A stretch of 56,895 bases of DNA from a bacterium (GTDB lineage Bacteria; Planctomycetota; Planctomycetia; Pirellulales; Pirellulaceae), in NCBI GenBank assembly GCA_024743355.1, contig JANSWS010000004.1, positions 1-56,895 of the forward strand. Direction: 5' to 3'. Below are positions 1 through 56,895 of the stretch, in pieces. Position 1 is the stretch's first letter, and every line of letters begins with the position of its first letter. A program made the position numbers and the translations under genes. The notes below the pieces were generated by a model. That model saw nothing but the letters and a program-made list of their open reading frames with translations. It did no database searches and was not told the origin of the DNA.

Positions 1-1
1 A

Positions 2-64
2 CGCATGAAAGAACTGGAAAATCCCAGTTCAACAGACGACTACGAATCTTACCTTCGAGAATAA
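2..64 (+). CDS. C-terminal end of an unidentified protein (5' truncated)
   Basis: An open frame runs from the window edge to a TAA at 62-64 and encodes about 20 residues ending DDYESYLRE. The start lies outside the window. The tail is acidic and polar, with no motif I recognise. It ends 55 bp before the PspA-like gene on the same strand, so the two may be co-transcribed. That this frame is a real gene end is inferred from its position and direction only. Confidence 0.4.
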   Translation, partial: RMKELENPSSTDDYESYLRE

Positions 65-119
65 ACAATTAACCTGGCTCAATGCCAGCTAGCAGACTGG
101 AATTAGTGGGGGAACAAGC

Positions 120-923
120 ATGTTTAAAGCGGTTGGAAAATACTTTCGCGCCGTTTGGTATTTAATGACTTTTCGAGTCGACAAGGCCAGTGAAACGCTG
201 CGGATGAATCCAGGCGTCATCTCCGCCAATTACGATCGCGTCATTGAAGAGAAGCGAGGCCGGCTGAACCAATACAAAGATGCGGTCAGTGCCATGATCG
301 CCCAAGAAGAGTCCAAGAAGGAAAAGCTCAAGCTGCTGACCAAGGAAATTGAATCTTTGGAGAAGCTCAAGGCGGGAGCCGCGGCCAAGGCCAAGCAATT
401 GGTGGAAAAATACAACGGTGATGTTACAGCCGTGAAGAGCGACCCCGAGTATGCCCGTCATCAGGCGGCCTTTAAGGATTTTTCCAACACCCTGGCCGAG
501 AAGCAAAAGCGAGCCAGTGAATTGGACGAGGATCTCAAGACGCTGGTTGCCAATGTCAGCGGCCACAAAACACAGATCCAGCATCTGATGCGCAAGCTGG
601 AAAAGCTCAAGGAAGAAAAGCACGACGCCGTGGCGGATGTTCTGTCGTCCTCCGAGGAGAAGGAAATTGCGGACATGATGACCGGCTTGTCCAACGACCG
701 CACCAGCGAGGAATTACGCGAACTGCGGGAAACCAGGCAGAAAGCACAAGCGAACGCCCGGATTAGTCGTGAACTGGCAGGCATGGATACGAAACGTGCC
801 GAAGCTGAATACATGGAATACGCACAGGCCAGCGAAGCCGATGACGAATTCGACGCCTTGATTGGGTTGAGCGAAAAAGAGTCCCAACCGACTCAGCAAC
901 AAGACGCTCAAATCCCGGAATGA
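120..923 (+). CDS. PspA/IM30-family coiled-coil protein
   Basis: 267 residues. The first ~30 residues (MFKAVGKYFRAVWYLM...) could form an amphipathic membrane-binding helix. They are followed by a nearly unbroken Lys/Glu/Leu-rich coiled coil from about residue 40 to 215 and a polar Gln-rich tail. This matches the phage-shock protein A / Vipp1 (ESCRT-III-like) fold, which binds stressed inner membranes; family members are usually 220-260 residues. GGGGGAAC lies just before the ATG. No pspB/C/F genes are adjacent; an ABC importer follows after 160 bp. A generic coiled-coil protein is the alternative, but the basic N-terminal helix and uninterrupted helical body favour PspA-like. Confidence 0.65.
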   Translation: MFKAVGKYFRAVWYLMTFRVDKASETLRMNPGVISANYDRVIEEKRGRLNQYKDAVSAMIAQEESKKEKLKLLTKEIESLEKLKAGAAAKAKQLVEKYNGDVTAVKSDPEYARHQAAFKDFSNTLAEKQKRASELDEDLKTLVANVSGHKTQIQHLMRKLEKLKEEKHDAVADVLSSSEEKEIADMMTGLSNDRTSEELRELRETRQKAQANARISRELAGMDTKRAEAEYMEYAQASEADDEFDALIGLSEKESQPTQQQDAQIPE

Positions 924-1083
924 TTCTTGGGCGGCGGGTGGAAGCTGTAGAGCAGCTAGAAAATTTCAACGCACTTGTAGCTTATGTAAAACAAAAGGGA
1001 ATGAATGCGCCCAGCAATACGTCAAGCTCGGCCTTGCTAATTGTCCTGGCCTCTCATCCCGGAAAGCATACTGGAGACTTTCT

Positions 1084-2193
1084 ATGAAAATTCAACACGT
1101 GACAGTTCTAGGCCTCACCTGTCTAGTGGCGCTTTCGCTGGGCTGTTCCTCATCCAAGTCCGGCAGCGGTGGTGCGGCTTCCGGCGGTAGCGACGGCCCG
1201 GCCCCTGTTTTTTCCTTGGCTTGGAGCGAATACCCAAGTTGGTCGGTGTTTGGGGTGGCTGAAGAACAGGGACTGATCGATGGCGCGGAAGGAGCCATGG
1301 GTAGCATTGAAGAGAAATGGAACGTGGATATCGTTCTTCATCTCAGGGATTACGACACCTGCATCACCGAGTATGGGAGTAGTGTGGCCGATGCGGTGTG
1401 CATTACCAACATGGACATCATGTCGCCCAGCATTTCACGGCCCGCGGTTGCCGTGCTACCGACCTCGACCAGCGATGGAGCCGATGCTTGTATTGTGGTC
1501 GGCATTGACAACATCGACGGCCTGGCCGGCAAGGAAACTCTAGGTCTGGAGAAGTCGGTATCCCAATACTGCTTTGAACGCGTCCTGGAACAGCAGGGCA
1601 AGGACCCCAGCAATTTTCCCTTCCGGAATCTCGATCCGGGCGAGGCCGCTCGGGCCATGCAACTGGGACAAGCGGATATACAGTCCATTATGGTGTGGAA
1701 TCCCTTTGTGCTAGATACCCTTCGCAAACGCACGGACTCCAAGGTTCTGTTTGATTCCACCAGCATTCCCGAGGAAATTATCGACATGCTGGTCATCGGC
1801 AAGGACTCGCTAGGAAAGCCTGGCGGCAAGCGTTTTGCCTACGCCGCTCTGGAAGCTTTCTATGCCGTGAACGAACTGATCAACTCCAGTGAGACACGCG
1901 ATGAAACGCTGGTGGCTCTGGGAGCAAAATTCAGTCAACTAGGTTTGGAGGACATGAAAACCGTGGTCACTCAAACCAAGTTCTATGACTCACCGGAAAA
2001 GGGCCTCGGGTTGATGGAAGATCAGAAATTTCAACAGGAAACGATGCCTGCCGTCGCGGAATTTTTGGTCAGCCATGAGATGGCGGAGACCAAGCCAACT
2101 TTCGGCTTTAATTCAGCCGACTCGCAACTCAATTTTGATTCCCAGTTTTTGATCGGCATCCGTGACGGAGTCGATCCGGCATCCGTGGAGTAG
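1084..2193 (+). CDS. ABC transporter substrate-binding lipoprotein (NMT1/SsuA/TauA-like)
   Basis: 369 residues. A signal peptide ends in the lipobox LSLGC, giving a lipidated Cys21, followed by a Ser/Gly-rich linker. The mature part contains FSLAWSEYPSW near the start and ITNMDIMSPS. Both resemble periplasmic binding proteins of the NMT1 superfamily, especially those found beside urea carboxylase genes (established family knowledge, recalled and not searched). It should be tethered outside the inner membrane and deliver a small organic nitrogen or sulfur compound to the permease and ATPase encoded downstream. The ligand cannot be read from sequence. A terminator-like hairpin follows 27 bp after the stop, suggesting this gene is expressed above its partners. 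Confidence 0.8.
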   Translation: MKIQHVTVLGLTCLVALSLGCSSSKSGSGGAASGGSDGPAPVFSLAWSEYPSWSVFGVAEEQGLIDGAEGAMGSIEEKWNVDIVLHLRDYDTCITEYGSSVADAVCITNMDIMSPSISRPAVAVLPTSTSDGADACIVVGIDNIDGLAGKETLGLEKSVSQYCFERVLEQQGKDPSNFPFRNLDPGEAARAMQLGQADIQSIMVWNPFVLDTLRKRTDSKVLFDSTSIPEEIIDMLVIGKDSLGKPGGKRFAYAALEAFYAVNELINSSETRDETLVALGAKFSQLGLEDMKTVVTQTKFYDSPEKGLGLMEDQKFQQETMPAVAEFLVSHEMAETKPTFGFNSADSQLNFDSQFLIGIRDGVDPASVE

Positions 2194-2220
2194 TTGCCGG
2201 ACTTTGCTGGAATTGCCTCG

Positions 2221-2249
2221 CGCTCTGGAGCCACCTCCAGAGCGTTTTT
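2221..2249 (+). terminator. Rho-independent terminator/attenuator inside the ABC operon
   Basis: A perfect 10-bp stem (CGCTCTGGAG at 2221-2230 with CTCCAGAGCG at 2235-2244), a 4-nt loop and five Ts form a textbook intrinsic terminator shape. It sits between the substrate-binding protein stop and the permease start. Partial readthrough would give more binding protein than permease and ATPase. Confidence 0.75.
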
Positions 2250-2267
2250 CATTTATATTCACCGCCA

Positions 2268-3143
2268 GTGGATTGGCCGCCGATGCCAGTCACACCATTC
2301 CGCTGGTTCATCACCGCTTCTGGAAGCTACGCAATGATACGCCAACCGATTCCAGCCTGGCTATTCTGGAGCTTGGCCGTTTCTGGCATCGTGGTCGCCA
2401 TCGCCATCTATGCCGGAATGTCCGTGTATCAGACACGAATCAATCCGACACAGAGCGTGATACCCGGGCTGAAAGGATTTGCAGAAGGGTTCGATTTGAT
2501 CACCAAGCCGCGAGGCAACGACAAGAATCCCAAGCCAAGTTGGCTCGTAACCGACTCCAAAGTAACTTTCTCTCGTTTGTTTATCGGCATGGGTCTGGGC
2601 ACGATCGCCGCCATCGTCCTGGGAATCGCAATGGGCGCTTATACGGGCGTGGAGGCCTTCTTTAGTCCTATCATTTCCTTTATGGCCAAAATTCCACCGA
2701 CCGGCATGCTGGTCATTTACATGGTGGCCTTTGGTACGAACTTCAAGATGTTCATCGCGTTGATTGGCTTTGGCATTTTCTTCACCATGGTGCAGTCGAT
2801 CTACCAGTCCGTGAAGAAGGATGTGGCTTCCGACCACATCGACAAAGCATACACCTTGGGAGCATCCGAGTTTGAAGTTGTGTTGGAAGTGATCTGGAAG
2901 CAAATACTTCCGCGGGTCATTGACAACATTCGCCTGCACATCGGTCCCGCCTTGGTGTTTCTGATCGCCGCGGAAATGCTCTTCGCCAGTGAAGGCTTCG
3001 GGTACACGATCCGGCAGAGTCAAAGATTTAGCAATATGAACGTGGTCTACATCTACCTGGGAATCCTTGGCACCGTCGGCTTGCTACTGGACTACGGGTT
3101 GATGCGTTTTCGACGTTGGCTCTGTCCATGGTTTGGGGAATAG
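2268..3143 (+). CDS. ABC transporter permease (SsuC/TauC-type)
   Basis: 291 residues from the first ATG; ATGs at 2283 and 2334 are plausible alternatives because the first membrane helix only starts near residue 29. Multiple hydrophobic segments and the region around GASEFEVVLEVIWKQILP match the EAA-type coupling loop of binding-protein-dependent permeases, which contacts the ATPase. The ending LDYGLMRFRRWLCPW is typical of the SsuC/TauC group. The gene lies between the binding protein and ATPase on one strand and should form the inner-membrane channel as a homodimer. The terminator at 2221-2249 sits directly upstream, so its expression depends on readthrough or a private promoter. Confidence 0.85.
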   Translation: MDWPPMPVTPFRWFITASGSYAMIRQPIPAWLFWSLAVSGIVVAIAIYAGMSVYQTRINPTQSVIPGLKGFAEGFDLITKPRGNDKNPKPSWLVTDSKVTFSRLFIGMGLGTIAAIVLGIAMGAYTGVEAFFSPIISFMAKIPPTGMLVIYMVAFGTNFKMFIALIGFGIFFTMVQSIYQSVKKDVASDHIDKAYTLGASEFEVVLEVIWKQILPRVIDNIRLHIGPALVFLIAAEMLFASEGFGYTIRQSQRFSNMNVVYIYLGILGTVGLLLDYGLMRFRRWLCPWFGE

Positions 3144-3236
3144 GGAAGGCAGCTAAGCAACGGACTGAAAGGACCTTCAACCAGAGGCGCAACAGTTCGC
3201 GCAGCCAGTCACATTGTCGGCGATCAAGGAAAACAC

Positions 3237-4160
3237 ATGGCAGCCAATCCAACAGCACTCGAAATCCGCGATCTCTCCCATTGGTTTGGTGACTTTCGAG
3301 TTTTGAATCACATCAATCTGCGAATAGCCGCCGGGCAAATCGTGGCCTTGGTCGGCCCCAGCGGCTGTGGGAAGAGCACTCTGCTAAAGGCCATCTTGGG
3401 TACTCAACCGCCGAGTGAGGGCAGCGTCTTGGTCGATGGCCAGGAAATTCTGGCACCCTCTCGGCGGGTGGGAATAGTGTTTCAGCACTACAGTCTGTTC
3501 GACTTTTTGACGGCTGAAGCCAATGTGGCCTTTGGCCCCAAGCTCGATGAGACGTCGGTAGCCTTTCGCACCTTCCAGTTTCCGCAATGGAGGAAGCTCC
3601 GCAAGCAACACATGCAGGAGGCTCGCGAGTTCCTGGAGCGTGTCAAACTGGCCGAAGCCTGCGGCAAATATCCAACGGAACTATCAGGCGGCATGCGACA
3701 GCGGGTGGCGATCGCTCAGGCGCTGATCCTGAAACCTAAAATCCTCTTGCTGGATGAACCCTTCGGAGCTCTCGATGAAGCTACCCGTGAACGCCTGCAG
3801 ATGATGCTGCTAGGTTTTTACCAGGAGAATTTGCTGGCCACGAAAGAAGGGCGAACTCCCGAGTACACCATCGTGATCGTGACGCATGAATTGAACGAAG
3901 CCATTTACGTTGCCAACCGCGTTATTGGACTGTCGCGATTCCACGATGACGGAGACCAAGGTGCCATGGTGGTATATGACCGCCCCTGTCCGATCTTTCA
4001 CCCGGATGACCCGAAAGACCTGGCGGATTTCGTAGAGCAACGCGAAGAGTTGCGGCGAGCGGTTTTTGACCCAAGCTACATCAAGCACCACTCAAAATAC
4101 GTATCTTTTTGGCAGGATTTGGAGGCTGCTGAAGCGGCAGTGGGGCCCATCGAATCCTGA
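3237..4160 (+). CDS. ABC transporter ATP-binding protein (SsuB/TauB-type)
   Basis: 307 residues. Walker A is GPSGCGKST (residues 40-48), the signature is LSGGMRQRV (about 149-157), Walker B is ILLLDEPFGALDE (about 167-179), and the H-loop is VTHELNEA. AAGGAAAACAC precedes the ATG. It is longer than the usual ~260 residues because of an insertion between the Q-loop and signature (about 95-130, FRTFQFPQWRKL) and an extended C-terminal tail after the H-loop. It energises import through the permease encoded 93 bp upstream. The substrate is not deducible. Confidence 0.9.
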   Translation: MAANPTALEIRDLSHWFGDFRVLNHINLRIAAGQIVALVGPSGCGKSTLLKAILGTQPPSEGSVLVDGQEILAPSRRVGIVFQHYSLFDFLTAEANVAFGPKLDETSVAFRTFQFPQWRKLRKQHMQEAREFLERVKLAEACGKYPTELSGGMRQRVAIAQALILKPKILLLDEPFGALDEATRERLQMMLLGFYQENLLATKEGRTPEYTIVIVTHELNEAIYVANRVIGLSRFHDDGDQGAMVVYDRPCPIFHPDDPKDLADFVEQREELRRAVFDPSYIKHHSKYVSFWQDLEAAEAAVGPIES

Positions 4161-4345
4161 ATTTGCCCAGGGCAAGAACTCCAGGAACTGGCCATCGCAA
4201 CTGAAAAATCCAGTGCTCGGGAGTTTGGTCGCAAACACCGACTAAAATGGTGAGTCGGGTAAACTCGAATCGCCCCACGCATTGCTACCGCGCTAACTCG
4301 GTACACTCGGGCTCGCAATCCAAGTCAATTTATCTGGCTGCCACG

Positions 4346-7300
4346 ATGGACGATCCGACATCGCTAAATTCCGCCAGAACCATCCTTCGCACCGCGACGG
4401 AAATGTCGGATCCGATCGAGCGCGAGCGCTATCTCGTCCGAGCCTGCCGTAACAATCCCGCTCTGTTTGCGAACGTGAAGTCCCTGATGCAGGAGGATGC
4501 GGAAAAACAACTCGCTCCGGAAGAAGAGCAGGACTCAGCCAGTTCTGCGGCGACCGGTTCTGCGGCACTGCCTACCCAACAGGATGACGATACGCAACAA
4601 CAAGCCGCCGCATCGCCACTTGGCTCTTCGACCGCGAATGTGGCTCCCGAGCTGACACCTGACTCGATGATTGGCCCCTACAAGATTCGGGAACCGTTGG
4701 GCGAAGGCGGAATGGGAATCGTCTACGTTGCCGAACAGACCCGACCGGTCAAGCGTCTGGTAGCCCTGAAGATCATCAAGCCGGGCATGGATACCAAGCA
4801 GGTCATCGCTCGTTTTGAGGCGGAACGACAGGTCTTGGCAATGATGGATCATCCGAATATTGCCAAGATCTTTGACGCGGGCATGGTGGGAGCACGCCCG
4901 GAATGGAAACCCGCTCCCGACGCCATGCGGGAGAGCGATCTTACGATCCCCACGGGCGCTGCCGATGACCATGCAGGCAAAGGCCTTCCCTATTTCGCTA
5001 TGGAGTTGGTCAAAGGAAAACCGATAACGGAGTTCTGTGACGATCAAGAAATGCAAACCCGAGAGAGGCTGGAGCTATTTGCGACCGTCTGTCGAGCGGT
5101 ACAGCATGCCCACCACAAGGGCATTATCCATCGCGATCTCAAGCCTTCGAATGTTCTGGTCGAGTTGCACGATGTCTCTCCGGTTCCAAAGATCATTGAT
5201 TTTGGCGTTGCCAAGGCCATCAACCAGCGACTGACCGAGGAGACAGTTTACACACACTTTTCTCAGCTCATCGGAACTCCGATGTACATGAGTCCTGAGC
5301 AGGCTCAACTCTCGGGCTTGGACGTCGATACACGGAGCGACGTCTATTCGCTGGGAGTCTTGTTATACGTATTGCTGACCGGTGCGGCTCCTTTTGAAAA
5401 ACAGGAACTGCAGCGGAAGAGCTTGGACGAAATGCTACGTCACATCCGTGAAGTCGACCCTCCCCGCCCCAGCCAGAAGATCAGCACGCTAAATGCCGAG
5501 CTAGCCTCCACAGTCAGCAATTCCCGCGGAACAGATCGCCGTAATCTAGCTATGTCTCTGAAACGCGAGCTTGACTGGATTGTCATGAAGGCCCTGGAGA
5601 AGGATCGCTCGCGTCGCTACCAGTCTGCTGCGGCTCTTGCCTTAGACATTGAGAATTATCTTCACAACGAACCTGTGCTGGCTTGCCCTCCTTCGATTAC
5701 CTACCGCCTGCGCAAGTACGCGATGCGTCATCGCACCCTCATCAGCTCTGCGGCTCTGGTGTTGCTGACGGCCATCATTGGCGTTGTATTCAGCATTGGC
5801 TACGCCAGAAAAGCCTACCATGCCAAACTGGAGTCAGACCGTAGCCTGCTGATAGCGGAAGGAGCCGCGGCCGATGCGGAGAAGGCTCGATCGGAGTCTC
5901 AAGCCATGCTCTACGCAGCCAGCATGAAGCTAGCTGCTGATGCCGTTGAAACCGGTGACACCCCTCGAGCAACGCAACTGATCGAGCGCAACCACCCCAA
6001 CACCGGTGAGCCCGATCGCCGTGGCCTTGAATGGTACATGTTGGATAAATTCGTTCGTCCTCCACCGCAGCTCTTCATTGAACGGGAAGGTTTGATCACC
6101 GATTCGAATGAAGATCTGGTTGATCGTGAATATTGGATATCGGATATCAAGATCTCTCCCGACGGGCATTGGATGGCAGCCAATGATCCTAACGGGAGCA
6201 TTCAGATCTACGAAACGCAGGAGTTTTCTCCTAGTGAGCGGATCGCAACGCAGGGGCAAGCAGTTAACGGCTTGGCCTGGTCGCCCGATGGAAATCAACT
6301 AGCCGCCGCCTGTAAGGATGGTCGCATTTTCATTTGCAACTTTCCATTTGACAACCAACCACGATGGATTGAAGCGCATGACGGCGAAGCCAAGAGCGTG
6401 GTTTTTGATCCCGAAAGCCGCACAATTTATTGTTGCGGTGATGACCACCTGGCCAAACAATTTGACTTGGCGACCGGAAAGCTGGAGCGAGAGTTTCGGA
6501 TCCATTCGCGAGCCGTTGAGCAGCTCAGCCTTTCCCATAACGGACGCTTTCTGGCAACCGTCAGCAGCGATCAATCCCTCGCGATTTGGAACGTCGAAAA
6601 CGGCAAGTTGCTTCATCACGTGCAGCCGTCAAATGGCCGTATGGTTTGCGTTGCTTTTTCGCCGGACGACCGGCTGATTGCGGCAGGTTCCATTTATGGT
6701 TTCTTGCATGTCGTCGACGCCAAGAGTGGAAAGCTGTGGCAATATCCGCGACTGGTTGATGGAGTCGGAGCGGTAGCTTTCTTGAACGGTTGGATCGCAA
6801 TTGCGGATCGTGGGGGAGCCATACAGATCATGGCTGCCACTGATTTGTTCACTCGGGGTAAGAGGCTTTCCGCGCGACCCTTAATGCGTTGGATCGCGCA
6901 CCAGGGCAGGGCAGAGGCGTTGGCTTTTTGCAACGATGGACGGCAATTGATTTCGGGCGGAAGGGACGGACGTCTACGGGCTTGGAAGCCAAAGCTGTCC
7001 GGCACTTATTGGCAGATAGGCCCGGACGAGGAACAATTCGATTTAAGCTTTGGCACGAACCACCAGGTCTTCGTTGCTGGGACCAGCCTTTCCATCTGGG
7101 ATTTGCGGACCCAACGTTCCATCCTGGAATTTGGCAAGGCGGATTCAAGTTGGGAACTGGTGGAATGCTCGCCAGACGGCCTTTACCTAGCGGCGGCACG
7201 CCGTGGCGAGGTAGCGCTGTTTGACACGAAAACGCGTGATAGGCTCAATAGTTGGGCGGTCGATCCCCGCTTGGACCCGAATCGCCTGGCCATCTCGGAT

Positions 7301-7888
7301 GATGGCCGGATGATTGCCATGTCAGACTTCGCGGAAAAAGAATTTGTCCGCCTCTTCTACCGTGGTGATGTCCAGCCAGTTCGTCTGCTGCCTGCTTTGA
7401 CTTGCAATGCCCTGGATTTCTCGCCTGATGGAAAGTGGTTGGCGGCCGGCCACCTAAACGACACCAAGCTATTTAGCTTGGAAGAACATCGTGCACCTGT
7501 GCCGTTCAAAGGGCATTCCGACACCTTATCAGGAGTCGCCTTTAGTCCCGACGGGAAGTGGCTGGCTACGGTAAGTCATGACCGCTTGCTGAAGGTCCGC
7601 AGCTTTCCAGACCTTGAACTCAAATTCTCAGTTGTCGCCCACCGCGACTGGGTCAGGCATGTGGCCTACACCGCCGACGGCCGCACGATTGTAACGGTCG
7701 GCGATGATCAGCGCGTTCGCTTTTGGCAGCCGGCGACCGGGCAGCCACTAGGGCAACTTCCGGAGGAAGAAATTGAGATCCGCAAAGTCGCCTTATCTAC
7801 CAGCCAGCAGCATCTCGGCTTGGTATCCGTCTACGAGGGCGACGCTTTGATTATCTACGATGCCACGCGACGCGTAGACACTGAATGA
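4346..7888 (+). CDS. Membrane-anchored Ser/Thr protein kinase with C-terminal WD40 propellers
   Basis: 1180 residues from ATG 4346. This start is preferred because the 33 upstream codons look noncoding. Residues 1-110 form a helical, then Gln/Ala/Ser-rich, lead. The kinase domain (about 112-440) has GEGGMG, ALKII, HRDLKPSN (catalytic Asp), DFGVAKA and MYMSPEQA, so it looks active. A helix at about 464-487 (LISSAALVLLTAIIGVVFSI) anchors it. About 12 WD40-like units follow (for example SPDGKWLAAG, SPDGKWLATV, TADGRTIVTV), enough for two propellers. The architecture is common in planctomycetes: a cytoplasmic kinase with a sensing or scaffolding domain across the membrane. Its target is unknown, and it converges on the ATP-grasp gene with a 27-bp gap. 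Confidence 0.92.
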   Translation: MDDPTSLNSARTILRTATEMSDPIERERYLVRACRNNPALFANVKSLMQEDAEKQLAPEEEQDSASSAATGSAALPTQQDDDTQQQAAASPLGSSTANVAPELTPDSMIGPYKIREPLGEGGMGIVYVAEQTRPVKRLVALKIIKPGMDTKQVIARFEAERQVLAMMDHPNIAKIFDAGMVGARPEWKPAPDAMRESDLTIPTGAADDHAGKGLPYFAMELVKGKPITEFCDDQEMQTRERLELFATVCRAVQHAHHKGIIHRDLKPSNVLVELHDVSPVPKIIDFGVAKAINQRLTEETVYTHFSQLIGTPMYMSPEQAQLSGLDVDTRSDVYSLGVLLYVLLTGAAPFEKQELQRKSLDEMLRHIREVDPPRPSQKISTLNAELASTVSNSRGTDRRNLAMSLKRELDWIVMKALEKDRSRRYQSAAALALDIENYLHNEPVLACPPSITYRLRKYAMRHRTLISSAALVLLTAIIGVVFSIGYARKAYHAKLESDRSLLIAEGAAADAEKARSESQAMLYAASMKLAADAVETGDTPRATQLIERNHPNTGEPDRRGLEWYMLDKFVRPPPQLFIEREGLITDSNEDLVDREYWISDIKISPDGHWMAANDPNGSIQIYETQEFSPSERIATQGQAVNGLAWSPDGNQLAAACKDGRIFICNFPFDNQPRWIEAHDGEAKSVVFDPESRTIYCCGDDHLAKQFDLATGKLEREFRIHSRAVEQLSLSHNGRFLATVSSDQSLAIWNVENGKLLHHVQPSNGRMVCVAFSPDDRLIAAGSIYGFLHVVDAKSGKLWQYPRLVDGVGAVAFLNGWIAIADRGGAIQIMAATDLFTRGKRLSARPLMRWIAHQGRAEALAFCNDGRQLISGGRDGRLRAWKPKLSGTYWQIGPDEEQFDLSFGTNHQVFVAGTSLSIWDLRTQRSILEFGKADSSWELVECSPDGLYLAAARRGEVALFDTKTRDRLNSWAVDPRLDPNRLAISDDGRMIAMSDFAEKEFVRLFYRGDVQPVRLLPALTCNALDFSPDGKWLAAGHLNDTKLFSLEEHRAPVPFKGHSDTLSGVAFSPDGKWLATVSHDRLLKVRSFPDLELKFSVVAHRDWVRHVAYTADGRTIVTVGDDQRVRFWQPATGQPLGQLPEEEIEIRKVALSTSQQHLGLVSVYEGDALIIYDATRRVDTE

Positions 7889-7915
7889 TCCAGATGGAGC
7901 AACTTGCCGATTGGC

Positions 7916-8935
7916 TCATACCTTCCAGGGCGCGCGGTAGCGGAGTCCAAGTCCGACAATTTTGCTGAGTAGGTCCTCATAAGAAAGCCCGCCAACTTCG
8001 GCTGATTCGGCGAAATCCTCTCCGTACGATAGATTGGGATTCGCATTGGCTTCCAGCACAAACACCTTGCCGTCCGCCCGCAATCGCAGGTCCATCCGCG
8101 CATAGCCACTCATATCTAAGGCTTTGTAAACCCGCTTACAGATTCTTTCTATTTGCCGCTGAGTCGCTTCCGGCAAATCCTTGGCCGGCCCCGTTTCAAC
8201 GCCCAATTTCTCCTGATAGCCTCGATCCCATTTGACCTTGCGAGTCGCAATGATGGCTGTGTCACTTTTATTGAACCACAATTCCCAGATGGGAAAGGTC
8301 TGCAGTCGGTCGTTGCCAATCACCCCTACGTATAGCTCACGGCCATCGATGAATTCCTCGGCCAACGCGTCCGCCATCGTGTGCTCATGGACAAAGGCCA
8401 CGCGTTCGGCAAGCTCTTTGTCGTCGTAGACCACAGAACTCTGCGAGATGGCCAAGGAGGCGTCGTCAATGACGGACTTCACGAAAATCGGAAAGTGAAG
8501 CTTCTTGGGCCGAACAACTTTGCGACCAACAGGAAAAACGCTGAACCGCGGCGAAGGAATTCGGTGGTACGACATGATCTTCTTGGACAGGGCCTTGTCT
8601 TTGGAGATCAATAGCCCACGTGGGTTACAACCACTGTAGGGCTGTCGCATCAGTTCCAGATAACTCACGATGGCTTGATCATAGGTGACGACACCGTGAA
8701 ACTCCTCCAGCAGGTTGAAGGCGATATGCGGTGCGAACTTCTGGATGGCGCGACGGATCGGAGTCAGATCATCGCTCAAACCGAGCACTTCGACCTGATG
8801 CCCCAGTTCGCGGAGGGTCGTGATGACATCAAATTCCGTCTTCCACTCGTCAATCGCTTTGTCCGAATGCCCTTCCAGACTCTCTGGTGGAACCAGGTTT
8901 TCAGCAACCAGCGCTAAGACACGTAACTGTCTCAT
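7916..8935 (-). CDS. ATP-grasp ligase (D-Ala-D-Ala ligase-like)
   Basis: 339 residues. The N-terminal half looks like a Rossmann-like preATP-grasp lobe (ends near PYSGCNPRGLLISKDKAL). The ATP-grasp part contains HFPIFVKSV, the metal-binding ARMDLRL and EANANPNLS. These motifs match enzymes of the D-alanine-D-alanine ligase group, which join a carboxylate to an amine through an acyl phosphate. The substrate is unknown; the protein is not an obvious Ddl because no cell-wall genes surround it. Its ATG overlaps the stop of the upstream metallopeptidase in ATGA (8932-8935), so the two are translationally coupled and probably act together. Confidence 0.85.
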   Translation of the reverse strand: MRQLRVLALVAENLVPPESLEGHSDKAIDEWKTEFDVITTLRELGHQVEVLGLSDDLTPIRRAIQKFAPHIAFNLLEEFHGVVTYDQAIVSYLELMRQPYSGCNPRGLLISKDKALSKKIMSYHRIPSPRFSVFPVGRKVVRPKKLHFPIFVKSVIDDASLAISQSSVVYDDKELAERVAFVHEHTMADALAEEFIDGRELYVGVIGNDRLQTFPIWELWFNKSDTAIIATRKVKWDRGYQEKLGVETGPAKDLPEATQRQIERICKRVYKALDMSGYARMDLRLRADGKVFVLEANANPNLSYGEDFAESAEVGGLSYEDLLSKIVGLGLRYRAPWKV

Positions 8936-9969
8936 AACGCAACCCTATGATTGCCCTGGTGCAAGTAATTCATCGTCTGGACGGTCAGCAGAATCATCAA
9001 ATCCTTCTTCGTCTGCTCTTCACTAGTGCACAATCGCAGCCTTAATTCACGGCAACGATCGATCATTTCTGACAGCACTTGATCAATGGTGTACTGGTAC
9101 TCGCCGGTCCACTTGGCCACTCCCTTCCGCAACTCGGTTCGCGAGCGGCGCAAGAAAGAGCAAGCCGTGACATTTCCCTGATATTCTGTCTTGTCGGAGA
9201 ACAAACGCCTTAGATCGCGGTCGTAAAAGCTCGGATGTTCGAGTCCGTAGTGCGCCCGTTTGTTCTCGTAGTGCTCTCGCAGCGTCTTTTTCAGGGAACG
9301 CAGGGGGTCGATGTGGGCTCTGGAATTCACCAGAGGTCTGCGGTTGCTGAGCGACAGCATGGTTTCGTTTACGAATTCCAGTTTTTTCAGAGCCGGCCAA
9401 CCACGATACTGGGCCCTCCAACGAGATCTCGGTCGCATCCAGACCGCGAACGTCTCGGCAAAATCCTCAACGGGATGGCTCTGAGCATACCACATATCCA
9501 GATGCAATACGTAGCTGCGGCTGTAGGGCTTGGGCCGGTAGTAGTCTGGGTAAGGAGCCGAAACGCGGCCAAAAACCTCGCGATACTTTTTTCGTCGCCT
9601 TAATCGAAACGCCGTATCAATGCAGTGCCCGGCCTCGTGCCGGAGTATTTTCATACACCATTCTTGATTCCCGCCTTCCACCTCAAGCACTTGCTTGCGT
9701 TCCAGCCGCATGAGGCGCGGGTGAGCCAAATAGAACGGTATAGCGATCCCGGGAACACCGTCCGGGGAGAACCATTCGTCGGATAACCAGCAATGCGGAC
9801 GAAATGCGATGCCACGCTCTGCCAGTTCGTCGTACAACTGATGGATTCGGTCTTCCACCGCGGTACCCGCGATCGAAAGACTCAAATCGCACATCCGCAT
9901 GTCAAGCAGTTCTTCGTCCGACAAGAATTCCAGATTGATTCGCTTGGAACGCGTCTTTCTTGTAGCCAC
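8932..9969 (-). CDS. Putative zinc-binding metallopeptidase (HEAGH)
   Basis: 345 residues. HEAGHCID at residues 111-118 fits the HExxH zinc site, with the helix preceded by MKILR. The tracts MWYAQSHPVEDFAETFAVWMRP may supply the third ligand (Glu in an FAETFAVW helix). This resembles the putative zinc-binding metallopeptidase families of bacteria (recalled family). There is no signal peptide, so it is likely cytoplasmic. It is the first gene of a two-gene minus-strand unit and shares ATGA with the ATP-grasp gene. A cleave-then-ligate or ligate-then-cleave role on a peptide is an inference from the pairing. Confidence 0.75.
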   Translation of the reverse strand: MATRKTRSKRINLEFLSDEELLDMRMCDLSLSIAGTAVEDRIHQLYDELAERGIAFRPHCWLSDEWFSPDGVPGIAIPFYLAHPRLMRLERKQVLEVEGGNQEWCMKILRHEAGHCIDTAFRLRRRKKYREVFGRVSAPYPDYYRPKPYSRSYVLHLDMWYAQSHPVEDFAETFAVWMRPRSRWRAQYRGWPALKKLEFVNETMLSLSNRRPLVNSRAHIDPLRSLKKTLREHYENKRAHYGLEHPSFYDRDLRRLFSDKTEYQGNVTACSFLRRSRTELRKGVAKWTGEYQYTIDQVLSEMIDRCRELRLRLCTSEEQTKKDLMILLTVQTMNYLHQGNHRVAL

Positions 9970-10331
9970 TTCGAATTTCGTCCTCTTTGCAGGCGCCCTC
10001 TTGGCACCTTGATTTCCAAGCCTGACAGCGACATCCTAACGCCGTCAAGCTTCGGAATAATCACCACAAGTACGCGGGTTCACCGACGGATCGCTCGGTT
10101 TCCCGCTGATTCGCTGCAATTGGAAACGCGATTTCTGCACGCCTGGTCTGCTCGGATGCGACGCTGCAAGTTCCCTATGAAGAAGATAGTCTATGAAATC
10201 GCGAATCCATAGCAATTGTTCACAGCATCGAATGACTTTCTCGTTCTACTCCCCCCTCGAAGTCTCGCCTCAATCGCGATAGATTGCAGGGCGAATTTAG
10301 TTGATTCTGCTCACTGAAAGCAACCCTACCT
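9970..10331. other. Divergent intergenic region
   Basis: 362 bp between the minus-strand metallopeptidase start and the plus-strand glucose dehydrogenase start. It should hold promoters for both directions. I see no convincing -35/-10 pair, RNA gene, long palindrome or conserved short ORF. Confidence 0.5.
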
Positions 10332-11435
10332 ATGAAAGCCATCGCCGTCACTCCAGGACAGCCCAACAGCGTACATCTTCGAGACATCCCCGAACCTGAC
10401 ATCAATTCCGTCCCCGAGGGAAAGGGAGTTCGTGTACGTGTCTTGAAAGTCGGAGTCGATGCGACCGACCGTGAGATCAATGATGCCCTGTACGGCAATT
10501 CTCCGCCCGGAGATGACTATCTGGTGCTGGGACACGAGTGTTTTGGCGTTGTCGAGGAAGTCGGGCCGAATGTTCGGCGTGTCAAGCCTGGCGATTACGT
10601 TACGGCCACCGTTCGGCGGCCAGGCGGCTCGATTTATGATTCCATCGGCACCTACGATATGACCAGCGAGGAGACCTATTTCGAGCGTGGAATCAACCTG
10701 TTGCACGGCTATTTGACAGAGCAGTTCGTCGACTCGGAGGACTATATCGTACGCGTTCCCCAGGGCCTCAAGCACCTGCACGTGCTGATGGAACCTATGA
10801 GCTGTGCGGCCAAAGCCGTTCAGCAAGCTTACGAATGCCAGCGGCGAATGAAGGTCTGGAGCCCTCAAAGAGCATTTGTGCTGGGTGCCGGCCAGATTGG
10901 ACTGCTGGCTTCACTGATCCTGAAACTAAAAGGCTTGGACGTCTACACCTTGGCTCGCGCCCCTGGGCCCCATCTGAAGAGTGAAATTGTGGAAGGCCTC
11001 GAGTGCACCTACGTGAGCACCAGCGAAACCGACCTGGAACAGTTGGCCAAACAAGTGGGCAAGGCTGATTTGATCATCGACGCCACGGGAAACAGCCAAG
11101 TTGCCTTCGCCGCCATGCAGGCTTTGGGACTGAACGGGGCGCTGGTATGGACCAGCATCACGGGCGGAAAGCGCAAGTCAGAAGTGCCTTCCGACAAAAT
11201 CAACATCGAGTGGGTTCTGGGCAACAAGCTCTTGCTCGGATCGGTGAATGCCAACCGCGAGCATTTCGAGTCGGGAATCAAGGATCTGGCCATGGGCGAG
11301 GTCATGTTCCCAGGCATCTTGCCGAGAATTCTCACCAGCCCGGTAGCGGGGCTGGAAAACTATCAAGAAATGATGCGTTTGTTAGTCGAAGACGCCTCAG
11401 CCCTGAAGGTCTATGTTGATGTGGCACAGGAATAG
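10332..11435 (+). CDS. Glucose/aldose 1-dehydrogenase, zinc-type MDR family (haloarchaeal-like)
   Basis: 367 residues. The medium-chain dehydrogenase plan is clear: a catalytic domain with GHEC (His68-Glu69) and a Rossmann fold with [10 protein letters not shown] (about 183-192). The segment [10 protein letters not shown] aligns with the GICGTDREI of archaeal glucose dehydrogenases, with Asp43 replacing the usual zinc Cys. The four Cys of the structural zinc lobe are absent, and MEP at 153-155 may supply the Glu ligand. Haloferax-type glucose dehydrogenase has the same Asp/His/Glu/Glu set (recalled). It probably oxidises aldose to lactone with NAD(P). The 3' end overlaps the next gene by 23 bp. 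Confidence 0.82.
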
Positions 11436-12285
11436 AGCTGTCCAGACTGCGCTGTGCTTCGTGCTCAGCATGTCCTTCACCGTCTTGGGCGGTTGCCGGA
11501 ATGCCGAGCCAACCGACGACTATTCGGCTGCTCGCGTCGAGACTCAGGGAGATCAACTGGCTGGCCCCCAAGTCAGCTCGTCCGTTTCTGTCGCCCCAAC
11601 ACAACCGGGTACATCCGAACAACCGGGTTCATCCGGACCGGGTTCATCCGATGCCGAATCAACGCAAGCGTCTCCGACTTGGGAAGAGCAGCTAGCAAGA
11701 ATCCGAAGCGGTGAAGCCTACACGCTCAAAGTCGAGACACCGGCCGGGCCTTCACTGCTGGAGGCCCTTCCCGATCTCGACGGCAAGCTACTGGAATTGC
11801 TTATCGATCAGGGCGGCCCTACGGATTCCTGGTTGATGACCATCGCTCAGTTGAGTTCGCTGGAGCATTTAAGAATCCGAGAAAGCCCCATCTCCGACCT
11901 GGGATTAACTTATCTGGTCGCGGGCGGGGAGCGTTTGCAGATACTCAACCTGCCACAAAGCACGCTCACCGAACAAGGGATTCGCGAGCTCGCCAAACTG
12001 CCGCAGCTGAAGCAGCTGAGAATCGGCGGTCGACAGATAGACGACGCAGCAGCGAGTGCTCTGTCGGAGCTCCCCAATCTGCGTTCCCTGCACCTGATCG
12101 GTCCAGCCATCTCAGCCGATGGACTTGCCGCATTGGCCGCCTCCCGCAAACTATCGTCGCTCTACATTGACGATTGCCCGCTCCCAGATTCAGCCTGGCA
12201 GGAGCTGTTCCGTGCCAAGCCCCAGCTGCACGTGCACATCGACCAACATCACCACGATCGCGATCCCAACACGCACTCGCATTAG
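11413..12285 (+). CDS. Leucine-rich-repeat-like lipoprotein with His-rich C-terminus
   Basis: 290 residues. The start at 11413 (or Met3 at 11419) overlaps the dehydrogenase gene. A signal peptide ends in VLGGC, predicting lipidation, followed by a Ser/Pro/Gly linker with short repeats ([16 protein letters not shown]). Residues ~115-270 hold degenerate LRR units such as [35 protein letters not shown] and [19 protein letters not shown]. The last 18 residues contain seven His ([18 protein letters not shown]), which could bind metal. Function is unknown; the overlap suggests co-expression with the dehydrogenase. Confidence 0.72.
11603..11651 (+). repeat. Three short direct repeats inside the LRR lipoprotein gene
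   Basis: Three copies of a CCGGGTTCATCCG-like unit (the first has TAC for TTC), with periods of 18 and 15 bp. All are in frame and encode the Pro/Gly/Ser linker after the lipobox. The in-frame spacing points to slippage in a flexible linker. Confidence 0.7.
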
Positions 12286-12479
12286 AACACTCGTTCTGGA
12301 AAATGCGCATTGGCTCCGGCGGCATTAGATTCCGACAGTTGCCCCATAATGATGCCCAATAGCGAGGAGGTCCGAGGCTTCTTGAAGGAGCAAACAACAT
12401 CGCATCGCAATGTAGCCCTCACGGCTGGAATCGTGCCCAGGCTTACGATCCGACCGATTCGCATTAGCAAAGAGGTGGT

Positions 12480-12833
12480 TTAGCTTTCCGCTTCGATGCT
12501 AGCCGACATGCTGCCCGAGCACTTGCTTGCCAGAGGATCTTTGCCGAAGGCATGAATCTGATCCCGCTTAAGCTCCGCGTGTTCCTTGGTTGTGGTCAGA
12601 CAAATTGCACTTCCGTTGGTATCTACCTGCTTCGCCAGTTCATAGGCCCGCTCGAAGGTGTGCCCAAACAACTGCTGCAGCATGGCGATGACGTAATCGT
12701 AGGTGTGCTCGGAATCGTCCCACAGCACCACATGATACCTCGGCTGACGCTTCGGCCTCTGGTCGCGCTTCGGCTTTGCCTGACGCGTCACCACAACCGT
12801 TTCCTCGAGCACTGCTGTACTTTCTTCCGACAT
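12480..12833 (-). CDS. clpS: ATP-dependent Clp protease adaptor ClpS
   Basis: 117 residues from the ATG at 12833 (MSEES); a TTG eight codons earlier is less likely. After a charged N-terminal tail, the core YHVVLWDDSEHTYDYVI...LFGHTFERAYELAKQVDTNG...AICLTTTKEHAELKRDQI follows the ClpS fold, which docks on ClpA/ClpC and selects N-degron substrates. The canonical N-D-D triad is here D-D-S, as in divergent ClpS forms, so residue preference may differ. A Ser-rich tail extends past the family core. The gene stands alone, with no clpA or clpC nearby. Confidence 0.88.
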   Translation of the reverse strand: MSEESTAVLEETVVVTRQAKPKRDQRPKRQPRYHVVLWDDSEHTYDYVIAMLQQLFGHTFERAYELAKQVDTNGSAICLTTTKEHAELKRDQIHAFGKDPLASKCSGSMSASIEAES

Positions 12834-12844
12834 ACCCAATACCC

Positions 12845-12866
12845 AACCTGAAACCAACCTGAAACC
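12845..12866. repeat. 11-bp tandem duplication upstream of clpS
   Basis: AACCTGAAACC is repeated twice head to tail (12845-12855, 12856-12866), 12 bp before the clpS ATG on the coding-complement side, next to a shorter ATACCCA duplication. It lies in the 5' leader of clpS. It could be slippage or a binding site. Confidence 0.6.
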
Positions 12867-13029
12867 TTCTCAAACTCGTCCCGGCCCGGAAGCGGATGCT
12901 TCGTTAACGGAGCTACCTACAGGTGCCTAGGCCGAGCGGCTATATTGTTACCGACCGCATTATTGTAACCATTTGCATGCCGCACATAGCAAGCACAAAC
13001 GCCAAGATCTACCAGAAGAATGGGCCGAA

Positions 13030-14415
13030 ATGGGTGATTTGGATGTGATTGACCGTTATCTTCAGAAAACTCAACCAGATCACCTGGAACAGCTGAAGGA
13101 ACTGCTACGAATTCCTAGCATTAGTGCAGTGCCCCAGCATTCAACGGATGTGCAGACGGCTGCCCGTTTGGTGCTGGACACTTTGGCCAAAGCGGGCCTG
13201 CAAACCGAGTGGATCGAGACCGAAGGCCCTCCCTTGCTGTATGCGGAGAGCCCCCCGGTACCTGGGAAACCCGTAGCCTTGGTTTACGGCCACTACGACG
13301 TTCAACCTGCCGACCCACTGGATCTGTGGCTTTCGCCACCTTTTGAACCTACCGAACGCGACGGCAATCTCTTCGCACGGGGCGCTACGGACGACAAGGG
13401 CCAGATGTTGACCCATGTTCTATCGGTGTCGTCTTGGGCTGCAACCGGCCAGCCGCTACCGATGCAAGTCAAGTTCTTGATCGAGGGAGAAGAGGAGGTC
13501 GGGAGCCAGCAGCTGGAATCCTACCTGGCCAAGCCGGGAGTCGCAGAGAAATTAGCCTGTGACGTGATTGTTATCAGTGACTCGTCGCAATACGCGGAGG
13601 GCCAACCAGCCATAACCTACGGTCTGCGAGGAATTTCGTATTTTGAACTGCTGTTCGAGGGCCCCAAACAAGACCTCCACTCGGGCAGCTTCGGCGGTGC
13701 CGTCACCAATCCCGCCATTGCCTTGGCACGATTCCTGGCAGCCATGGTTGACGATCAAGGACGAATTCAGCTACCTGGGTTTTACGATTCCGTCAGACCC
13801 TTGGAACTATCCGAACGCGAAATGTGGGCGGGTCTGGATTTCAGCGAAGACGAGTTTGCCAAGCAGCTGGGCGTTGCGGGCTTGAGTGGCGAGCAGGGAT
13901 TCTCAACCTTGGAAAGAAAGTGGGCGCGTCCCACCTTTGACATTAACGGCCTGTGGAGTGGTTACCAGGGCGAGGGCGCCAAGACGATTATTCCGGCGAA
14001 GGCCGGTGCGAAAATCAGCTTTCGACTGGTACCGGACCAGACTCCCGCGGAAGTAGCCAGGCAACTGCACGAATTTGTTGCTCAGCATCAATTCCCAGGA
14101 ATCAAAATCTCTGTCAGAGACTTACAGGGCGGTCCCGGCGTGGTCGTCAACCCTCACAGCCCATTCATCGCGGCCGCTCAGAAGGCCATCGAATCCTCCT
14201 TCGACAAGCAGGCAGTTCTAATCCGCGAGGGGGGATCGATTCCGATCGTCGCCGGCATGGTCGATAAACTGGGTGCGGATGTATTGTTGCTGGGTTGGGG
14301 ACTGAATGACGACAACGCCCACAGTCCCAACGAAAAGTTCAGATTGGCTGATTTCTACCGCGGCATTCGCGCCAGTAGTCACTTGTGGAGCCAACTGGCT
14401 GAAGTCCCCGTCTGA
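13030..14415 (+). CDS. M20 family metallopeptidase (dipeptidase)
   Basis: 461 residues from the ATG at 13030; the upstream in-frame extension looks noncoding. The two-zinc M20 motifs are in order: YGHYDVQPAD (His, Asp), GATDDKGQ (bridging Asp), EGEEEVGS (general-base Glu and metal Glu), VISDSSQ (metal Asp) and a C-terminal LNDDNAHSPNEKF His. LHSGSFGGAVTNPA marks the dimerisation lid. This fits the carnosinase/CNDP-like dipeptidase branch, which hydrolyses small peptides in the cytoplasm. No signal peptide is present. It is a single gene with no partner evident. Confidence 0.9.
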   Translation: MGDLDVIDRYLQKTQPDHLEQLKELLRIPSISAVPQHSTDVQTAARLVLDTLAKAGLQTEWIETEGPPLLYAESPPVPGKPVALVYGHYDVQPADPLDLWLSPPFEPTERDGNLFARGATDDKGQMLTHVLSVSSWAATGQPLPMQVKFLIEGEEEVGSQQLESYLAKPGVAEKLACDVIVISDSSQYAEGQPAITYGLRGISYFELLFEGPKQDLHSGSFGGAVTNPAIALARFLAAMVDDQGRIQLPGFYDSVRPLELSEREMWAGLDFSEDEFAKQLGVAGLSGEQGFSTLERKWARPTFDINGLWSGYQGEGAKTIIPAKAGAKISFRLVPDQTPAEVARQLHEFVAQHQFPGIKISVRDLQGGPGVVVNPHSPFIAAAQKAIESSFDKQAVLIREGGSIPIVAGMVDKLGADVLLLGWGLNDDNAHSPNEKFRLADFYRGIRASSHLWSQLAEVPV

Positions 14416-14765
14416 TTCCATCCAGCACTGGATGCCATGTTTGCCTCCCAGGAAGCCAGCGTGGTGACACCTTCCCTCCAATCTTGCGCTGGCCCATTGG
14501 CTCCCTACACTCACTGGCCTCCGCTGCTTACCCCGGTGATTGCGACCGAGGAGACGAATCGGGGCCCGAAGCCGCCCATAGCCTGTGCTTGTCAATGGCT
14601 AGGGTACATGTCGGCCCGTCAGATACTCGGTTAGCCCAACCGCGACTACAGAAAAACGGATGGATCATTTAGAATCGCTCGTTCCCGCGTGAACCGATGC
14701 GGACGTCTGTTATCTGAACCCGTAAGTCTCCCGCTCCCCAAGCCCGGAAAGCGACTGTTAGCAAC
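14416..14765 (+). other. Intergenic region upstream of serS
   Basis: 350 bp. An inverted repeat CATCCAG-CA-CTGGATG (14419-14434) follows the peptidase stop and may help end its transcript, but it has no T-run. I looked for a T-box leader before serS and saw neither the T-box sequence nor a terminator. Confidence 0.5.
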
Positions 14766-16073
14766 ATGCTCGATCGCAAGCTGATCCTTGAACGCAAGGA
14801 AGAAATCCAAAAGAACTGCGACCTCCGTGGAGTCCAGGTAGACGTCGATCGCCTGGTCACCATTGAGACACAACGCAAGGCCAAACTACAGGAAGCTCAA
14901 GAGCTGAATCGTGAGGCCAACGAAACGAGTAAGAAGATTGGTAAGGCCGCTTCACCGGCAGAACGCGAGGAGCTTAAGGAGCAGGGCCGACGCCTGCGGG
15001 AATTGAAGGACGAAGCGCAACAAGAACACGATCGCCTGGAGGAAGAAGCCAAGGCCATCCAGATACTCATTCCCAATCTAACCCATCCCGATGCACCCAT
15101 CGGTGATGATGACACGGCTAACCTGGAAATTAGCCGCGGCAAGACGCCAATTCCGCATTTCGGCTTTCCGCCGAAAGACCACTTGGAACTGGGCAAGCTG
15201 CACGACTTGATTGATTTTGAGTCCGGCGCTCGCGTTGCCGGCGCAGGCTTCTACTTTTTGCGGAATGAGGCCGTGCTGCTCGACTTGGCTTTGCAACAGT
15301 TTGCGATCCAGCAACTGGTGCAGCGAGGCTTTACACCAATCAGCACTCCGGATGTCGCGCAGACTCAGATTCTACAAGGCATTGGCTTCATGCCCCGCGG
15401 ACCGGAAACGCAGATTTATGCCATCGAAGATACCGATCTCAACCTGGTGGCGACGGCCGAAATCACGCTCGGCGGAATGATGGCGGATCAGGTCGTCGAT
15501 GCCGAACAGCTACCCCTTAAAATCGTCGGCTTGAGCCACTGTTTCCGCACGGAGGCCGGCGCGGCTGGAAGAGCTTCCAAAGGACTATACCGTGTCCATC
15601 AGTTCACCAAGGTAGAGATGTTCGCATTTTGTTTACCCGAACAGAGCGACGCCATTCACGAAGAATTGCGGCAAGCGGAATGTGATCTGTTCGATGCTTT
15701 GGAGATCCCCTATCGCGTAGTCGATACGGCAACGGGCGATCTGGGTGGACCCGCCTATCGCAAGTATGATCTGGAAGCGTGGATGCCTGGTCGAGGCGAA
15801 GCCGGTGAATGGGGCGAGGTCACCAGCACGTCGAACTGCACGGATTATCAAGCCCGACGCCTGAACATTCGTTACAAAGTCAAGGGCGAGAAGGGCACGC
15901 AATTCTGCCACACGCTCAACGGGACGGCGGTCGCGATCAGTCGCGCATTGATTGCGATATTGGAAAACAATCAACAAGCGGACGGATCGATTCTGGTACC
16001 GACTGCTCTACAACCCTGGGTTGGTAAGTCTACGATTCAGCTTCAAGCGAGCTCCCATGAACATGCAACTTAA
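14766..16073 (+). CDS. serS: Seryl-tRNA synthetase
   Basis: 435 residues, the usual length. The N-terminal ~110 residues form the long antiparallel coiled coil that holds the tRNA-Ser variable arm. The class II core shows motif 2 (CFRTEAGAAGRASKGLYRVHQF) and motif 3 (LNGTAVAISRALIAILENNQ), with the Ser-site segment TSTSNCTDYQARR. It charges tRNA-Ser in the cytoplasm. Its last 17 bp overlap the start of the PQQ-propeller gene, which may couple their translation. Confidence 0.97.
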   Translation: MLDRKLILERKEEIQKNCDLRGVQVDVDRLVTIETQRKAKLQEAQELNREANETSKKIGKAASPAEREELKEQGRRLRELKDEAQQEHDRLEEEAKAIQILIPNLTHPDAPIGDDDTANLEISRGKTPIPHFGFPPKDHLELGKLHDLIDFESGARVAGAGFYFLRNEAVLLDLALQQFAIQQLVQRGFTPISTPDVAQTQILQGIGFMPRGPETQIYAIEDTDLNLVATAEITLGGMMADQVVDAEQLPLKIVGLSHCFRTEAGAAGRASKGLYRVHQFTKVEMFAFCLPEQSDAIHEELRQAECDLFDALEIPYRVVDTATGDLGGPAYRKYDLEAWMPGRGEAGEWGEVTSTSNCTDYQARRLNIRYKVKGEKGTQFCHTLNGTAVAISRALIAILENNQQADGSILVPTALQPWVGKSTIQLQASSHEHAT

Positions 16074-17370
16074 TCGGCTGGCTGTAGTCATCTGTTTCGC
16101 GATTAGCGGCTGCGCCGCTTTCCCCGCGCGCGCCGATTGGCCTGCGTTCCGCGGTCCGAACCGTGATGGCATCGTTCGAAACCGCGATCTGCCAACGGCT
16201 TGGTCTCCATCGACAAACATTGGCTGGCGAACGGAATTACCCGGGCAGGGATGGTCCAGTCCTGTGGTTGTCGGTGATCGTATTTATTTGACGGCAGCCA
16301 TTGCCGAACAGACAGCCGACAACGAGCAAGCCACACAGAACCAGCCCGCCTACCGTTTGGTGCTGTTCTGTGTTGCGGCAGAAAGCGGAGAATTGCTGCA
16401 GGAAGTGGAACTTTTTCGGCAAACCGCCGATGCGCCCCGCATCCACCAAAAGAATTCGCATGCCAGCCCCACGGCGGTTTACGATGGAGAGAACCTATTC
16501 GTGCACTTTGGCCATCAGGGAACCGCCTGCGTTTCTCTTCAAGGTGACGTTCTCTGGAAAAATGACTCGCTGGGCTATCAACCGGTTCACGGCGGCGGTG
16601 GCTCGCCTTCCGTTGTGGGAGAGCTTTTGATCTTTTCTCGTGACGGTGCCGAGACTGCGGAGATCACCGCACTCGACAAACGCAGCGGGCAAGTCGTTTG
16701 GAAATCCCAACGAGGCGTTGAAGCTCAAAAGAAATTCAGCTTCTGCACCCCCTTAGTGGCTTCTCTTGCCGGTCAACAGCAACTCATTTTGCCTGGTTCC
16801 AATGTCGTGCAAAGCCTCGATCCGACCAATGGCCAAGAGATTTGGAGAGTCCGCTATGACGGCTACTCTGTCATTCCTAGACCTATCGTCGAAGCAGGCA
16901 TGGTCTTTGTGTGTACCGGCTACAATCGGCCCAGCCTGCTGGCCATCGATCCGTCGGGGCGTGGTGACGTCACGGATACGCATGTGAAGTGGAGCACCAA
17001 TTCCAATGTTCCCCACACACCCTCGCTGATCGGCTTTGACAGCAAGCTCCTGATGGTCAACGACACGGGCGGAATCGTCAGTTGCCTGGACGCCCTGAGT
17101 GGACGGGAGCTGTGGAAAGAACGCGTCGGCGGCAACTTCTCGGCTTCACCACTGCTGGTCGATTCCAAGTTGTATCTGTTGGACGAGGAAGGTACCTGCA
17201 GTGTGTTGGATGTTAGCGGCGAGCCGCAGGAGCTGGCAAAGAATCGCATTGGAGAACGCTGCCTGTCATCCTTCGCCGTCATTGACAACGATCTGTTGCT
17301 ACGAAGTGAGAATGCGCTGTACAGAATCTCGAATCAGTCCCAAGGCTCCTCGCGGCCCTTTGTTCGATAA
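16057..17370 (+). CDS. Exported PQQ-like beta-propeller protein
   Basis: 437 residues from ATG 16057 (ATG 16063 is also possible); the longer in-frame start would lie deep in serS. A signal peptide ends in AFPARA before DWPAFRGPNRDGIV. That WPxFRGPxxxG opening is characteristic of planctomycete PQQ-binding-like repeat proteins. Later blades include SGQVVWKSQRG, NGQEIWRVRYDG and SGRELWKERVGG, giving a seven- or eight-bladed propeller related to BamB and quinoprotein dehydrogenases. No catalytic residues could be assigned, so enzyme or scaffold is open. It starts inside serS and ends 11 bp before holA. Confidence 0.85.
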   Translation: MNMQLNRLAVVICFAISGCAAFPARADWPAFRGPNRDGIVRNRDLPTAWSPSTNIGWRTELPGQGWSSPVVVGDRIYLTAAIAEQTADNEQATQNQPAYRLVLFCVAAESGELLQEVELFRQTADAPRIHQKNSHASPTAVYDGENLFVHFGHQGTACVSLQGDVLWKNDSLGYQPVHGGGGSPSVVGELLIFSRDGAETAEITALDKRSGQVVWKSQRGVEAQKKFSFCTPLVASLAGQQQLILPGSNVVQSLDPTNGQEIWRVRYDGYSVIPRPIVEAGMVFVCTGYNRPSLLAIDPSGRGDVTDTHVKWSTNSNVPHTPSLIGFDSKLLMVNDTGGIVSCLDALSGRELWKERVGGNFSASPLLVDSKLYLLDEEGTCSVLDVSGEPQELAKNRIGERCLSSFAVIDNDLLLRSENALYRISNQSQGSSRPFVR

Positions 17371-17381
17371 GCGTCCAACTC

Positions 17382-18437
17382 ATGCCTTCCACCTCGCACG
17401 CATTTGAGCCCTTACTCGGCCGCGAAATACCCTCCGAACTACCGGCGGTAGTCGTCGCTTTTGGCGACGACGGCTTCCTCAGAAAAGAGGTGGTGCAACG
17501 CATCCTGCAATCCAAGGGAATAGACACCCACGACTTGCGATCTTTTGACGGCGACCTTTGCCAATGGCTGGATGTCCATGACGAACTAGCAACGCTCTCG
17601 CTTTTCGAAAGCAACTCGCGACGCATTGCCGTCGTGCAGAATGCGGACCGTCTCGTGAAAGATGCCAGGGCACAGTTGGAGAAGTGGTGCTCCGCTCCCG
17701 CAACCTCCTCGCTGCTGGTTTTGCAGCTGGCCAGCTTTCCCTCCAATACGAAGCTATTCAAGACCGTGCAGAAGATCGGCTGGTGCGTCAATTGTTCCTT
17801 GCCTACAGCCAGTGCTCGCAGCAAGGCGGCGGACTTGGCCAAGCTCAAACAATGGATGGCCGAGTGGTCGGAGCAGGAGCATGCACTCAAACTGAAGGCT
17901 GCGCAGCTGACCATGATTGTCGATGCGGTCGGGACGGATTGCGGTATGCTTCATCAGGAACTAGGTAAGCTGGCTCTGTATTGCGATGAGCAAGGTGTGC
18001 TCTCCAACGACAAGCTGCGGGAGAACCTTGGCACTTGGCGAACAAGAACCATGTGGGAAATCGCCGATGCCATCGTCGACGGACGTGTCGCGGAAGCCCT
18101 TGCCCAAGTTGACAAAGTTTTTGCTGCCGGTGAGCATGCAGCCGCTGTTGTACCCCAAATCTCCTGGAGCCTGCGACGCTACGGCCGGGCGGCGCATCTG
18201 CTTCTGCAAGCCAAACGCACGCACAGCCCGCTGACTACTCAGGCTGCCATCAGCCAAGCTGGGTTTTGGGGCGCCGACGCTAAACTGGCCGAACAACGAC
18301 TGCGTCGCCTTGGTCTAAAACGCGGCTGTCAGATTCTCGATTGGCTCCTGGAACTCGATCTCAAGATCAAGGGTTCGCACTCACAACCGAGCAGAGCCAT
18401 CTTCGCTATCGAGCAATTGTGCTTGAGATTCGCCTAG
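17382..18437 (+). CDS. holA: DNA polymerase III delta subunit
   Basis: 351 residues. The layout matches HolA: a degenerate AAA+ domain I (VVVAFGDDGFLRKEVVQRIL), the region with LLVLQLASFPSNTKLFKTV, then the helical collar domain with AADLAKLKQWMAEWSEQ, GTDCGMLHQELGKLALYC and C-terminal helices ending AIFAIEQLCLRFA. The subunit opens the beta clamp within the clamp loader. There is no intact Walker A, as expected for delta. The gene lies 11 bp after the propeller gene and converges on a secreted-protein gene 10 bp away. Confidence 0.88.
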   Translation: MPSTSHAFEPLLGREIPSELPAVVVAFGDDGFLRKEVVQRILQSKGIDTHDLRSFDGDLCQWLDVHDELATLSLFESNSRRIAVVQNADRLVKDARAQLEKWCSAPATSSLLVLQLASFPSNTKLFKTVQKIGWCVNCSLPTASARSKAADLAKLKQWMAEWSEQEHALKLKAAQLTMIVDAVGTDCGMLHQELGKLALYCDEQGVLSNDKLRENLGTWRTRTMWEIADAIVDGRVAEALAQVDKVFAAGEHAAAVVPQISWSLRRYGRAAHLLLQAKRTHSPLTTQAAISQAGFWGADAKLAEQRLRRLGLKRGCQILDWLLELDLKIKGSHSQPSRAIFAIEQLCLRFA

Positions 18438-18447
18438 AAAATTGCAA

Positions 18448-20391
18448 TCAAGGATTGGGACCAAGAATGGGACGAAACCCTTGAATACGACCGCGGGGGG
18501 CAAGCCCTCGCGTGTTGATCGGTGCATCTAACCGATGCTCACCCACGTTCCCAGCCTTGTCGACCGACGTTACGCGCAAGTAGATCTGTTGCGGAATGTT
18601 CGGCCCCGGACGCCAGGTATAGGTCCCCGTGTTCTCCAAACCCGTTGCAATGGTTTCCCACGGGCCTTCCACACGCTCGCTGTAATACAAGGCGATCGGA
18701 CGTTCAACCATTTGATTGTCGGCGCAGTCGTAATTGATCACCAGCATGCCTTCCTCGGCGCCCTGACCATATACAGCCCGCGTAATCTTTGCCGTTGGCG
18801 TTGCGGTGTCCACGTAGATCCAAGCATCGGCCTCATCACCACTGCGAGGCCGATTGCTAACCACACCGTTGGCACCCACGATTACCATACGGAATCCAAA
18901 CAGTCCATCATTCCCAACTCTCACATCAAACGGACTGTGACGATCGGGATCCGAGCCCCAGAGCTGCCAAGTTTGCCCGCCATCTTCCGTACCCCAAAGC
19001 TCAACTTCGGACAGCGTTGTTCCTCCGAGTGCTTCCACGGAGTAATCCAGGCTGAATGCTTGCGAACGACAATGGTAAGCGTCTTGTTGGCTGCCAGCTT
19101 CTTCCCATGGCGCGCGGGGCGTGGCGGCTTGAGTACTTGCAGGTGGTATGCCGCCAACATCCAACGGTCCAGCGTCTGTGGCCAAGATGGAATTCTGGTC
19201 GGTTGACAGCTGCAATGGCTCCTCGAAAGGAACCGGCAACGGAAGCTCTTCCACCTGAGATTGCTCGGGCATCGGAGCCGAAGGTCCCAAGGCAAGACCG
19301 CTATTGTTGGTCGCCAACCGCCCCGGCGATTGCAAGGGGGAATTCTGTGTTGACAACTGGCTGGTGGCAAAGGCCTGCCCAGTCGAATTGCCAAGTCCTT
19401 GCCCAAACACAGATGAATTTGGGCTGGAGATATAACGGCCCTGGCGTGCAGACGGGCTTTTAGCCCAGAACGCGTCTTGATTGGATTGGGCAGGGAGATT
19501 GGTCGGCAACGTTCCTTCGGCAGGCGAGGGCGTCCAGGCAACGGCATCCGGAATATTGGGGCCACGCCGGCCCTCAGGTCCCTGCACAACTTGTGGATTA
19601 GCGACCGTGATACCTTTGTGCCCAAATGGGTTGCTCGCCAGTGTCATCTCTTGATCACCAGAAGCCGTCCGCGGCATAGTGTATTGAAAGCTGGCCTCAC
19701 CCACGTTGCCTGCCTTGTCGTAGACGGCCAATACCAAGCCAACTTCGCGGCAGGGCGGCAGATTGAGTAGCACCTCCAAGGAGTGAATCCCATTTTCCAC
19801 AGTAAAACCGGTCAAGCCGACATCTTTCCAGGTCGATTCCTGATCGGTGCGCATCCTCAGAACGGCCGAATCCGGCAGTAGATGCTCGTCGGCCAGACGA
19901 ATGTCGACTGCCAATTGCCCGCTGGCGTTCAAATCCGCGCGAATTTCTGCGGCAGGCTGTGTGGTATCCACACAAACTCGGAGCGGCGGGCTCTTACTGG
20001 GAAAGGAAACGCCACGGGCGTCAATCGTTCGCACCGAGAACAGATACATGCCTTCTGCGGCAGCCCGAAACTCAAACTGAGGCTGGTTTGGATCAAGCCC
20101 CCCGTGCATTTGCCAGCTTTGACCGTCATCGGTCGAAACCCACAATTGCACCTGTGAAAGCTCCGCACCCGCCGCCCGCACATTGAAGGGTATTTTGAAT
20201 CGCGGCGATGCCAGATAGCTGACGTCTTCCGCCCCAAATACCTCCTGGTTACCCAATGTCTCCTGGTTGCTTACCGATTCCGGCGGCCAAGTCGCTTGTT
20301 GTGCCTGCAGCGCGGATGGAACCAGGCCGGAGCACAGCCCCAGCAGCGTAACCATACGGCGGCCTTTAACGATCCAACTGAAACTCATCAT
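18448..20391 (-). CDS. Secreted protein with two duplicated Ig-like modules, unknown function
   Basis: 647 residues from ATG 20391 (MMSFSW). A signal peptide ends at SALQAQQ. The N- and C-terminal halves repeat the same plan: VQLWVSTDDGQSWQ against VELWGTEDGGQTWQ, then VDTTQPAAEI against VDTATPTAKI, and VYDKAGNVGEAS against VDKAGNVGEHR. Each reads as a beta-sandwich, Ig/fibronectin-like module with a BNR/Asp-box-like segment. A Ser/Gln/Pro-rich linker of about 150 residues (roughly 300-450) joins them. No catalytic motif is visible. It is divergent from mnmG and probably an envelope or extracellular structural protein. Confidence 0.7.
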   Translation of the reverse strand: MMSFSWIVKGRRMVTLLGLCSGLVPSALQAQQATWPPESVSNQETLGNQEVFGAEDVSYLASPRFKIPFNVRAAGAELSQVQLWVSTDDGQSWQMHGGLDPNQPQFEFRAAAEGMYLFSVRTIDARGVSFPSKSPPLRVCVDTTQPAAEIRADLNASGQLAVDIRLADEHLLPDSAVLRMRTDQESTWKDVGLTGFTVENGIHSLEVLLNLPPCREVGLVLAVYDKAGNVGEASFQYTMPRTASGDQEMTLASNPFGHKGITVANPQVVQGPEGRRGPNIPDAVAWTPSPAEGTLPTNLPAQSNQDAFWAKSPSARQGRYISSPNSSVFGQGLGNSTGQAFATSQLSTQNSPLQSPGRLATNNSGLALGPSAPMPEQSQVEELPLPVPFEEPLQLSTDQNSILATDAGPLDVGGIPPASTQAATPRAPWEEAGSQQDAYHCRSQAFSLDYSVEALGGTTLSEVELWGTEDGGQTWQLWGSDPDRHSPFDVRVGNDGLFGFRMVIVGANGVVSNRPRSGDEADAWIYVDTATPTAKITRAVYGQGAEEGMLVINYDCADNQMVERPIALYYSERVEGPWETIATGLENTGTYTWRPGPNIPQQIYLRVTSVDKAGNVGEHRLDAPINTRGLAPRGRIQGFRPILGPNP

Positions 20392-20576
20392 ATCACTATG
20401 GTGGAGTGCCGAAACGGATGGGAATTCCGCTGCTGCGAACGCAGAATCTGCATCGGATGCTGGATTGCGCGCAGCCTGCAACTCATTTTCGGTCGCCCAG
20501 AATGGTCCGCATAACTAAAATGTGCCGGCGGTGTGGACAAACAGGTTAGGCTTCGCATTGATGCTATTGAGAATTC

Positions 20577-22508
20577 ATGTCTGAAATTGCTCGCCCAACG
20601 GATTCGAATTATTGCTTTGACGTCATTGTGGTAGGTGCTGGACATGCAGGCACAGAGGCTGCCGCGGCCGCGGCCCGCCTGGGTGCGCGGGTGGCCCTGC
20701 TCACGGGAAATTTGGACACCGTCGGCCAAATGAGCTGCAATCCAGCTATCGGTGGCGTTGCCAAGGGCCAAATCGTGCGAGAGATCGATGCCTTGGGCGG
20801 CCTGATGGGAAAGGCTATCGACGAATCTGGCATTCAGTTCCGTATGCTCAATCGCCGTAAGGGCCCGGCCATGCACAGTCCGCGTGCACAGGCAGACAAA
20901 CGCCGCTACCAAGAGGCGATCAAGTACACCATAGAGAGCTATCCCAACCTCAGTTTGGTCCAGGAACAGGTCGAGGACCTGTTGTTGCAGCCCTGTGAGG
21001 ACACTTCACCCGACGAACAAACGTGGCGGCAGCGGGTCGCAGGAGTCCAAGTTCGAGGAGGTGCGCAATATTTGGCCCCAACCGTAGTGCTCACGACCGG
21101 CACATTCTTACAAGCAATCATGCACACCGGCGAATCCAAGACCGCAGGTGGGCGGGCAGGGGAGGGGACCTCCGCCGGTCTCAGCGGTTGCCTCAAACGA
21201 ATAGGCTTTCGAATCGAACGATTTAAGACCGGGACGCCTCCCCGTCTCAATGCGAAAACAATCGATTTCAACGTCACCGAAGAACAACCCGGAGATACCA
21301 ATCCCCAGCCATTCTCCTTCATGACAGCGGAGATCAGCGCGCCGCAGATCTCCTGCTTCATTACTTACACCAACGAACTAGTGCATGAGATCATCCGCAA
21401 GAATTTGCATCGAGCACCGATGTACTCCGGACAGATCAATTCCACCGGCCCGCGTTACTGTCCATCGATCGAAGACAAAGTCGTCCGCTTCGCCGACAAA
21501 GACAGGCATCAACTATTCTTGGAACCGGAGGGCCGAAAAACCTCGGAGATCTATGTCAACGGTATCTCGACCAGTCTTCCACGTGATGTCCAGGACCAGA
21601 TCATCCGACTCGTGCCGGGACTGGAACGCGCCGAAATCATGCGTTACGGCTACGCGGTCGAATACGACTTCTGCCCCCCAGACCAACTCTACCCGAATCT
21701 GGAGTCAAAGCCTGTTGCGGGACTATTCCTTGCCGGGCAAATCAACGGCACGACCGGATACGAAGAAGCAGGTTGCCAGGGATTGCTCGCCGGAGCCAAC
21801 GCAGCCCTGAAACTTGCCGGCAAAGAGCCCTTGGTGCTGTCACGTGATGCAGCCTACATGGGAGTCCTGATTGACGATTTGGTAACCCGCAGCGTTGATG
21901 AGCCGTATCGCATGTTCACCAGCCGCGCCGAATACCGCCTGCTGCTACGCCAAGACAATGCCGACCGCAGACTGACACGACTCGGCTATGAAATCGGCTT
22001 GGTGGACTCCGCTCGGATGGAAAGGCTAGCAACCAAGGAGGAAGCCATCGCCGTCGCCAAGCAGCATTTAGATGCCGGTAGGGTGGGCGAGATACCCGCC
22101 ACCAAGTACCTGAGAAGATCCGAAGTGACTTGGGAAGAAATCTGCCAACATGTTCCCCAATTGATGGGTTTGTCTGCCGAAATTCGCGACCAAGTACTGT
22201 GGGATATCCGCTACGAAGGCTATATCGGCCGTCAGGAACAGCAAGTCGACCGGCAGAAACGCCTGTCGCACAAGCGGATTCCGGCAGCCTTTCCCTATAG
22301 TAGCATCGTCGGCCTGCGAAACGAGGCGAAACAGAAACTGGATCGCATCCGACCAGCTAACCTGGACCAAGCAAGTCGTATTAGCGGCATTACGCCCGCC
22401 GACTTGGCATTGGTTCTGGCCCACCTCGAGTCGGGGACGCGCAAAACAAATCTGCAGTCCAATCCCAACGCAGCAACCAATTCATCGCCAACCTCCCAAA
22501 TACCCTGA
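20577..22508 (+). CDS. mnmG: tRNA uridine-5-carboxymethylaminomethyl modification enzyme MnmG
   Basis: 643 residues. The FAD motif is GAGHAGTEAAAAAARLG near residue 20. The GidA signatures are present: NPAIGGVAKGQIVREIDALGG, RKGPAMHSPRAQADK, GTFLQAIMHTGE, EGLSGCL-like GLSGCLKRIG and GLFLAGQINGTTGYEEAGCQG. The C-terminal helical region ends with SRISGITPADLALVLAHLE, as in MnmG. With MnmE it modifies U34 of tRNAs read at the wobble position, in the cytoplasm. No mnmE or rsmG gene is adjacent. A polar tail of about 25 residues is added. Confidence 0.97.
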   Translation: MSEIARPTDSNYCFDVIVVGAGHAGTEAAAAAARLGARVALLTGNLDTVGQMSCNPAIGGVAKGQIVREIDALGGLMGKAIDESGIQFRMLNRRKGPAMHSPRAQADKRRYQEAIKYTIESYPNLSLVQEQVEDLLLQPCEDTSPDEQTWRQRVAGVQVRGGAQYLAPTVVLTTGTFLQAIMHTGESKTAGGRAGEGTSAGLSGCLKRIGFRIERFKTGTPPRLNAKTIDFNVTEEQPGDTNPQPFSFMTAEISAPQISCFITYTNELVHEIIRKNLHRAPMYSGQINSTGPRYCPSIEDKVVRFADKDRHQLFLEPEGRKTSEIYVNGISTSLPRDVQDQIIRLVPGLERAEIMRYGYAVEYDFCPPDQLYPNLESKPVAGLFLAGQINGTTGYEEAGCQGLLAGANAALKLAGKEPLVLSRDAAYMGVLIDDLVTRSVDEPYRMFTSRAEYRLLLRQDNADRRLTRLGYEIGLVDSARMERLATKEEAIAVAKQHLDAGRVGEIPATKYLRRSEVTWEEICQHVPQLMGLSAEIRDQVLWDIRYEGYIGRQEQQVDRQKRLSHKRIPAAFPYSSIVGLRNEAKQKLDRIRPANLDQASRISGITPADLALVLAHLESGTRKTNLQSNPNAATNSSPTSQIP

Positions 22509-22749
22509 AAGCCTTTTCCTTCATCACAACGCATTGCCGGGTCTGCCATTACCGTCTCCGGCCATCACCTTGTATGTTGTTGGTCTATTGGCAGCGTGTA
22601 ATTGCGGAATTCGGGTGGACGAGTCAAGCAGGTAAGCATCACTGAGTAGAGCGCCGAGCCAGGAAATTTAGGAAACTTTTTCCACGCTTGTCTTTGCAGG
22701 ATCGACGTAAACCTCTGCCAAGGCTGGACTTACTACCTATCTTTCGATA

Positions 22750-22777
22750 TTGACCCAGTCACCCCATTCGGTATAAT
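22750..22777 (+). promoter_or_regulatory. Sigma-70-type promoter
   Basis: TTGACC (22750-22755), a 16-bp spacer and TATAAT (22772-22777) match the housekeeping consensus at 11 of 12 positions. It points toward the HTH-REC gene 212 bp downstream. It is the best housekeeping-type promoter I found in the window. Confidence 0.65.
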
Positions 22778-22867
22778 CCATGCGATCTGGCAAGCTTGGT
22801 AAGTTTGGCGGAAATAGGGATCGTAGAAGGAATACACGAGTGTCAGCATGAACGCGGCACTCGGCAT

Positions 22868-22924
22868 TAGCTTGGAACCTAAGCTAGTTGCTGATTTGAA
22901 CCGAACGATTCAAATGCCCTAGGG
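22868..22924 (+). promoter_or_regulatory. Cluster of three palindromes in the regulator leader
   Basis: TAGCTT-7nt-AAGCTA (22868-22886), ATTTGAA-8nt-TTCAAAT (22894-22915) and CCCTAGGG (22917-22924) lie back to back, ending 65 bp before the regulator ATG. They could be binding sites for the encoded HTH protein or RNA hairpins in its leader. Confidence 0.5.
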
Positions 22925-22989
22925 AAGGGAATATCTCCTGCCCAGGACGCGGCTAGCGTGGCCATCGATCAGGAAGGGTGGTGGATACC

Positions 22990-23580
22990 ATGTCAAATAG
23001 TAAGACTGTTTTCACAACGGGCGAAGCGGCAAAGATCTGCAAAGTCAGTCAGCAGACGATCATCCGTTGTTTTGATAATGGGACGCTCAAGGGTTTTCGA
23101 GTCCCGGGCAGTCGCTTTCGCCGTATTCCACGAGATCAGCTTTTTGCTTTCATGAAGGACAATGGCATCCCCACGGATGCACTGGAAAACGGCAAGAAGA
23201 AGCTGTTGATTGTGGATGACGAGCAAGATCTCGTGGACTTGATGGCCGATGCGTTTGAGCGTGACGGTCGCTTTGAAATCCGGACCGCCAACAATGGCTT
23301 CGACGCCGGCATGCAGGTCAAGGAATTTCGGCCTGACATCGTCGTGCTGGACGTGATGCTGCCCGATATCAACGGTAAAGAGGTTTGCCAAAGGGTGCGC
23401 AGCGACAGTACTTTGGACTCGGTCAAGATCATCTGTATTTCCGGGATGATTGAGCAAAACAAAGTCGGCGACCTGCGGGCTGCCGGTGCAGACGACTTTG
23501 TGCAGAAGCCTTTCACCGTAGATCAGTTGATCGATCGGGTTTGTGATCTGCTCGATATCGACAAGCCGGTAACCAATTAA
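22990..23580 (+). CDS. Response regulator with N-terminal excisionase-type HTH and C-terminal receiver
   Basis: 196 residues from ATG 22990, preferred over the GTGs at 22978 and 22981 because AGGAAGG (22971-22977) is better spaced. Residues ~8-58 (FTTGEAAKICKVSQQTIIRCFDNG...) form a MerR/excisionase-like winged HTH. Residues ~70-190 form a receiver domain with VDDEQD, phospho-acceptor Asp121 in LDVMLPDING, and the conserved Lys in VQKPF. The order HTH-REC is the reverse of the usual regulator layout. The next gene, 37 bp on, is a histidine kinase, so they form a two-component pair. Target genes are unknown; palindromes in its own leader suggest autoregulation. Confidence 0.9.
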   Translation: MSNSKTVFTTGEAAKICKVSQQTIIRCFDNGTLKGFRVPGSRFRRIPRDQLFAFMKDNGIPTDALENGKKKLLIVDDEQDLVDLMADAFERDGRFEIRTANNGFDAGMQVKEFRPDIVVLDVMLPDINGKEVCQRVRSDSTLDSVKIICISGMIEQNKVGDLRAAGADDFVQKPFTVDQLIDRVCDLLDIDKPVTN

Positions 23581-23617
23581 GTCGACCTCAGACTGAATCA
23601 TTCTCAGTGCCTGCCCC

Positions 23618-24760
23618 GTGAACAAAGCATCGGCAATTGGACGTTACACGATTGCCGATTCTACGGCCAATGCTCTGCTGGAACTTGTCCTGAAGTCGGG
23701 AGCTCTGGTTCCCGGCCAGTGTGTGGATTGGCTCGAGGCGGCTTGGCACGATTTATTGCAGAAAGACGAGCAGCTAACGCTTTGGGCCAGTTTCTGCCCG
23801 CCACCTGCAGCCTCGGAAAAGCACCCACTCTTGCCGCCAGACCTCGGCCGGAAACCGCGGATTCCTTCCCGCTCCCCAGCCCCGGCCGAAAATGGGCGTT
23901 ACCCGTTGAAGCTATGCGGTTGGATTCCGGAATGCGTGCTTGGCAGCGGTCGGCATTTACAGCCGCCGAATCCGGTATTGCGCGAGCAGTTGATCGAGGC
24001 GTCGCATCTGGCGGTTCGCGTAAGAGGTAGTTCGCTGGCGACCATCGAGCAATGGGAGCAGTCCAAACTGTCGTCTCTCTATCATCTGGCTTACGGGCTG
24101 AGCCACGAATTGAACAACCCTCTGGCCAACATTTCTACTCGAGCCGGCATTCTGCTGAGCCGCTGTAAAGACAAAGCCGACAGGGAAATGCTGCAAACTA
24201 TTGTCGACAATGCGATGCGTGGGTGTGAGATGCTGGGCGATTTGATGTTAATCGCACGTCCGCCTGAGCTTCAGTTTCATTATGTGGATGCCCGCAGCTT
24301 ACTCGAAAGTTTCCTCAACGACGCCATTCCCTGGGCCGAGCGGTGGGGCCTTGGCTTGCAGGCCGAGATCAATGTCCAGGCTAGCCTGCGGGTCGATGCC
24401 ACGGCAATTCGCGAGGCTTTATGGTGCCTTTTGCGGAATGCCATTGAGGCGTCGGCGGCCATAGCCGACGCGATCCAGATTCATTGCCAAGTAGATGATA
24501 GTCGTCCCTGGCTGCGGATTCAGATTCTTGATGAAGGGCCTGGTCTCAGCAGCGAATCCCGTCAGCATTGCTTCGATCCTTACTACAGCGGTCGTGAAGC
24601 GGGGCGGGGTTTAGGCATGGGATTGACCAAAGCTCGGCTTCTCATCGACTTGCATTCCGGGCGGCTGATTCTGGAAAACCGCGACGTGGGAGGCTGTTGT
24701 GCTCTGGTTGAATTGCCGCTGAGCGATAAGAATTCGCATGTGGCCGACGAGAAACCGTGA
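23618..24760 (+). CDS. Soluble sensor histidine kinase
   Basis: 380 residues from GTG 23618. The H-box LSHELNNPLANIS (His near 162) begins the dimerisation domain. The ATPase domain has the N-box LLRNAIEAS (about 272), DEGPGLS, and GRGLGMGLTKARLL. There is no signal peptide or membrane helix, so it senses an internal cue or is driven by a partner. The N-terminal 150 residues show no PAS or GAF hallmark I can name and contain a Pro-rich stretch. It directly follows the HTH-REC regulator and is its likely phosphodonor. Confidence 0.9.
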   Translation: MNKASAIGRYTIADSTANALLELVLKSGALVPGQCVDWLEAAWHDLLQKDEQLTLWASFCPPPAASEKHPLLPPDLGRKPRIPSRSPAPAENGRYPLKLCGWIPECVLGSGRHLQPPNPVLREQLIEASHLAVRVRGSSLATIEQWEQSKLSSLYHLAYGLSHELNNPLANISTRAGILLSRCKDKADREMLQTIVDNAMRGCEMLGDLMLIARPPELQFHYVDARSLLESFLNDAIPWAERWGLGLQAEINVQASLRVDATAIREALWCLLRNAIEASAAIADAIQIHCQVDDSRPWLRIQILDEGPGLSSESRQHCFDPYYSGREAGRGLGMGLTKARLLIDLHSGRLILENRDVGGCCALVELPLSDKNSHVADEKP

Positions 24761-25005
24761 TAGCATTTTGCGCTCGAGCCCAATGCATCGTGTGGCAAAC
24801 GCCGAGAATTGCTTGCGACCATCGAGCGTGTAGCCAGCAACCCGGGTGTTGATGGGCATGAAATTGCGGAAGACACGTCGCGATGGTTCCTGGCAACAAA
24901 GGCGGTATTCGCCAGGAGATTTGTGATGGCCGGGTAAGTCATTGGCCCCGTGGATGAATTACTAGCAATCAACTCAACCTTCAACTCTGCCGAGGCTCGG
25001 GCAAC

Positions 25006-26667
25006 TTGGAATCGACTTCACCTGTTGGCTGGCTTTCCCTTCTTCCGCCGCTCATCACCATCGTTCTCGCGATTGCCAGCAAGCGTGTTGTATTATCGCT
25101 GCTGATTGGGATTGTTTCGGCGATTGTGATTCTTCTTCCCTCCGCTTCCGCCCAGCAGGTCGTGCAAGGTTCTGACTTTACCTGGGGCGGTTATGTATGG
25201 GATTCGCTCTCTCATGGAGTAGTCGCCTTACTGGAAACTCATTTGTGGTCCACTCTTTTTTTGAGTGAGGATCATCTGCGTGTCTTCGCATTCACAACCT
25301 TGTTGGGGATGCAGGTGGCGATGATTCATCAAATGGGAGGCATGTTGGGCATCGTACAGTGGGCGACTCCTTTCATTCGAACACGGCGTGGCGGACAAGT
25401 GATGACTTGGCTGCTTGGCATGGTGATCTTCATTGACGACTATGCCAACACATTGCTGCTTGGTTCCACCATGCGTCCGGTAACCGACCGTTTGCGAATT
25501 AGCCGTGAGAAGTTGGCATTTCTGGTGGATAGTACGGCGGCTCCAGTATCTGGCTTGGCTCTGGTAAGCACGTGGGTAGCCACAGAGATCGGAAATATGG
25601 AGATTGGTTATAAGAACGCCGGAATCGACATCGGTGACGGTGCGTTTGGCATCTTTGTAAAGACCATTCCCACACGATTCTACGTCCTGTTCGCGCTCGT
25701 CTTTGTCCTTTTGTGTGCGCTGATGGGGCGTGATTTTGGGCCCATGCTGAAGGCCGAACGACGGGCGTTATCCGATGCCCCCGAAGATAAGTCGGATTCG
25801 CCCGACGCCTCGGACGCCATTCGCGGTCGCGCCATGAACGCGATTCTGCCAATTCTTTTAACCGTCCTGCTGGTCGTGTGGCTGTTGGTAGTCACCGGCA
25901 TTCAAGCCTCCGGAATTGAGAACTTGCCGCGGATCAGCGATTTCCAAGCCTGGGGACAAATCATCGGGCAGGGCAACAGCTACGTTGCCCTGCTGTATGG
26001 TGCTATGGGCGGCCTCATCGCCTGCTTGTTGCTCAATATCTTCCAACGCCTATTGGATCCCGAGGCTGTCCGAAAAACGCTGCTGCAAGGCTTTCTCCAC
26101 GTGCTGCCGGCATTGGTCATTTTGTGGTTGGCGTGGACTCTGAGTAATTTGACCGGCGAAGACTACCTGGGGACAGGCAATTTTCTGGCCGACAAACTGA
26201 ATCAAAGCAGCTTTAATCCGGCGTGGATGCCGACCGTCGTCTTCCTGATGTCTGCCGGAATTGCATTTTCGACCGGAACCAGTTGGGGAACCATGGCGAT
26301 CGTCATGCCCATGGTCATCCCCTTGGTTTACGGATTGCTAGCAAAGCAGGATGGAGGTGCCATGATCCCACCCGACCATTTTCTGCTGACCGCGTCCATT
26401 GGCAGCGTTCTGGCGGGCGCCATATTTGGTGATCATTGTTCTCCGATCTCGGACACGACCATCCTCTCCTCGCGCAGTAGTGACTGCAATCACATCGCCC
26501 ACGTCCGCACACAAATGCCCTACGCCTTGGTGGTGGGGTTGGTTTCAATTTTGCTGGGCACGATTCCCGCCGGCTTCAATGTGTCCAGCCTTTACTTGCT
26601 GCCAGCCGGAATTGCCGCGATGGCAGTAGTCTTGTTCCTGTTTGGACGTCATCCGGAACGTACCTAA
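25006..26667 (+). CDS. NhaC-family Na+/H+ antiporter
   Basis: 553 residues from a TTG start (MESTSPVG...); no better-placed ATG precedes the first helix. About 11-12 hydrophobic segments are visible. The conserved stretches GMVIFIDDYANTLLLG, STAAPVSGLALVSTWVATEIG and SAGIAFSTGTSWGTMAIVMPM belong to the NhaC/ion-transporter superfamily. GDHCSPISDTTILSSRSSDC near the C-terminus is typical of NhaC. It exchanges Na+ (or an organic solute) for H+ across the inner membrane. A solute-proton exchanger (for example malate/lactate type) is the alternative. Confidence 0.88.
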   Translation: MESTSPVGWLSLLPPLITIVLAIASKRVVLSLLIGIVSAIVILLPSASAQQVVQGSDFTWGGYVWDSLSHGVVALLETHLWSTLFLSEDHLRVFAFTTLLGMQVAMIHQMGGMLGIVQWATPFIRTRRGGQVMTWLLGMVIFIDDYANTLLLGSTMRPVTDRLRISREKLAFLVDSTAAPVSGLALVSTWVATEIGNMEIGYKNAGIDIGDGAFGIFVKTIPTRFYVLFALVFVLLCALMGRDFGPMLKAERRALSDAPEDKSDSPDASDAIRGRAMNAILPILLTVLLVVWLLVVTGIQASGIENLPRISDFQAWGQIIGQGNSYVALLYGAMGGLIACLLLNIFQRLLDPEAVRKTLLQGFLHVLPALVILWLAWTLSNLTGEDYLGTGNFLADKLNQSSFNPAWMPTVVFLMSAGIAFSTGTSWGTMAIVMPMVIPLVYGLLAKQDGGAMIPPDHFLLTASIGSVLAGAIFGDHCSPISDTTILSSRSSDCNHIAHVRTQMPYALVVGLVSILLGTIPAGFNVSSLYLLPAGIAAMAVVLFLFGRHPERT

Positions 26668-26969
26668 AACCTCCCTGAATTGAGATTCCGCACCGACCGG
26701 CATCCATGCTTCCACCGCGGCTTGCCAAATAGCCCTGCGAATGGATGAACTGGTGGGAATCATGGTTTGCCCTTCACTCCGTGCCTCAGATTTTCTATGA
26801 GACAGGTCTGGTAAAGTTCTGAGGCCTGTCGTCAGAAGACGATGGCCCAAGCGACTGCATACGGATTCGGCGAATCGCTAGCAAATTGCGGGCAATGAGC
26901 TGCCGTCGGCCGACGACAGACGCGCTGAGATAAAGCATCTGCCAATTTTCCAGATTGGGTGAGGCATAG
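26668..26969 (+). other. Upstream region of fliF with palindromes
   Basis: 302 bp with no gene. It holds GACAGG (26801-26806) facing CCTGTC (26825-26830), a TCGTC-4nt-GACGA hairpin (26829-26842) and a perfect 12-bp palindrome CGTCGGCCGACG (26904-26915), which ends 54 bp before fliF. I tested for sigma-28 and sigma-54 boxes by eye and found no exact match. These palindromes are candidate operators of the flagellar operon. Confidence 0.45.
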
Positions 26970-28670
26970 GTGAAAGTAATTTCTCAATTCGGCGAACATT
27001 CAGCCAAGCAGATCACTTCGATGCCTCTGTCCCTGCGTTTCATGGCAGGCTTGCTGGTTGTGGTGGTAGCAGTCTGCGCTGTGTGGACTTTGTCGGTTTA
27101 CGACATCCATGACAAGTCATTCATCTTGGGAAAACTATCGGCTGACGAAATCCGGAGGGCCGAAGAGGCCTTTGGCAAGGCCGAGTTGAACGGTTACGAA
27201 GTCGTCAATGGCTCCCAGCTGCGAGTACCTTCATCACGCAAGGCCGAGTATCTTCGCGCCCTGTCGTCGGCTGAGGCGATGCCATCAGCCTGGGGCGACA
27301 GCTATAAGGACTCGTTGCAACCGAAACTCTTTGAATCGATGTCTGACCGCGAATGGCGGCACGAACTCCTGCGTGAGCGGGCATTGGAAGAAATCCTATG
27401 CCGTCGCCCAGAGATCGACAGCGCCTTTGTCGAGTACGACGAAGTAAAGGCGGGCTTTACCCAAGAATGCACGCGCACCTGCTGTATTCACGTCCAGCAA
27501 AAGAATGGGCAACCCATCCCTGACGCAGTTTTGCAAAGCATTCGTGAGGCGGCCACCAAATATTTCGCCGGCCTGACGGGCGAGAACGTGTCGGTGGTGG
27601 ACTTGGGGACTTCCTACCTATCACAGAACGAATCCGCTTCCCAAATACACGCCGACAATCCCCTGTTAGCGCTCAAGGCGCAGTGGGAGGAGTACTACCT
27701 GAATAAGGTGCGGGAACTGCTGGTCAATTATGGCGACGTCAAGGTTGGTGTGACGGTCGATCTGGCCAACCCGAAAACCGATAGTCCCCTGCAACAAGAG
27801 TCGAGCGAGTCGGCCCCGACGGAAATTCGGTCCGTGATTCGCAAACGCTTGGAGGTTCAGTCTGACGACGCAAGCCAGTTTGCAATGCAGCCGGAATCGG
27901 AGAGATCCGGCAGCTTGAACCGACCGCAGTCTATCGTGAGCCGAACGGAAGAAACGGAAGAAACCAAAATTACTCGGTCCGAGACAAAAACAACCGCCGA
28001 GGCGCTGGCAGCCATCCGCCCCAGTTCGGTGCGGATCAGCATTGGGGTGCCAGAATCGCAATACCTGAAAATCTTCCGCCATAGGCAGAGAATGGCTCAT
28101 CCAGATGGCGAAGCATCTCAAACCTGGCCGGCCCCAAACGATGAAGAATTGACCGAGCTCCAGACTCAGGTAAAGCAAGTCGTGCAGGCTGCCATCGAAG
28201 GCATCCCACCGCGGCCAGGCTTTACGCCGCTGGATAGCGAGAACAGCCTGGCTCAGGCCTCGAAGAGTTCCCAAACTCCATGGATCAATGTTTACTCCTA
28301 CCCAGACCTTCCAGAGGATGTTCCTCCGCCCGCGGACCTGCTGCAACAAGCCACGCTCTGGTTTGCAGACTCGTGGGCAACACTGGTCCTGTTAGGCCTA
28401 ACGATTTCTTGCTTGGGCTGGGCGATGCTGTGGATGCGGTCTCCTACATCACCAACTTCGCCAATCTCTAGCCAACCGCGCGCGTCCGCCGGTGCAAATC
28501 TGGACACCGTGATCAGCGACGAACCTTTCGATATGGCTAGTCCCGCCGCGGTGACTCCGATATCCGACGAGACAACCGAGCACATCAAAGAGGATCTCTC
28601 TGAACTGATTCGTAATCACCCCGAGGCAGCCAAGACGTTGCTGAAGACTTGGCTCGGCGACGCTGCTTGA
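26970..28670 (+). CDS. fliF: Flagellar MS-ring protein FliF
   Basis: 566 residues from GTG 26970 after GAGG. A first membrane helix is at ~25-46 (FMAGLLVVVVAVCAVWTLSVY) and a second near 465-488 (ATLVLLGLTISCLGWAMLW). Between them lie the YscJ/FliF ring-building region (FGKAELNGYEVVNGSQLRVPSS..., RALEEILCRRPEIDSAFVEYD) and a charged linker. The C-terminal tail LSELIRNHPEAAKTLLKTWLG fits the FliG-binding peptide. FliF forms the MS-ring in the inner membrane. Divergence from enterobacterial FliF is high but the topology is right. The next flagellar gene, flhA, comes after a sulfotransferase gene on the other strand. Confidence 0.85.
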   Translation: MKVISQFGEHSAKQITSMPLSLRFMAGLLVVVVAVCAVWTLSVYDIHDKSFILGKLSADEIRRAEEAFGKAELNGYEVVNGSQLRVPSSRKAEYLRALSSAEAMPSAWGDSYKDSLQPKLFESMSDREWRHELLRERALEEILCRRPEIDSAFVEYDEVKAGFTQECTRTCCIHVQQKNGQPIPDAVLQSIREAATKYFAGLTGENVSVVDLGTSYLSQNESASQIHADNPLLALKAQWEEYYLNKVRELLVNYGDVKVGVTVDLANPKTDSPLQQESSESAPTEIRSVIRKRLEVQSDDASQFAMQPESERSGSLNRPQSIVSRTEETEETKITRSETKTTAEALAAIRPSSVRISIGVPESQYLKIFRHRQRMAHPDGEASQTWPAPNDEELTELQTQVKQVVQAAIEGIPPRPGFTPLDSENSLAQASKSSQTPWINVYSYPDLPEDVPPPADLLQQATLWFADSWATLVLLGLTISCLGWAMLWMRSPTSPTSPISSQPRASAGANLDTVISDEPFDMASPAAVTPISDETTEHIKEDLSELIRNHPEAAKTLLKTWLGDAA

Positions 28671-28738
28671 TTTATCGCTAGCGTGCTCTTCTGCACGAGC
28701 ATGCCCAAATGCATGGAAACCGCTGCTGCTCCCCGTAG

Positions 28739-28763
28739 GTTGCACTCTGTGGGGCAGAGCAAC
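28739..28763. terminator. Hairpin between convergent fliF and sulfotransferase genes
   Basis: GTTG-CA-CTCTG pairs with CAGAG-CAAC around a 5-nt loop. A 12-bp palindrome AACTCATGAGTT overlaps its end (28761-28772). No T-run is present. It sits in the 170-bp gap where two transcripts converge, so it may help end either. Confidence 0.35.
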
Positions 28764-28840
28764 TCATGAGTTAACGCCAGAGCTACAAGCCGGTTGACTC
28801 GCCTGTGGATTGGAGGCTTGCAATACCGGAGTCGAGGGCT

Positions 28841-30019
28841 CTAGCTGGCGTGGCTGGCTTGCTCTTCCGTCGAGCAAGCATAACCGTAACGGCGGCAATA
28901 ATCCGGCCAGGACTGCATAACATGGCTCCGCAGCTCTTCATCGATCGCATGTCGATTGGGTTTGTATTCCTGGTGCCCGGCTAAACGTGTTTGTAGAGGC
29001 TGCAACGCATCGGAAAAGTCGCCAAGTTCCAGGTCTCGATAGAGTCCTTCAATTGCCTGCAAGGGATCGGCGATAAGATCCTCGTATCGGAGGTCAACGA
29101 TGCGAGACGCATCGATCTGCTCGCGATCTTTTTCGAATTGTTGATACATGATCTGATGGCATTCCGTAACGTACTCCTCCGTTTCCGATTCGGCAGGGGA
29201 TTCCTGTAAGGCCTGGACTTCTTCCAGCGAACGCCACAGTCGTACCGTTGATGAAAAGAGTTGCGTTGGATCCCGGGTTAGATGAATAAACTTGGCCTGG
29301 GGGAACAGTTCGGCCAGGAATTTCAGTCGCCCCGTATGCGTGGGACTCTTCAGTACCAACTGTTTGCCACCGTAGTGGAAAGTCAGCACTTTCAAGAACC
29401 ATACGAATTGGCGTGTCCACTCGGCGCGTTGCTGCGGGCTGAGCTTCTCCAGAGTCAAATACTCCAGGCTTTTCGGCTGCGTCCTGGGAAATGCGATCCT
29501 CAGGTAGGGTGTTGGCAAGCCGAGATTCATCAAAGCAAACTCGTCTTCTTGCGGCAGCAGCCAGCCCGCATCCATATTGTCCATCGGCCTTCGCTTGGGC
29601 AGCAAGAATCCACCCAGAGTCACCATCGGCAACTCACTCAATAAGAAATGCCATGGCGCAAAGCATTCAAACGTATTTGGCGATGCAAATTGCGGATTGG
29701 TCACCAGTAATTCGTGCAGCAACGTGGTTCCGCTCCGCCAGTGCCCGAGGATAAAAATCGGCGGCTTCTCAATTTCAGTACGGGCAATCCGCCGCCCAAA
29801 AACAATACGCTGCGCGAGCGCCAACACATCGTTAAATGGACTGACCAGACACACCCCTGTGGCGATATGAATACGGCTTAGGTCAACCTGAAACCCGTTT
29901 TTTGCCAGCAACCCCCACCAGGTAGGGGCCTTCATGCCGTGCCAAAAGCGAGGGCTGTAATACGGGTAGTGATTCGTAGGTGCATCCATACGATCTGCTG
30001 ATGTGGAAGAGGACGCCAT
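28841..30019 (-). CDS. Sulfotransferase family protein
   Basis: 392 residues from ATG 30019; Met11 (29989) is possible. The PAPS 5'-phosphosulfate loop GHWRSGTTLLHELL starts at residue 92. The 3'-phosphate-binding region is KFIHLTRDPTQLFSST. No signal peptide is visible. The enzyme would transfer sulfate from PAPS to a hydroxyl or amine; planctomycetes carry many sulfotransferases and sulfatases (recalled). It interrupts the flagellar cluster on the opposite strand. Substrate unknown: a carbohydrate or protein tyrosine is possible. Confidence 0.85.
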   Translation of the reverse strand: MASSSTSADRMDAPTNHYPYYSPRFWHGMKAPTWWGLLAKNGFQVDLSRIHIATGVCLVSPFNDVLALAQRIVFGRRIARTEIEKPPIFILGHWRSGTTLLHELLVTNPQFASPNTFECFAPWHFLLSELPMVTLGGFLLPKRRPMDNMDAGWLLPQEDEFALMNLGLPTPYLRIAFPRTQPKSLEYLTLEKLSPQQRAEWTRQFVWFLKVLTFHYGGKQLVLKSPTHTGRLKFLAELFPQAKFIHLTRDPTQLFSSTVRLWRSLEEVQALQESPAESETEEYVTECHQIMYQQFEKDREQIDASRIVDLRYEDLIADPLQAIEGLYRDLELGDFSDALQPLQTRLAGHQEYKPNRHAIDEELRSHVMQSWPDYCRRYGYACSTEEQASHAS

Positions 30020-30192
30020 TGCTGTCGACTGGTGCGGAAGCGATTGAGGCGACGCAGAATTGCTATCGAACGAACCATAGCAAGCTCTCTGGACATCGCA
30101 ATTCGAAATTCAGTACGAACTTGGGTGAAGCGGTCCACAGGTCAGTGCGTGTCACCAAGCTGTGGGGCAGTGGGAGTATGCCAAGAATCCTG

Positions 30193-30209
30193 ATAGCCGA
30201 AAAGGCTAT
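30193..30209 (+). other. Short hairpin upstream of flhA
   Basis: ATAGCC-GAAAA-GGCTAT followed by TTTCT. It is small (6 bp) but perfect and lies 45 bp upstream of the flhA start. It may be a weak attenuator or terminator, or chance. Confidence 0.35.
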
Positions 30210-30253
30210 TTCTAAGCCGCAATGGACCGAAGCATGCGAGGGATCGAAACGGA

Positions 30254-32350
30254 ATGACGCAGCTGCAAGCTCTCTTCGCCCGTTACCGGGGGCTCATCTT
30301 ACCCGTCTCCATTCTAGCCTGTATCGGGGTCTTGCTGGTACCGCTACCGCCCTTTGTCATGGACATTCTGCTGGCGGTGAATATTGCCATCTCTTTGATT
30401 GTCCTGTTGACCGCAATTTACGTGCGTTCACCCATTGAGTTTAGTGTTTTCCCCTCGCTGTTGGTGGCCACCACGCTGGCCCGACTTGTGCTGAATGTCG
30501 GCACCACCCGACTGATCTTGACGCATGCGGGCGAGCGTCGCGATTTGGCCGCTGGAGGCATGATCAGCGCTTTTGGCAACTTTGTGGCCGGCGAGTTCGT
30601 CATCGTAGGGGTCGTCGTTTTCGCCATTATTGTCATCATCCAGTTTCTAGTGATCACCAAGGGAGCCACGCGTATCAGCGAGGTTGCCGCCCGCTTCGCC
30701 TTGGATGGACTTCCTGGAAAGCAGATGGCCATCGATGCGGAACTAAATTCTGGAACTATTGATGACGCGGAAGCTCGCAAACGGCGGGAACAGTTGGCGG
30801 TTCATGCAGATTTCTACGGTGCCATGGATGGAGCCAGTAAGTTTGTCCGCGGCGATGCGGTGGCGGGGGTGTGCATCACGCTGATCAATATCATCGGCGG
30901 ACTGACCATCGGTATCTTCCAGTTTCAAATGCCGCTCTCCGATGCAATCGATGTTTTTACGCGTCTGACCATTGGTGATGGATTGGCCAGCCAGATCCCA
31001 GCCTTTCTGATTTCAATTGCCGCTGCCATGCTGGTAACCCGCAACACGCACACGGAAGACCTTTCCAACGAGCTGTTAAAGCAACTCTTCTCACAGCCGC
31101 AAACTTTGGCTGTGGCAGGGGTATTCCTGGCGTTGCTGGTGTTCACCAATCTGCCGACAATCCCTTTGTTGCTGCTTGGCTCCGCCTGTATCAGCCTATC
31201 CTGGCTCATGCGACGGCACGCCCATCTCAAGGTACAAGAGGAGATAGACGCCGAGCGTGAGGCAGCCAGGGAACAGGCACAGCGTCCCAACAGTCCTGAG
31301 CAATTGCTTTTGGTGGATCCGCTCCGCATCGAGATCGGCGTCGAGCTGCTGCGACTGGCTGATCCGCAACGTGACGGAGATCTCATGGAACGGATCACTA
31401 CCGTTCGAGGCACGCTGGCACGCGAAATGGGCTTTCTGCTGCCTAAACTAAGGCTGAAGGATAATCTGGAGCTGAAACCCACTCAGTACCAAATCTTGAT
31501 CGGAGGCAATGTGGTGGCCAAGGGCGAAGTCTTGCCGGGCCATGTGCTGGTGCTGGAACCCCAAGGCTCTGCCGCGCTCGACCAAGGATTGAAAACCACC
31601 GACCCCATCCAGGGTCGACCCGCCGTTTGGTTGAATTCCCAAACAGCTTCGCATTTGCTACCGGAGCAGACCAGATACTTTACGCCGTCCCAACTGATTG
31701 CCAATCATTTGGAACAAACTGCCCGTCATCATGCTTCCGAACTGCTATCGCGTGAAGTCACCAAGCAGCTGGTGGACGAGCTTCGCAAGGTCAGTCCCGC
31801 CATCGTCGAGGAACTCATTCCTGGTCAGTTGTCGTTGTCGATGGTCCAGCAGGTGCTAAGAGGACTCTTGGCCGAAGATGTGCCCATTGGACAACTCGGA
31901 TTAATCCTAGAAACTTGTGGTGATTGCATACATCGCACTCAAGACCCACTGGTGCTCACGCAGTTCGTGCGTGAACGCCTTTCACGCACGATTTGCCGCC
32001 GCTTTGGCACCACCTCTGGCCGCTTGTACGCAATTACGTTGGACGCGGCACTGGAGGATCGTATCGCGGAGCACATGGAAGTAACCGACGATGGAGTTAT
32101 GCTGCGTCTATCCCCGACCGAAATCACTGGCGTCTGTGAGCAGATTGAAGCGATACGGCGGGCAGCTGTCACAAACCGACAATTTCCCGTGCTGCTCGTT
32201 CGCCCCAGCATTCGACGAGCTGTCCGCGAAATGACTCGCAGCCGCGTTCTTGGCCTGCCCGTGCTAAGCCTCGCCGAGATTACTTTTGAAACCAAAATCA
32301 TCTCTCTCGGCCAGGTCCATTCATCGATGACGCTGGTAGGTAGGCCATGA
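30254..32350 (+). CDS. flhA: Flagellar export-gate protein FlhA
   Basis: 698 residues, the family length. Eight hydrophobic segments lie in the first ~330 residues, with the signature IEFSVFPSLLVATTLARLVLNVGTTRLIL and the FHIPEP region DGLPGKQMAIDAELNSG. A large cytoplasmic C-terminal domain follows (DPLRIEIGVELLRL...; LSREVTKQLVDELRK). FlhA forms the nonameric export gate that recruits chaperone-substrate complexes. Its stop overlaps the flhF start (ATGA at 32347-32350), so the pair is translationally coupled. It is diverged at the 5' side from the sulfotransferase gene. Confidence 0.97.
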   Translation: MTQLQALFARYRGLILPVSILACIGVLLVPLPPFVMDILLAVNIAISLIVLLTAIYVRSPIEFSVFPSLLVATTLARLVLNVGTTRLILTHAGERRDLAAGGMISAFGNFVAGEFVIVGVVVFAIIVIIQFLVITKGATRISEVAARFALDGLPGKQMAIDAELNSGTIDDAEARKRREQLAVHADFYGAMDGASKFVRGDAVAGVCITLINIIGGLTIGIFQFQMPLSDAIDVFTRLTIGDGLASQIPAFLISIAAAMLVTRNTHTEDLSNELLKQLFSQPQTLAVAGVFLALLVFTNLPTIPLLLLGSACISLSWLMRRHAHLKVQEEIDAEREAAREQAQRPNSPEQLLLVDPLRIEIGVELLRLADPQRDGDLMERITTVRGTLAREMGFLLPKLRLKDNLELKPTQYQILIGGNVVAKGEVLPGHVLVLEPQGSAALDQGLKTTDPIQGRPAVWLNSQTASHLLPEQTRYFTPSQLIANHLEQTARHHASELLSREVTKQLVDELRKVSPAIVEELIPGQLSLSMVQQVLRGLLAEDVPIGQLGLILETCGDCIHRTQDPLVLTQFVRERLSRTICRRFGTTSGRLYAITLDAALEDRIAEHMEVTDDGVMLRLSPTEITGVCEQIEAIRRAAVTNRQFPVLLVRPSIRRAVREMTRSRVLGLPVLSLAEITFETKIISLGQVHSSMTLVGRP

Positions 32351-33528
32351 AGATCCAAACATTTCGAGCTCACACCTTACAAGAGGCGCTGCGCCAAGCA
32401 CGGCTGGAACTGGGTCCGCGTGCTTCGCTCGTCCATATTCGGGAGATCCGACCCAAAAAGCGTTTTGGCGGCCGCGGTAAAAAAATCATCGAAATTGATG
32501 CCAGTAGTGACATCGTTGTTCCCTCACGCTTCTCGGCCAGTGCCGCCGTCTCCCAGTCAGGTCTGTCGGAGTCACCAGTAACTTCCGAACATCATGCAGC
32601 TAACGCGGAGGTCTCCGAAACCAAGGCACCGACTGCGAGTGTTGAACCCTCGGCCAGCCTGGACTCCCACCCAACGCAGCGGAAACCCGCGGTTGCAGGA
32701 CAGTCGGACGAGCAGCAAATCGCTTCCCAAGCCCTTTATCAGCGTCTCCTCGAAAATAGCGTGGATGCCAAATCGGCCAGCGAACTGATCGTCAGTGCCG
32801 AAATCCAAGCCAAGTCCCAGAACATTCACGGTACTTTCGCGTTGTCGGAAATGCTGCTGCAAAACATCGCCAACAACCTGAACACCGGAGGCAGTCTCGA
32901 TCTTTCGTCAGGACATCCGCAAGTGATGGCCTTTGTCGGACCATCGGGAGTCGGTAAGACATCCTTGGTGACCAAGCTTGCAAAACTGGCACACCGCGAG
33001 CACCGCGCGAACATTGGCTTCATCACTTTGGATCCGTCCCGACACGGGGCTGTTGAGCAGCTGCTGTACGTGGCCGAACAGCTTTCGGCTTCGCTCGAAG
33101 TTATCGGACAAACGCGTCAAATGGCCTCCGCGCAAGCCCGACTGGAGGACTGCGACTTGATTCTGATCGATACTCCGGGGCGTTCCTTCAAAGACTCACA
33201 GCACATGAGCGGCCTGAGAGAACTGCTGCGTGCCGCACGACCCACACACACCTGTCTGGTCCTCAACACCTGCTACTCGGAGTGTTGTGCCCAGCAGGTA
33301 ATCCAGGCATACTCGCAGCTGCCTGCAACGCATCTGGCCCTGTCCAAACTGGATGAAGTTGCAGGATTTGGCGGCTGGTACGCATTGTTGGCTAACTGCC
33401 CTCTACCCATCAGCTATATCTCCACAGGGCAGGCAGCCCCCGATGATTTAATCACCGCCAGCCCAGAGCTGCTGGCATCATATTTGGCTGGTGCAAACAT
33501 CGCCCAACCTCTTTCCCGAGCTGCCTGA
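32347..33528 (+). CDS. flhF: Flagellar GTPase FlhF
   Basis: 393 residues. The N-terminus MKIQTFRAHTLQEALRQARLELG is the family opening. A variable Ser/Ala/Pro-rich basic region runs to ~150, followed by the N domain and the SRP-type GTPase with GPSGVGKTSLVTKLAKLA (198-215), DTPGRS and LSKLDEVAGFGG. FlhF positions flagellum assembly at the pole. Its start lies inside the flhA stop. FlhG, its usual ATPase partner, does not follow; a 32-codon ORF begins at its stop. Confidence 0.95.
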   Translation: MKIQTFRAHTLQEALRQARLELGPRASLVHIREIRPKKRFGGRGKKIIEIDASSDIVVPSRFSASAAVSQSGLSESPVTSEHHAANAEVSETKAPTASVEPSASLDSHPTQRKPAVAGQSDEQQIASQALYQRLLENSVDAKSASELIVSAEIQAKSQNIHGTFALSEMLLQNIANNLNTGGSLDLSSGHPQVMAFVGPSGVGKTSLVTKLAKLAHREHRANIGFITLDPSRHGAVEQLLYVAEQLSASLEVIGQTRQMASAQARLEDCDLILIDTPGRSFKDSQHMSGLRELLRAARPTHTCLVLNTCYSECCAQQVIQAYSQLPATHLALSKLDEVAGFGGWYALLANCPLPISYISTGQAAPDDLITASPELLASYLAGANIAQPLSRAA

Positions 33529-33626
33529 TGAGCCGCCAGGAGGTGCGGCAACGAAGCATCCATTTGGCGCTCTTAGCCTCACTGGGCAATTTGCAGAAGA
33601 ACTGCGGATTGCCAAGAGAAAACTAA
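33528..33626 (+). CDS. Possible 32-residue peptide overlapping the flhF stop
   Basis: The flhF TGA (33526-33528) shares its last base with an ATG (TGATG), opening a frame of 32 residues: MSRQEVRQRSIHLALLASLG then NLQKNCGLPREN. It could be made by translational coupling. It shows no similarity I recognise, and FlhG is absent at this position. A chance ORF is quite possible. Confidence 0.3.
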   Translation: MSRQEVRQRSIHLALLASLGNLQKNCGLPREN

Positions 33627-33736
33627 ACTCGACCGCCTGATCAACCGATACTTACCTGCTAGGGGATCCTCTACCTGGTAGTGGGTTCCACGGAAGGAAC
33701 ATTGATCGACCGGACGTAGCGAACGGAGGCGGCAGA

Positions 33737-33970
33737 ATGGCCCGAGCATATTCTGGCATGCTGGGGATATTCGCCTGGAGCCTCGTAGTGTTGCGCGGCC
33801 TCATGATGGATCTCCAGACCAATCATATCCTCATTACCGGACTAGTGATTTTCTCAATTTTCGCGGCTCTTGGATTTTGCATCGGCAAGATCTTGGATGA
33901 AGCTCGCCGCGAAGGTTCAGAACATCGTCTCACATCTGAGACGGCCCAAGCAAGATTTGACGGTCGCTAG
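33737..33970 (+). CDS. Small membrane protein, unknown function
   Basis: 77 residues. GGAGG (33725-33729) sits 7 bp before the ATG, a strong ribosome site. Two hydrophobic segments (MLGIFAWSLVVLRGLMM and HILITGLVIFSIFAALGFCIG) flank a short loop, followed by an acidic/basic tail ending ETAQARFDGR. It lies between flhF and fliA on the same strand, so a flagellar link is likely by context. I do not recognise the family. Confidence 0.55.
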   Translation: MARAYSGMLGIFAWSLVVLRGLMMDLQTNHILITGLVIFSIFAALGFCIGKILDEARREGSEHRLTSETAQARFDGR

Positions 33971-34271
33971 CAATTCTGCTTCTCCATAGCAGTTTGAGAA
34001 TAAGTTGGCATAGCATCCATACGAGGTTCCCGCTAAAAGTTCGCTAGCAGCATAAGACATTCCTAATGCCTGCCAACGAAAGAGTTCAACGAGCTCTTCG
34101 GGCAGTCGTCGGGATCGTCGCAGCAGAGCTATTGGCAATGTTGCGGTTGCTGATTTTTACTACTGTGCACCCCAGGGGATGGGAGCATAGTCAGAGCAGA
34201 AAACTGCCGTGCATCAATCGTTCCTTAAATGCACACGCGTTGAATCTGCCAGTCGACTCACGGAGGATTGG
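33971..34271 (+). other. Leader region upstream of fliA
   Basis: 301 bp. The GTG-started extension at 34209 is judged noncoding because GGAGG at 34262-34266 points to ATG 34272. No promoter or RNA gene was recognised. Confidence 0.5.
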
Positions 34272-35057
34272 ATGGCAACGAGGACCGCGCCCGAAGAAGA
34301 TATCCAGGAAGTTTGGAAGCAATACAAAGCTGACCCTGAGAATATCGACTTACGCAATCGCCTTATTGAACAATACATGCCGTTAGTTCGATACAACGGT
34401 GACCGCATCTGGCAGCGACTGCCGGACGGCGTAGAGCTGGACGATTTGATCAGCGCTGGTATTTTTGGGTTGATGGACGCCATCGACGCTTTCGACACCA
34501 GTCGCGGCGTCAAATTCGAAACCTATTGTGTTCCGCGAATTCGCGGCGCGATGCTCGACGAACTGCGTTCCATGGATTGGGTACCGCGGCTCGTCCGCAG
34601 CAAGGCTAGCAAGCTGGGTGAGGCTAAGAAACGCCTCGAAGCTCGATACGGAAGAGCACCTACCGAAACCGAGCTGGCGGAGTATATGGAAATCAGCATC
34701 GCCGAACTGGACAAGATGCAATCCGAATCCAATGCCGTCAATCTAGTCAGTCTCAATAAGAAATGGTACGAGACAGACAGCTACAAAGACGTTCGTGAAA
34801 TCGACATCCTGGAAGACAAAAAGGGCGAGGACCCAACGCGCCGCGTTCAAAAGGGTGACCTGATGCGGCTAGTCACCAAGGGACTCAATCGCAATGAACG
34901 CCTGATCATCATCCTCTACTATTACGAGGAATTGACGATGAAGGAGATCGGGGCGACGCTGGATCTCAGTGAAAGCCGAGTGAGCCAAATGCACTCGAGC
35001 ATTGTCGCCAGACTTCAAGAGCAACTGGGCCGCAGGCGCCCCGAATTCGGAACCTAG
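34272..35057 (+). CDS. fliA: Flagellar sigma factor FliA (sigma-28)
   Basis: 261 residues from ATG 34272 with GGAGG upstream. Region 2 reads LMDAIDAFDTSRGVKFETYCVPRIRGAMLDELR; region 3 has LVRSKASKLGEAKKRLEARYGR; region 4 is LNRNERLIIILYYYEELTMKEIGATLDLSESRVSQMHSSIVARL. This is the flagellar/WhiG sigma family, without region 1. It would drive late flagellar and motility genes. It lies downstream of flhA-flhF and is followed by a terminator, which separates it from the fliG-fliJ unit. Confidence 0.95.
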   Translation: MATRTAPEEDIQEVWKQYKADPENIDLRNRLIEQYMPLVRYNGDRIWQRLPDGVELDDLISAGIFGLMDAIDAFDTSRGVKFETYCVPRIRGAMLDELRSMDWVPRLVRSKASKLGEAKKRLEARYGRAPTETELAEYMEISIAELDKMQSESNAVNLVSLNKKWYETDSYKDVREIDILEDKKGEDPTRRVQKGDLMRLVTKGLNRNERLIIILYYYEELTMKEIGATLDLSESRVSQMHSSIVARLQEQLGRRRPEFGT

Positions 35058-35127
35058 TCCGAGGCGAGTGTTGACTTCTGGGATCTACTCCCACGCATTA
35101 GAGATCTGCTTCCTGCAATTTATTTAG

Positions 35128-35152
35128 GGCATCCATCGGATGCCCTTTTTTC
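35128..35152 (+). terminator. Rho-independent terminator after fliA
   Basis: GGGCATCC-ATC-GGATGCCC followed by six Ts (35147-35152). The stem is 8 bp with a 3-nt loop. It lies 70 bp after the fliA stop and ends the flhA-fliA transcript. Confidence 0.85.
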
Positions 35153-35286
35153 GTTTTGGCGTTGCCAGCGAGGCAAACGTTCCACACCACGATAAGTCCC
35201 TAAGGACGCAGCTCAGCGCCCTGCATTGGAGGCTGATAACACGCGAACAATCAGTGGATCACTCTCGACATGCAGGCCTGCAAACG

Positions 35287-35314
35287 GCTAAGTAATCTCT
35301 GTCAGTAACTTAGC
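35287..35314 (+). promoter_or_regulatory. Inverted repeat upstream of fliG
   Basis: GCTAAGT (35287-35293) and ACTTAGC (35308-35314) flank a 14-nt loop and end 25 bp before the fliG ATG. A 12-bp palindrome TGCAGGCCTGCA lies at 35271-35282. Both fall in the gap between the fliA terminator and fliG, where a new promoter is expected. An operator or a leader hairpin is possible. Confidence 0.45.
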
Positions 35315-35339
35315 GTCCGATTCAATCTTGATCGAGCTT

Positions 35340-36482
35340 ATGCCTAGCACCAAAGCCCCATTGGGAAGCCTGGACGAGACCCGTCTGCGAAAGATCGCCC
35401 TACTCATTTGCAGTGTCGATGCTACCGCGGCTCAACAGCTGATGTTGCAGCTTCCTTCGGAGATTGCCGCAGAAGTGCGAGCTATCATGGCGACCTTGTC
35501 ACGCCCCGAGTCCTCCGAGCAGCAACGCCTGCTGGAAGAACTTCAACGCCTAGCGGCCAACACCGTGGCTGCCACTGGCGGACAGAGACCAATCGATGGC
35601 CTAACCGGCGAACACCACGCATGCCAGCAGAGCAGTCCGAATTGGTGGACGCGAAACACGGACGACATCGCGGACATATTGATTCACGAACGACCCCCAG
35701 TAATCGCGGCCATCATCAGTCGACTGCCGGCCGATGAATGCATCGAGTTGCTCAAGTGCTTTAGTTCACAATTGAGTGCTCAGATCTTGAGCTGTATATC
35801 CAAGCTGCGAGAGTTGGATACAGTCGTCGAATCTGAAATCGACGATTACATGGCATCCAAGTGCGGCAATCAGCCTGGTAAACAGAACCCGCCCCAAGGC
35901 TCGCGGCGACTGCGACAGCTCAACGCTATTCTCGAAGCTGCCCCCGACGAACTGCAGCACCAGTGGCGCAAGGCACTGGTACCTGCCCCGCAAAAGGAGA
36001 CCACAGCGTCCACGCACAACAGCCCACGCACGGATGCAGTGCAACCGGATCATCCCAGAATTCACGAAGTCGATTTCGACGCAGACAATGCGGAAGCCGC
36101 TCGGGCAGGCGAGCATGAGTTATCCGAGTTTCAGAATATGCCAACTGCGGAAGATGGCTGCTGGCAGGATGACCACACGCACTCTGAGGAGTTCGCGGAA
36201 GAGCCAACGGATCACCTGGAACTCCTTCACCGACTGACCGACACGGAACTGGTATCGTTATTCGATCGCGCCGACGCCGAAACCCTGGTAGTGGCCCTGG
36301 CTGGCGCGGACCCGGCCTTGATCGACAGACTTACCAGTGTTTTGGATTCTGACCGCTTGTCCGCGATTGACGAAGGCATGAAACAACTCGAACACCTACA
36401 GTTGGGTGATATCGATGAAGCACAACAGCGATTGGTCGTACTGGCCCAGCAAATAAGTCCCATCCGACGTTTAGCCTCTTAG
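35340..36482 (+). CDS. fliG: Divergent flagellar motor switch protein FliG
   Basis: 380 residues from ATG 35340 (a TTG at 35328 is in frame). The middle domain has IHERPPVIAAIISRLPADECIELLKCF, aligning with the family's ENPQTIALILSHL region. The C-terminal torque domain is LTDTELVSLFDRADAETLVVALAGADPALIDRL...DIDEAQQRLVVLAQQI. Between them lies a long acidic, His-rich linker (about 215-290) not typical of FliG. The canonical EHPQ motif is HERPP. Position directly before fliH-fliI-fliJ supports the call. It should form the C-ring stator contact. Confidence 0.8.
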   Translation: MPSTKAPLGSLDETRLRKIALLICSVDATAAQQLMLQLPSEIAAEVRAIMATLSRPESSEQQRLLEELQRLAANTVAATGGQRPIDGLTGEHHACQQSSPNWWTRNTDDIADILIHERPPVIAAIISRLPADECIELLKCFSSQLSAQILSCISKLRELDTVVESEIDDYMASKCGNQPGKQNPPQGSRRLRQLNAILEAAPDELQHQWRKALVPAPQKETTASTHNSPRTDAVQPDHPRIHEVDFDADNAEAARAGEHELSEFQNMPTAEDGCWQDDHTHSEEFAEEPTDHLELLHRLTDTELVSLFDRADAETLVVALAGADPALIDRLTSVLDSDRLSAIDEGMKQLEHLQLGDIDEAQQRLVVLAQQISPIRRLAS

Positions 36483-36597
36483 GGTTTTGTCAGGAGAAGA
36501 GCGGGCGTTTGGAAATACATTCGGACAGCAGGCTTGATAGATCGTAGCAGCCAGCCCTTTCTCCAAGGCTCTCGATTCCTCCGGATATGGAAACAAC

Positions 36598-37272
36598 ATG
36601 GCATCAATTTTGAAAGCTCGTTCGCCATCTACGGCCACGAAGGACGGACCGATTGCATTCAACTTGCAAGATGTCCAACTTTCTGCCGACAGCTATCTGG
36701 CCGAAGTGCAGAGTCGTGCCGAGAAGATTCTGTGTGAAGCCCAGGAGATGGCCCGTGAATTACAGGAGAAAGCCCGTAGGCAAGGCTTGGAGCAGGCCGA
36801 ACTGGAATTCGACGAACGCGTCCAACAAGCAGCCCGAAAGCTGACCGAACTGCGGTGCAGGACCGCGATTGCATCCTGTGAGTCCGCCCTGGAACGCATC
36901 AACGAAACGACAGTGAATTGGCTCACAGCCTGGCGTGATCAAACAGTGTCCCTGGCTGCCCATATGGCCGAGAAGCTTGTGCGGCAGGAAATATCACTCG
37001 ACCGACGCAAGACGCTTTCTCATTGGCTTGAGGACGCACTCAACTCTCTACGAGAGTCACGCAGCATTCACATCTGCGTCCACCCAGATGACCATTCAAT
37101 TGCGGAACAGTTGCTTGAAATGATCGCGCGCTCCATCCCGCAAACTTCCGAGGCTCGGGTTGTGGCCGATTCCAATGTTGAGCTGGGCGGTTGCATTGTG
37201 CGAACGAGTCACGGGCAGATTGACCAACAGCTGACCACACAACTGGAGCGGCTGGTAGAACAGTTGTCTTAG
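36598..37272 (+). CDS. fliH: Flagellar export regulator FliH
   Basis: 224 residues. A helical, Glu/Arg/Gln-rich N-terminal half (AEKILCEAQEMARELQEKARRQG) is followed by a FliH C-terminal fold (LTAWRDQTVSLAAHMAEKLVRQEI, VHPDDHSIAEQLLE, SNVELGGCIVRTSHGQIDQQL). The last motif is typical of FliH/YscL. It binds and restrains the ATPase FliI. The ATG of fliI follows one base after the stop, indicating coupled translation. Confidence 0.88.
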   Translation: MASILKARSPSTATKDGPIAFNLQDVQLSADSYLAEVQSRAEKILCEAQEMARELQEKARRQGLEQAELEFDERVQQAARKLTELRCRTAIASCESALERINETTVNWLTAWRDQTVSLAAHMAEKLVRQEISLDRRKTLSHWLEDALNSLRESRSIHICVHPDDHSIAEQLLEMIARSIPQTSEARVVADSNVELGGCIVRTSHGQIDQQLTTQLERLVEQLS

Positions 37273-37273
37273 A

Positions 37274-38629
37274 ATGTCGATTCCGATGCAAATGCCGTCC
37301 CTGTTGGACGATGAACGGCTTCATGCCAATTTGAGGCAAGCAATCCCACCCGCCATCGAGGGCACCATTTGGTCCGTCGGTTCGCATGCAATGGCAGCCG
37401 TGGATCTGCCTGTTCCCATGGGTGCACATTGCGAGATCCAGAGACCGGACGGCAGCAATATGCTGGCCCGTGTAATTGGTTTCGAGGGCGCCCGAACGTT
37501 GCTGACCACGCTAGAGTGCCCCACGGGCGTCTGCCCAGGGAACAGAGTTCGCTTTCGCTCGGCGGGATTTTCGATTCGTGTCGGCAATGACCTGCTGGGT
37601 AGAGTCGTCGACTCGATGGGAGTCCCCATCGATGATGCCCCACTCGTATCCTTGAGCAATCGCGTTCCACTCAACGCCGATCCTCCGCCAGCGATCCACC
37701 GAGGCCCGATCGACGCGATCCTGGAAACGGGGGTGCGAGCCATCGATGCCATGTTGACCATTGGCCGGGGACAACGCTTGGGGATCTTTGCCGGATCCGG
37801 GGTCGGCAAAAGCAGTCTTCTGGGAATGCTGGCCAGAAATACTCACGCCGATGTTATCGTGGTTGGCTTGATTGGCGAAAGAGGACGTGAGGTTCGAGAA
37901 TTTCTGACCCACGAAATTGATGCCAGTACACGGCAAAAATGCGTTACCGTGGTGGCCACCAGCGATCAACCCGCTTTACAGCGGATTCATGCCGCGCAGA
38001 CCAGCACGGCTATCGCTGAATATTTCCGCGATCAAGGCAAACACGTGCTGCTCTTGGTGGACTCGATCACCCGCTGCGCCTTGGCTCAACGCGAAGTCGG
38101 TCTTGCTTCGGGCGAACCCCCGACGACTCGGGGCTATCCCGCCAGTGTGTTCTCGATGCTGCCCAAACTGGTCGAACGCTCAGGTCCAGCCAGGGAACGG
38201 GAGGGCTCCGAAACGATCGGCTCGATTACAGGCATGTACACCGTGTTGGTCGAAGGCGACGACCCTCATGAACCCGTGAGTGATGCACTGCGTGGTTTGC
38301 TGGATGGACACATTCAGCTTTCTCGTAAACTTGCTGAAGCAGGCTGTTTCCCCGCAATTGACATCTTGAACAGTCTCAGCAGATTACAGCGACAGCTAGT
38401 CGACGATCATCACTTGGAATTGGCCGCTCGTGTCAGACAACTTCTCGCCGACTACCGAGATCACGAAGAACTGATTTCCATTGGAGCATATAAACATGGC
38501 ACGCAACCCCGAGTTGACCGAGCCATTGCCAGCCGTAACGGGCTACAACGTTTCTTCTGCCAAGACTGCCATGAACAATCCAGTTGGGAAGAAACACTGA
38601 CACAGCTTGCCTCGCTTACCGAATTCTAG
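37274..38629 (+). CDS. fliI: Flagellar export ATPase FliI
   Basis: 451 residues. Walker A is GSGVGKSS (175-182), with GLIGERGREVREFL and VLLLVDSITRCALAQREVGLASGEPP (Walker B region) as in FliI/YscN. The N-terminal beta-barrel domain and the C-terminal helical domain are complete. The last ~25 residues (RFFCQDCHEQSSWEETL) are unusual, with two Cys and a His, and may bind metal. It energises export at the cytoplasmic face of the gate. It directly follows fliH and precedes fliJ. Confidence 0.97.
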   Translation: MSIPMQMPSLLDDERLHANLRQAIPPAIEGTIWSVGSHAMAAVDLPVPMGAHCEIQRPDGSNMLARVIGFEGARTLLTTLECPTGVCPGNRVRFRSAGFSIRVGNDLLGRVVDSMGVPIDDAPLVSLSNRVPLNADPPPAIHRGPIDAILETGVRAIDAMLTIGRGQRLGIFAGSGVGKSSLLGMLARNTHADVIVVGLIGERGREVREFLTHEIDASTRQKCVTVVATSDQPALQRIHAAQTSTAIAEYFRDQGKHVLLLVDSITRCALAQREVGLASGEPPTTRGYPASVFSMLPKLVERSGPAREREGSETIGSITGMYTVLVEGDDPHEPVSDALRGLLDGHIQLSRKLAEAGCFPAIDILNSLSRLQRQLVDDHHLELAARVRQLLADYRDHEELISIGAYKHGTQPRVDRAIASRNGLQRFFCQDCHEQSSWEETLTQLASLTEF

Positions 38630-38662
38630 TTGCACCCACCTTTCGAAGCAGTTTTCCCTTCC

Positions 38663-39166
38663 ATGCGAAGTTTCCATTTCAATCTGTCCGCTATTCTTCA
38701 GCAGCGCAAACAAAATCTGGACAGGATTCGAAGTCATTATCAGGCGGCCCTTACCAAAGTCGAGGCAACAGACATTCAGATCCGGGAATTGCGTGAGGAG
38801 CTATCCGGACTGCGGTACCTACCTTCACCCCAGCCTGCTGTAACCCAAGAGATCGACCTGGTTGCATTACAGGCCCAATCCAGTTATCAGGATTTCCTGC
38901 GTGAGCGGCTCGCTAAGCTGATTTGCGAACGTGAGCAGCTCCAGGCATACGCGGACGAGCAACAGCGGCAGATGCGGGACGCTACACAAGAACACCACAG
39001 TCTGGTTTCACTGCGCAGCGCTAAACACGCCCAATGGTGTCGCGAATACCAGAAGTCACAACAACGTCAACTCGACGAAATTGCTTCTACGAAATCCAAC
39101 CGACAGGAGCGAAGCTCGGTTCGCACCCAAAATCTGCCGGCTGCTTGGATCTCGCAAACGCTATAG
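38663..39166 (+). CDS. fliJ: Flagellar export chaperone FliJ-like protein
   Basis: 167 residues from ATG 38663 (MRSFHFNLSAILQQRKQNLDR); a TTG 11 codons earlier is contiguous with the fliI stop. The FHF.L..IL..R opening and the long continuous coiled coil fit FliJ, the stalk-like partner of FliI. Sequence identity is weak, as usual for FliJ, so the call leans on position after fliI. The gene ends the flagellar unit; a repeat cluster follows. Confidence 0.78.
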   Translation: MRSFHFNLSAILQQRKQNLDRIRSHYQAALTKVEATDIQIRELREELSGLRYLPSPQPAVTQEIDLVALQAQSSYQDFLRERLAKLICEREQLQAYADEQQRQMRDATQEHHSLVSLRSAKHAQWCREYQKSQQRQLDEIASTKSNRQERSSVRTQNLPAAWISQTL

Positions 39167-39198
39167 GGGCGTGTCTTAGGCGGCGGCAGATGGATTCA

Positions 39199-39218
39199 TA
39201 CCCGTAGCCACGCTCGCC
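39199..39218 (+). repeat. Dispersed 20-bp repeat motif (copy 1)
   Basis: TACCCGTAGCCACGCTCGCC occurs here and identically at 56751-56770. It is also an imperfect inverted copy of part of the adjacent 43-bp tandem unit (CGTAGCCACCGTCGCCAGA on the minus strand). It is part of an interspersed intergenic repeat family. Confidence 0.75.
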
Positions 39219-39225
39219 GGATCGT

Positions 39226-39354
39226 GATCGGCGTCGTCCACCGTCTGGCGACGGTGGCTACGATTGGTGGTCGGCATCGTCCATTGTCTGGCTACGGTAG
39301 CTACGATTGGTGGTCGGCATCGTCCATAGTCTGGCGACGGTAGCTACGATTGGC
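39226..39354. repeat. Three tandem copies of a 43-bp unit
   Basis: Copies start at 39226, 39269 and 39312 (period 43 bp); the second and third differ by only a few bases. The core is GGTCGGCATCGTCCA, then GTCTGGCGACGGTAGCTACG. It lies in the gap between fliJ and the convergent cytochrome gene. The unit contains an imperfect inverted copy of the upstream 20-bp motif, so the single strand could fold into hairpins. Confidence 0.85.
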
Positions 39355-39391
39355 ACATTTTCATCTGCCCTGGCCGGCTTTCCCGCCTGCC

Positions 39392-42300
39392 TTAGCCACC
39401 GGCTTGAACCAGCTCCGCCAGTACTTCGTACTTGGCCGGGCCCGTGTGAAAGTCAAAGGCCCTGAAGTACCGGTACTGCTCCTGCGCGGATTCGCATTGC
39501 CGAATGATCTCCGCCAAATAGCGACACGCTTTGGGCGATCGACAACGCCAAATGATGTCATGTCCGGCAGGCGTATTCCAATCATCGCCTACGCGTTCCA
39601 GCCAGGCTTCAAAAAATTCATCCCACTGTTTGTCAGCCGCAATCCCCAAGGCTTCGACATACCAACGATCACGACCGTTGTGACGGACCGCCAAATCTGC
39701 CCACAATGATGCTGCTCTGGGGTCCTGCTGATGCCGCAAAGCAATCAGCAGTTCCCGCAAGACGTGCGGCGAATCATCGTTCTTGAGTTGCTCTACGATC
39801 GGGATCACGTCCAAATCATGTTGCCGAGCCATGCGAATGCCGACGATCCTAAGCTCGGGATTTTCGTCAGCAATGGCCTGAGCCACATACTTGGCGGGTT
39901 GTTGGCTGATCCTGGCTAACTGCCACAATGCTCTCGCCTTGATCGATTCCGAATGGCTCAGGGAAATACTATCCTCGAGCGCATCCACGGCGGTTAGACC
40001 CAGCTCTTGCAGGCGTCTTTGAGCCAGATATTGCGTCGCCAGATTGGGACTGCTTAGCGCTCGCACGGTTCCAGCCGGTGATTCCAAATCCAAGACGGGA
40101 ATCTCATAGCCCTCGTGCCCTTGGGGCGTAATTCTAAAGATGCGCCCGTGCTGCGTGTCCCCCATGCGATGCCCGCCGACGCCTGGATCATACCAGTCGG
40201 CGACAAACAAAGAGCCGTCCGGGGCAACGCAAACATCCACCGGTCGGAACCACGGGTCGCGGACACCTTTGACCAAATTCAAAATGGAAGCTTGAAAACC
40301 GGCGCCGTCCTTTTCGACAGGATACGCCCGCACAACATTCGGTCCAGGATCGGTGTGAATCATCTGATTCTGGAATGGCTCCGGCAGTAGATCACCTTCA
40401 TAGAAGCAGATGCCCGTTGGAGAACCAGCCCCGGTTTGCAAAATGTTGGGCACCACACCTGGATCATTCAAATGCCAATGCTGTAACGGAATTTCTTCCT
40501 CTAAACCAATCCTGGATTTCCGCCAAGCATCCCCCGTCAGCTCATCCCGGTAGCCATAGTTGCCGAACTCCATCACGAAGTTGATTCGCGTGCCGCGGTT
40601 ACCGTCATCGTCATTGTCGGATTGCCAAAGATTGCCGAACGAATCCACACAGACTTCCCAGTTATTGCGAAAGTTCCAACCCAGCGTCTCCAATTCACTG
40701 CCGTCCAAGTTGCAGCGAAATACCATGCCCTGTTGGTAAGGATTGCGTGTGTCATCGACAACGTTGCCCGCCTTGTCGACGATCGTCTCGCCCTGGGGGC
40801 CCTTCAGTTGCTTTCCTTCGTTACCAAAATTGAAATACAACTTTCCATCAGGACCGATGCCAAAGGCGTGAATTCCGTGGTCATGCTGCACGCCGCTGAT
40901 TCCCGAGAACAGGATCTTCTTAGAATCCGGCTTCAAGTCACCATCGGCATCGGTGAACTCAAAGACGTTTTCACCCGCCGACACAATGATCTTATCCCCG
41001 AGCACACAAACCCCATGGGGTGAATCGATTTCTGGATGTTGGTAGAACACGGTTTCTTTGTCCGCTTTGCCATCCCCGTCACTATCCTCCAGAACCAGAA
41101 TCCGATCCCCCTGACTCCTGGCTTCGTTGTCGGGATTGCGAAAATGACGGTAGTTCACCGCTTCGCAGACCCACACGCGTCCCAGTGCGTCCACATCGAT
41201 ACTGGTTGGACTAAGCAATTGTGGCTCGGCGGCGAACAATTCGACCTGCAGGCCCTGGGCTACATCAAAACCAGCAATGGCAGTCTTGGGATCTCTCAGG
41301 TCCGTATTTTCAGGGACCGTTTCTTCCGCTATCGCTTCAAAAGGGCCTTCGCCGGCACGCTTGAGCGTCAGTAGATAATCCACCAGATCCACCAGGTTCT
41401 GCAAAGACATCGCTTTCTGCAGGTCGGCGGGCATCAGCGAAACCGACTGCAGTTTGAGACTCTCAACATCTGCGGCAGCCCGTGTGTGATCGATGCCCTC
41501 CGCATCGCGGATGGTCACCTGTTCGTCGGTCTGGTTAATCAGCAAGCCCGTCACCACGCGATCGTCTGCATCCAGAAGCGTGTACGTTTCGTAGTTGTGG
41601 CTGATGGCGGCGCTGGGATTCAAGATGGCTACATACATGTCTTCTCGCGAGAGTTTGCTGCCGATCTCGGATAGATTAGGCCCAACCTCTTTACCTTCAC
41701 TGCCAACTTGGTGGCACTTGATGCAGGTGCCCACCGTGTGAAACACTTGCTTCCCACGCGCCAGATCACCCCGCATCTTGGCCAGTTCCTGAACGGGAGG
41801 CAACGCTTCGGCCTCCGCTGTGGCAATTGCCGCCAAGTGTTTCTTGGCTTCGTCGCGAATTGCCTGCGAGTTGGCCCCCAGCAGACGGTCATGGACCACG
41901 AATCGGATATCGTCCGATACTTGACCTTGCTTCGCCATCTCGAGCAAGAAGCGACTGCCGTCTTCGGATCTCCCCAAACCGTCAGCGGCGGCAATCCTCA
42001 GCTGTCGACTCGCTCGCGGGTCGTCGAGCACAGCCTTGAGCATCCGGATAACCCGCGGATTCTGGGAGAAGCCCATAGCCGTGACTGCGGCCGTAGCCAG
42101 CTCAGGATTGGTGTCCTGAATAGCTGCCTCGAGCACCGCCAAGTTCCCGGAACGTTCGATCAATTCGGCGGCGTCTTTGTTCAGTGTCGAGAACGGTAGC
42201 TGCGTGAGCATCTGGCGAAGTTCATCGGTTTGTTCAAAAACCTTCAAGCGCCTGGCTACATCGATATATTGCTGCGTACCGACCTGACGGCTCAGATAAC

Positions 42301-42508
42301 GGAGCACTGCCGGACGCTGTGCTGGAAAATCGCTTAAAGACTTATCTGGCAAGCGCAACAACGCTTCGACGACCGCATGGTCGTTGGCGGCGGAATCCTG
42401 GGCTTGTGTGGCATGCGGTCCGCCAACCATTAATGCAAGCATCGCCAAAATACAAACAACCAAGGCTGGAACGCCAGAATCGCGGCGCGTGCGACCTACA
42501 TTCAACAT
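39392..42508 (-). CDS. PVC-type cytochrome c / dehydrogenase-propeller protein with HEAT repeats
   Basis: 1038 residues from ATG ~42508 (MLNVG; a TTG upstream is in frame). A signal peptide is present (LVVCILAMLALMVGG...TQAQ). An N-terminal HEAT-like helical region follows (~40-235), then a heme-c motif CIKCH (about 260-264) with VGPNLSEIGSK. The membrane-bound dehydrogenase propeller runs from about 410 to 790 (DVDALGRVWVCEAVNYR, DSPHGVCVLGDKI, WRPVDVCVAPDGSLFVADWYDPGVGG). The C-terminal part is HEAT-like again. In the proteins I recall, heme follows the propeller; here it precedes it. It acts in the periplasm, perhaps in sugar or alcohol oxidation; substrate unknown. Confidence 0.85.
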   Translation of the reverse strand: MLNVGRTRRDSGVPALVVCILAMLALMVGGPHATQAQDSAANDHAVVEALLRLPDKSLSDFPAQRPAVLRYLSRQVGTQQYIDVARRLKVFEQTDELRQMLTQLPFSTLNKDAAELIERSGNLAVLEAAIQDTNPELATAAVTAMGFSQNPRVIRMLKAVLDDPRASRQLRIAAADGLGRSEDGSRFLLEMAKQGQVSDDIRFVVHDRLLGANSQAIRDEAKKHLAAIATAEAEALPPVQELAKMRGDLARGKQVFHTVGTCIKCHQVGSEGKEVGPNLSEIGSKLSREDMYVAILNPSAAISHNYETYTLLDADDRVVTGLLINQTDEQVTIRDAEGIDHTRAAADVESLKLQSVSLMPADLQKAMSLQNLVDLVDYLLTLKRAGEGPFEAIAEETVPENTDLRDPKTAIAGFDVAQGLQVELFAAEPQLLSPTSIDVDALGRVWVCEAVNYRHFRNPDNEARSQGDRILVLEDSDGDGKADKETVFYQHPEIDSPHGVCVLGDKIIVSAGENVFEFTDADGDLKPDSKKILFSGISGVQHDHGIHAFGIGPDGKLYFNFGNEGKQLKGPQGETIVDKAGNVVDDTRNPYQQGMVFRCNLDGSELETLGWNFRNNWEVCVDSFGNLWQSDNDDDGNRGTRINFVMEFGNYGYRDELTGDAWRKSRIGLEEEIPLQHWHLNDPGVVPNILQTGAGSPTGICFYEGDLLPEPFQNQMIHTDPGPNVVRAYPVEKDGAGFQASILNLVKGVRDPWFRPVDVCVAPDGSLFVADWYDPGVGGHRMGDTQHGRIFRITPQGHEGYEIPVLDLESPAGTVRALSSPNLATQYLAQRRLQELGLTAVDALEDSISLSHSESIKARALWQLARISQQPAKYVAQAIADENPELRIVGIRMARQHDLDVIPIVEQLKNDDSPHVLRELLIALRHQQDPRAASLWADLAVRHNGRDRWYVEALGIAADKQWDEFFEAWLERVGDDWNTPAGHDIIWRCRSPKACRYLAEIIRQCESAQEQYRYFRAFDFHTGPAKYEVLAELVQAGG

Positions 42509-42608
42509 GGATCTCGAACCTGTGCTAACAAGGGCTGTGGGGGAATTGCGAAGACTCAAATGCTGTCATTGCGCCACGGAAGATACCGGGAGAAAACTCT
42601 TGTAATTC

Positions 42609-42628
42609 TTACAATCTCGCGATTGTAA
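42609..42628. promoter_or_regulatory. Perfect inverted repeat upstream of the cytochrome gene
   Basis: TTACAATC (42609-42616) and GATTGTAA (42621-42628) are separated by 4 nt. It lies about 100 bp upstream of the minus-strand cytochrome start. The 8-bp arms and short spacer fit a dimeric repressor or activator site. Confidence 0.55.
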
Positions 42629-42764
42629 AAACGTCCGTAGCGGGTTGTCGAAGAGCTAGAAAATGGGGATCGGGTAAAGTTTTCTCCCTCGTTTTCAACT
42701 GCAGGGCCACATTATACGCAATTCTCGATCTGAAATCAGCGATTGGCATGGCTGTTGCATTCAG

Positions 42765-42826
42765 GGGAGAGCAAGTGGCAAATGGCCAAGGCCCGCAGCG
42801 GAGCTAGGCTGCCACCACTCCTTTTT
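42765..42826 (+). terminator. Terminator-like hairpin in the cytochrome/ndh spacer
   Basis: GGAG and GTGGCA (42775-42780) pair with TGCCAC (42810-42815) and CTCC, followed by five Ts (42822-42826). The stem has internal bulges. It would end a short plus-strand transcript, but no gene lies upstream on this strand. Confidence 0.4.
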
Positions 42827-42839
42827 CCGTGCATCGAGA

Positions 42840-43075
42840 GAGAGGGAATCGAGGGAACGCAAACAACCAATCGTCCTCCGGTTGGTAACCGCAGGTAGTC
42901 TGCTGCAACGCCACGCAACCTCTGGCAGTTGGGCTATCGCGAACACGGATGCTCCGTGACCTTAGAGGCGCATATCGCCGATGTATGGCGATGAATAGGG
43001 CTGCAACAGCCATAGGCCCGCTTTTCACGGTTGAAAGGTCCCGCTTGGATGAGCCACTCAAGCGGGGCCTTTTTC
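42840..43075 (+). ncRNA. Candidate small structured RNA upstream of ndh
   Basis: Before the terminator at 43036-43075, three hairpins follow in series: CACGGA-TGC-TCCGTG (about 42952-42966), ATCGCC-7nt-GGCGAT and GGCTG-CAA-CAGCC inside GGGC...GCCC. The terminator ends the transcript 195 bp before ndh, and no protein is encoded. The 5' end is not defined. I compared it by eye with tmRNA, RNase P, SRP and 6S hallmarks and saw no match. It could also be an attenuated ndh leader. Confidence 0.4.
43036..43075 (+). terminator. Rho-independent terminator upstream of ndh
   Basis: AGGTCCCGCTTG and CAAGCGGGGCCT form a 12-bp stem (one G-T pair) with an 11-nt loop, followed by TTTTT at 43071-43075. It ends a plus-strand transcript whose start is within the spacer. 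Confidence 0.85.
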
Positions 43076-43269
43076 GTTTTCTGTCCACGAGACTTCATGC
43101 ATGTCACGCAGCAGGCTGCAGGACGGCATCTCCTAAACTTCGAGCTGGCCGACTTCCGCCTGTAATCCACAGCCTTCCTGCCTGGCCACCATCGCTGCCC
43201 AAACCTGCTGCGTTTAAACTAGTAGATGATAGCAGCACTCATCCAGATGCTTGGAGCGAACGAGTATTC

Positions 43270-44625
43270 ATGTCGGATCCCAAACAGGTCATCATTGTTG
43301 GCGGTGGTTTTGCCGGACTAAACGCAGCCAAATCTCTCCACCGATGCAAGGGCATCCAGATCACGCTTATCGATCGCCGCAATCATCACTTATTCCAGCC
43401 TCTGCTGTACCAGGTCGCCATGGCAGGGCTCAGCCCAGCAGATATTGCCGCGCCCATCCGTGGAGTACTTTCACGGCAAAAAAACCTCCGCGTTGTTTGC
43501 GGTGAGGCTAAACATGTCGATGCGTCGGAGCAAGTTCTCAGCACTTCGATAGGCGAACTACGCTTCGATTACCTGCTTTTGTCCGCCGGTGCGATGCACA
43601 GCTACTTTGGCCACGATGACTGGGAAATCAATGCGCCTGGTCTGAAGACGATCGAACAGGCTACCGAGATTCGCCGCCGCGTATTACAAGCCTTTGAACA
43701 GGCTGAATTGACCAACGATCCACTGGAACGACGTCGACACCTGACCTTTGTCGTGGTGGGAGGCGGTCCCACGGGCGTTGAACTGGCTGGGGCGATTGGC
43801 GAAATGAGCCGCTTCACTTTAGCCAAGGATTTTCGCAACATCGATTCGAAGCAGGCGCGGATCATTCTGATCGAGGCTGGCCCGCGTGTGCTACCTATGT
43901 TTTCAGAGCAACTTGCCAGCCGGGCCATGCGAGATTTGGAACAGTTGGGCGTGCAAACTTGGACCAGTTCCCGAGTGACCAATATCACCGCTCAAGGTGT
44001 GGATGTTTCGGGCGAGCACATCAGTGCGTCAACCGTCCTGTGGGCAGCCGGCATCGAAGCTTCCCGATTGGGTTCGCAAAGCCATTTTGCCTGCGACCGC
44101 CAGGGACGGGTGATGGTCAACCAGGATCTGTCAATTCCCGAACACCCCAACATTTTTGTGGCGGGCGATTTGTGCCACTTTCGTGGCCCTGACAACCAGC
44201 CGCTACCAGGCATCGCTCCCGTCGCCATTCAGCAGGGCCGACATTTTGGCAAAGTCGTGCAGGCGGACCTGCGAGGACAACCCAGGCCTGAATTCCATTA
44301 TGTGGACAAAGGACAGATGGCCACGATTGGTCGCAGCCGAGCGATTGCCGAGGTAGGTAAGCTTCGTCTGGCCGGCTTCTCCGCTTGGCTGGCTTGGCTG
44401 GTAGTGCACATTTACTTTCTGACCGGCTTTCGCAACCGCCTGTTTGTCATCATGAGCTGGGCCTGGTCCTTTGTGACCTTTCGACGCGGCGCTCGCTTGA
44501 TCCTCGCCAAAGACTGGCGAGCCTATGCCAAGTCACCCGCATTCGATAGCCAAGATTCGCAGGCATTCACGCCGGCGGAAGACAAGGCATCGGAAAGTAA
44601 CGAAGACTCGACACACGCTGCATAG
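43270..44625 (+). CDS. ndh: Type II NADH dehydrogenase (NDH-2)
   Basis: 451 residues from ATG 43270 (MSDPKQVII). The FAD motif GGGFAGLNAAKSL is at the N-terminus, and the NADH motif GGGPTGVELAGAIGEM near residue 160. ASTVLWAAGIEAS, IFVAGDLCHF and PGIAPVAIQQGRHF match NDH-2. A C-terminal membrane-attachment stretch (AWLAWLVVHIYFLTGFRNRLFV) follows. The enzyme passes electrons from NADH to quinone at the inner membrane without pumping protons. It is a single gene; a structured noncoding region precedes it. Confidence 0.95.
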   Translation: MSDPKQVIIVGGGFAGLNAAKSLHRCKGIQITLIDRRNHHLFQPLLYQVAMAGLSPADIAAPIRGVLSRQKNLRVVCGEAKHVDASEQVLSTSIGELRFDYLLLSAGAMHSYFGHDDWEINAPGLKTIEQATEIRRRVLQAFEQAELTNDPLERRRHLTFVVVGGGPTGVELAGAIGEMSRFTLAKDFRNIDSKQARIILIEAGPRVLPMFSEQLASRAMRDLEQLGVQTWTSSRVTNITAQGVDVSGEHISASTVLWAAGIEASRLGSQSHFACDRQGRVMVNQDLSIPEHPNIFVAGDLCHFRGPDNQPLPGIAPVAIQQGRHFGKVVQADLRGQPRPEFHYVDKGQMATIGRSRAIAEVGKLRLAGFSAWLAWLVVHIYFLTGFRNRLFVIMSWAWSFVTFRRGARLILAKDWRAYAKSPAFDSQDSQAFTPAEDKASESNEDSTHAA

Positions 44626-44709
44626 GCGGTGCCATCACCTAAGCCCATGCGTGAATTGCTAAACCGGCAAGTGCTTTGTTTCCATTGAGAATTAGGGTTG
44701 GCTGTAGTG

Positions 44710-44763
44710 GACGAGGCGACGAATCCCGGCAATTTGCAAGGCTCTTGGACTCGTCGCCTCGTC
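44710..44763. repeat. Intergenic inverted repeat near dnaK 3' end
   Basis: GACGAGGCGACGA (44710-44722) and TCGTCGCCTCGTC (44751-44763) are perfect 13-bp arms around a 28-nt loop. The GTAGTGGACGAGGCGACGA wording resembles interspersed repeats I recall from planctomycete genomes. It lies in the gap between ndh and dnaK, which converge. Confidence 0.65.
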
Positions 44764-44811
44764 GACGCGCACTTAAATGGAATGCGACAAAGCTCTAGTG
44801 CCCAAATGCAA

Positions 44812-44846
44812 AGAGGTGCTGAAGATCTTCTAACTTCAGCACCTCT
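44812..44846 (-). terminator. dnaK terminator hairpin
   Basis: AGAGGTGCTGAAG and CTTCAGCACCTCT form a perfect 13-bp stem with a 9-nt loop. On the minus strand it is followed by a short T-rich stretch (CTCTTTGCATTT). It lies 43 bp past the dnaK stop. It may work in both directions for the convergent ndh. Confidence 0.7.
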
Positions 44847-44888
44847 GCTTAATCACTTTTGGCTGACTCAAGGTCAGTCACGATGTGG

Positions 44889-46823
44889 CTAGTCGTTCTT
44901 AACTTCGAACTCCGCATCAATGGCATCGTCGTCTGAGCTCGAGGAAGCGGCAGCCCCCGCGGCTCCACCTTGTCCACCGGCAGCTGCGGCTCCGGCCTTT
45001 TCGTACAGCACTTTGCCGAAAGCCTGAGCAGCCTGCTCCAACTCGCTGGTTGCCGACTTGATGGCTTCCGCATCCTCACCGGACATAACGCCGTTCAGCT
45101 TTTCGATGGCAGTATTCAGAGGAGCGCGATCATCGTCGGACAATTTGTCCTCGTTCTCCTTCATCTGCTTTTGAAGCTGATAAACCAAGTGCTGCCCCTT
45201 ATTGCGAGCTTCAGCCAACTCAAACTGGCGTCGATCTTCCTCCGCATGTTCCTGAGCGTCCTTCTGCATACGATCGATCTCATCCTTGGATAAGCCAGAG
45301 GATTGCTCGATGCGTACGGAAGCTTCCTTGCCGCTTCCCAGATCGCGTGCCGAGACGTTCAGGATACCGTTTTGATCGATGTCAAATTTGACTTCGATTT
45401 GTGGAACACCCCGCGGCGCCGGGGGAATTCCTTCCAGATTGAACTCGCCCAGCAGTCGGTTCTGAGTCGCCATCTTTCTTTCACCTTGGAACACGCGAAC
45501 GGTGACCGCGGTTTGATTATCAGCCGCCGTCGAGAACGTATTCTTGCGTTCCGCGGGAATCGTGGTGTTGCGCTCGATCAGTGCCGTCATCACACCGCCT
45601 TCGGTTTCGATGCCGAGCGTCAGCGGAGTAACGTCCAACAGCAGCACGTCGGTTCGATCGCCTGCCAAAACGCTTCCCTGAATCGCAGCTCCAATAGCCA
45701 CCACTTCATCGGGATTCACACCTTGATGCGGTTCTTTACCGAATATTTCCTTGACGACTTCGCGAACCTTGGGAACTCGCGTCGAGCCACCCACCAGCAC
45801 CACTTCATCGATGTCGCTAGGCTTGAGATTCGCATCTTGCAATGCCTGACGCACGGGCGTTTTGCAACGCTCAATCAAACTATCCACCAACTCTTCGAAT
45901 TTGGAGCGGGTGATCTTCATTTGCAAGTGCTTCGGCCCGCTCGCATCAGCGGTGATAAAGGGCAGGTTGAGATCGGTTTGGGGAACCGAGCTCAGTTCCT
46001 TCTTGGCCTTTTCACAAGCTTCCTGCAGTCGCTGCAGGGACATCGGATCGGACCTGAGGTCGATGCCGTTTTCCTTCTTGAACTCGTCAGCCACATAGTT
46101 CACCAAAGCTTCATCAAAGTCATCGCCGCCCAAGTGGGTATCACCACTGGTCGAAATCACCTCAAACACTTTGCTCTGGTTGTCACCTTCTCCCGTGGAA
46201 GCTACTTCCAACACGGAGACGTCAAAGGTTCCCCCACCCAAGTCAAAGACGGCGATCTTATGATCCCGCTCCTTATCCAACCCGTAGGCAAGGGCGGCAG
46301 CCGTCGGTTCGTTGATGATGCGGGCTACTTCCAAGCCGGCAATCTGACCCGCGTCCTTGGTGGCCTGACGCTGCGCGTCGTTGAAGTAAGCGGGGACCGT
46401 GATCACCGCCTTGCTGACGCGGTGCCCGAGATACGACTCGGCCGCCTCCTTCAATTTACGCAGAACCTTGGCCGACACTTCTTGAGGCGTCAGTTCCTGG
46501 TCGCCTACCTTGATCTTGACGTATTCGTTGGCGGCCCCGGTGACCTCATAGGGCACCATCTTTTCTTCGGACTCAACCTCCGAATGCCGACGACCCATGA
46601 AGCGCTTAGCCGAGTACACCGTGCGACGCGGATTCGTTACCGCCTGCCGCCGAGCTGGCTCGCCGACGATGACCTCATCCTTGTCGGTAAAGGCAACCAC
46701 GCTGGGAGTCAGACGATTACCTTCCGCGTTGGGAATGACTTTGACCTCGGAACCCTCCATGATCGCAACCACAGAGTTCGTCGTTCCCAAGTCAATACCG
46801 ATGATTTTTTCACCCTTAGCCAC
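44889..46823 (-). CDS. dnaK: Chaperone protein DnaK (Hsp70)
   Basis: 644 residues, starting at GTG (46821-46823) with AAAGGAGA 8 bp upstream. The ATPase domain starts [18 protein letters not shown] and has [17 protein letters not shown] and [16 protein letters not shown]. The substrate domain and helical lid follow, ending in [14 protein letters not shown]. The order and length match DnaK. It folds and protects proteins in the cytoplasm with DnaJ and GrpE, neither of which is adjacent here. No CIRCE element is seen; GCGTTTC direct repeats lie upstream. A long reading frame on the other strand is a base-composition artefact. Confidence 0.98.
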
Positions 46824-47288
46824 TTGGTTTTCTCCTTTGATGTCTTAGTCTTTATGATTCCCCGAAACGCTTCCGCACAACCCGGAAACGCATTCACTGT
46901 CGAAGCTCAAGTTCGCCACAGTGTGGCCTATCGCGATACCAGGAAAACCGAGTGATGCAGGGACCCAAATCCTCGCCACACACACTGCTGACGCCAGCCG
47001 CATTCAGGCAACTGGCCATCTTCAGCGGGCACCTGTGCCGCGCTTCTGCCCGTCCAATATGACGGACAGATTGGAAAAACCATGGATAGCAAGCTCCGTG
47101 CCAATTTACTGATTTGGGCTTCAAATGCCCAATTATGCGGGTTGATGGAACATGAGCCTTGCCCGTACACGCCCGCCCCCGACTTTGCCCTCGTCCCGGC
47201 AAGTTCGGCTTTGCCAAATTGACAGCCTTTTCACCACGATCTGCCGGTCAGATTACGCTCCTCGAAACCTTGAAAACAGGTAGCCAAC
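46824..47288. other. 465-bp divergent spacer between dnaK and pheA
   Basis: It contains direct repeats near dnaK (46864-46891) and a small hairpin CCGTC-6nt-GACGG (47050-47065). No RNA gene or CIRCE is seen. It should hold promoters for dnaK (minus) and pheA (plus), but none matches the consensus well. Confidence 0.5.
46864..46891 (-). promoter_or_regulatory. 21-bp-spaced direct repeats upstream of dnaK
   Basis: GCGTTTC occurs twice on the minus strand (46864-46870 and 46885-46891), 21 bp apart, or two helical turns, at 41-68 bp upstream of the dnaK start. A TTCCG-7nt-CGGAA inverted repeat overlaps them. This could be a heat-shock regulator site. Confidence 0.4.
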
Positions 47289-48335
47289 ATGGCAGTCCCA
47301 CCCCCATCGTCAGAACTCCAAAAGATCGATGAGCGACTGCTGGAGCTGCTGGCCGAACGCGTACAACTGCTCAAGCAACAGCCCCAAGCATCGGGGGCCG
47401 AATTGCCAATGGACAAAGATGCGGCCTGCCAACAATTTGCCAGCCGTTTTGACATGGATTCCCACTGGCCACGCGACTGGCTACGCCATGCCGCCAGTAT
47501 CTGCCAGCGAGCCACGCATTACGTGGACACGGTAGCCTACCTGGGCCCCATCTATAGCTACAGTTATCTTGCGGCAGTCAAGCACTTTGGACTGGCAGCC
47601 GAGTTCTCCGCAGTCATGACCATCGCTGCTGCATTCAAAGAAGTCACACGTAAGCAGTCGCAATTCGCTGTGGTACCGATCGAGAACTCTACCGACGGCC
47701 GCGTGGTGGATACGCTGGGAATGTTTGCCCGCTCGCCGGCACAAATCTGCGGCGAGGTACTGCTGCCAATCCACCACTGCCTGCTCGGCCTGGGAACTCG
47801 TAACGCTATCGTGGAAGTTCACAGCAAGCCCCAAGCGCTTTCGCAATGCCGTGGGTGGTTGGCGGAACACTTGCCGCACGCCAGGCTAGTGGAGGTCTCC
47901 AGCACGGCCACCGCCGCTGCTACTGCCGCATCCCAAACGGGCGTAGCTGCTATCGCCAGCCAAGAAGCCGGGCTGCACCATGGCTTGCGGATCATCGAAC
48001 AGAATATCGAGGACAATACCCAGAATGTGACCCGCTTTGTCGTCATCGGCAATCGAACTTGCAGCCCTACCGGACATGACAAGACGTCTCTAATGTTCCA
48101 ATTGGAGCATCGTCCAGGCGCCCTGGCGACTGCCATGCTGATCTTCCAGCAATCCGGTATCAATTTGACTTGGATCGAGTCTTTCCCGTTGCCCAACGCG
48201 CCGAATGAATACCTGTTCTTTGTCGAACTGGAAGGGCATCGCGAGACGCCTGCCGTAGGAAAAGCAATCGAACAACTGGCCGTTGAGACTCCACGGCTCG
48301 AAGTTCTCGGTTCCTATCCGAGAGCCGTGAATTAA
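47289..48335 (+). CDS. pheA: Prephenate dehydratase with chorismate-mutase-like N-terminus and ACT domain
   Basis: 348 residues. The N-terminal ~80 residues begin like a chorismate mutase helix (LQKIDERLLELLAERVQLLKQ) but then diverge, so mutase activity is doubtful. The dehydratase part has VAYLGPIYSYSYLAA in place of GPxGTFS, then VVPIENSTDG, VHSKPQALSQC and NTQNVTRFVVIG (TRF motif). The ACT domain reads KTSLMFQLEHRPGALATAM...INLTWIESFP, with ESFP instead of ESRP, which may alter phenylalanine feedback. It makes phenylpyruvate for phenylalanine. The altered motifs may be shared by planctomycetes. Confidence 0.85.
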   Translation: MAVPPPSSELQKIDERLLELLAERVQLLKQQPQASGAELPMDKDAACQQFASRFDMDSHWPRDWLRHAASICQRATHYVDTVAYLGPIYSYSYLAAVKHFGLAAEFSAVMTIAAAFKEVTRKQSQFAVVPIENSTDGRVVDTLGMFARSPAQICGEVLLPIHHCLLGLGTRNAIVEVHSKPQALSQCRGWLAEHLPHARLVEVSSTATAAATAASQTGVAAIASQEAGLHHGLRIIEQNIEDNTQNVTRFVVIGNRTCSPTGHDKTSLMFQLEHRPGALATAMLIFQQSGINLTWIESFPLPNAPNEYLFFVELEGHRETPAVGKAIEQLAVETPRLEVLGSYPRAVN

Positions 48336-48361
48336 AACGCAACCCTGGATGGAAACTGCCG

Positions 48362-50074
48362 CTAGCTGCCAGCCTCCGTACCTGCCAGCCAGCGCCGCGC
48401 GGTCCGCTCAACATCCCGAGACTTCACCAGTTCGTTTAGCTGATTGCTCAAGCGTTCCTTCTTATCCTCGTCTTTGATGGCTCGCCACATATCAAGTGCC
48501 GAGTCGACGGCTGCATTCAATTGCTCTTCCTGGCCAGCCGGTCCGAGTTCGTCCTCGATCATGGCTTTCTCCAGCAAGGCATAGACTTTGTAGAATTCAT
48601 CCATGCCTGAATCATTGACCGTTCGATCCAATTCGCGTTTCGCCGCCTCCGAGTCGCCCTTGCGATGCAATGCACGAGCAAGTTGCAAGCTGGCCATCGC
48701 CGCATAACTGCGATTCAATCCACCTTGGTCTTTCGGAAAGTAGTGCTCGACCGCCCTCCATTTGTCCTCGCGGGCCACACGGCGATTCTCGTTGAGCAAG
48801 GCGTAGTGATACTGGGCTTGTACCGTATCTTGCCTGGGTACCCCACGGTAGAGCTGCGACACTTCCGTGTAAGCAAAGGGATCGGCCAGAGTCATGGCCA
48901 TGCCGGCCACAAAAGCTGCCAGGATCAGCAAGCCGGCAGCCAGACGCTTCCACCACTTGGAACCACCTACCAACCGCCCGCGACGGTTGAGCATTGCTTG
49001 CAACTTGAGAGTAGCCTCCATCACCGGCGGATTGCCCAACAAGCTGACTCGCGGCAGTGGCACAGTCTGCTCGGGCCATAACTGGGAGAGATCCTGACCG
49101 CGATGTTGCTGCAGAAACGCCAGCGTGTGCGCCGGACTTTCAAAGCGATCTTGGGGGGACTTCTCGAGAAGTCTTTCCAGCAGCATCACCAGCGACTTGG
49201 GAATCTCGGCCCGAAACTGAAGGATGTCGGGCACTTCTGCCTGAGTATGCTTCATAGCCAAGGCCAATTGTGTGTCGCCCAAAAAGGGCGGTCGGCCAGC
49301 CAGCATGTGGTACAGGGTTACACCCAGAGAATACAAATCGCTGCGAATATCCACGGTGCCGCCCTGAATCTGCTCGGGGCTCATGTACATAGGCGTACCC
49401 AGCGTTGTGCCGGCCCGAGTCAGCTTTGGATCGTCTCCCAGCAGCGTCCTGGCCAAACCGAAGTCGGCAACCTTCACTTCGCCGTCTTCGTTGAGCATGA
49501 TGTTTTCCGGTTTGATGTCCCGGTGCACGATGCCACTGGAGGCCGACTTGTTCAAGGCTGCCAAGACCTGCAGCAAAATGCTCAAGGTTTCCGTAATGGC
49601 CAGCTGTCGATCACCGGTGTCGGGATCGCGAACTTCTATCGGCCTTGCTCCGCTACCTCCGGACGCGACCGGACGATCCACGGAATGCCCTGGCTGCTGG
49701 GGGAGTTCTGGCATGTCCGTCGAAGACGGGGTACTGGGTGCCGCCAGAAACTGCCTGAGATTGGTGCCAGGCACAAATTCTTGAGCGATGTAATGCAAGT
49801 CGCCATCGCGGCCAACATCATAGACCTGGACAATGTTGGGATGAATCAGCGCGGCGGCCGCACGGGCTTCATTTAGAAAACGCTGCAGGTTCGTTTGATC
49901 GGTGGCCAAAGATGCCCGCAAAATCTTGAGCGCGGCCGGTCGATGTAGATCCTCGTGCACGGCGTAGAACACTTCAGCCATGCCACCGCTGCCGAGCAAG
50001 TGCTCAATACGGTAGCGGCCAACCAGGCTGCCTGGTCGGACAGTTATCGCTACTTTGGCACTCGAATCGGTCAT
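48362..50074 (-). CDS. Membrane-anchored Ser/Thr protein kinase
   Basis: 570 residues from ATG 50074 (MTDSSAK). The kinase domain has GSGGMAEVF (28-36), ALKIL, HRDIKPEN (about 178-185), DFGLAR and MYMSPEQIQ, all intact. A membrane helix lies at about 375-395 (AAGLLILAAFVAGMAMTL). The exterior part is helical, TPR-like (ALHRKGDSEAAKRELDR, AMIEDELGPAGQEEQLNAAVDSALDMW). It probably senses or scaffolds through this part. It ends the minus-strand run ribE-rsmA-kinase, but 190 bp separate it from rsmA, so co-transcription is unsure. Confidence 0.9.
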   Translation of the reverse strand: MTDSSAKVAITVRPGSLVGRYRIEHLLGSGGMAEVFYAVHEDLHRPAALKILRASLATDQTNLQRFLNEARAAAALIHPNIVQVYDVGRDGDLHYIAQEFVPGTNLRQFLAAPSTPSSTDMPELPQQPGHSVDRPVASGGSGARPIEVRDPDTGDRQLAITETLSILLQVLAALNKSASSGIVHRDIKPENIMLNEDGEVKVADFGLARTLLGDDPKLTRAGTTLGTPMYMSPEQIQGGTVDIRSDLYSLGVTLYHMLAGRPPFLGDTQLALAMKHTQAEVPDILQFRAEIPKSLVMLLERLLEKSPQDRFESPAHTLAFLQQHRGQDLSQLWPEQTVPLPRVSLLGNPPVMEATLKLQAMLNRRGRLVGGSKWWKRLAAGLLILAAFVAGMAMTLADPFAYTEVSQLYRGVPRQDTVQAQYHYALLNENRRVAREDKWRAVEHYFPKDQGGLNRSYAAMASLQLARALHRKGDSEAAKRELDRTVNDSGMDEFYKVYALLEKAMIEDELGPAGQEEQLNAAVDSALDMWRAIKDEDKKERLSNQLNELVKSRDVERTARRWLAGTEAGS

Positions 50075-50264
50075 ACTTGCTTTCTTCCCAGGCAAGGGAA
50101 CACAGGTACTATCGTTGGCAGGGAATGATCGCCTGAAGCTCCCTTGAAGGAATACACTTCTGCTGTTCGAACGCAAGGGCAGATTCTTGCCGGACCTTTC
50201 CAGTCTAGCAGCCCGACGCCTCTGGCCGAGAATCCCTTTTCAAGCGGGTGAGGCTGCCCCCAAC

Positions 50265-51161
50265 TCATTCCAACCCCTCTCGGACCAGATCCACCAATTC
50301 GATCATTTGCGCTGGAGAGAGCTGCTCTGCCCGCACTTTGGCATCCAAGTCCATTGAGCTCAAGATGCCATCAATCGCTGGCTTGTCGAGCTTCGAGTGC
50401 ACCGCGCTCTGCAAGGCAGATCTCAAGAACTTCCGCCGATGCTGGAAGATGCCCCGCACTATTTGGTGGAAGAACTCGGGGTCCTCAATACGATTCCGCA
50501 GCAGCTTTTGGGGACGGATCTCGAGAATCGCAGACTCCACTTTCGGTCTCGGCCAGAATACGCTGGGAGACAACACACGCACGATGCGTGTTTGACACTG
50601 CGCCTGCATCCAAACACTGAGCGCACTGTAGTCCTTGCTATTCGGACTGGCGGTAATCCTTTCCGCCAATTCCTTCTGAATCGTGGCCACCATGCGGTTT
50701 GGCCAGGGATCGATATCAAGCAGATTGGAAAGAACCGGCGTGGCCACATTGTAGGGAAGATTGGCTACCAGCTTGAGCCTGCCACCCGGGATATCGGCGA
50801 GCCGCTCCTGGATAACTTGCAAGAGTTCCGGTGCAAATTGATTTTTGCGTCGCAACGCGTCCAACTGCAGCAAGGATACGTTGTTCAGCCCAACAAACTC
50901 TTGCTGTGCCAAACGCGCCATATAGGGGTCGATCTCGACCGTCACCACATGCCCTGCCTCCGCTGCCAGCAATTGGGTCAGCGATCCCATGCCAGTGCCG
51001 ATTTCCAACACAACGTCGCGGCGGCTGAGTTCGGCACTCTTGGCAATCAATTGCACCAAATTCAGATCGATCAAGAAATTCTGACCGAATTTCGTTTGAG
51101 GCTGGATGCCCGCGTCCGCGAAACGCTTCTGCAAGTAAGAAAGTGATTGCCGCTCAGACAT
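50265..51161 (-). CDS. rsmA: 16S rRNA adenine dimethyltransferase RsmA (KsgA)
   Basis: 298 residues. FGQNFLID opens the SAM fold, with VLEIGTGMGSLTQLLA (motif I), VTVEIDPYMARLA and the catalytic NLPYNVATPVLSN. The C-terminal domain has VWMQAQCQTRIVRVLSPSVFWPRPKVESAIL. The enzyme dimethylates two adjacent adenines near the 3' end of 16S rRNA during small-subunit assembly. It follows ribE by 43 bp on the same strand. Confidence 0.96.
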   Translation of the reverse strand: MSERQSLSYLQKRFADAGIQPQTKFGQNFLIDLNLVQLIAKSAELSRRDVVLEIGTGMGSLTQLLAAEAGHVVTVEIDPYMARLAQQEFVGLNNVSLLQLDALRRKNQFAPELLQVIQERLADIPGGRLKLVANLPYNVATPVLSNLLDIDPWPNRMVATIQKELAERITASPNSKDYSALSVWMQAQCQTRIVRVLSPSVFWPRPKVESAILEIRPQKLLRNRIEDPEFFHQIVRGIFQHRRKFLRSALQSAVHSKLDKPAIDGILSSMDLDAKVRAEQLSPAQMIELVDLVREGLE

Positions 51162-51204
51162 AGCTTGAAATCGTCAGCCGGTTACGTGTTGCGCAAAAGC
51201 CCAC

Positions 51205-51801
51205 TCAAGATTTACTGGTTTCCAGCTGCCGCTGGACATATTTGGCAAGGAGATCGGTCTCGATATTGACCTTCTGCCCAATCCCCCGCTCTCCCAGTGT
51301 GGTGTGCTCCAGTGTATGCGGTATGAGCGCCACCGAGAAAAAATCCTGGCCGACCGCAACCACGGTCAGACTGACGCCATCGACGGTTACCGATCCCTTG
51401 GGTGCAATCTGGCTGAGCAAGGGCAGGGGACAGGCGAAAACCATGTCCGACCAATCCGCGTCATCGCGGCGTTCTCTCAGAGTAGCCACCGCGTCGACGT
51501 GTCCGGTTACCAAATGACCTCCGAGCCGATCACCAAGCGCTAGCGAGCGTTCGCAGTTGACTCGGCTTCCCACCGACAGCCCACCCAGGATCGTTTTCGA
51601 AAGTGTTTCCTGTCCAGCCTGAAAGCTCAATTGCGCTTCGTCGACCTGGACAACTGTCAGGCAACAGCCACTGACGGCGATGCTGTCACCCAACGCAACA
51701 TCATGAAAATCCGCCGGTCGCTGGATCGATAGGCGAATTCCACCCGGTTCGGGATCGATGTGGAGAACCCGGGCTGTTGCTTCGACAAGACCAGAAAACA
51801 T
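51205..51801 (-). CDS. ribE: Riboflavin synthase
   Basis: 198 residues from ATG 51801 (MFSGLVEATARV). The two lumazine-binding barrels repeat the same motif: ISVSGCCLTVV in the first and TVDGVSLTVVAV in the second, with GGHLVTGHVDAVA between. The length and MFSGLVE start match the alpha-type riboflavin synthase, which forms riboflavin from two lumazines. A frame that continues 189 codons upstream is antisense to eno and is rejected. rsmA follows after 43 bp. Confidence 0.95.
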   Translation of the reverse strand: MFSGLVEATARVLHIDPEPGGIRLSIQRPADFHDVALGDSIAVSGCCLTVVQVDEAQLSFQAGQETLSKTILGGLSVGSRVNCERSLALGDRLGGHLVTGHVDAVATLRERRDDADWSDMVFACPLPLLSQIAPKGSVTVDGVSLTVVAVGQDFFSVALIPHTLEHTTLGERGIGQKVNIETDLLAKYVQRQLETSKS

Positions 51802-51828
51802 GTTGTATTCCGCGTTGGTGGATTCATT

Positions 51829-51861
51829 ATTCGCGTCTATTGCGCGTCTAATTCGCGTCGA
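51829..51861. repeat. Three tandem 11-bp repeats upstream of ribE
   Basis: ATTCGCGTCTA, TTGCGCGTCTA and ATTCGCGTCGA are adjacent, starting 28 bp upstream of the ribE ATG on the coding side. The GCGTC core is in exact register. This could be a repeated protein-binding site or a slippage product. Confidence 0.75.
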
Positions 51862-51880
51862 GCCGCTTGGCAGCCCCAAT

Positions 51881-51914
51881 CGAGCCGTCCCTGTTGCCGA
51901 GCCGTCCCTGTTGA
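51881..51914. repeat. Two tandem 17-bp repeats between ribE and eno
   Basis: CGAGCCGTCCCTGTTGC and CGAGCCGTCCCTGTTGA are head to tail. They lie in the divergent ribE/eno spacer (51802-52170, 369 bp), which holds no gene and no recognised FMN riboswitch. The repeats could serve either promoter. Confidence 0.75.
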
Positions 51915-52017
51915 TTTTACGCGGCGTTTTACTGGAAAGCCTAAGCGAATCATGCCAACAGCAAGACTTATCCCTGCCTGCCTCCGAAGCCTTCCCCTGA
52001 CGCCGCTGTCCCTCTGA

Positions 52018-53451
<1,434 letters not shown>

Positions 53452-53472
53452 CTAAAAGGCAGACGACCATCA

Positions 53473-53499
53473 GGCTGCAGTGCCTTCCGCGCTGCAGCC
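53473..53499 (+). terminator. Hairpin after eno
   Basis: GGCTGCAG (53473-53480) and CTGCAGCC (53492-53499) are a perfect 8-bp stem with an 11-nt loop, 21 bp after the eno stop. No T-run follows, so a factor-dependent end or mRNA stability hairpin is possible. A second hairpin AGGATCG-8nt-CGATCCT is at 53588-53609. Confidence 0.45.
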
Positions 53500-53665
53500 G
53501 TATCCTTCGCTGATTTCTCGCCTCGGGATCATCAGGCAAGTAGATCATGCAAGCAGGCGGATCCGAGAGCATTCTTAGAGATGACTTAGGATCGAAGGTC
53601 GCCGATCCTCGATCAATGCGATTTCAGGCCAAACGCTACGATCGCGGAGGACGGCGACTATAACA

Positions 53666-54946
53666 TCATTCGTTTCCGTACAGATGCTCGATGAAAAAAG
53701 CTCGCATCCTTGCGGCGTAGGGTGCACCAAATTTGGCAAAGGTTGCCTTGACTTCCTCGTTTGGCTTCCAGTCGAAAAAGGCGTGCCCGGCACCTTCGAC
53801 TTCATCATAAACTACGATCTGCCCCTTGCTTTTCAGCGCTTCTGCAAAGGCAGTTACATCCTCGTCGCGGATCAGCGTATCCCGTGAACCGCGGGTTAAA
53901 TACTGTGGCACGCGACGTTCCGAGGCATCTGGAATGTGGCTTTGTGGCGATGTGGCTTCGGCGGCTGCTTGGCTCATATTCCGCTGAAACGAGCCAAGAC
54001 GCTCTGCCGCGAAGACTCCGTAGCTGGGAGCCGCCGCTCGGATCGCCACCAGCATTTGCTCGCGCACTTCTTCTGCCGATTTCCCGTCCGGCAAGTAAGT
54101 CGGCTTGAATTGGTAGATCCCATCCTTCACTCCAAACCCCTGGGAGCCGACCTGTCCGGTCAATATGGATGCGGCTGCCGACAAGTGGCCTCCCGCGCTA
54201 TCACCGGTCACGCCGATGCGACTCGCATCGCCACCATATTCGGCGGCATGTTCCATGATGTGCGCAATCGCACCGAAAACATCTTCGATCAGATTGGCCA
54301 TCGAGTTGGGTGTCGCATCGCCGTCGAGATTCCCGATCCAGCGATAGTCGATGCTGCAAGCCACTAGCCTGCCTTCTTTGGTCAGCTCACGTGCCAGGCC
54401 GCGCATGATATCTTCGTCATTCGTGGACCAACCACCGCCATGAATAATGACCACGATGGGCAGCTGCTGAGCGCCTCGGGGACTGTAGACATCATACTTG
54501 AGCTCTTTTCGTCCAGGCTTGGCGTAAACCACATTGTGCCTGACATCGATGTGTGCAACATCCTCGGTCTCGATGAAAGACGCCCCGATGTGCTTCTGCT
54601 GATCCATCGTGATTTTAAACTCCTCGGTCAGCGACTCATGATACATGGCCCCCCAGCGGCCAGGCACTGAGTAATAAATGGAGTCAACCGCATAGCCTTG
54701 CGCCGGCGTCGCTCGAACCGTCACCACTGTTCCCTGAACGTAAAATCCGTCTTCGGGCATGGGAGGATCAAGCTCGATCAAACCATGGTCGATCGGATCG
54801 AGTATGGCCTGCACCTTCTCCACCGCAGCCTGCTGCGCGGAGGATGATTGGGAAGCTTCGCTATCGGACTGTTTTTCCTGTGCCATTACCGTAGAGGCGA
54901 CCATCAGTAGAACCAGCGCGGGCAATTTTCTTTTCATATGCGTCAT
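53666..54946 (-). CDS. Secreted alpha/beta-hydrolase (esterase/lipase) with N-terminal beta domain
   Basis: 426 residues from ATG 54946 (or 54937). A signal peptide is present (ALVLLMVASTVMAQE). The region ~45-120 (VVTVRATPAQGYAVDSIYYS, KITMDQQKHIGASF) resembles the InlB-type bacterial repeat domain. The hydrolase has HGGGW (about 167-171, oxyanion loop), GDSAGG (about 247, nucleophile Ser) and GAGHAFFDW (catalytic His), typical of HSL/BD-FAE-type esterases. It is exported and could cleave acetyl or ferulate esters from polysaccharides. The alkaline phosphatase gene lies 65 bp upstream on the same strand. Confidence 0.85.
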   Translation of the reverse strand: MTHMKRKLPALVLLMVASTVMAQEKQSDSEASQSSSAQQAAVEKVQAILDPIDHGLIELDPPMPEDGFYVQGTVVTVRATPAQGYAVDSIYYSVPGRWGAMYHESLTEEFKITMDQQKHIGASFIETEDVAHIDVRHNVVYAKPGRKELKYDVYSPRGAQQLPIVVIIHGGGWSTNDEDIMRGLARELTKEGRLVACSIDYRWIGNLDGDATPNSMANLIEDVFGAIAHIMEHAAEYGGDASRIGVTGDSAGGHLSAAASILTGQVGSQGFGVKDGIYQFKPTYLPDGKSAEEVREQMLVAIRAAAPSYGVFAAERLGSFQRNMSQAAAEATSPQSHIPDASERRVPQYLTRGSRDTLIRDEDVTAFAEALKSKGQIVVYDEVEGAGHAFFDWKPNEEVKATFAKFGAPYAARMRAFFIEHLYGNE

Positions 54947-55011
54947 TCGATTCGGAGGGATAGAAATCATTCGTTGGGATTGATTTCCTGGAGGGTCGAC
55001 TTCCGCGGATG

Positions 55012-56703
55012 TCAATTCGACGGATAAGCGGATGGTTGGGCCAATCGTTCCGGTTGATCGAGCACCAAGTAGTGACCGTGGTCGGCGGTGACGATAACCA
55101 CCGCGTCGTCCCAACCGCCATGCTCCTCGATCCATTGCGTCACTCGCTGAAAAGCATACTCGCCGCTCAGCACCGCCCCGATCGCGTTGTCGATGTTGTT
55201 GGAGTGGCTAGCCCAGTCCACATCACCGGGCTCGACCATCAGCCACCAGCGGTCGGACTTCGCTTCCAACACATCCATGGCTGAAATTGCCAAATCAGCC
55301 AGGGTCGGATTCTCCTCGATATCGGCCTTGCTGTACTCCTCGGGCCGCGCTGCCTCAGGGTTTCCCACACTCGAAACGGGGTTGTAGCCTCCATCGGCTG
55401 TCTGGAAGGGCAGATGTCCGCTTGCGACGCCGAAAAAGCCGAACAGGCGATGCTTGCCCTTCACAGCCCGCTGCGTGGCTTCGGCTAACACTTCCTGCCC
55501 TAAGCGATTCACGCTACGCTTGGCTACCACGTACTTCCCGCCATGCTCGATGTCGATGGCATGCAAATCCGCATCGGCGATGTAGCGATTCCCGGCTACG
55601 TAGTTCTCGCCCTGTGCGCCATCGCTATCTTTATCCTCACCCCAACCCGCTCCGAGTACCACATCCATCCCTTGCAGCCCGCCGGGATGAAAGACGGAGG
55701 GCAAGCCCAACATGTCCCGCGTAATGTCCTGATAGTCGCTGCGATGGACATTGTTCGCGTAGGCGCATGCGGGAGTTGCATGACTGATGGGCACACTAGA
55801 AACGGCCCCCACAGCGAAACCCTGCTCTTGCAAGAGCCTGGCTAAAGGCAACACCTCCCGCCCTGCGGGATCCACGTTGATCGCATTGTTATAAGTCTTG
55901 ATACCGCTGGTCAGCGAAGTTGCCGATGATGCGGAATCCGTATAGGCGTGCAGCAGGCCCTGGTACTGGGTCGTCAGATACTCAGCATTGGCTTGAGCTT
56001 CGTTCCAGGGTTGCGAACCGCCCAGGGCGGGGCTGTAACCACCCGGAGTCTTGCCGCCAATATTGGTCACCCGCTGCCGATTCACGTCCACGTTCGTGCC
56101 GTTGTTATGTGGACTCGACACAAAGAATCCAAAATCAGTTTCCGCTTTGTCGTAGTCTTGAAAGGCTAAACCCGTGCCGCGGCCCTGGTCATAGGCAACA
56201 CGCCCCAGCTTCGCAATCGACGCCGCCCGCGAAGTCTGCCAGTCCATACCATCGAACACAAACAAGACAACCTTCTTTTTGCCAGCCTCGATGGCATCGC
56301 GTTGAAGTCGAAACACATCGGTTTGATCGCAATACTCGGCTTGCGGGTTCAGCGTATCGGCCGGCAGGCTGCCATACAGCTCGGCCAGCTTCTGCGGATC
56401 TCGGTAAACACTACGCTCGCCGCAAAAACGCTCGAGACTGGCACCAAAAACATAGACTGGCACCAGACGGTTGGAGTGTGTTAACCAGCTGGAGTACTTG
56501 TCGGGATTGGGGCCCCAATGCGCCCAGTCGCTAACGCCACTGGTCGCGGCCTGTTCTTGCAATTGGGCAATCGGATCTTCCGCCATCGCGTTTCGGGCGG
56601 CAGTAAGCGCGATCGCGAGGCTCAGCAGACAACTGCCGACTCTCTTCAAACTCCTTAACTTTTCGAATGTCGATCGATCGCGAGAATTCAAGCTAAAAAA
56701 CAT
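55012..56703 (-). CDS. Alkaline phosphatase (PhoA-type)
   Basis: 563 residues from ATG 56703 (MFFSLNSRDR). The signal peptide ends near TAARNAMAED. The metal and nucleophile motifs are present: LFVFDGMDW (about 151), YTDSASSATS (catalytic Ser near 258), MVEPGDVDWASHSNN (about 488-502) and VTADHGHYLV (about 537). The family order D-S-A-x-S-A-T is kept (DSASSAT). It hydrolyses phosphomonoesters outside the inner membrane. A probable transposase starts 163 bp upstream, on the other strand, and the 20-bp repeat lies between. Confidence 0.9.
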   Translation of the reverse strand: MFFSLNSRDRSTFEKLRSLKRVGSCLLSLAIALTAARNAMAEDPIAQLQEQAATSGVSDWAHWGPNPDKYSSWLTHSNRLVPVYVFGASLERFCGERSVYRDPQKLAELYGSLPADTLNPQAEYCDQTDVFRLQRDAIEAGKKKVVLFVFDGMDWQTSRAASIAKLGRVAYDQGRGTGLAFQDYDKAETDFGFFVSSPHNNGTNVDVNRQRVTNIGGKTPGGYSPALGGSQPWNEAQANAEYLTTQYQGLLHAYTDSASSATSLTSGIKTYNNAINVDPAGREVLPLARLLQEQGFAVGAVSSVPISHATPACAYANNVHRSDYQDITRDMLGLPSVFHPGGLQGMDVVLGAGWGEDKDSDGAQGENYVAGNRYIADADLHAIDIEHGGKYVVAKRSVNRLGQEVLAEATQRAVKGKHRLFGFFGVASGHLPFQTADGGYNPVSSVGNPEAARPEEYSKADIEENPTLADLAISAMDVLEAKSDRWWLMVEPGDVDWASHSNNIDNAIGAVLSGEYAFQRVTQWIEEHGGWDDAVVIVTADHGHYLVLDQPERLAQPSAYPSN

Positions 56704-56750
56704 GCAGGGTCTCAATTCTAAAGTCTTGGGTCGGAAAATGCCTGGTGAAC

Positions 56751-56770
56751 TACCCGTAGCCACGCTCGCC
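56751..56770 (+). repeat. Dispersed 20-bp repeat motif (copy 2)
   Basis: Identical to 39199-39218 over 20 bp (TACCCGTAGCCACGCTCGCC). It lies upstream of the alkaline phosphatase start and about 95 bp before the transposase-like start. Confidence 0.75.
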
Positions 56771-56865
56771 AGAGAAACTATGCGGCGGTTGAGTTTGGGG
56801 GAAAAATCCGGCACACTCGTTGGGAATTGATTTAGCAATTTCACTTCCACAACGAGGTGCCGAAC

Positions 56866-56895
56866 ATGGCCAAGTTTATCATGGTTGGATGCGAC
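56866..56895 (+). CDS. Start of a probable IS110-family transposase (truncated by window end)
   Basis: Only ten codons, MAKFIMVGCD, are present before the window ends. I recall this opening from planctomycete IS110-type transposases (DEDD recombinases guided by a noncoding RNA). ACGAGGTGC precedes the ATG. With so little sequence the call is tentative. Confidence 0.4.
   Translation, partial: MAKFIMVGCD

Follow-up and report, generated by a model that had tools for sequence, protein, structure and literature searches.

A core planctomycete two-component regulator that may control its own synthesis through direct-repeat binding and a structured 5' UTR

Results and discussion

Organization of the locus

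The window, i.e. the whole 56,895-nucleotide stretch of DNA that was analysed, carries the gene of a response regulator followed by that of a soluble histidine kinase. The features of the locus are listed below.

20577 to 22508, forward strand: mnmG, the upstream neighbour in the window and in many relatives
22750 to 22777, forward strand: sigma-70-type promoter TTGACC-N16-TATAAT, with 11 of 12 consensus letters
22789 to 22815, forward strand: 9-bp direct repeats GGCAAGCTT GGTAAGTTT GGCGGAAAT, putative operator to which the regulator's HTH would bind
22868 to 22886, no strand assigned: palindrome P1, TAGCTTGGAACCTAAGCTA, without conservation across the genus, predicted to fold into a strong local hairpin
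22883 to 22890, forward strand: 5' arm of RNA helix A, GCTAGTTG, which can pair with 22950 to 22957
22894 to 22915, forward strand: palindrome P2, ATTTGAACCGAACGATTCAAAT, a hairpin flanked by the two arms of helix A
22917 to 22924, no strand assigned: palindrome P3, CCCTAGGG, in a semi-conserved stretch but not kept as a palindrome
22950 to 22957, forward strand: 3' arm of RNA helix A, CGGCTAGC
22961 to 22982, forward strand: RNA hairpin D, GCCATC / GGTGGT, with the Shine-Dalgarno sequence in and beside its loop
22990 to 23580, forward strand: response regulator, with HTH_17 at about 23011 to 23163 followed by the receiver at about 23206 to 23541
23618 to 24760, forward strand: soluble histidine kinase, with a variable N-terminal region, HisKA at about 24086 to 24259 and HATPase_c at about 24395 to 24724

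The gene anatomy proposed in a sequence-only reading of this DNA (a strong promoter, a leader of about 205 nt, the regulator and the kinase) is real, with the start codon of the regulator corrected to ATG 22990. The open frame also extends to GTG 22978, which falls inside the 3' arm of the conserved hairpin. ATG 22990 appears to be the better placed start and is preferred, because 43 of the 60 best regulator matches in the order sample begin at residue 5 or beyond.

Order-level loci were the best 80 of 555 candidates, some of them near-identical. The mnmG gene lies at most 2 kb upstream of the regulator in 35 of 80 loci, and in 32 of the 66 loci having at least 2.5 kb of room. A flagellar linkage was considered and discarded, as a FliF match occurred in just 3 of 80 loci, although many of the 80 end too early for such a match to be seen.

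The regulator and its kinase

The regulator HTH passes both PF12728 (HTH_17; 38.2 bits, cut-off 27) and the excisionase-type TIGR01764 (34.2 bits, cut-off 28.8), and the receiver passes Pfam Response_reg (85.2 bits, cut-off 30.2), confirming the earlier statement that the DNA-binding domain precedes the receiver. Receivers depend on an acidic pair, a phospho-acceptor Asp, a Ser/Thr and a Lys, and the residues D72 D73, D117, S147 and K169 were invariant in 36 of 36 aligned regulators. The protein thus shares with classical response regulators the invariant catalytic residues and the receiver fold (VicR receiver 8fk2; VIA-align Z 22.4, rmsd 1.1, 118 residues), but differs in having an N-terminal DNA-binding domain of the HTH_17 type instead of a C-terminal output domain. 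Among the matches listed, the fold searches returned receivers and kinase cores and no HTH, and were uninformative on the HTH.

A regulator match was found in all 60 genomes of the order sample (in one of them a fragment only), and an orthologue in 193 of the 198 class genomes sampled; in the latter set 196 genomes match at 1e-30 or better, three of them (G144, G171 and G191) at paralogue level only. The DNA-binding domain is near-invariant among relatives. Judged from these genomes, the regulator is near-universal in its planctomycete class. No study of it appeared among the papers listed by literature searches.

The kinase passes Pfam HisKA (33.6 bits, cut-off 26.9) and HATPase_c (56.1 bits, cut-off 26.4). 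Like the AtoS/ZraS-type kinases it has the HE[LI]NNP phospho-acceptor box and the kinase core fold, and AtoS and ZraS gave its best NCBIfam scores (92.7 and 77.6 bits, both far below cut-off). It differs from them by its divergent N-terminal region and the absence of a recognised sensory domain and, by hydropathy, of a membrane helix. The highest 19-residue Kyte-Doolittle mean was 1.13 in the window kinase and 1.74 in those of relatives, most of which stayed below 1.6, in agreement with the claim that the kinase has no membrane helix. The further claim that its signal is internal is supported by the same hydropathy values together with a Pfam scan of 10 relatives' kinases, none of which has a sensory domain. 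A kinase gene usually follows that of the regulator, though some loci lack it, and its sequence changes quickly, with a median identity of 39%; its N-terminal region is very divergent, with AlphaFold confidence below 50 for residues 63-115.

A conserved promoter

As a bare match the promoter does not exceed the shuffled expectation (1 found, 1.7 expected). The promoter at 22750 to 22777 is credible because it is conserved in relatives, and not by its match score as such. Among 78 order loci, 42 scored 11 of 11, 7 scored 10 and 28 scored 9, versus none above 9 and 16 at 9 among 234 shuffles. In the rest of the class 17 of 20 loci reached 10 or 11, and outside the class 2 of 14 loci reached 10 of 11. 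The TTGACC-16-TATAAT promoter of the sequence-only reading is accordingly present and conserved, and transcription is predicted to start near 22784. A start near 22980 is unsupported, because the named promoter is conserved.

A direct-repeat array at the predicted transcription start

The conserved promoter is followed closely by an array with the consensus GGYAAnnTY, which the earlier reading did not list. It was found in 72 of 77 order loci and in 0 of 385 shuffles, also far above flanking controls; this consensus was derived from the same loci that were then scored. The GG-GG distance of 9 was counted 166 times in order loci, with 39 expected. In the rest of the class, which lay outside the derivation of the consensus, the array begins exactly 10 nt past the -10 box in 9 of 18 loci. 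Outside the class its score was at most 14 of 20 in all five loci scored. The array is retained in three loci without an adjacent kinase, and no such promoter with array was seen in the stretch read at a paralogous HTH_17-REC gene.

In the own genome (8.3 Mb) there is a single exact match to the array, and with up to 2 mismatches there are 26, against 12 for the backward control; 24 of the 25 further matches fall on open frames of 80 codons or more, leaving one free. The array was therefore rejected as a genome-wide operator. Relatives gave 40 exact matches in 26 of 60 genomes. Among 30 exact-match loci inspected, 12 adjoin the regulator, and all 12 have TTGAC and a -10-like box immediately before the match. 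On visual inspection the other 18 have no such pair (one has TTGAC alone), and just one of these 18 lies outside an open frame. Other sites of the regulon, if any exist, would look unlike the array.

The arrangement resembles the site of BldC from Streptomyces, which binds 9-bp direct repeats head-to-tail, with the crystal site CAATTCGGACAATTCGGACA (PMC5859096). BldC is distantly related to the regulator HTH. Both have a winged HTH related to the MerR family, AA and CGG elements recur in the 9-bp direct repeats of both sites, and the positions of the base-reading Arg30 and the wing Gly44 of BldC (PMC5859096) are kept in the regulator HTH. At the Arg30 position the regulator also has Arg (TIIRC in the window, TVTRW in BldC), and the HTH profile gives weak matches to the BldC chains 6amk (E 0.073) and 6ama (E 0.14). 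A BldC-type 9-bp repeat site occurs near the promoter in 72 of 77 order loci, a likeness of the site only. BldC differs in being a stand-alone winged HTH of 68 residues (PMC5859096), whereas the regulator HTH is fused to a receiver, and in the register of its site, AATTXXXX(C), which is shifted by one base from AAnnTYGGY of the array. In addition, the regulator reached 19.4 bits with NCBIfam HTH_BldC, where the cut-off is 77. Among solved structures the HTH profile matched 8jbs best, ahead of BldC (E 2.7e-05 for 8jbs); this putative cobalamin-binding protein (8jbs/8jbt) is a 327-residue protein of other build with no receiver match reported.

Taken by its position and conservation, the array at 22789 to 22815 is the likely binding site of the regulator. 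It might instead act as RNA, namely as a repeated protein site, a two-tier G-quadruplex or a part of the folded leader. Its position at the very start of the transcript suits such a role, and helices flanking it slightly beat arm swaps (mean 10.9 versus 9.9, sd 0.22, 0 of 200 as high, 79 sequences). These helices, however, have no one common register across clades, and the conserved AA, T and Y beside GG go beyond the requirements of a quadruplex. The distance to the -10 box hardly varies (10 nt in 33 and 11 nt in 15 of 72 order loci), and the period is shared with the DNA site of BldC, whose HTH is of the same kind (PMC5859096). We consider action as RNA unlikely.

One frame of the array reads Gly-(Lys/Asn)-(hydrophobic), and the region could on this ground be a short leader peptide of Gly-Lys/Asn-hydrophobic repeats serving translational control. 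Yet just 5 of 72 loci offer an in-frame start (ATG, GTG, TTG or CTG) after the -10 box and ahead of the array, and one locus has a 1-nt insertion within its array, so that we give this peptide hardly any credence and retain the DNA operator as the likely role of the array.

Palindromes P1 to P3

The sequence-only reading had noted three palindromes in the leader and suggested that they provide tight self-control, a reading in which they would be binding sites of a dimeric regulator. They do exist and lie near the gene start, but their frequency is close to chance, as dinucleotide-shuffled versions of the leader have a best inverted repeat of this size in 8.25% of cases, and two in 4.85%. P1 and P2 are moreover absent by sequence from the 13 other leaders examined in the same genus, where the best matches had 4-5 mismatches of 12 arm letters for P1 and 5-7 mismatches of 14 for P2, contrary to the expectation that the same palindromes would recur in related genomes; P3 had 1-4 mismatches of 8. 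At the place of P2 three leaders of the same genus (L002, L003 and L008) carry a perfect hairpin of other sequence, which makes an RNA hairpin the better reading of P2, ahead of a binding site. When the fold of the window's leader is predicted, P1 grows into a strong local hairpin, which speaks in its favour. With near-chance frequency and no conservation, the palindromes were rejected as operators, and their being sites of a dimeric regulator is in our judgement very improbable. Self-control as such has good support, chiefly from elements other than the palindromes.

A folded leader RNA

Automatic alignments of whole leaders gave no consensus fold or weak ones, because sequence alignment set the helix arms out of register, and the fold was found by single-sequence folding. 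It comprises helix A and, as its last element, hairpin D, the latter with a predicted pair probability of 0.84-0.90 in the full window leader and with the Shine-Dalgarno sequence AGGAAGG (22971-22977) in and beside its loop. The covariation score of the leader RNA was 0.266, versus 0.160 +/- 0.010, and two-sided changes were seen at all eight pairs of helix A (alignment A7, fitted to the RNA model). In an unfitted alignment of ten sequences, two of five measures lay in a range that shuffles also attain (33 and 85 of 500). Helix A in the window's genus, with its arms placed by eye, was paired in 93 of 112 cells (arm swaps gave a mean of 77.1, with 2 of 2000 as high); the MAFFT alignment of the genus misplaced several 5' arms and was left out of the counts. 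The helix is not formed in two loci and is partial in two others.

A genome-wide search with the RNA model gave 25 matches at E up to 1, and 21 of them immediately precede the gene of this regulator. The model matched in just 21 of 60 order genomes, and several matches span little beyond hairpin D. The Shine-Dalgarno hairpin was found in 44 of 70 cases in the order (26% of shuffles) and is unsupported elsewhere in the class (2 of 20, versus 16% of shuffles). Rfam release 15 gave no match for the window at gathering and none for 22740-23010 at E up to 5, and a known RNA family for the leader was thereby dismissed. A possible counterpart is Rhodopirellula-1, a candidate RNA that is listed for Planctomycetes and Proteobacteria (PMC2864571); the comparison covers this listing. 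Its good covariation makes the leader RNA of the regulator a candidate for a new RNA family.

For the window itself, the predicted leader fold with helix A is less stable by 4.0 kcal/mol than the fold with the P1 hairpin; helix A has a predicted probability of 0.6% and is predicted to form only without the upstream half of P1. The P1 hairpin is thus predicted to compete with helix A in the window and to win.

A GGA in a hairpin loop over the Shine-Dalgarno sequence, together with CsrA in the genome, marks CsrA targets. Both features are present here, as the own genome has seven CsrA copies above the Pfam cut-off. One may therefore ask if the folded leader, as a riboswitch or bound by CsrA, is the main control and the array a minor one, with the P1 hairpin and helix A excluding each other like the states of a switch. 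The strong covariation, the exposed GGA with the seven CsrA copies and the two mutually exclusive folds predicted in the window speak for it. On the other hand, the fold is clade-limited, whereas promoter and array reach further, no Rfam family matches, and the two-state idea rests on one sequence because P1 is not conserved. We rate a leading role of the leader as rather improbable.

Proposed model

Our preferred explanation, which we hold to be somewhat better than an even bet on the comparative sequence data, is that a core planctomycete two-component regulator controls its own synthesis through direct-repeat binding and a structured 5' UTR. The repeat array and, in some relatives, the RNA fold would probably serve to control the regulator's own amount. 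By analogy with BldC, the BldC/excisionase-like HTH would bind the repeats head-to-tail across the transcription start, and the bound regulator would block or tune RNA polymerase and so hold its level constant. Phosphorylation by the soluble kinase, via the C-terminal receiver, would change oligomerisation, and the RNA fold may set how strongly the message is translated, perhaps together with CsrA or a similar protein bound to the hairpin-loop GGA.

A more far-reaching version is tentative, and we think it may well be wrong: through its BldC-like DNA-binding domain, a master regulator of the class Planctomycetia would assemble head-to-tail into filaments under the control of phosphorylation, on a direct-repeat operator that the whole class has at the start of the regulator's own transcript, and, in part of the Pirellulales, a new structured leader RNA family would gate translation.

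The planctomycete phylum is known for its unusual cell biology. Presence of the regulator in 193 of 198 class genomes and its near-invariant DNA-binding domain mark a core control circuit of this phylum, and the operator predicted here is short and open to direct test. If the proposal is true, head-to-tail binding to direct repeats would extend from the small BldC to a phosphorylation-controlled regulator.

The regulator locus

The locus lies in a planctomycete genome of 8.3 Mb (823 contigs, completeness 98.5%), and the named loci closest to it (best 80 of 555 candidates) come from Pirellulaceae and other Planctomycetota. Its features are:

22508 (3' end), mnmG, upstream of the regulator
22789-22815, direct-repeat array
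22868-22886, 22894-22915 and 22917-22924, palindromes P1, P2 and P3
22883-22890 with 22950-22957, arms of leader RNA helix A
22961-22982, hairpin D
22990-23580, plus strand, HTH_17-REC response regulator, 200 aa, next open frame after mnmG
23618-24760, plus strand, histidine kinase, 380 aa, following the regulator
25006-26667, Na+/H+ antiporter-family gene, after the kinase
28841-30019, minus strand, sulfotransferase gene amid flagellar genes

By this list of parts the gene pair is ordinary. ATG 22990 is the better start of the regulator, since the first matched residue in the best match is residue 5 or later in 43 of 60 genomes; the GTG at 22978 falls within a conserved hairpin. Of the 80 relatives (best 80 of 555 candidates), 21 also have an antiporter-family gene downstream, at a distance of up to 3 kb from the regulator. 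Further downstream, the stretch 26970-39166 carries flagellar genes (FliF-like, FHIPEP (FlhA-like), FliG, FliH, an export ATPase (FliI-like) and a FliJ-like protein scoring below the cut-off), together with an SRP54-type GTPase, probably FlhF, and a sigma-70 family factor, probably FliA.

A conserved promoter and direct-repeat array

The sequence-only reading had placed a TTGACC-16-TATAAT promoter before the regulator, and it is indeed present, the sole promoter found in 22300-25100, and conserved both in the order and in the rest of the class. The match alone is no better than in shuffles (1 found against 1.7 expected), so its weight comes from conservation and not from the match itself. Upstream regions of relatives carry TTGAC-N16-TATAAT followed by TTGGCAAnnTCGGTAAnnTCGG. 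The promoter was scored in those 78 order loci (out of 81, window included) that have 450 nt or more of upstream sequence: it reached 11 of 11 in 42, 10 in 7, 9 in 28 and 7 in one, while 16 of 234 shuffles scored 9 and none higher. Scores of 10 or 11 were obtained in 17 of 20 loci from the rest of the class.

For the array, the 60 nt following the -10 box were searched in the 77 order loci with a promoter score of 9 or more. The 20-mer GGYAANNTYGGYAANNTYGG scored 17 or more in 72 of these loci and in none of 385 shuffles; at the same threshold neither the next 60 nt nor the region before the -35 box gave a match (0/77 each). GG pairs were in excess at distances of 9 nt (166 seen, 39 expected) and 18 nt (109 seen, 26 expected). 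Since these order loci, some of them near-duplicates, also supplied the consensus, the rest of the class is the fairer test: there the array scored 15 or more in 11 of 18 loci with a promoter of 9 or more (letter shuffles, 7%), and in 9 of these 11 the distance from the -10 box to the array was exactly 10 nt. The promoter-array unit was not seen in 14 loci outside the class. Its own genome holds no second exact match to the array, and nearly all looser matches overlap open frames. This conserved unit is one of the two strongest results.

The array as a predicted operator

The HTH of the regulator is of the HTH_17/excisionase type. According to PMC5859096, BldC is a MerR-like wHTH protein that binds 9-bp direct repeats head to tail, with the crystal site CAATTCGGACAATTCGGACA and the repeat consensus AATTXXXX(C). 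When the regulator HTH is aligned with BldC, base-reading Arg30 of BldC corresponds to the Arg of TIIRC, and the repeat register of the array is one base off that of BldC. The HTH profile matched BldC chains weakly (E 0.073 and 0.14), with a better match to 8jbs, a putative cobalamin-binding protein (E 2.7e-05), and the regulator HTH stays below the BldC family cut-off. The weak match, shifted register and missed cut-off point to a regulator that would work like BldC rather than being BldC. We infer that the regulator binds the array, its predicted operator; a protein sitting over the transcription start would, in the simplest case, act as a repressor of its own gene. No paper on the regulator or its leader was found in the literature searched, outside which most subscription journals lie.

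A covarying leader RNA

Folding the leaders of relatives one by one gave a long helix (A), internal hairpins, and a further hairpin (D) whose loop holds the Shine-Dalgarno sequence. In an alignment of ten sequences the covariation was 0.216 against 0.150 +/- 0.015, with 0 of 500 shuffles as high; of five measures, two were equalled in 33 and 85 of the 500 shuffles. A covariance model run on 99 sources (part of the loci) returned 26 matches with E below 0.2, a line set after viewing the matches, each directly upstream of the regulator; the first match elsewhere had E 0.57. Sixteen of the 26, including the window (22863-22983, E 0.055), were not among the model-building sequences, and some of these span just 33-59 nt, with hairpin D as their main basis. 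A search of 60 whole genomes at E up to 1 left 39 without a match; the other 21 held 25 matches, of which 21 are directly upstream of the regulator by its coordinates and 4 elsewhere (E 0.39-0.68). In 28 model-fitted sequences all 8 pairs of helix A showed two-sided changes, and covariation was 0.266 against 0.160 +/- 0.010, a signal lost when the partners were slid. Within the genus of the window, with helix A arms set by eye, 93 of 112 cells were paired (swap mean 77.1). The leader matches no Rfam family; a candidate RNA named Rhodopirellula-1 is tabulated for Planctomycetes and Proteobacteria (PMC2864571). The covarying leader RNA of relatives is the other of the two strongest results.

In the window helix A can form with 8 of 8 pairs. 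An extended P1 hairpin shares letters with it and is predicted to be favoured by 4.0 kcal/mol in the full leader, where the modeled probability is 0.6% for helix A and 84-90% for hairpin D; omitting the upstream half of P1 brings helix A to a predicted 99-100%. The P1 hairpin and helix A may thus be mutually exclusive in 22862-22957 of this one genome. As P1 is not conserved, this may be either a switch or drift.

The three palindromes had been read as elements of self-control. P1, which extends into the 5' arm of helix A, is not conserved, nor is P3 as a palindrome. P2 sits between the helix A arms, and near its place three leaders of the same genus carry different perfect hairpins, AATCTGTAACCAGATT (L002), GATCTGCTCCAGATC (L003) and AATCTGAGGTCAGATT (L008), as is typical of an RNA hairpin.

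Seven copies of CsrA in the genome pass the Pfam cut-off, and one further match falls below it. At one locus (L208; G000:C72:10300-12300, frame 0, 286 aa) a single open frame encodes a CsrA domain, then a stretch that looks helical, then a receiver-like domain, and is probably a CsrA-REC fusion.

Conserved regulator, divergent kinase

The regulator was matched in 60 of 60 order-sample genomes, at 70-94% identity with its own copy and one fragment left out. In the class sample 196 of 198 genomes matched at 1e-30 or better; since the best match reaches only paralogue level in G144, G171 and G191, an orthologue is counted in 193. The threshold of 1e-30 was passed by 60 of 199 genomes of the phylum sample, and beyond the class identity is about 30-48%, apart from a few families at 53-59%. 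On these comparisons the regulator is a core gene of the class. Its DNA-binding domain is almost invariant among the class members displayed, receiver catalytic residues are kept in 36 of 36 aligned regulators, and the structure model (mean pLDDT 91.6) places a helical HTH that includes short strands at the N-terminus and predicts a standard fold for the receiver. A second HTH_17-REC-like paralogue (L175; G000:C138:5526-6071, about 36% identity) occurs in the same genome, and most class genomes sampled likewise have a second match; no promoter-array unit of the regulator type was seen upstream of L175.

Of the 80 named loci, the best of 555 candidates, 66 have a same-strand kinase match no more than 2.5 kb downstream of the regulator; where 2.5 kb or more of sequence is available the count is 63 of 74. 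The 11 with no recognisable adjacent kinase despite room are L046, L050, L052, L053, L055, L058, L059, L068, L071, L078 and L092; seven bear the name Pirellula. In these the kinase may lie elsewhere or, in L052, may be divergent. Best-segment identity among named loci is 32-52% (median 39%) for the kinase and 74-94% for the regulator. None of 10 relatives' kinases scanned has a sensory Pfam domain. Hydropathy agrees with the earlier proposal of a kinase that lacks a membrane helix (1.13 in the window), and relatives' kinases, selected through a rough motif rule, show no clear helix either (highest 1.74, L035, near the C-terminus). Signal input is thus variable and the output constant.

The regulator has an unusual, conserved self-control region, and the array is retained in some loci without an adjacent kinase (L050, L053 and L055), which argues that self-control does not require the neighbouring kinase.
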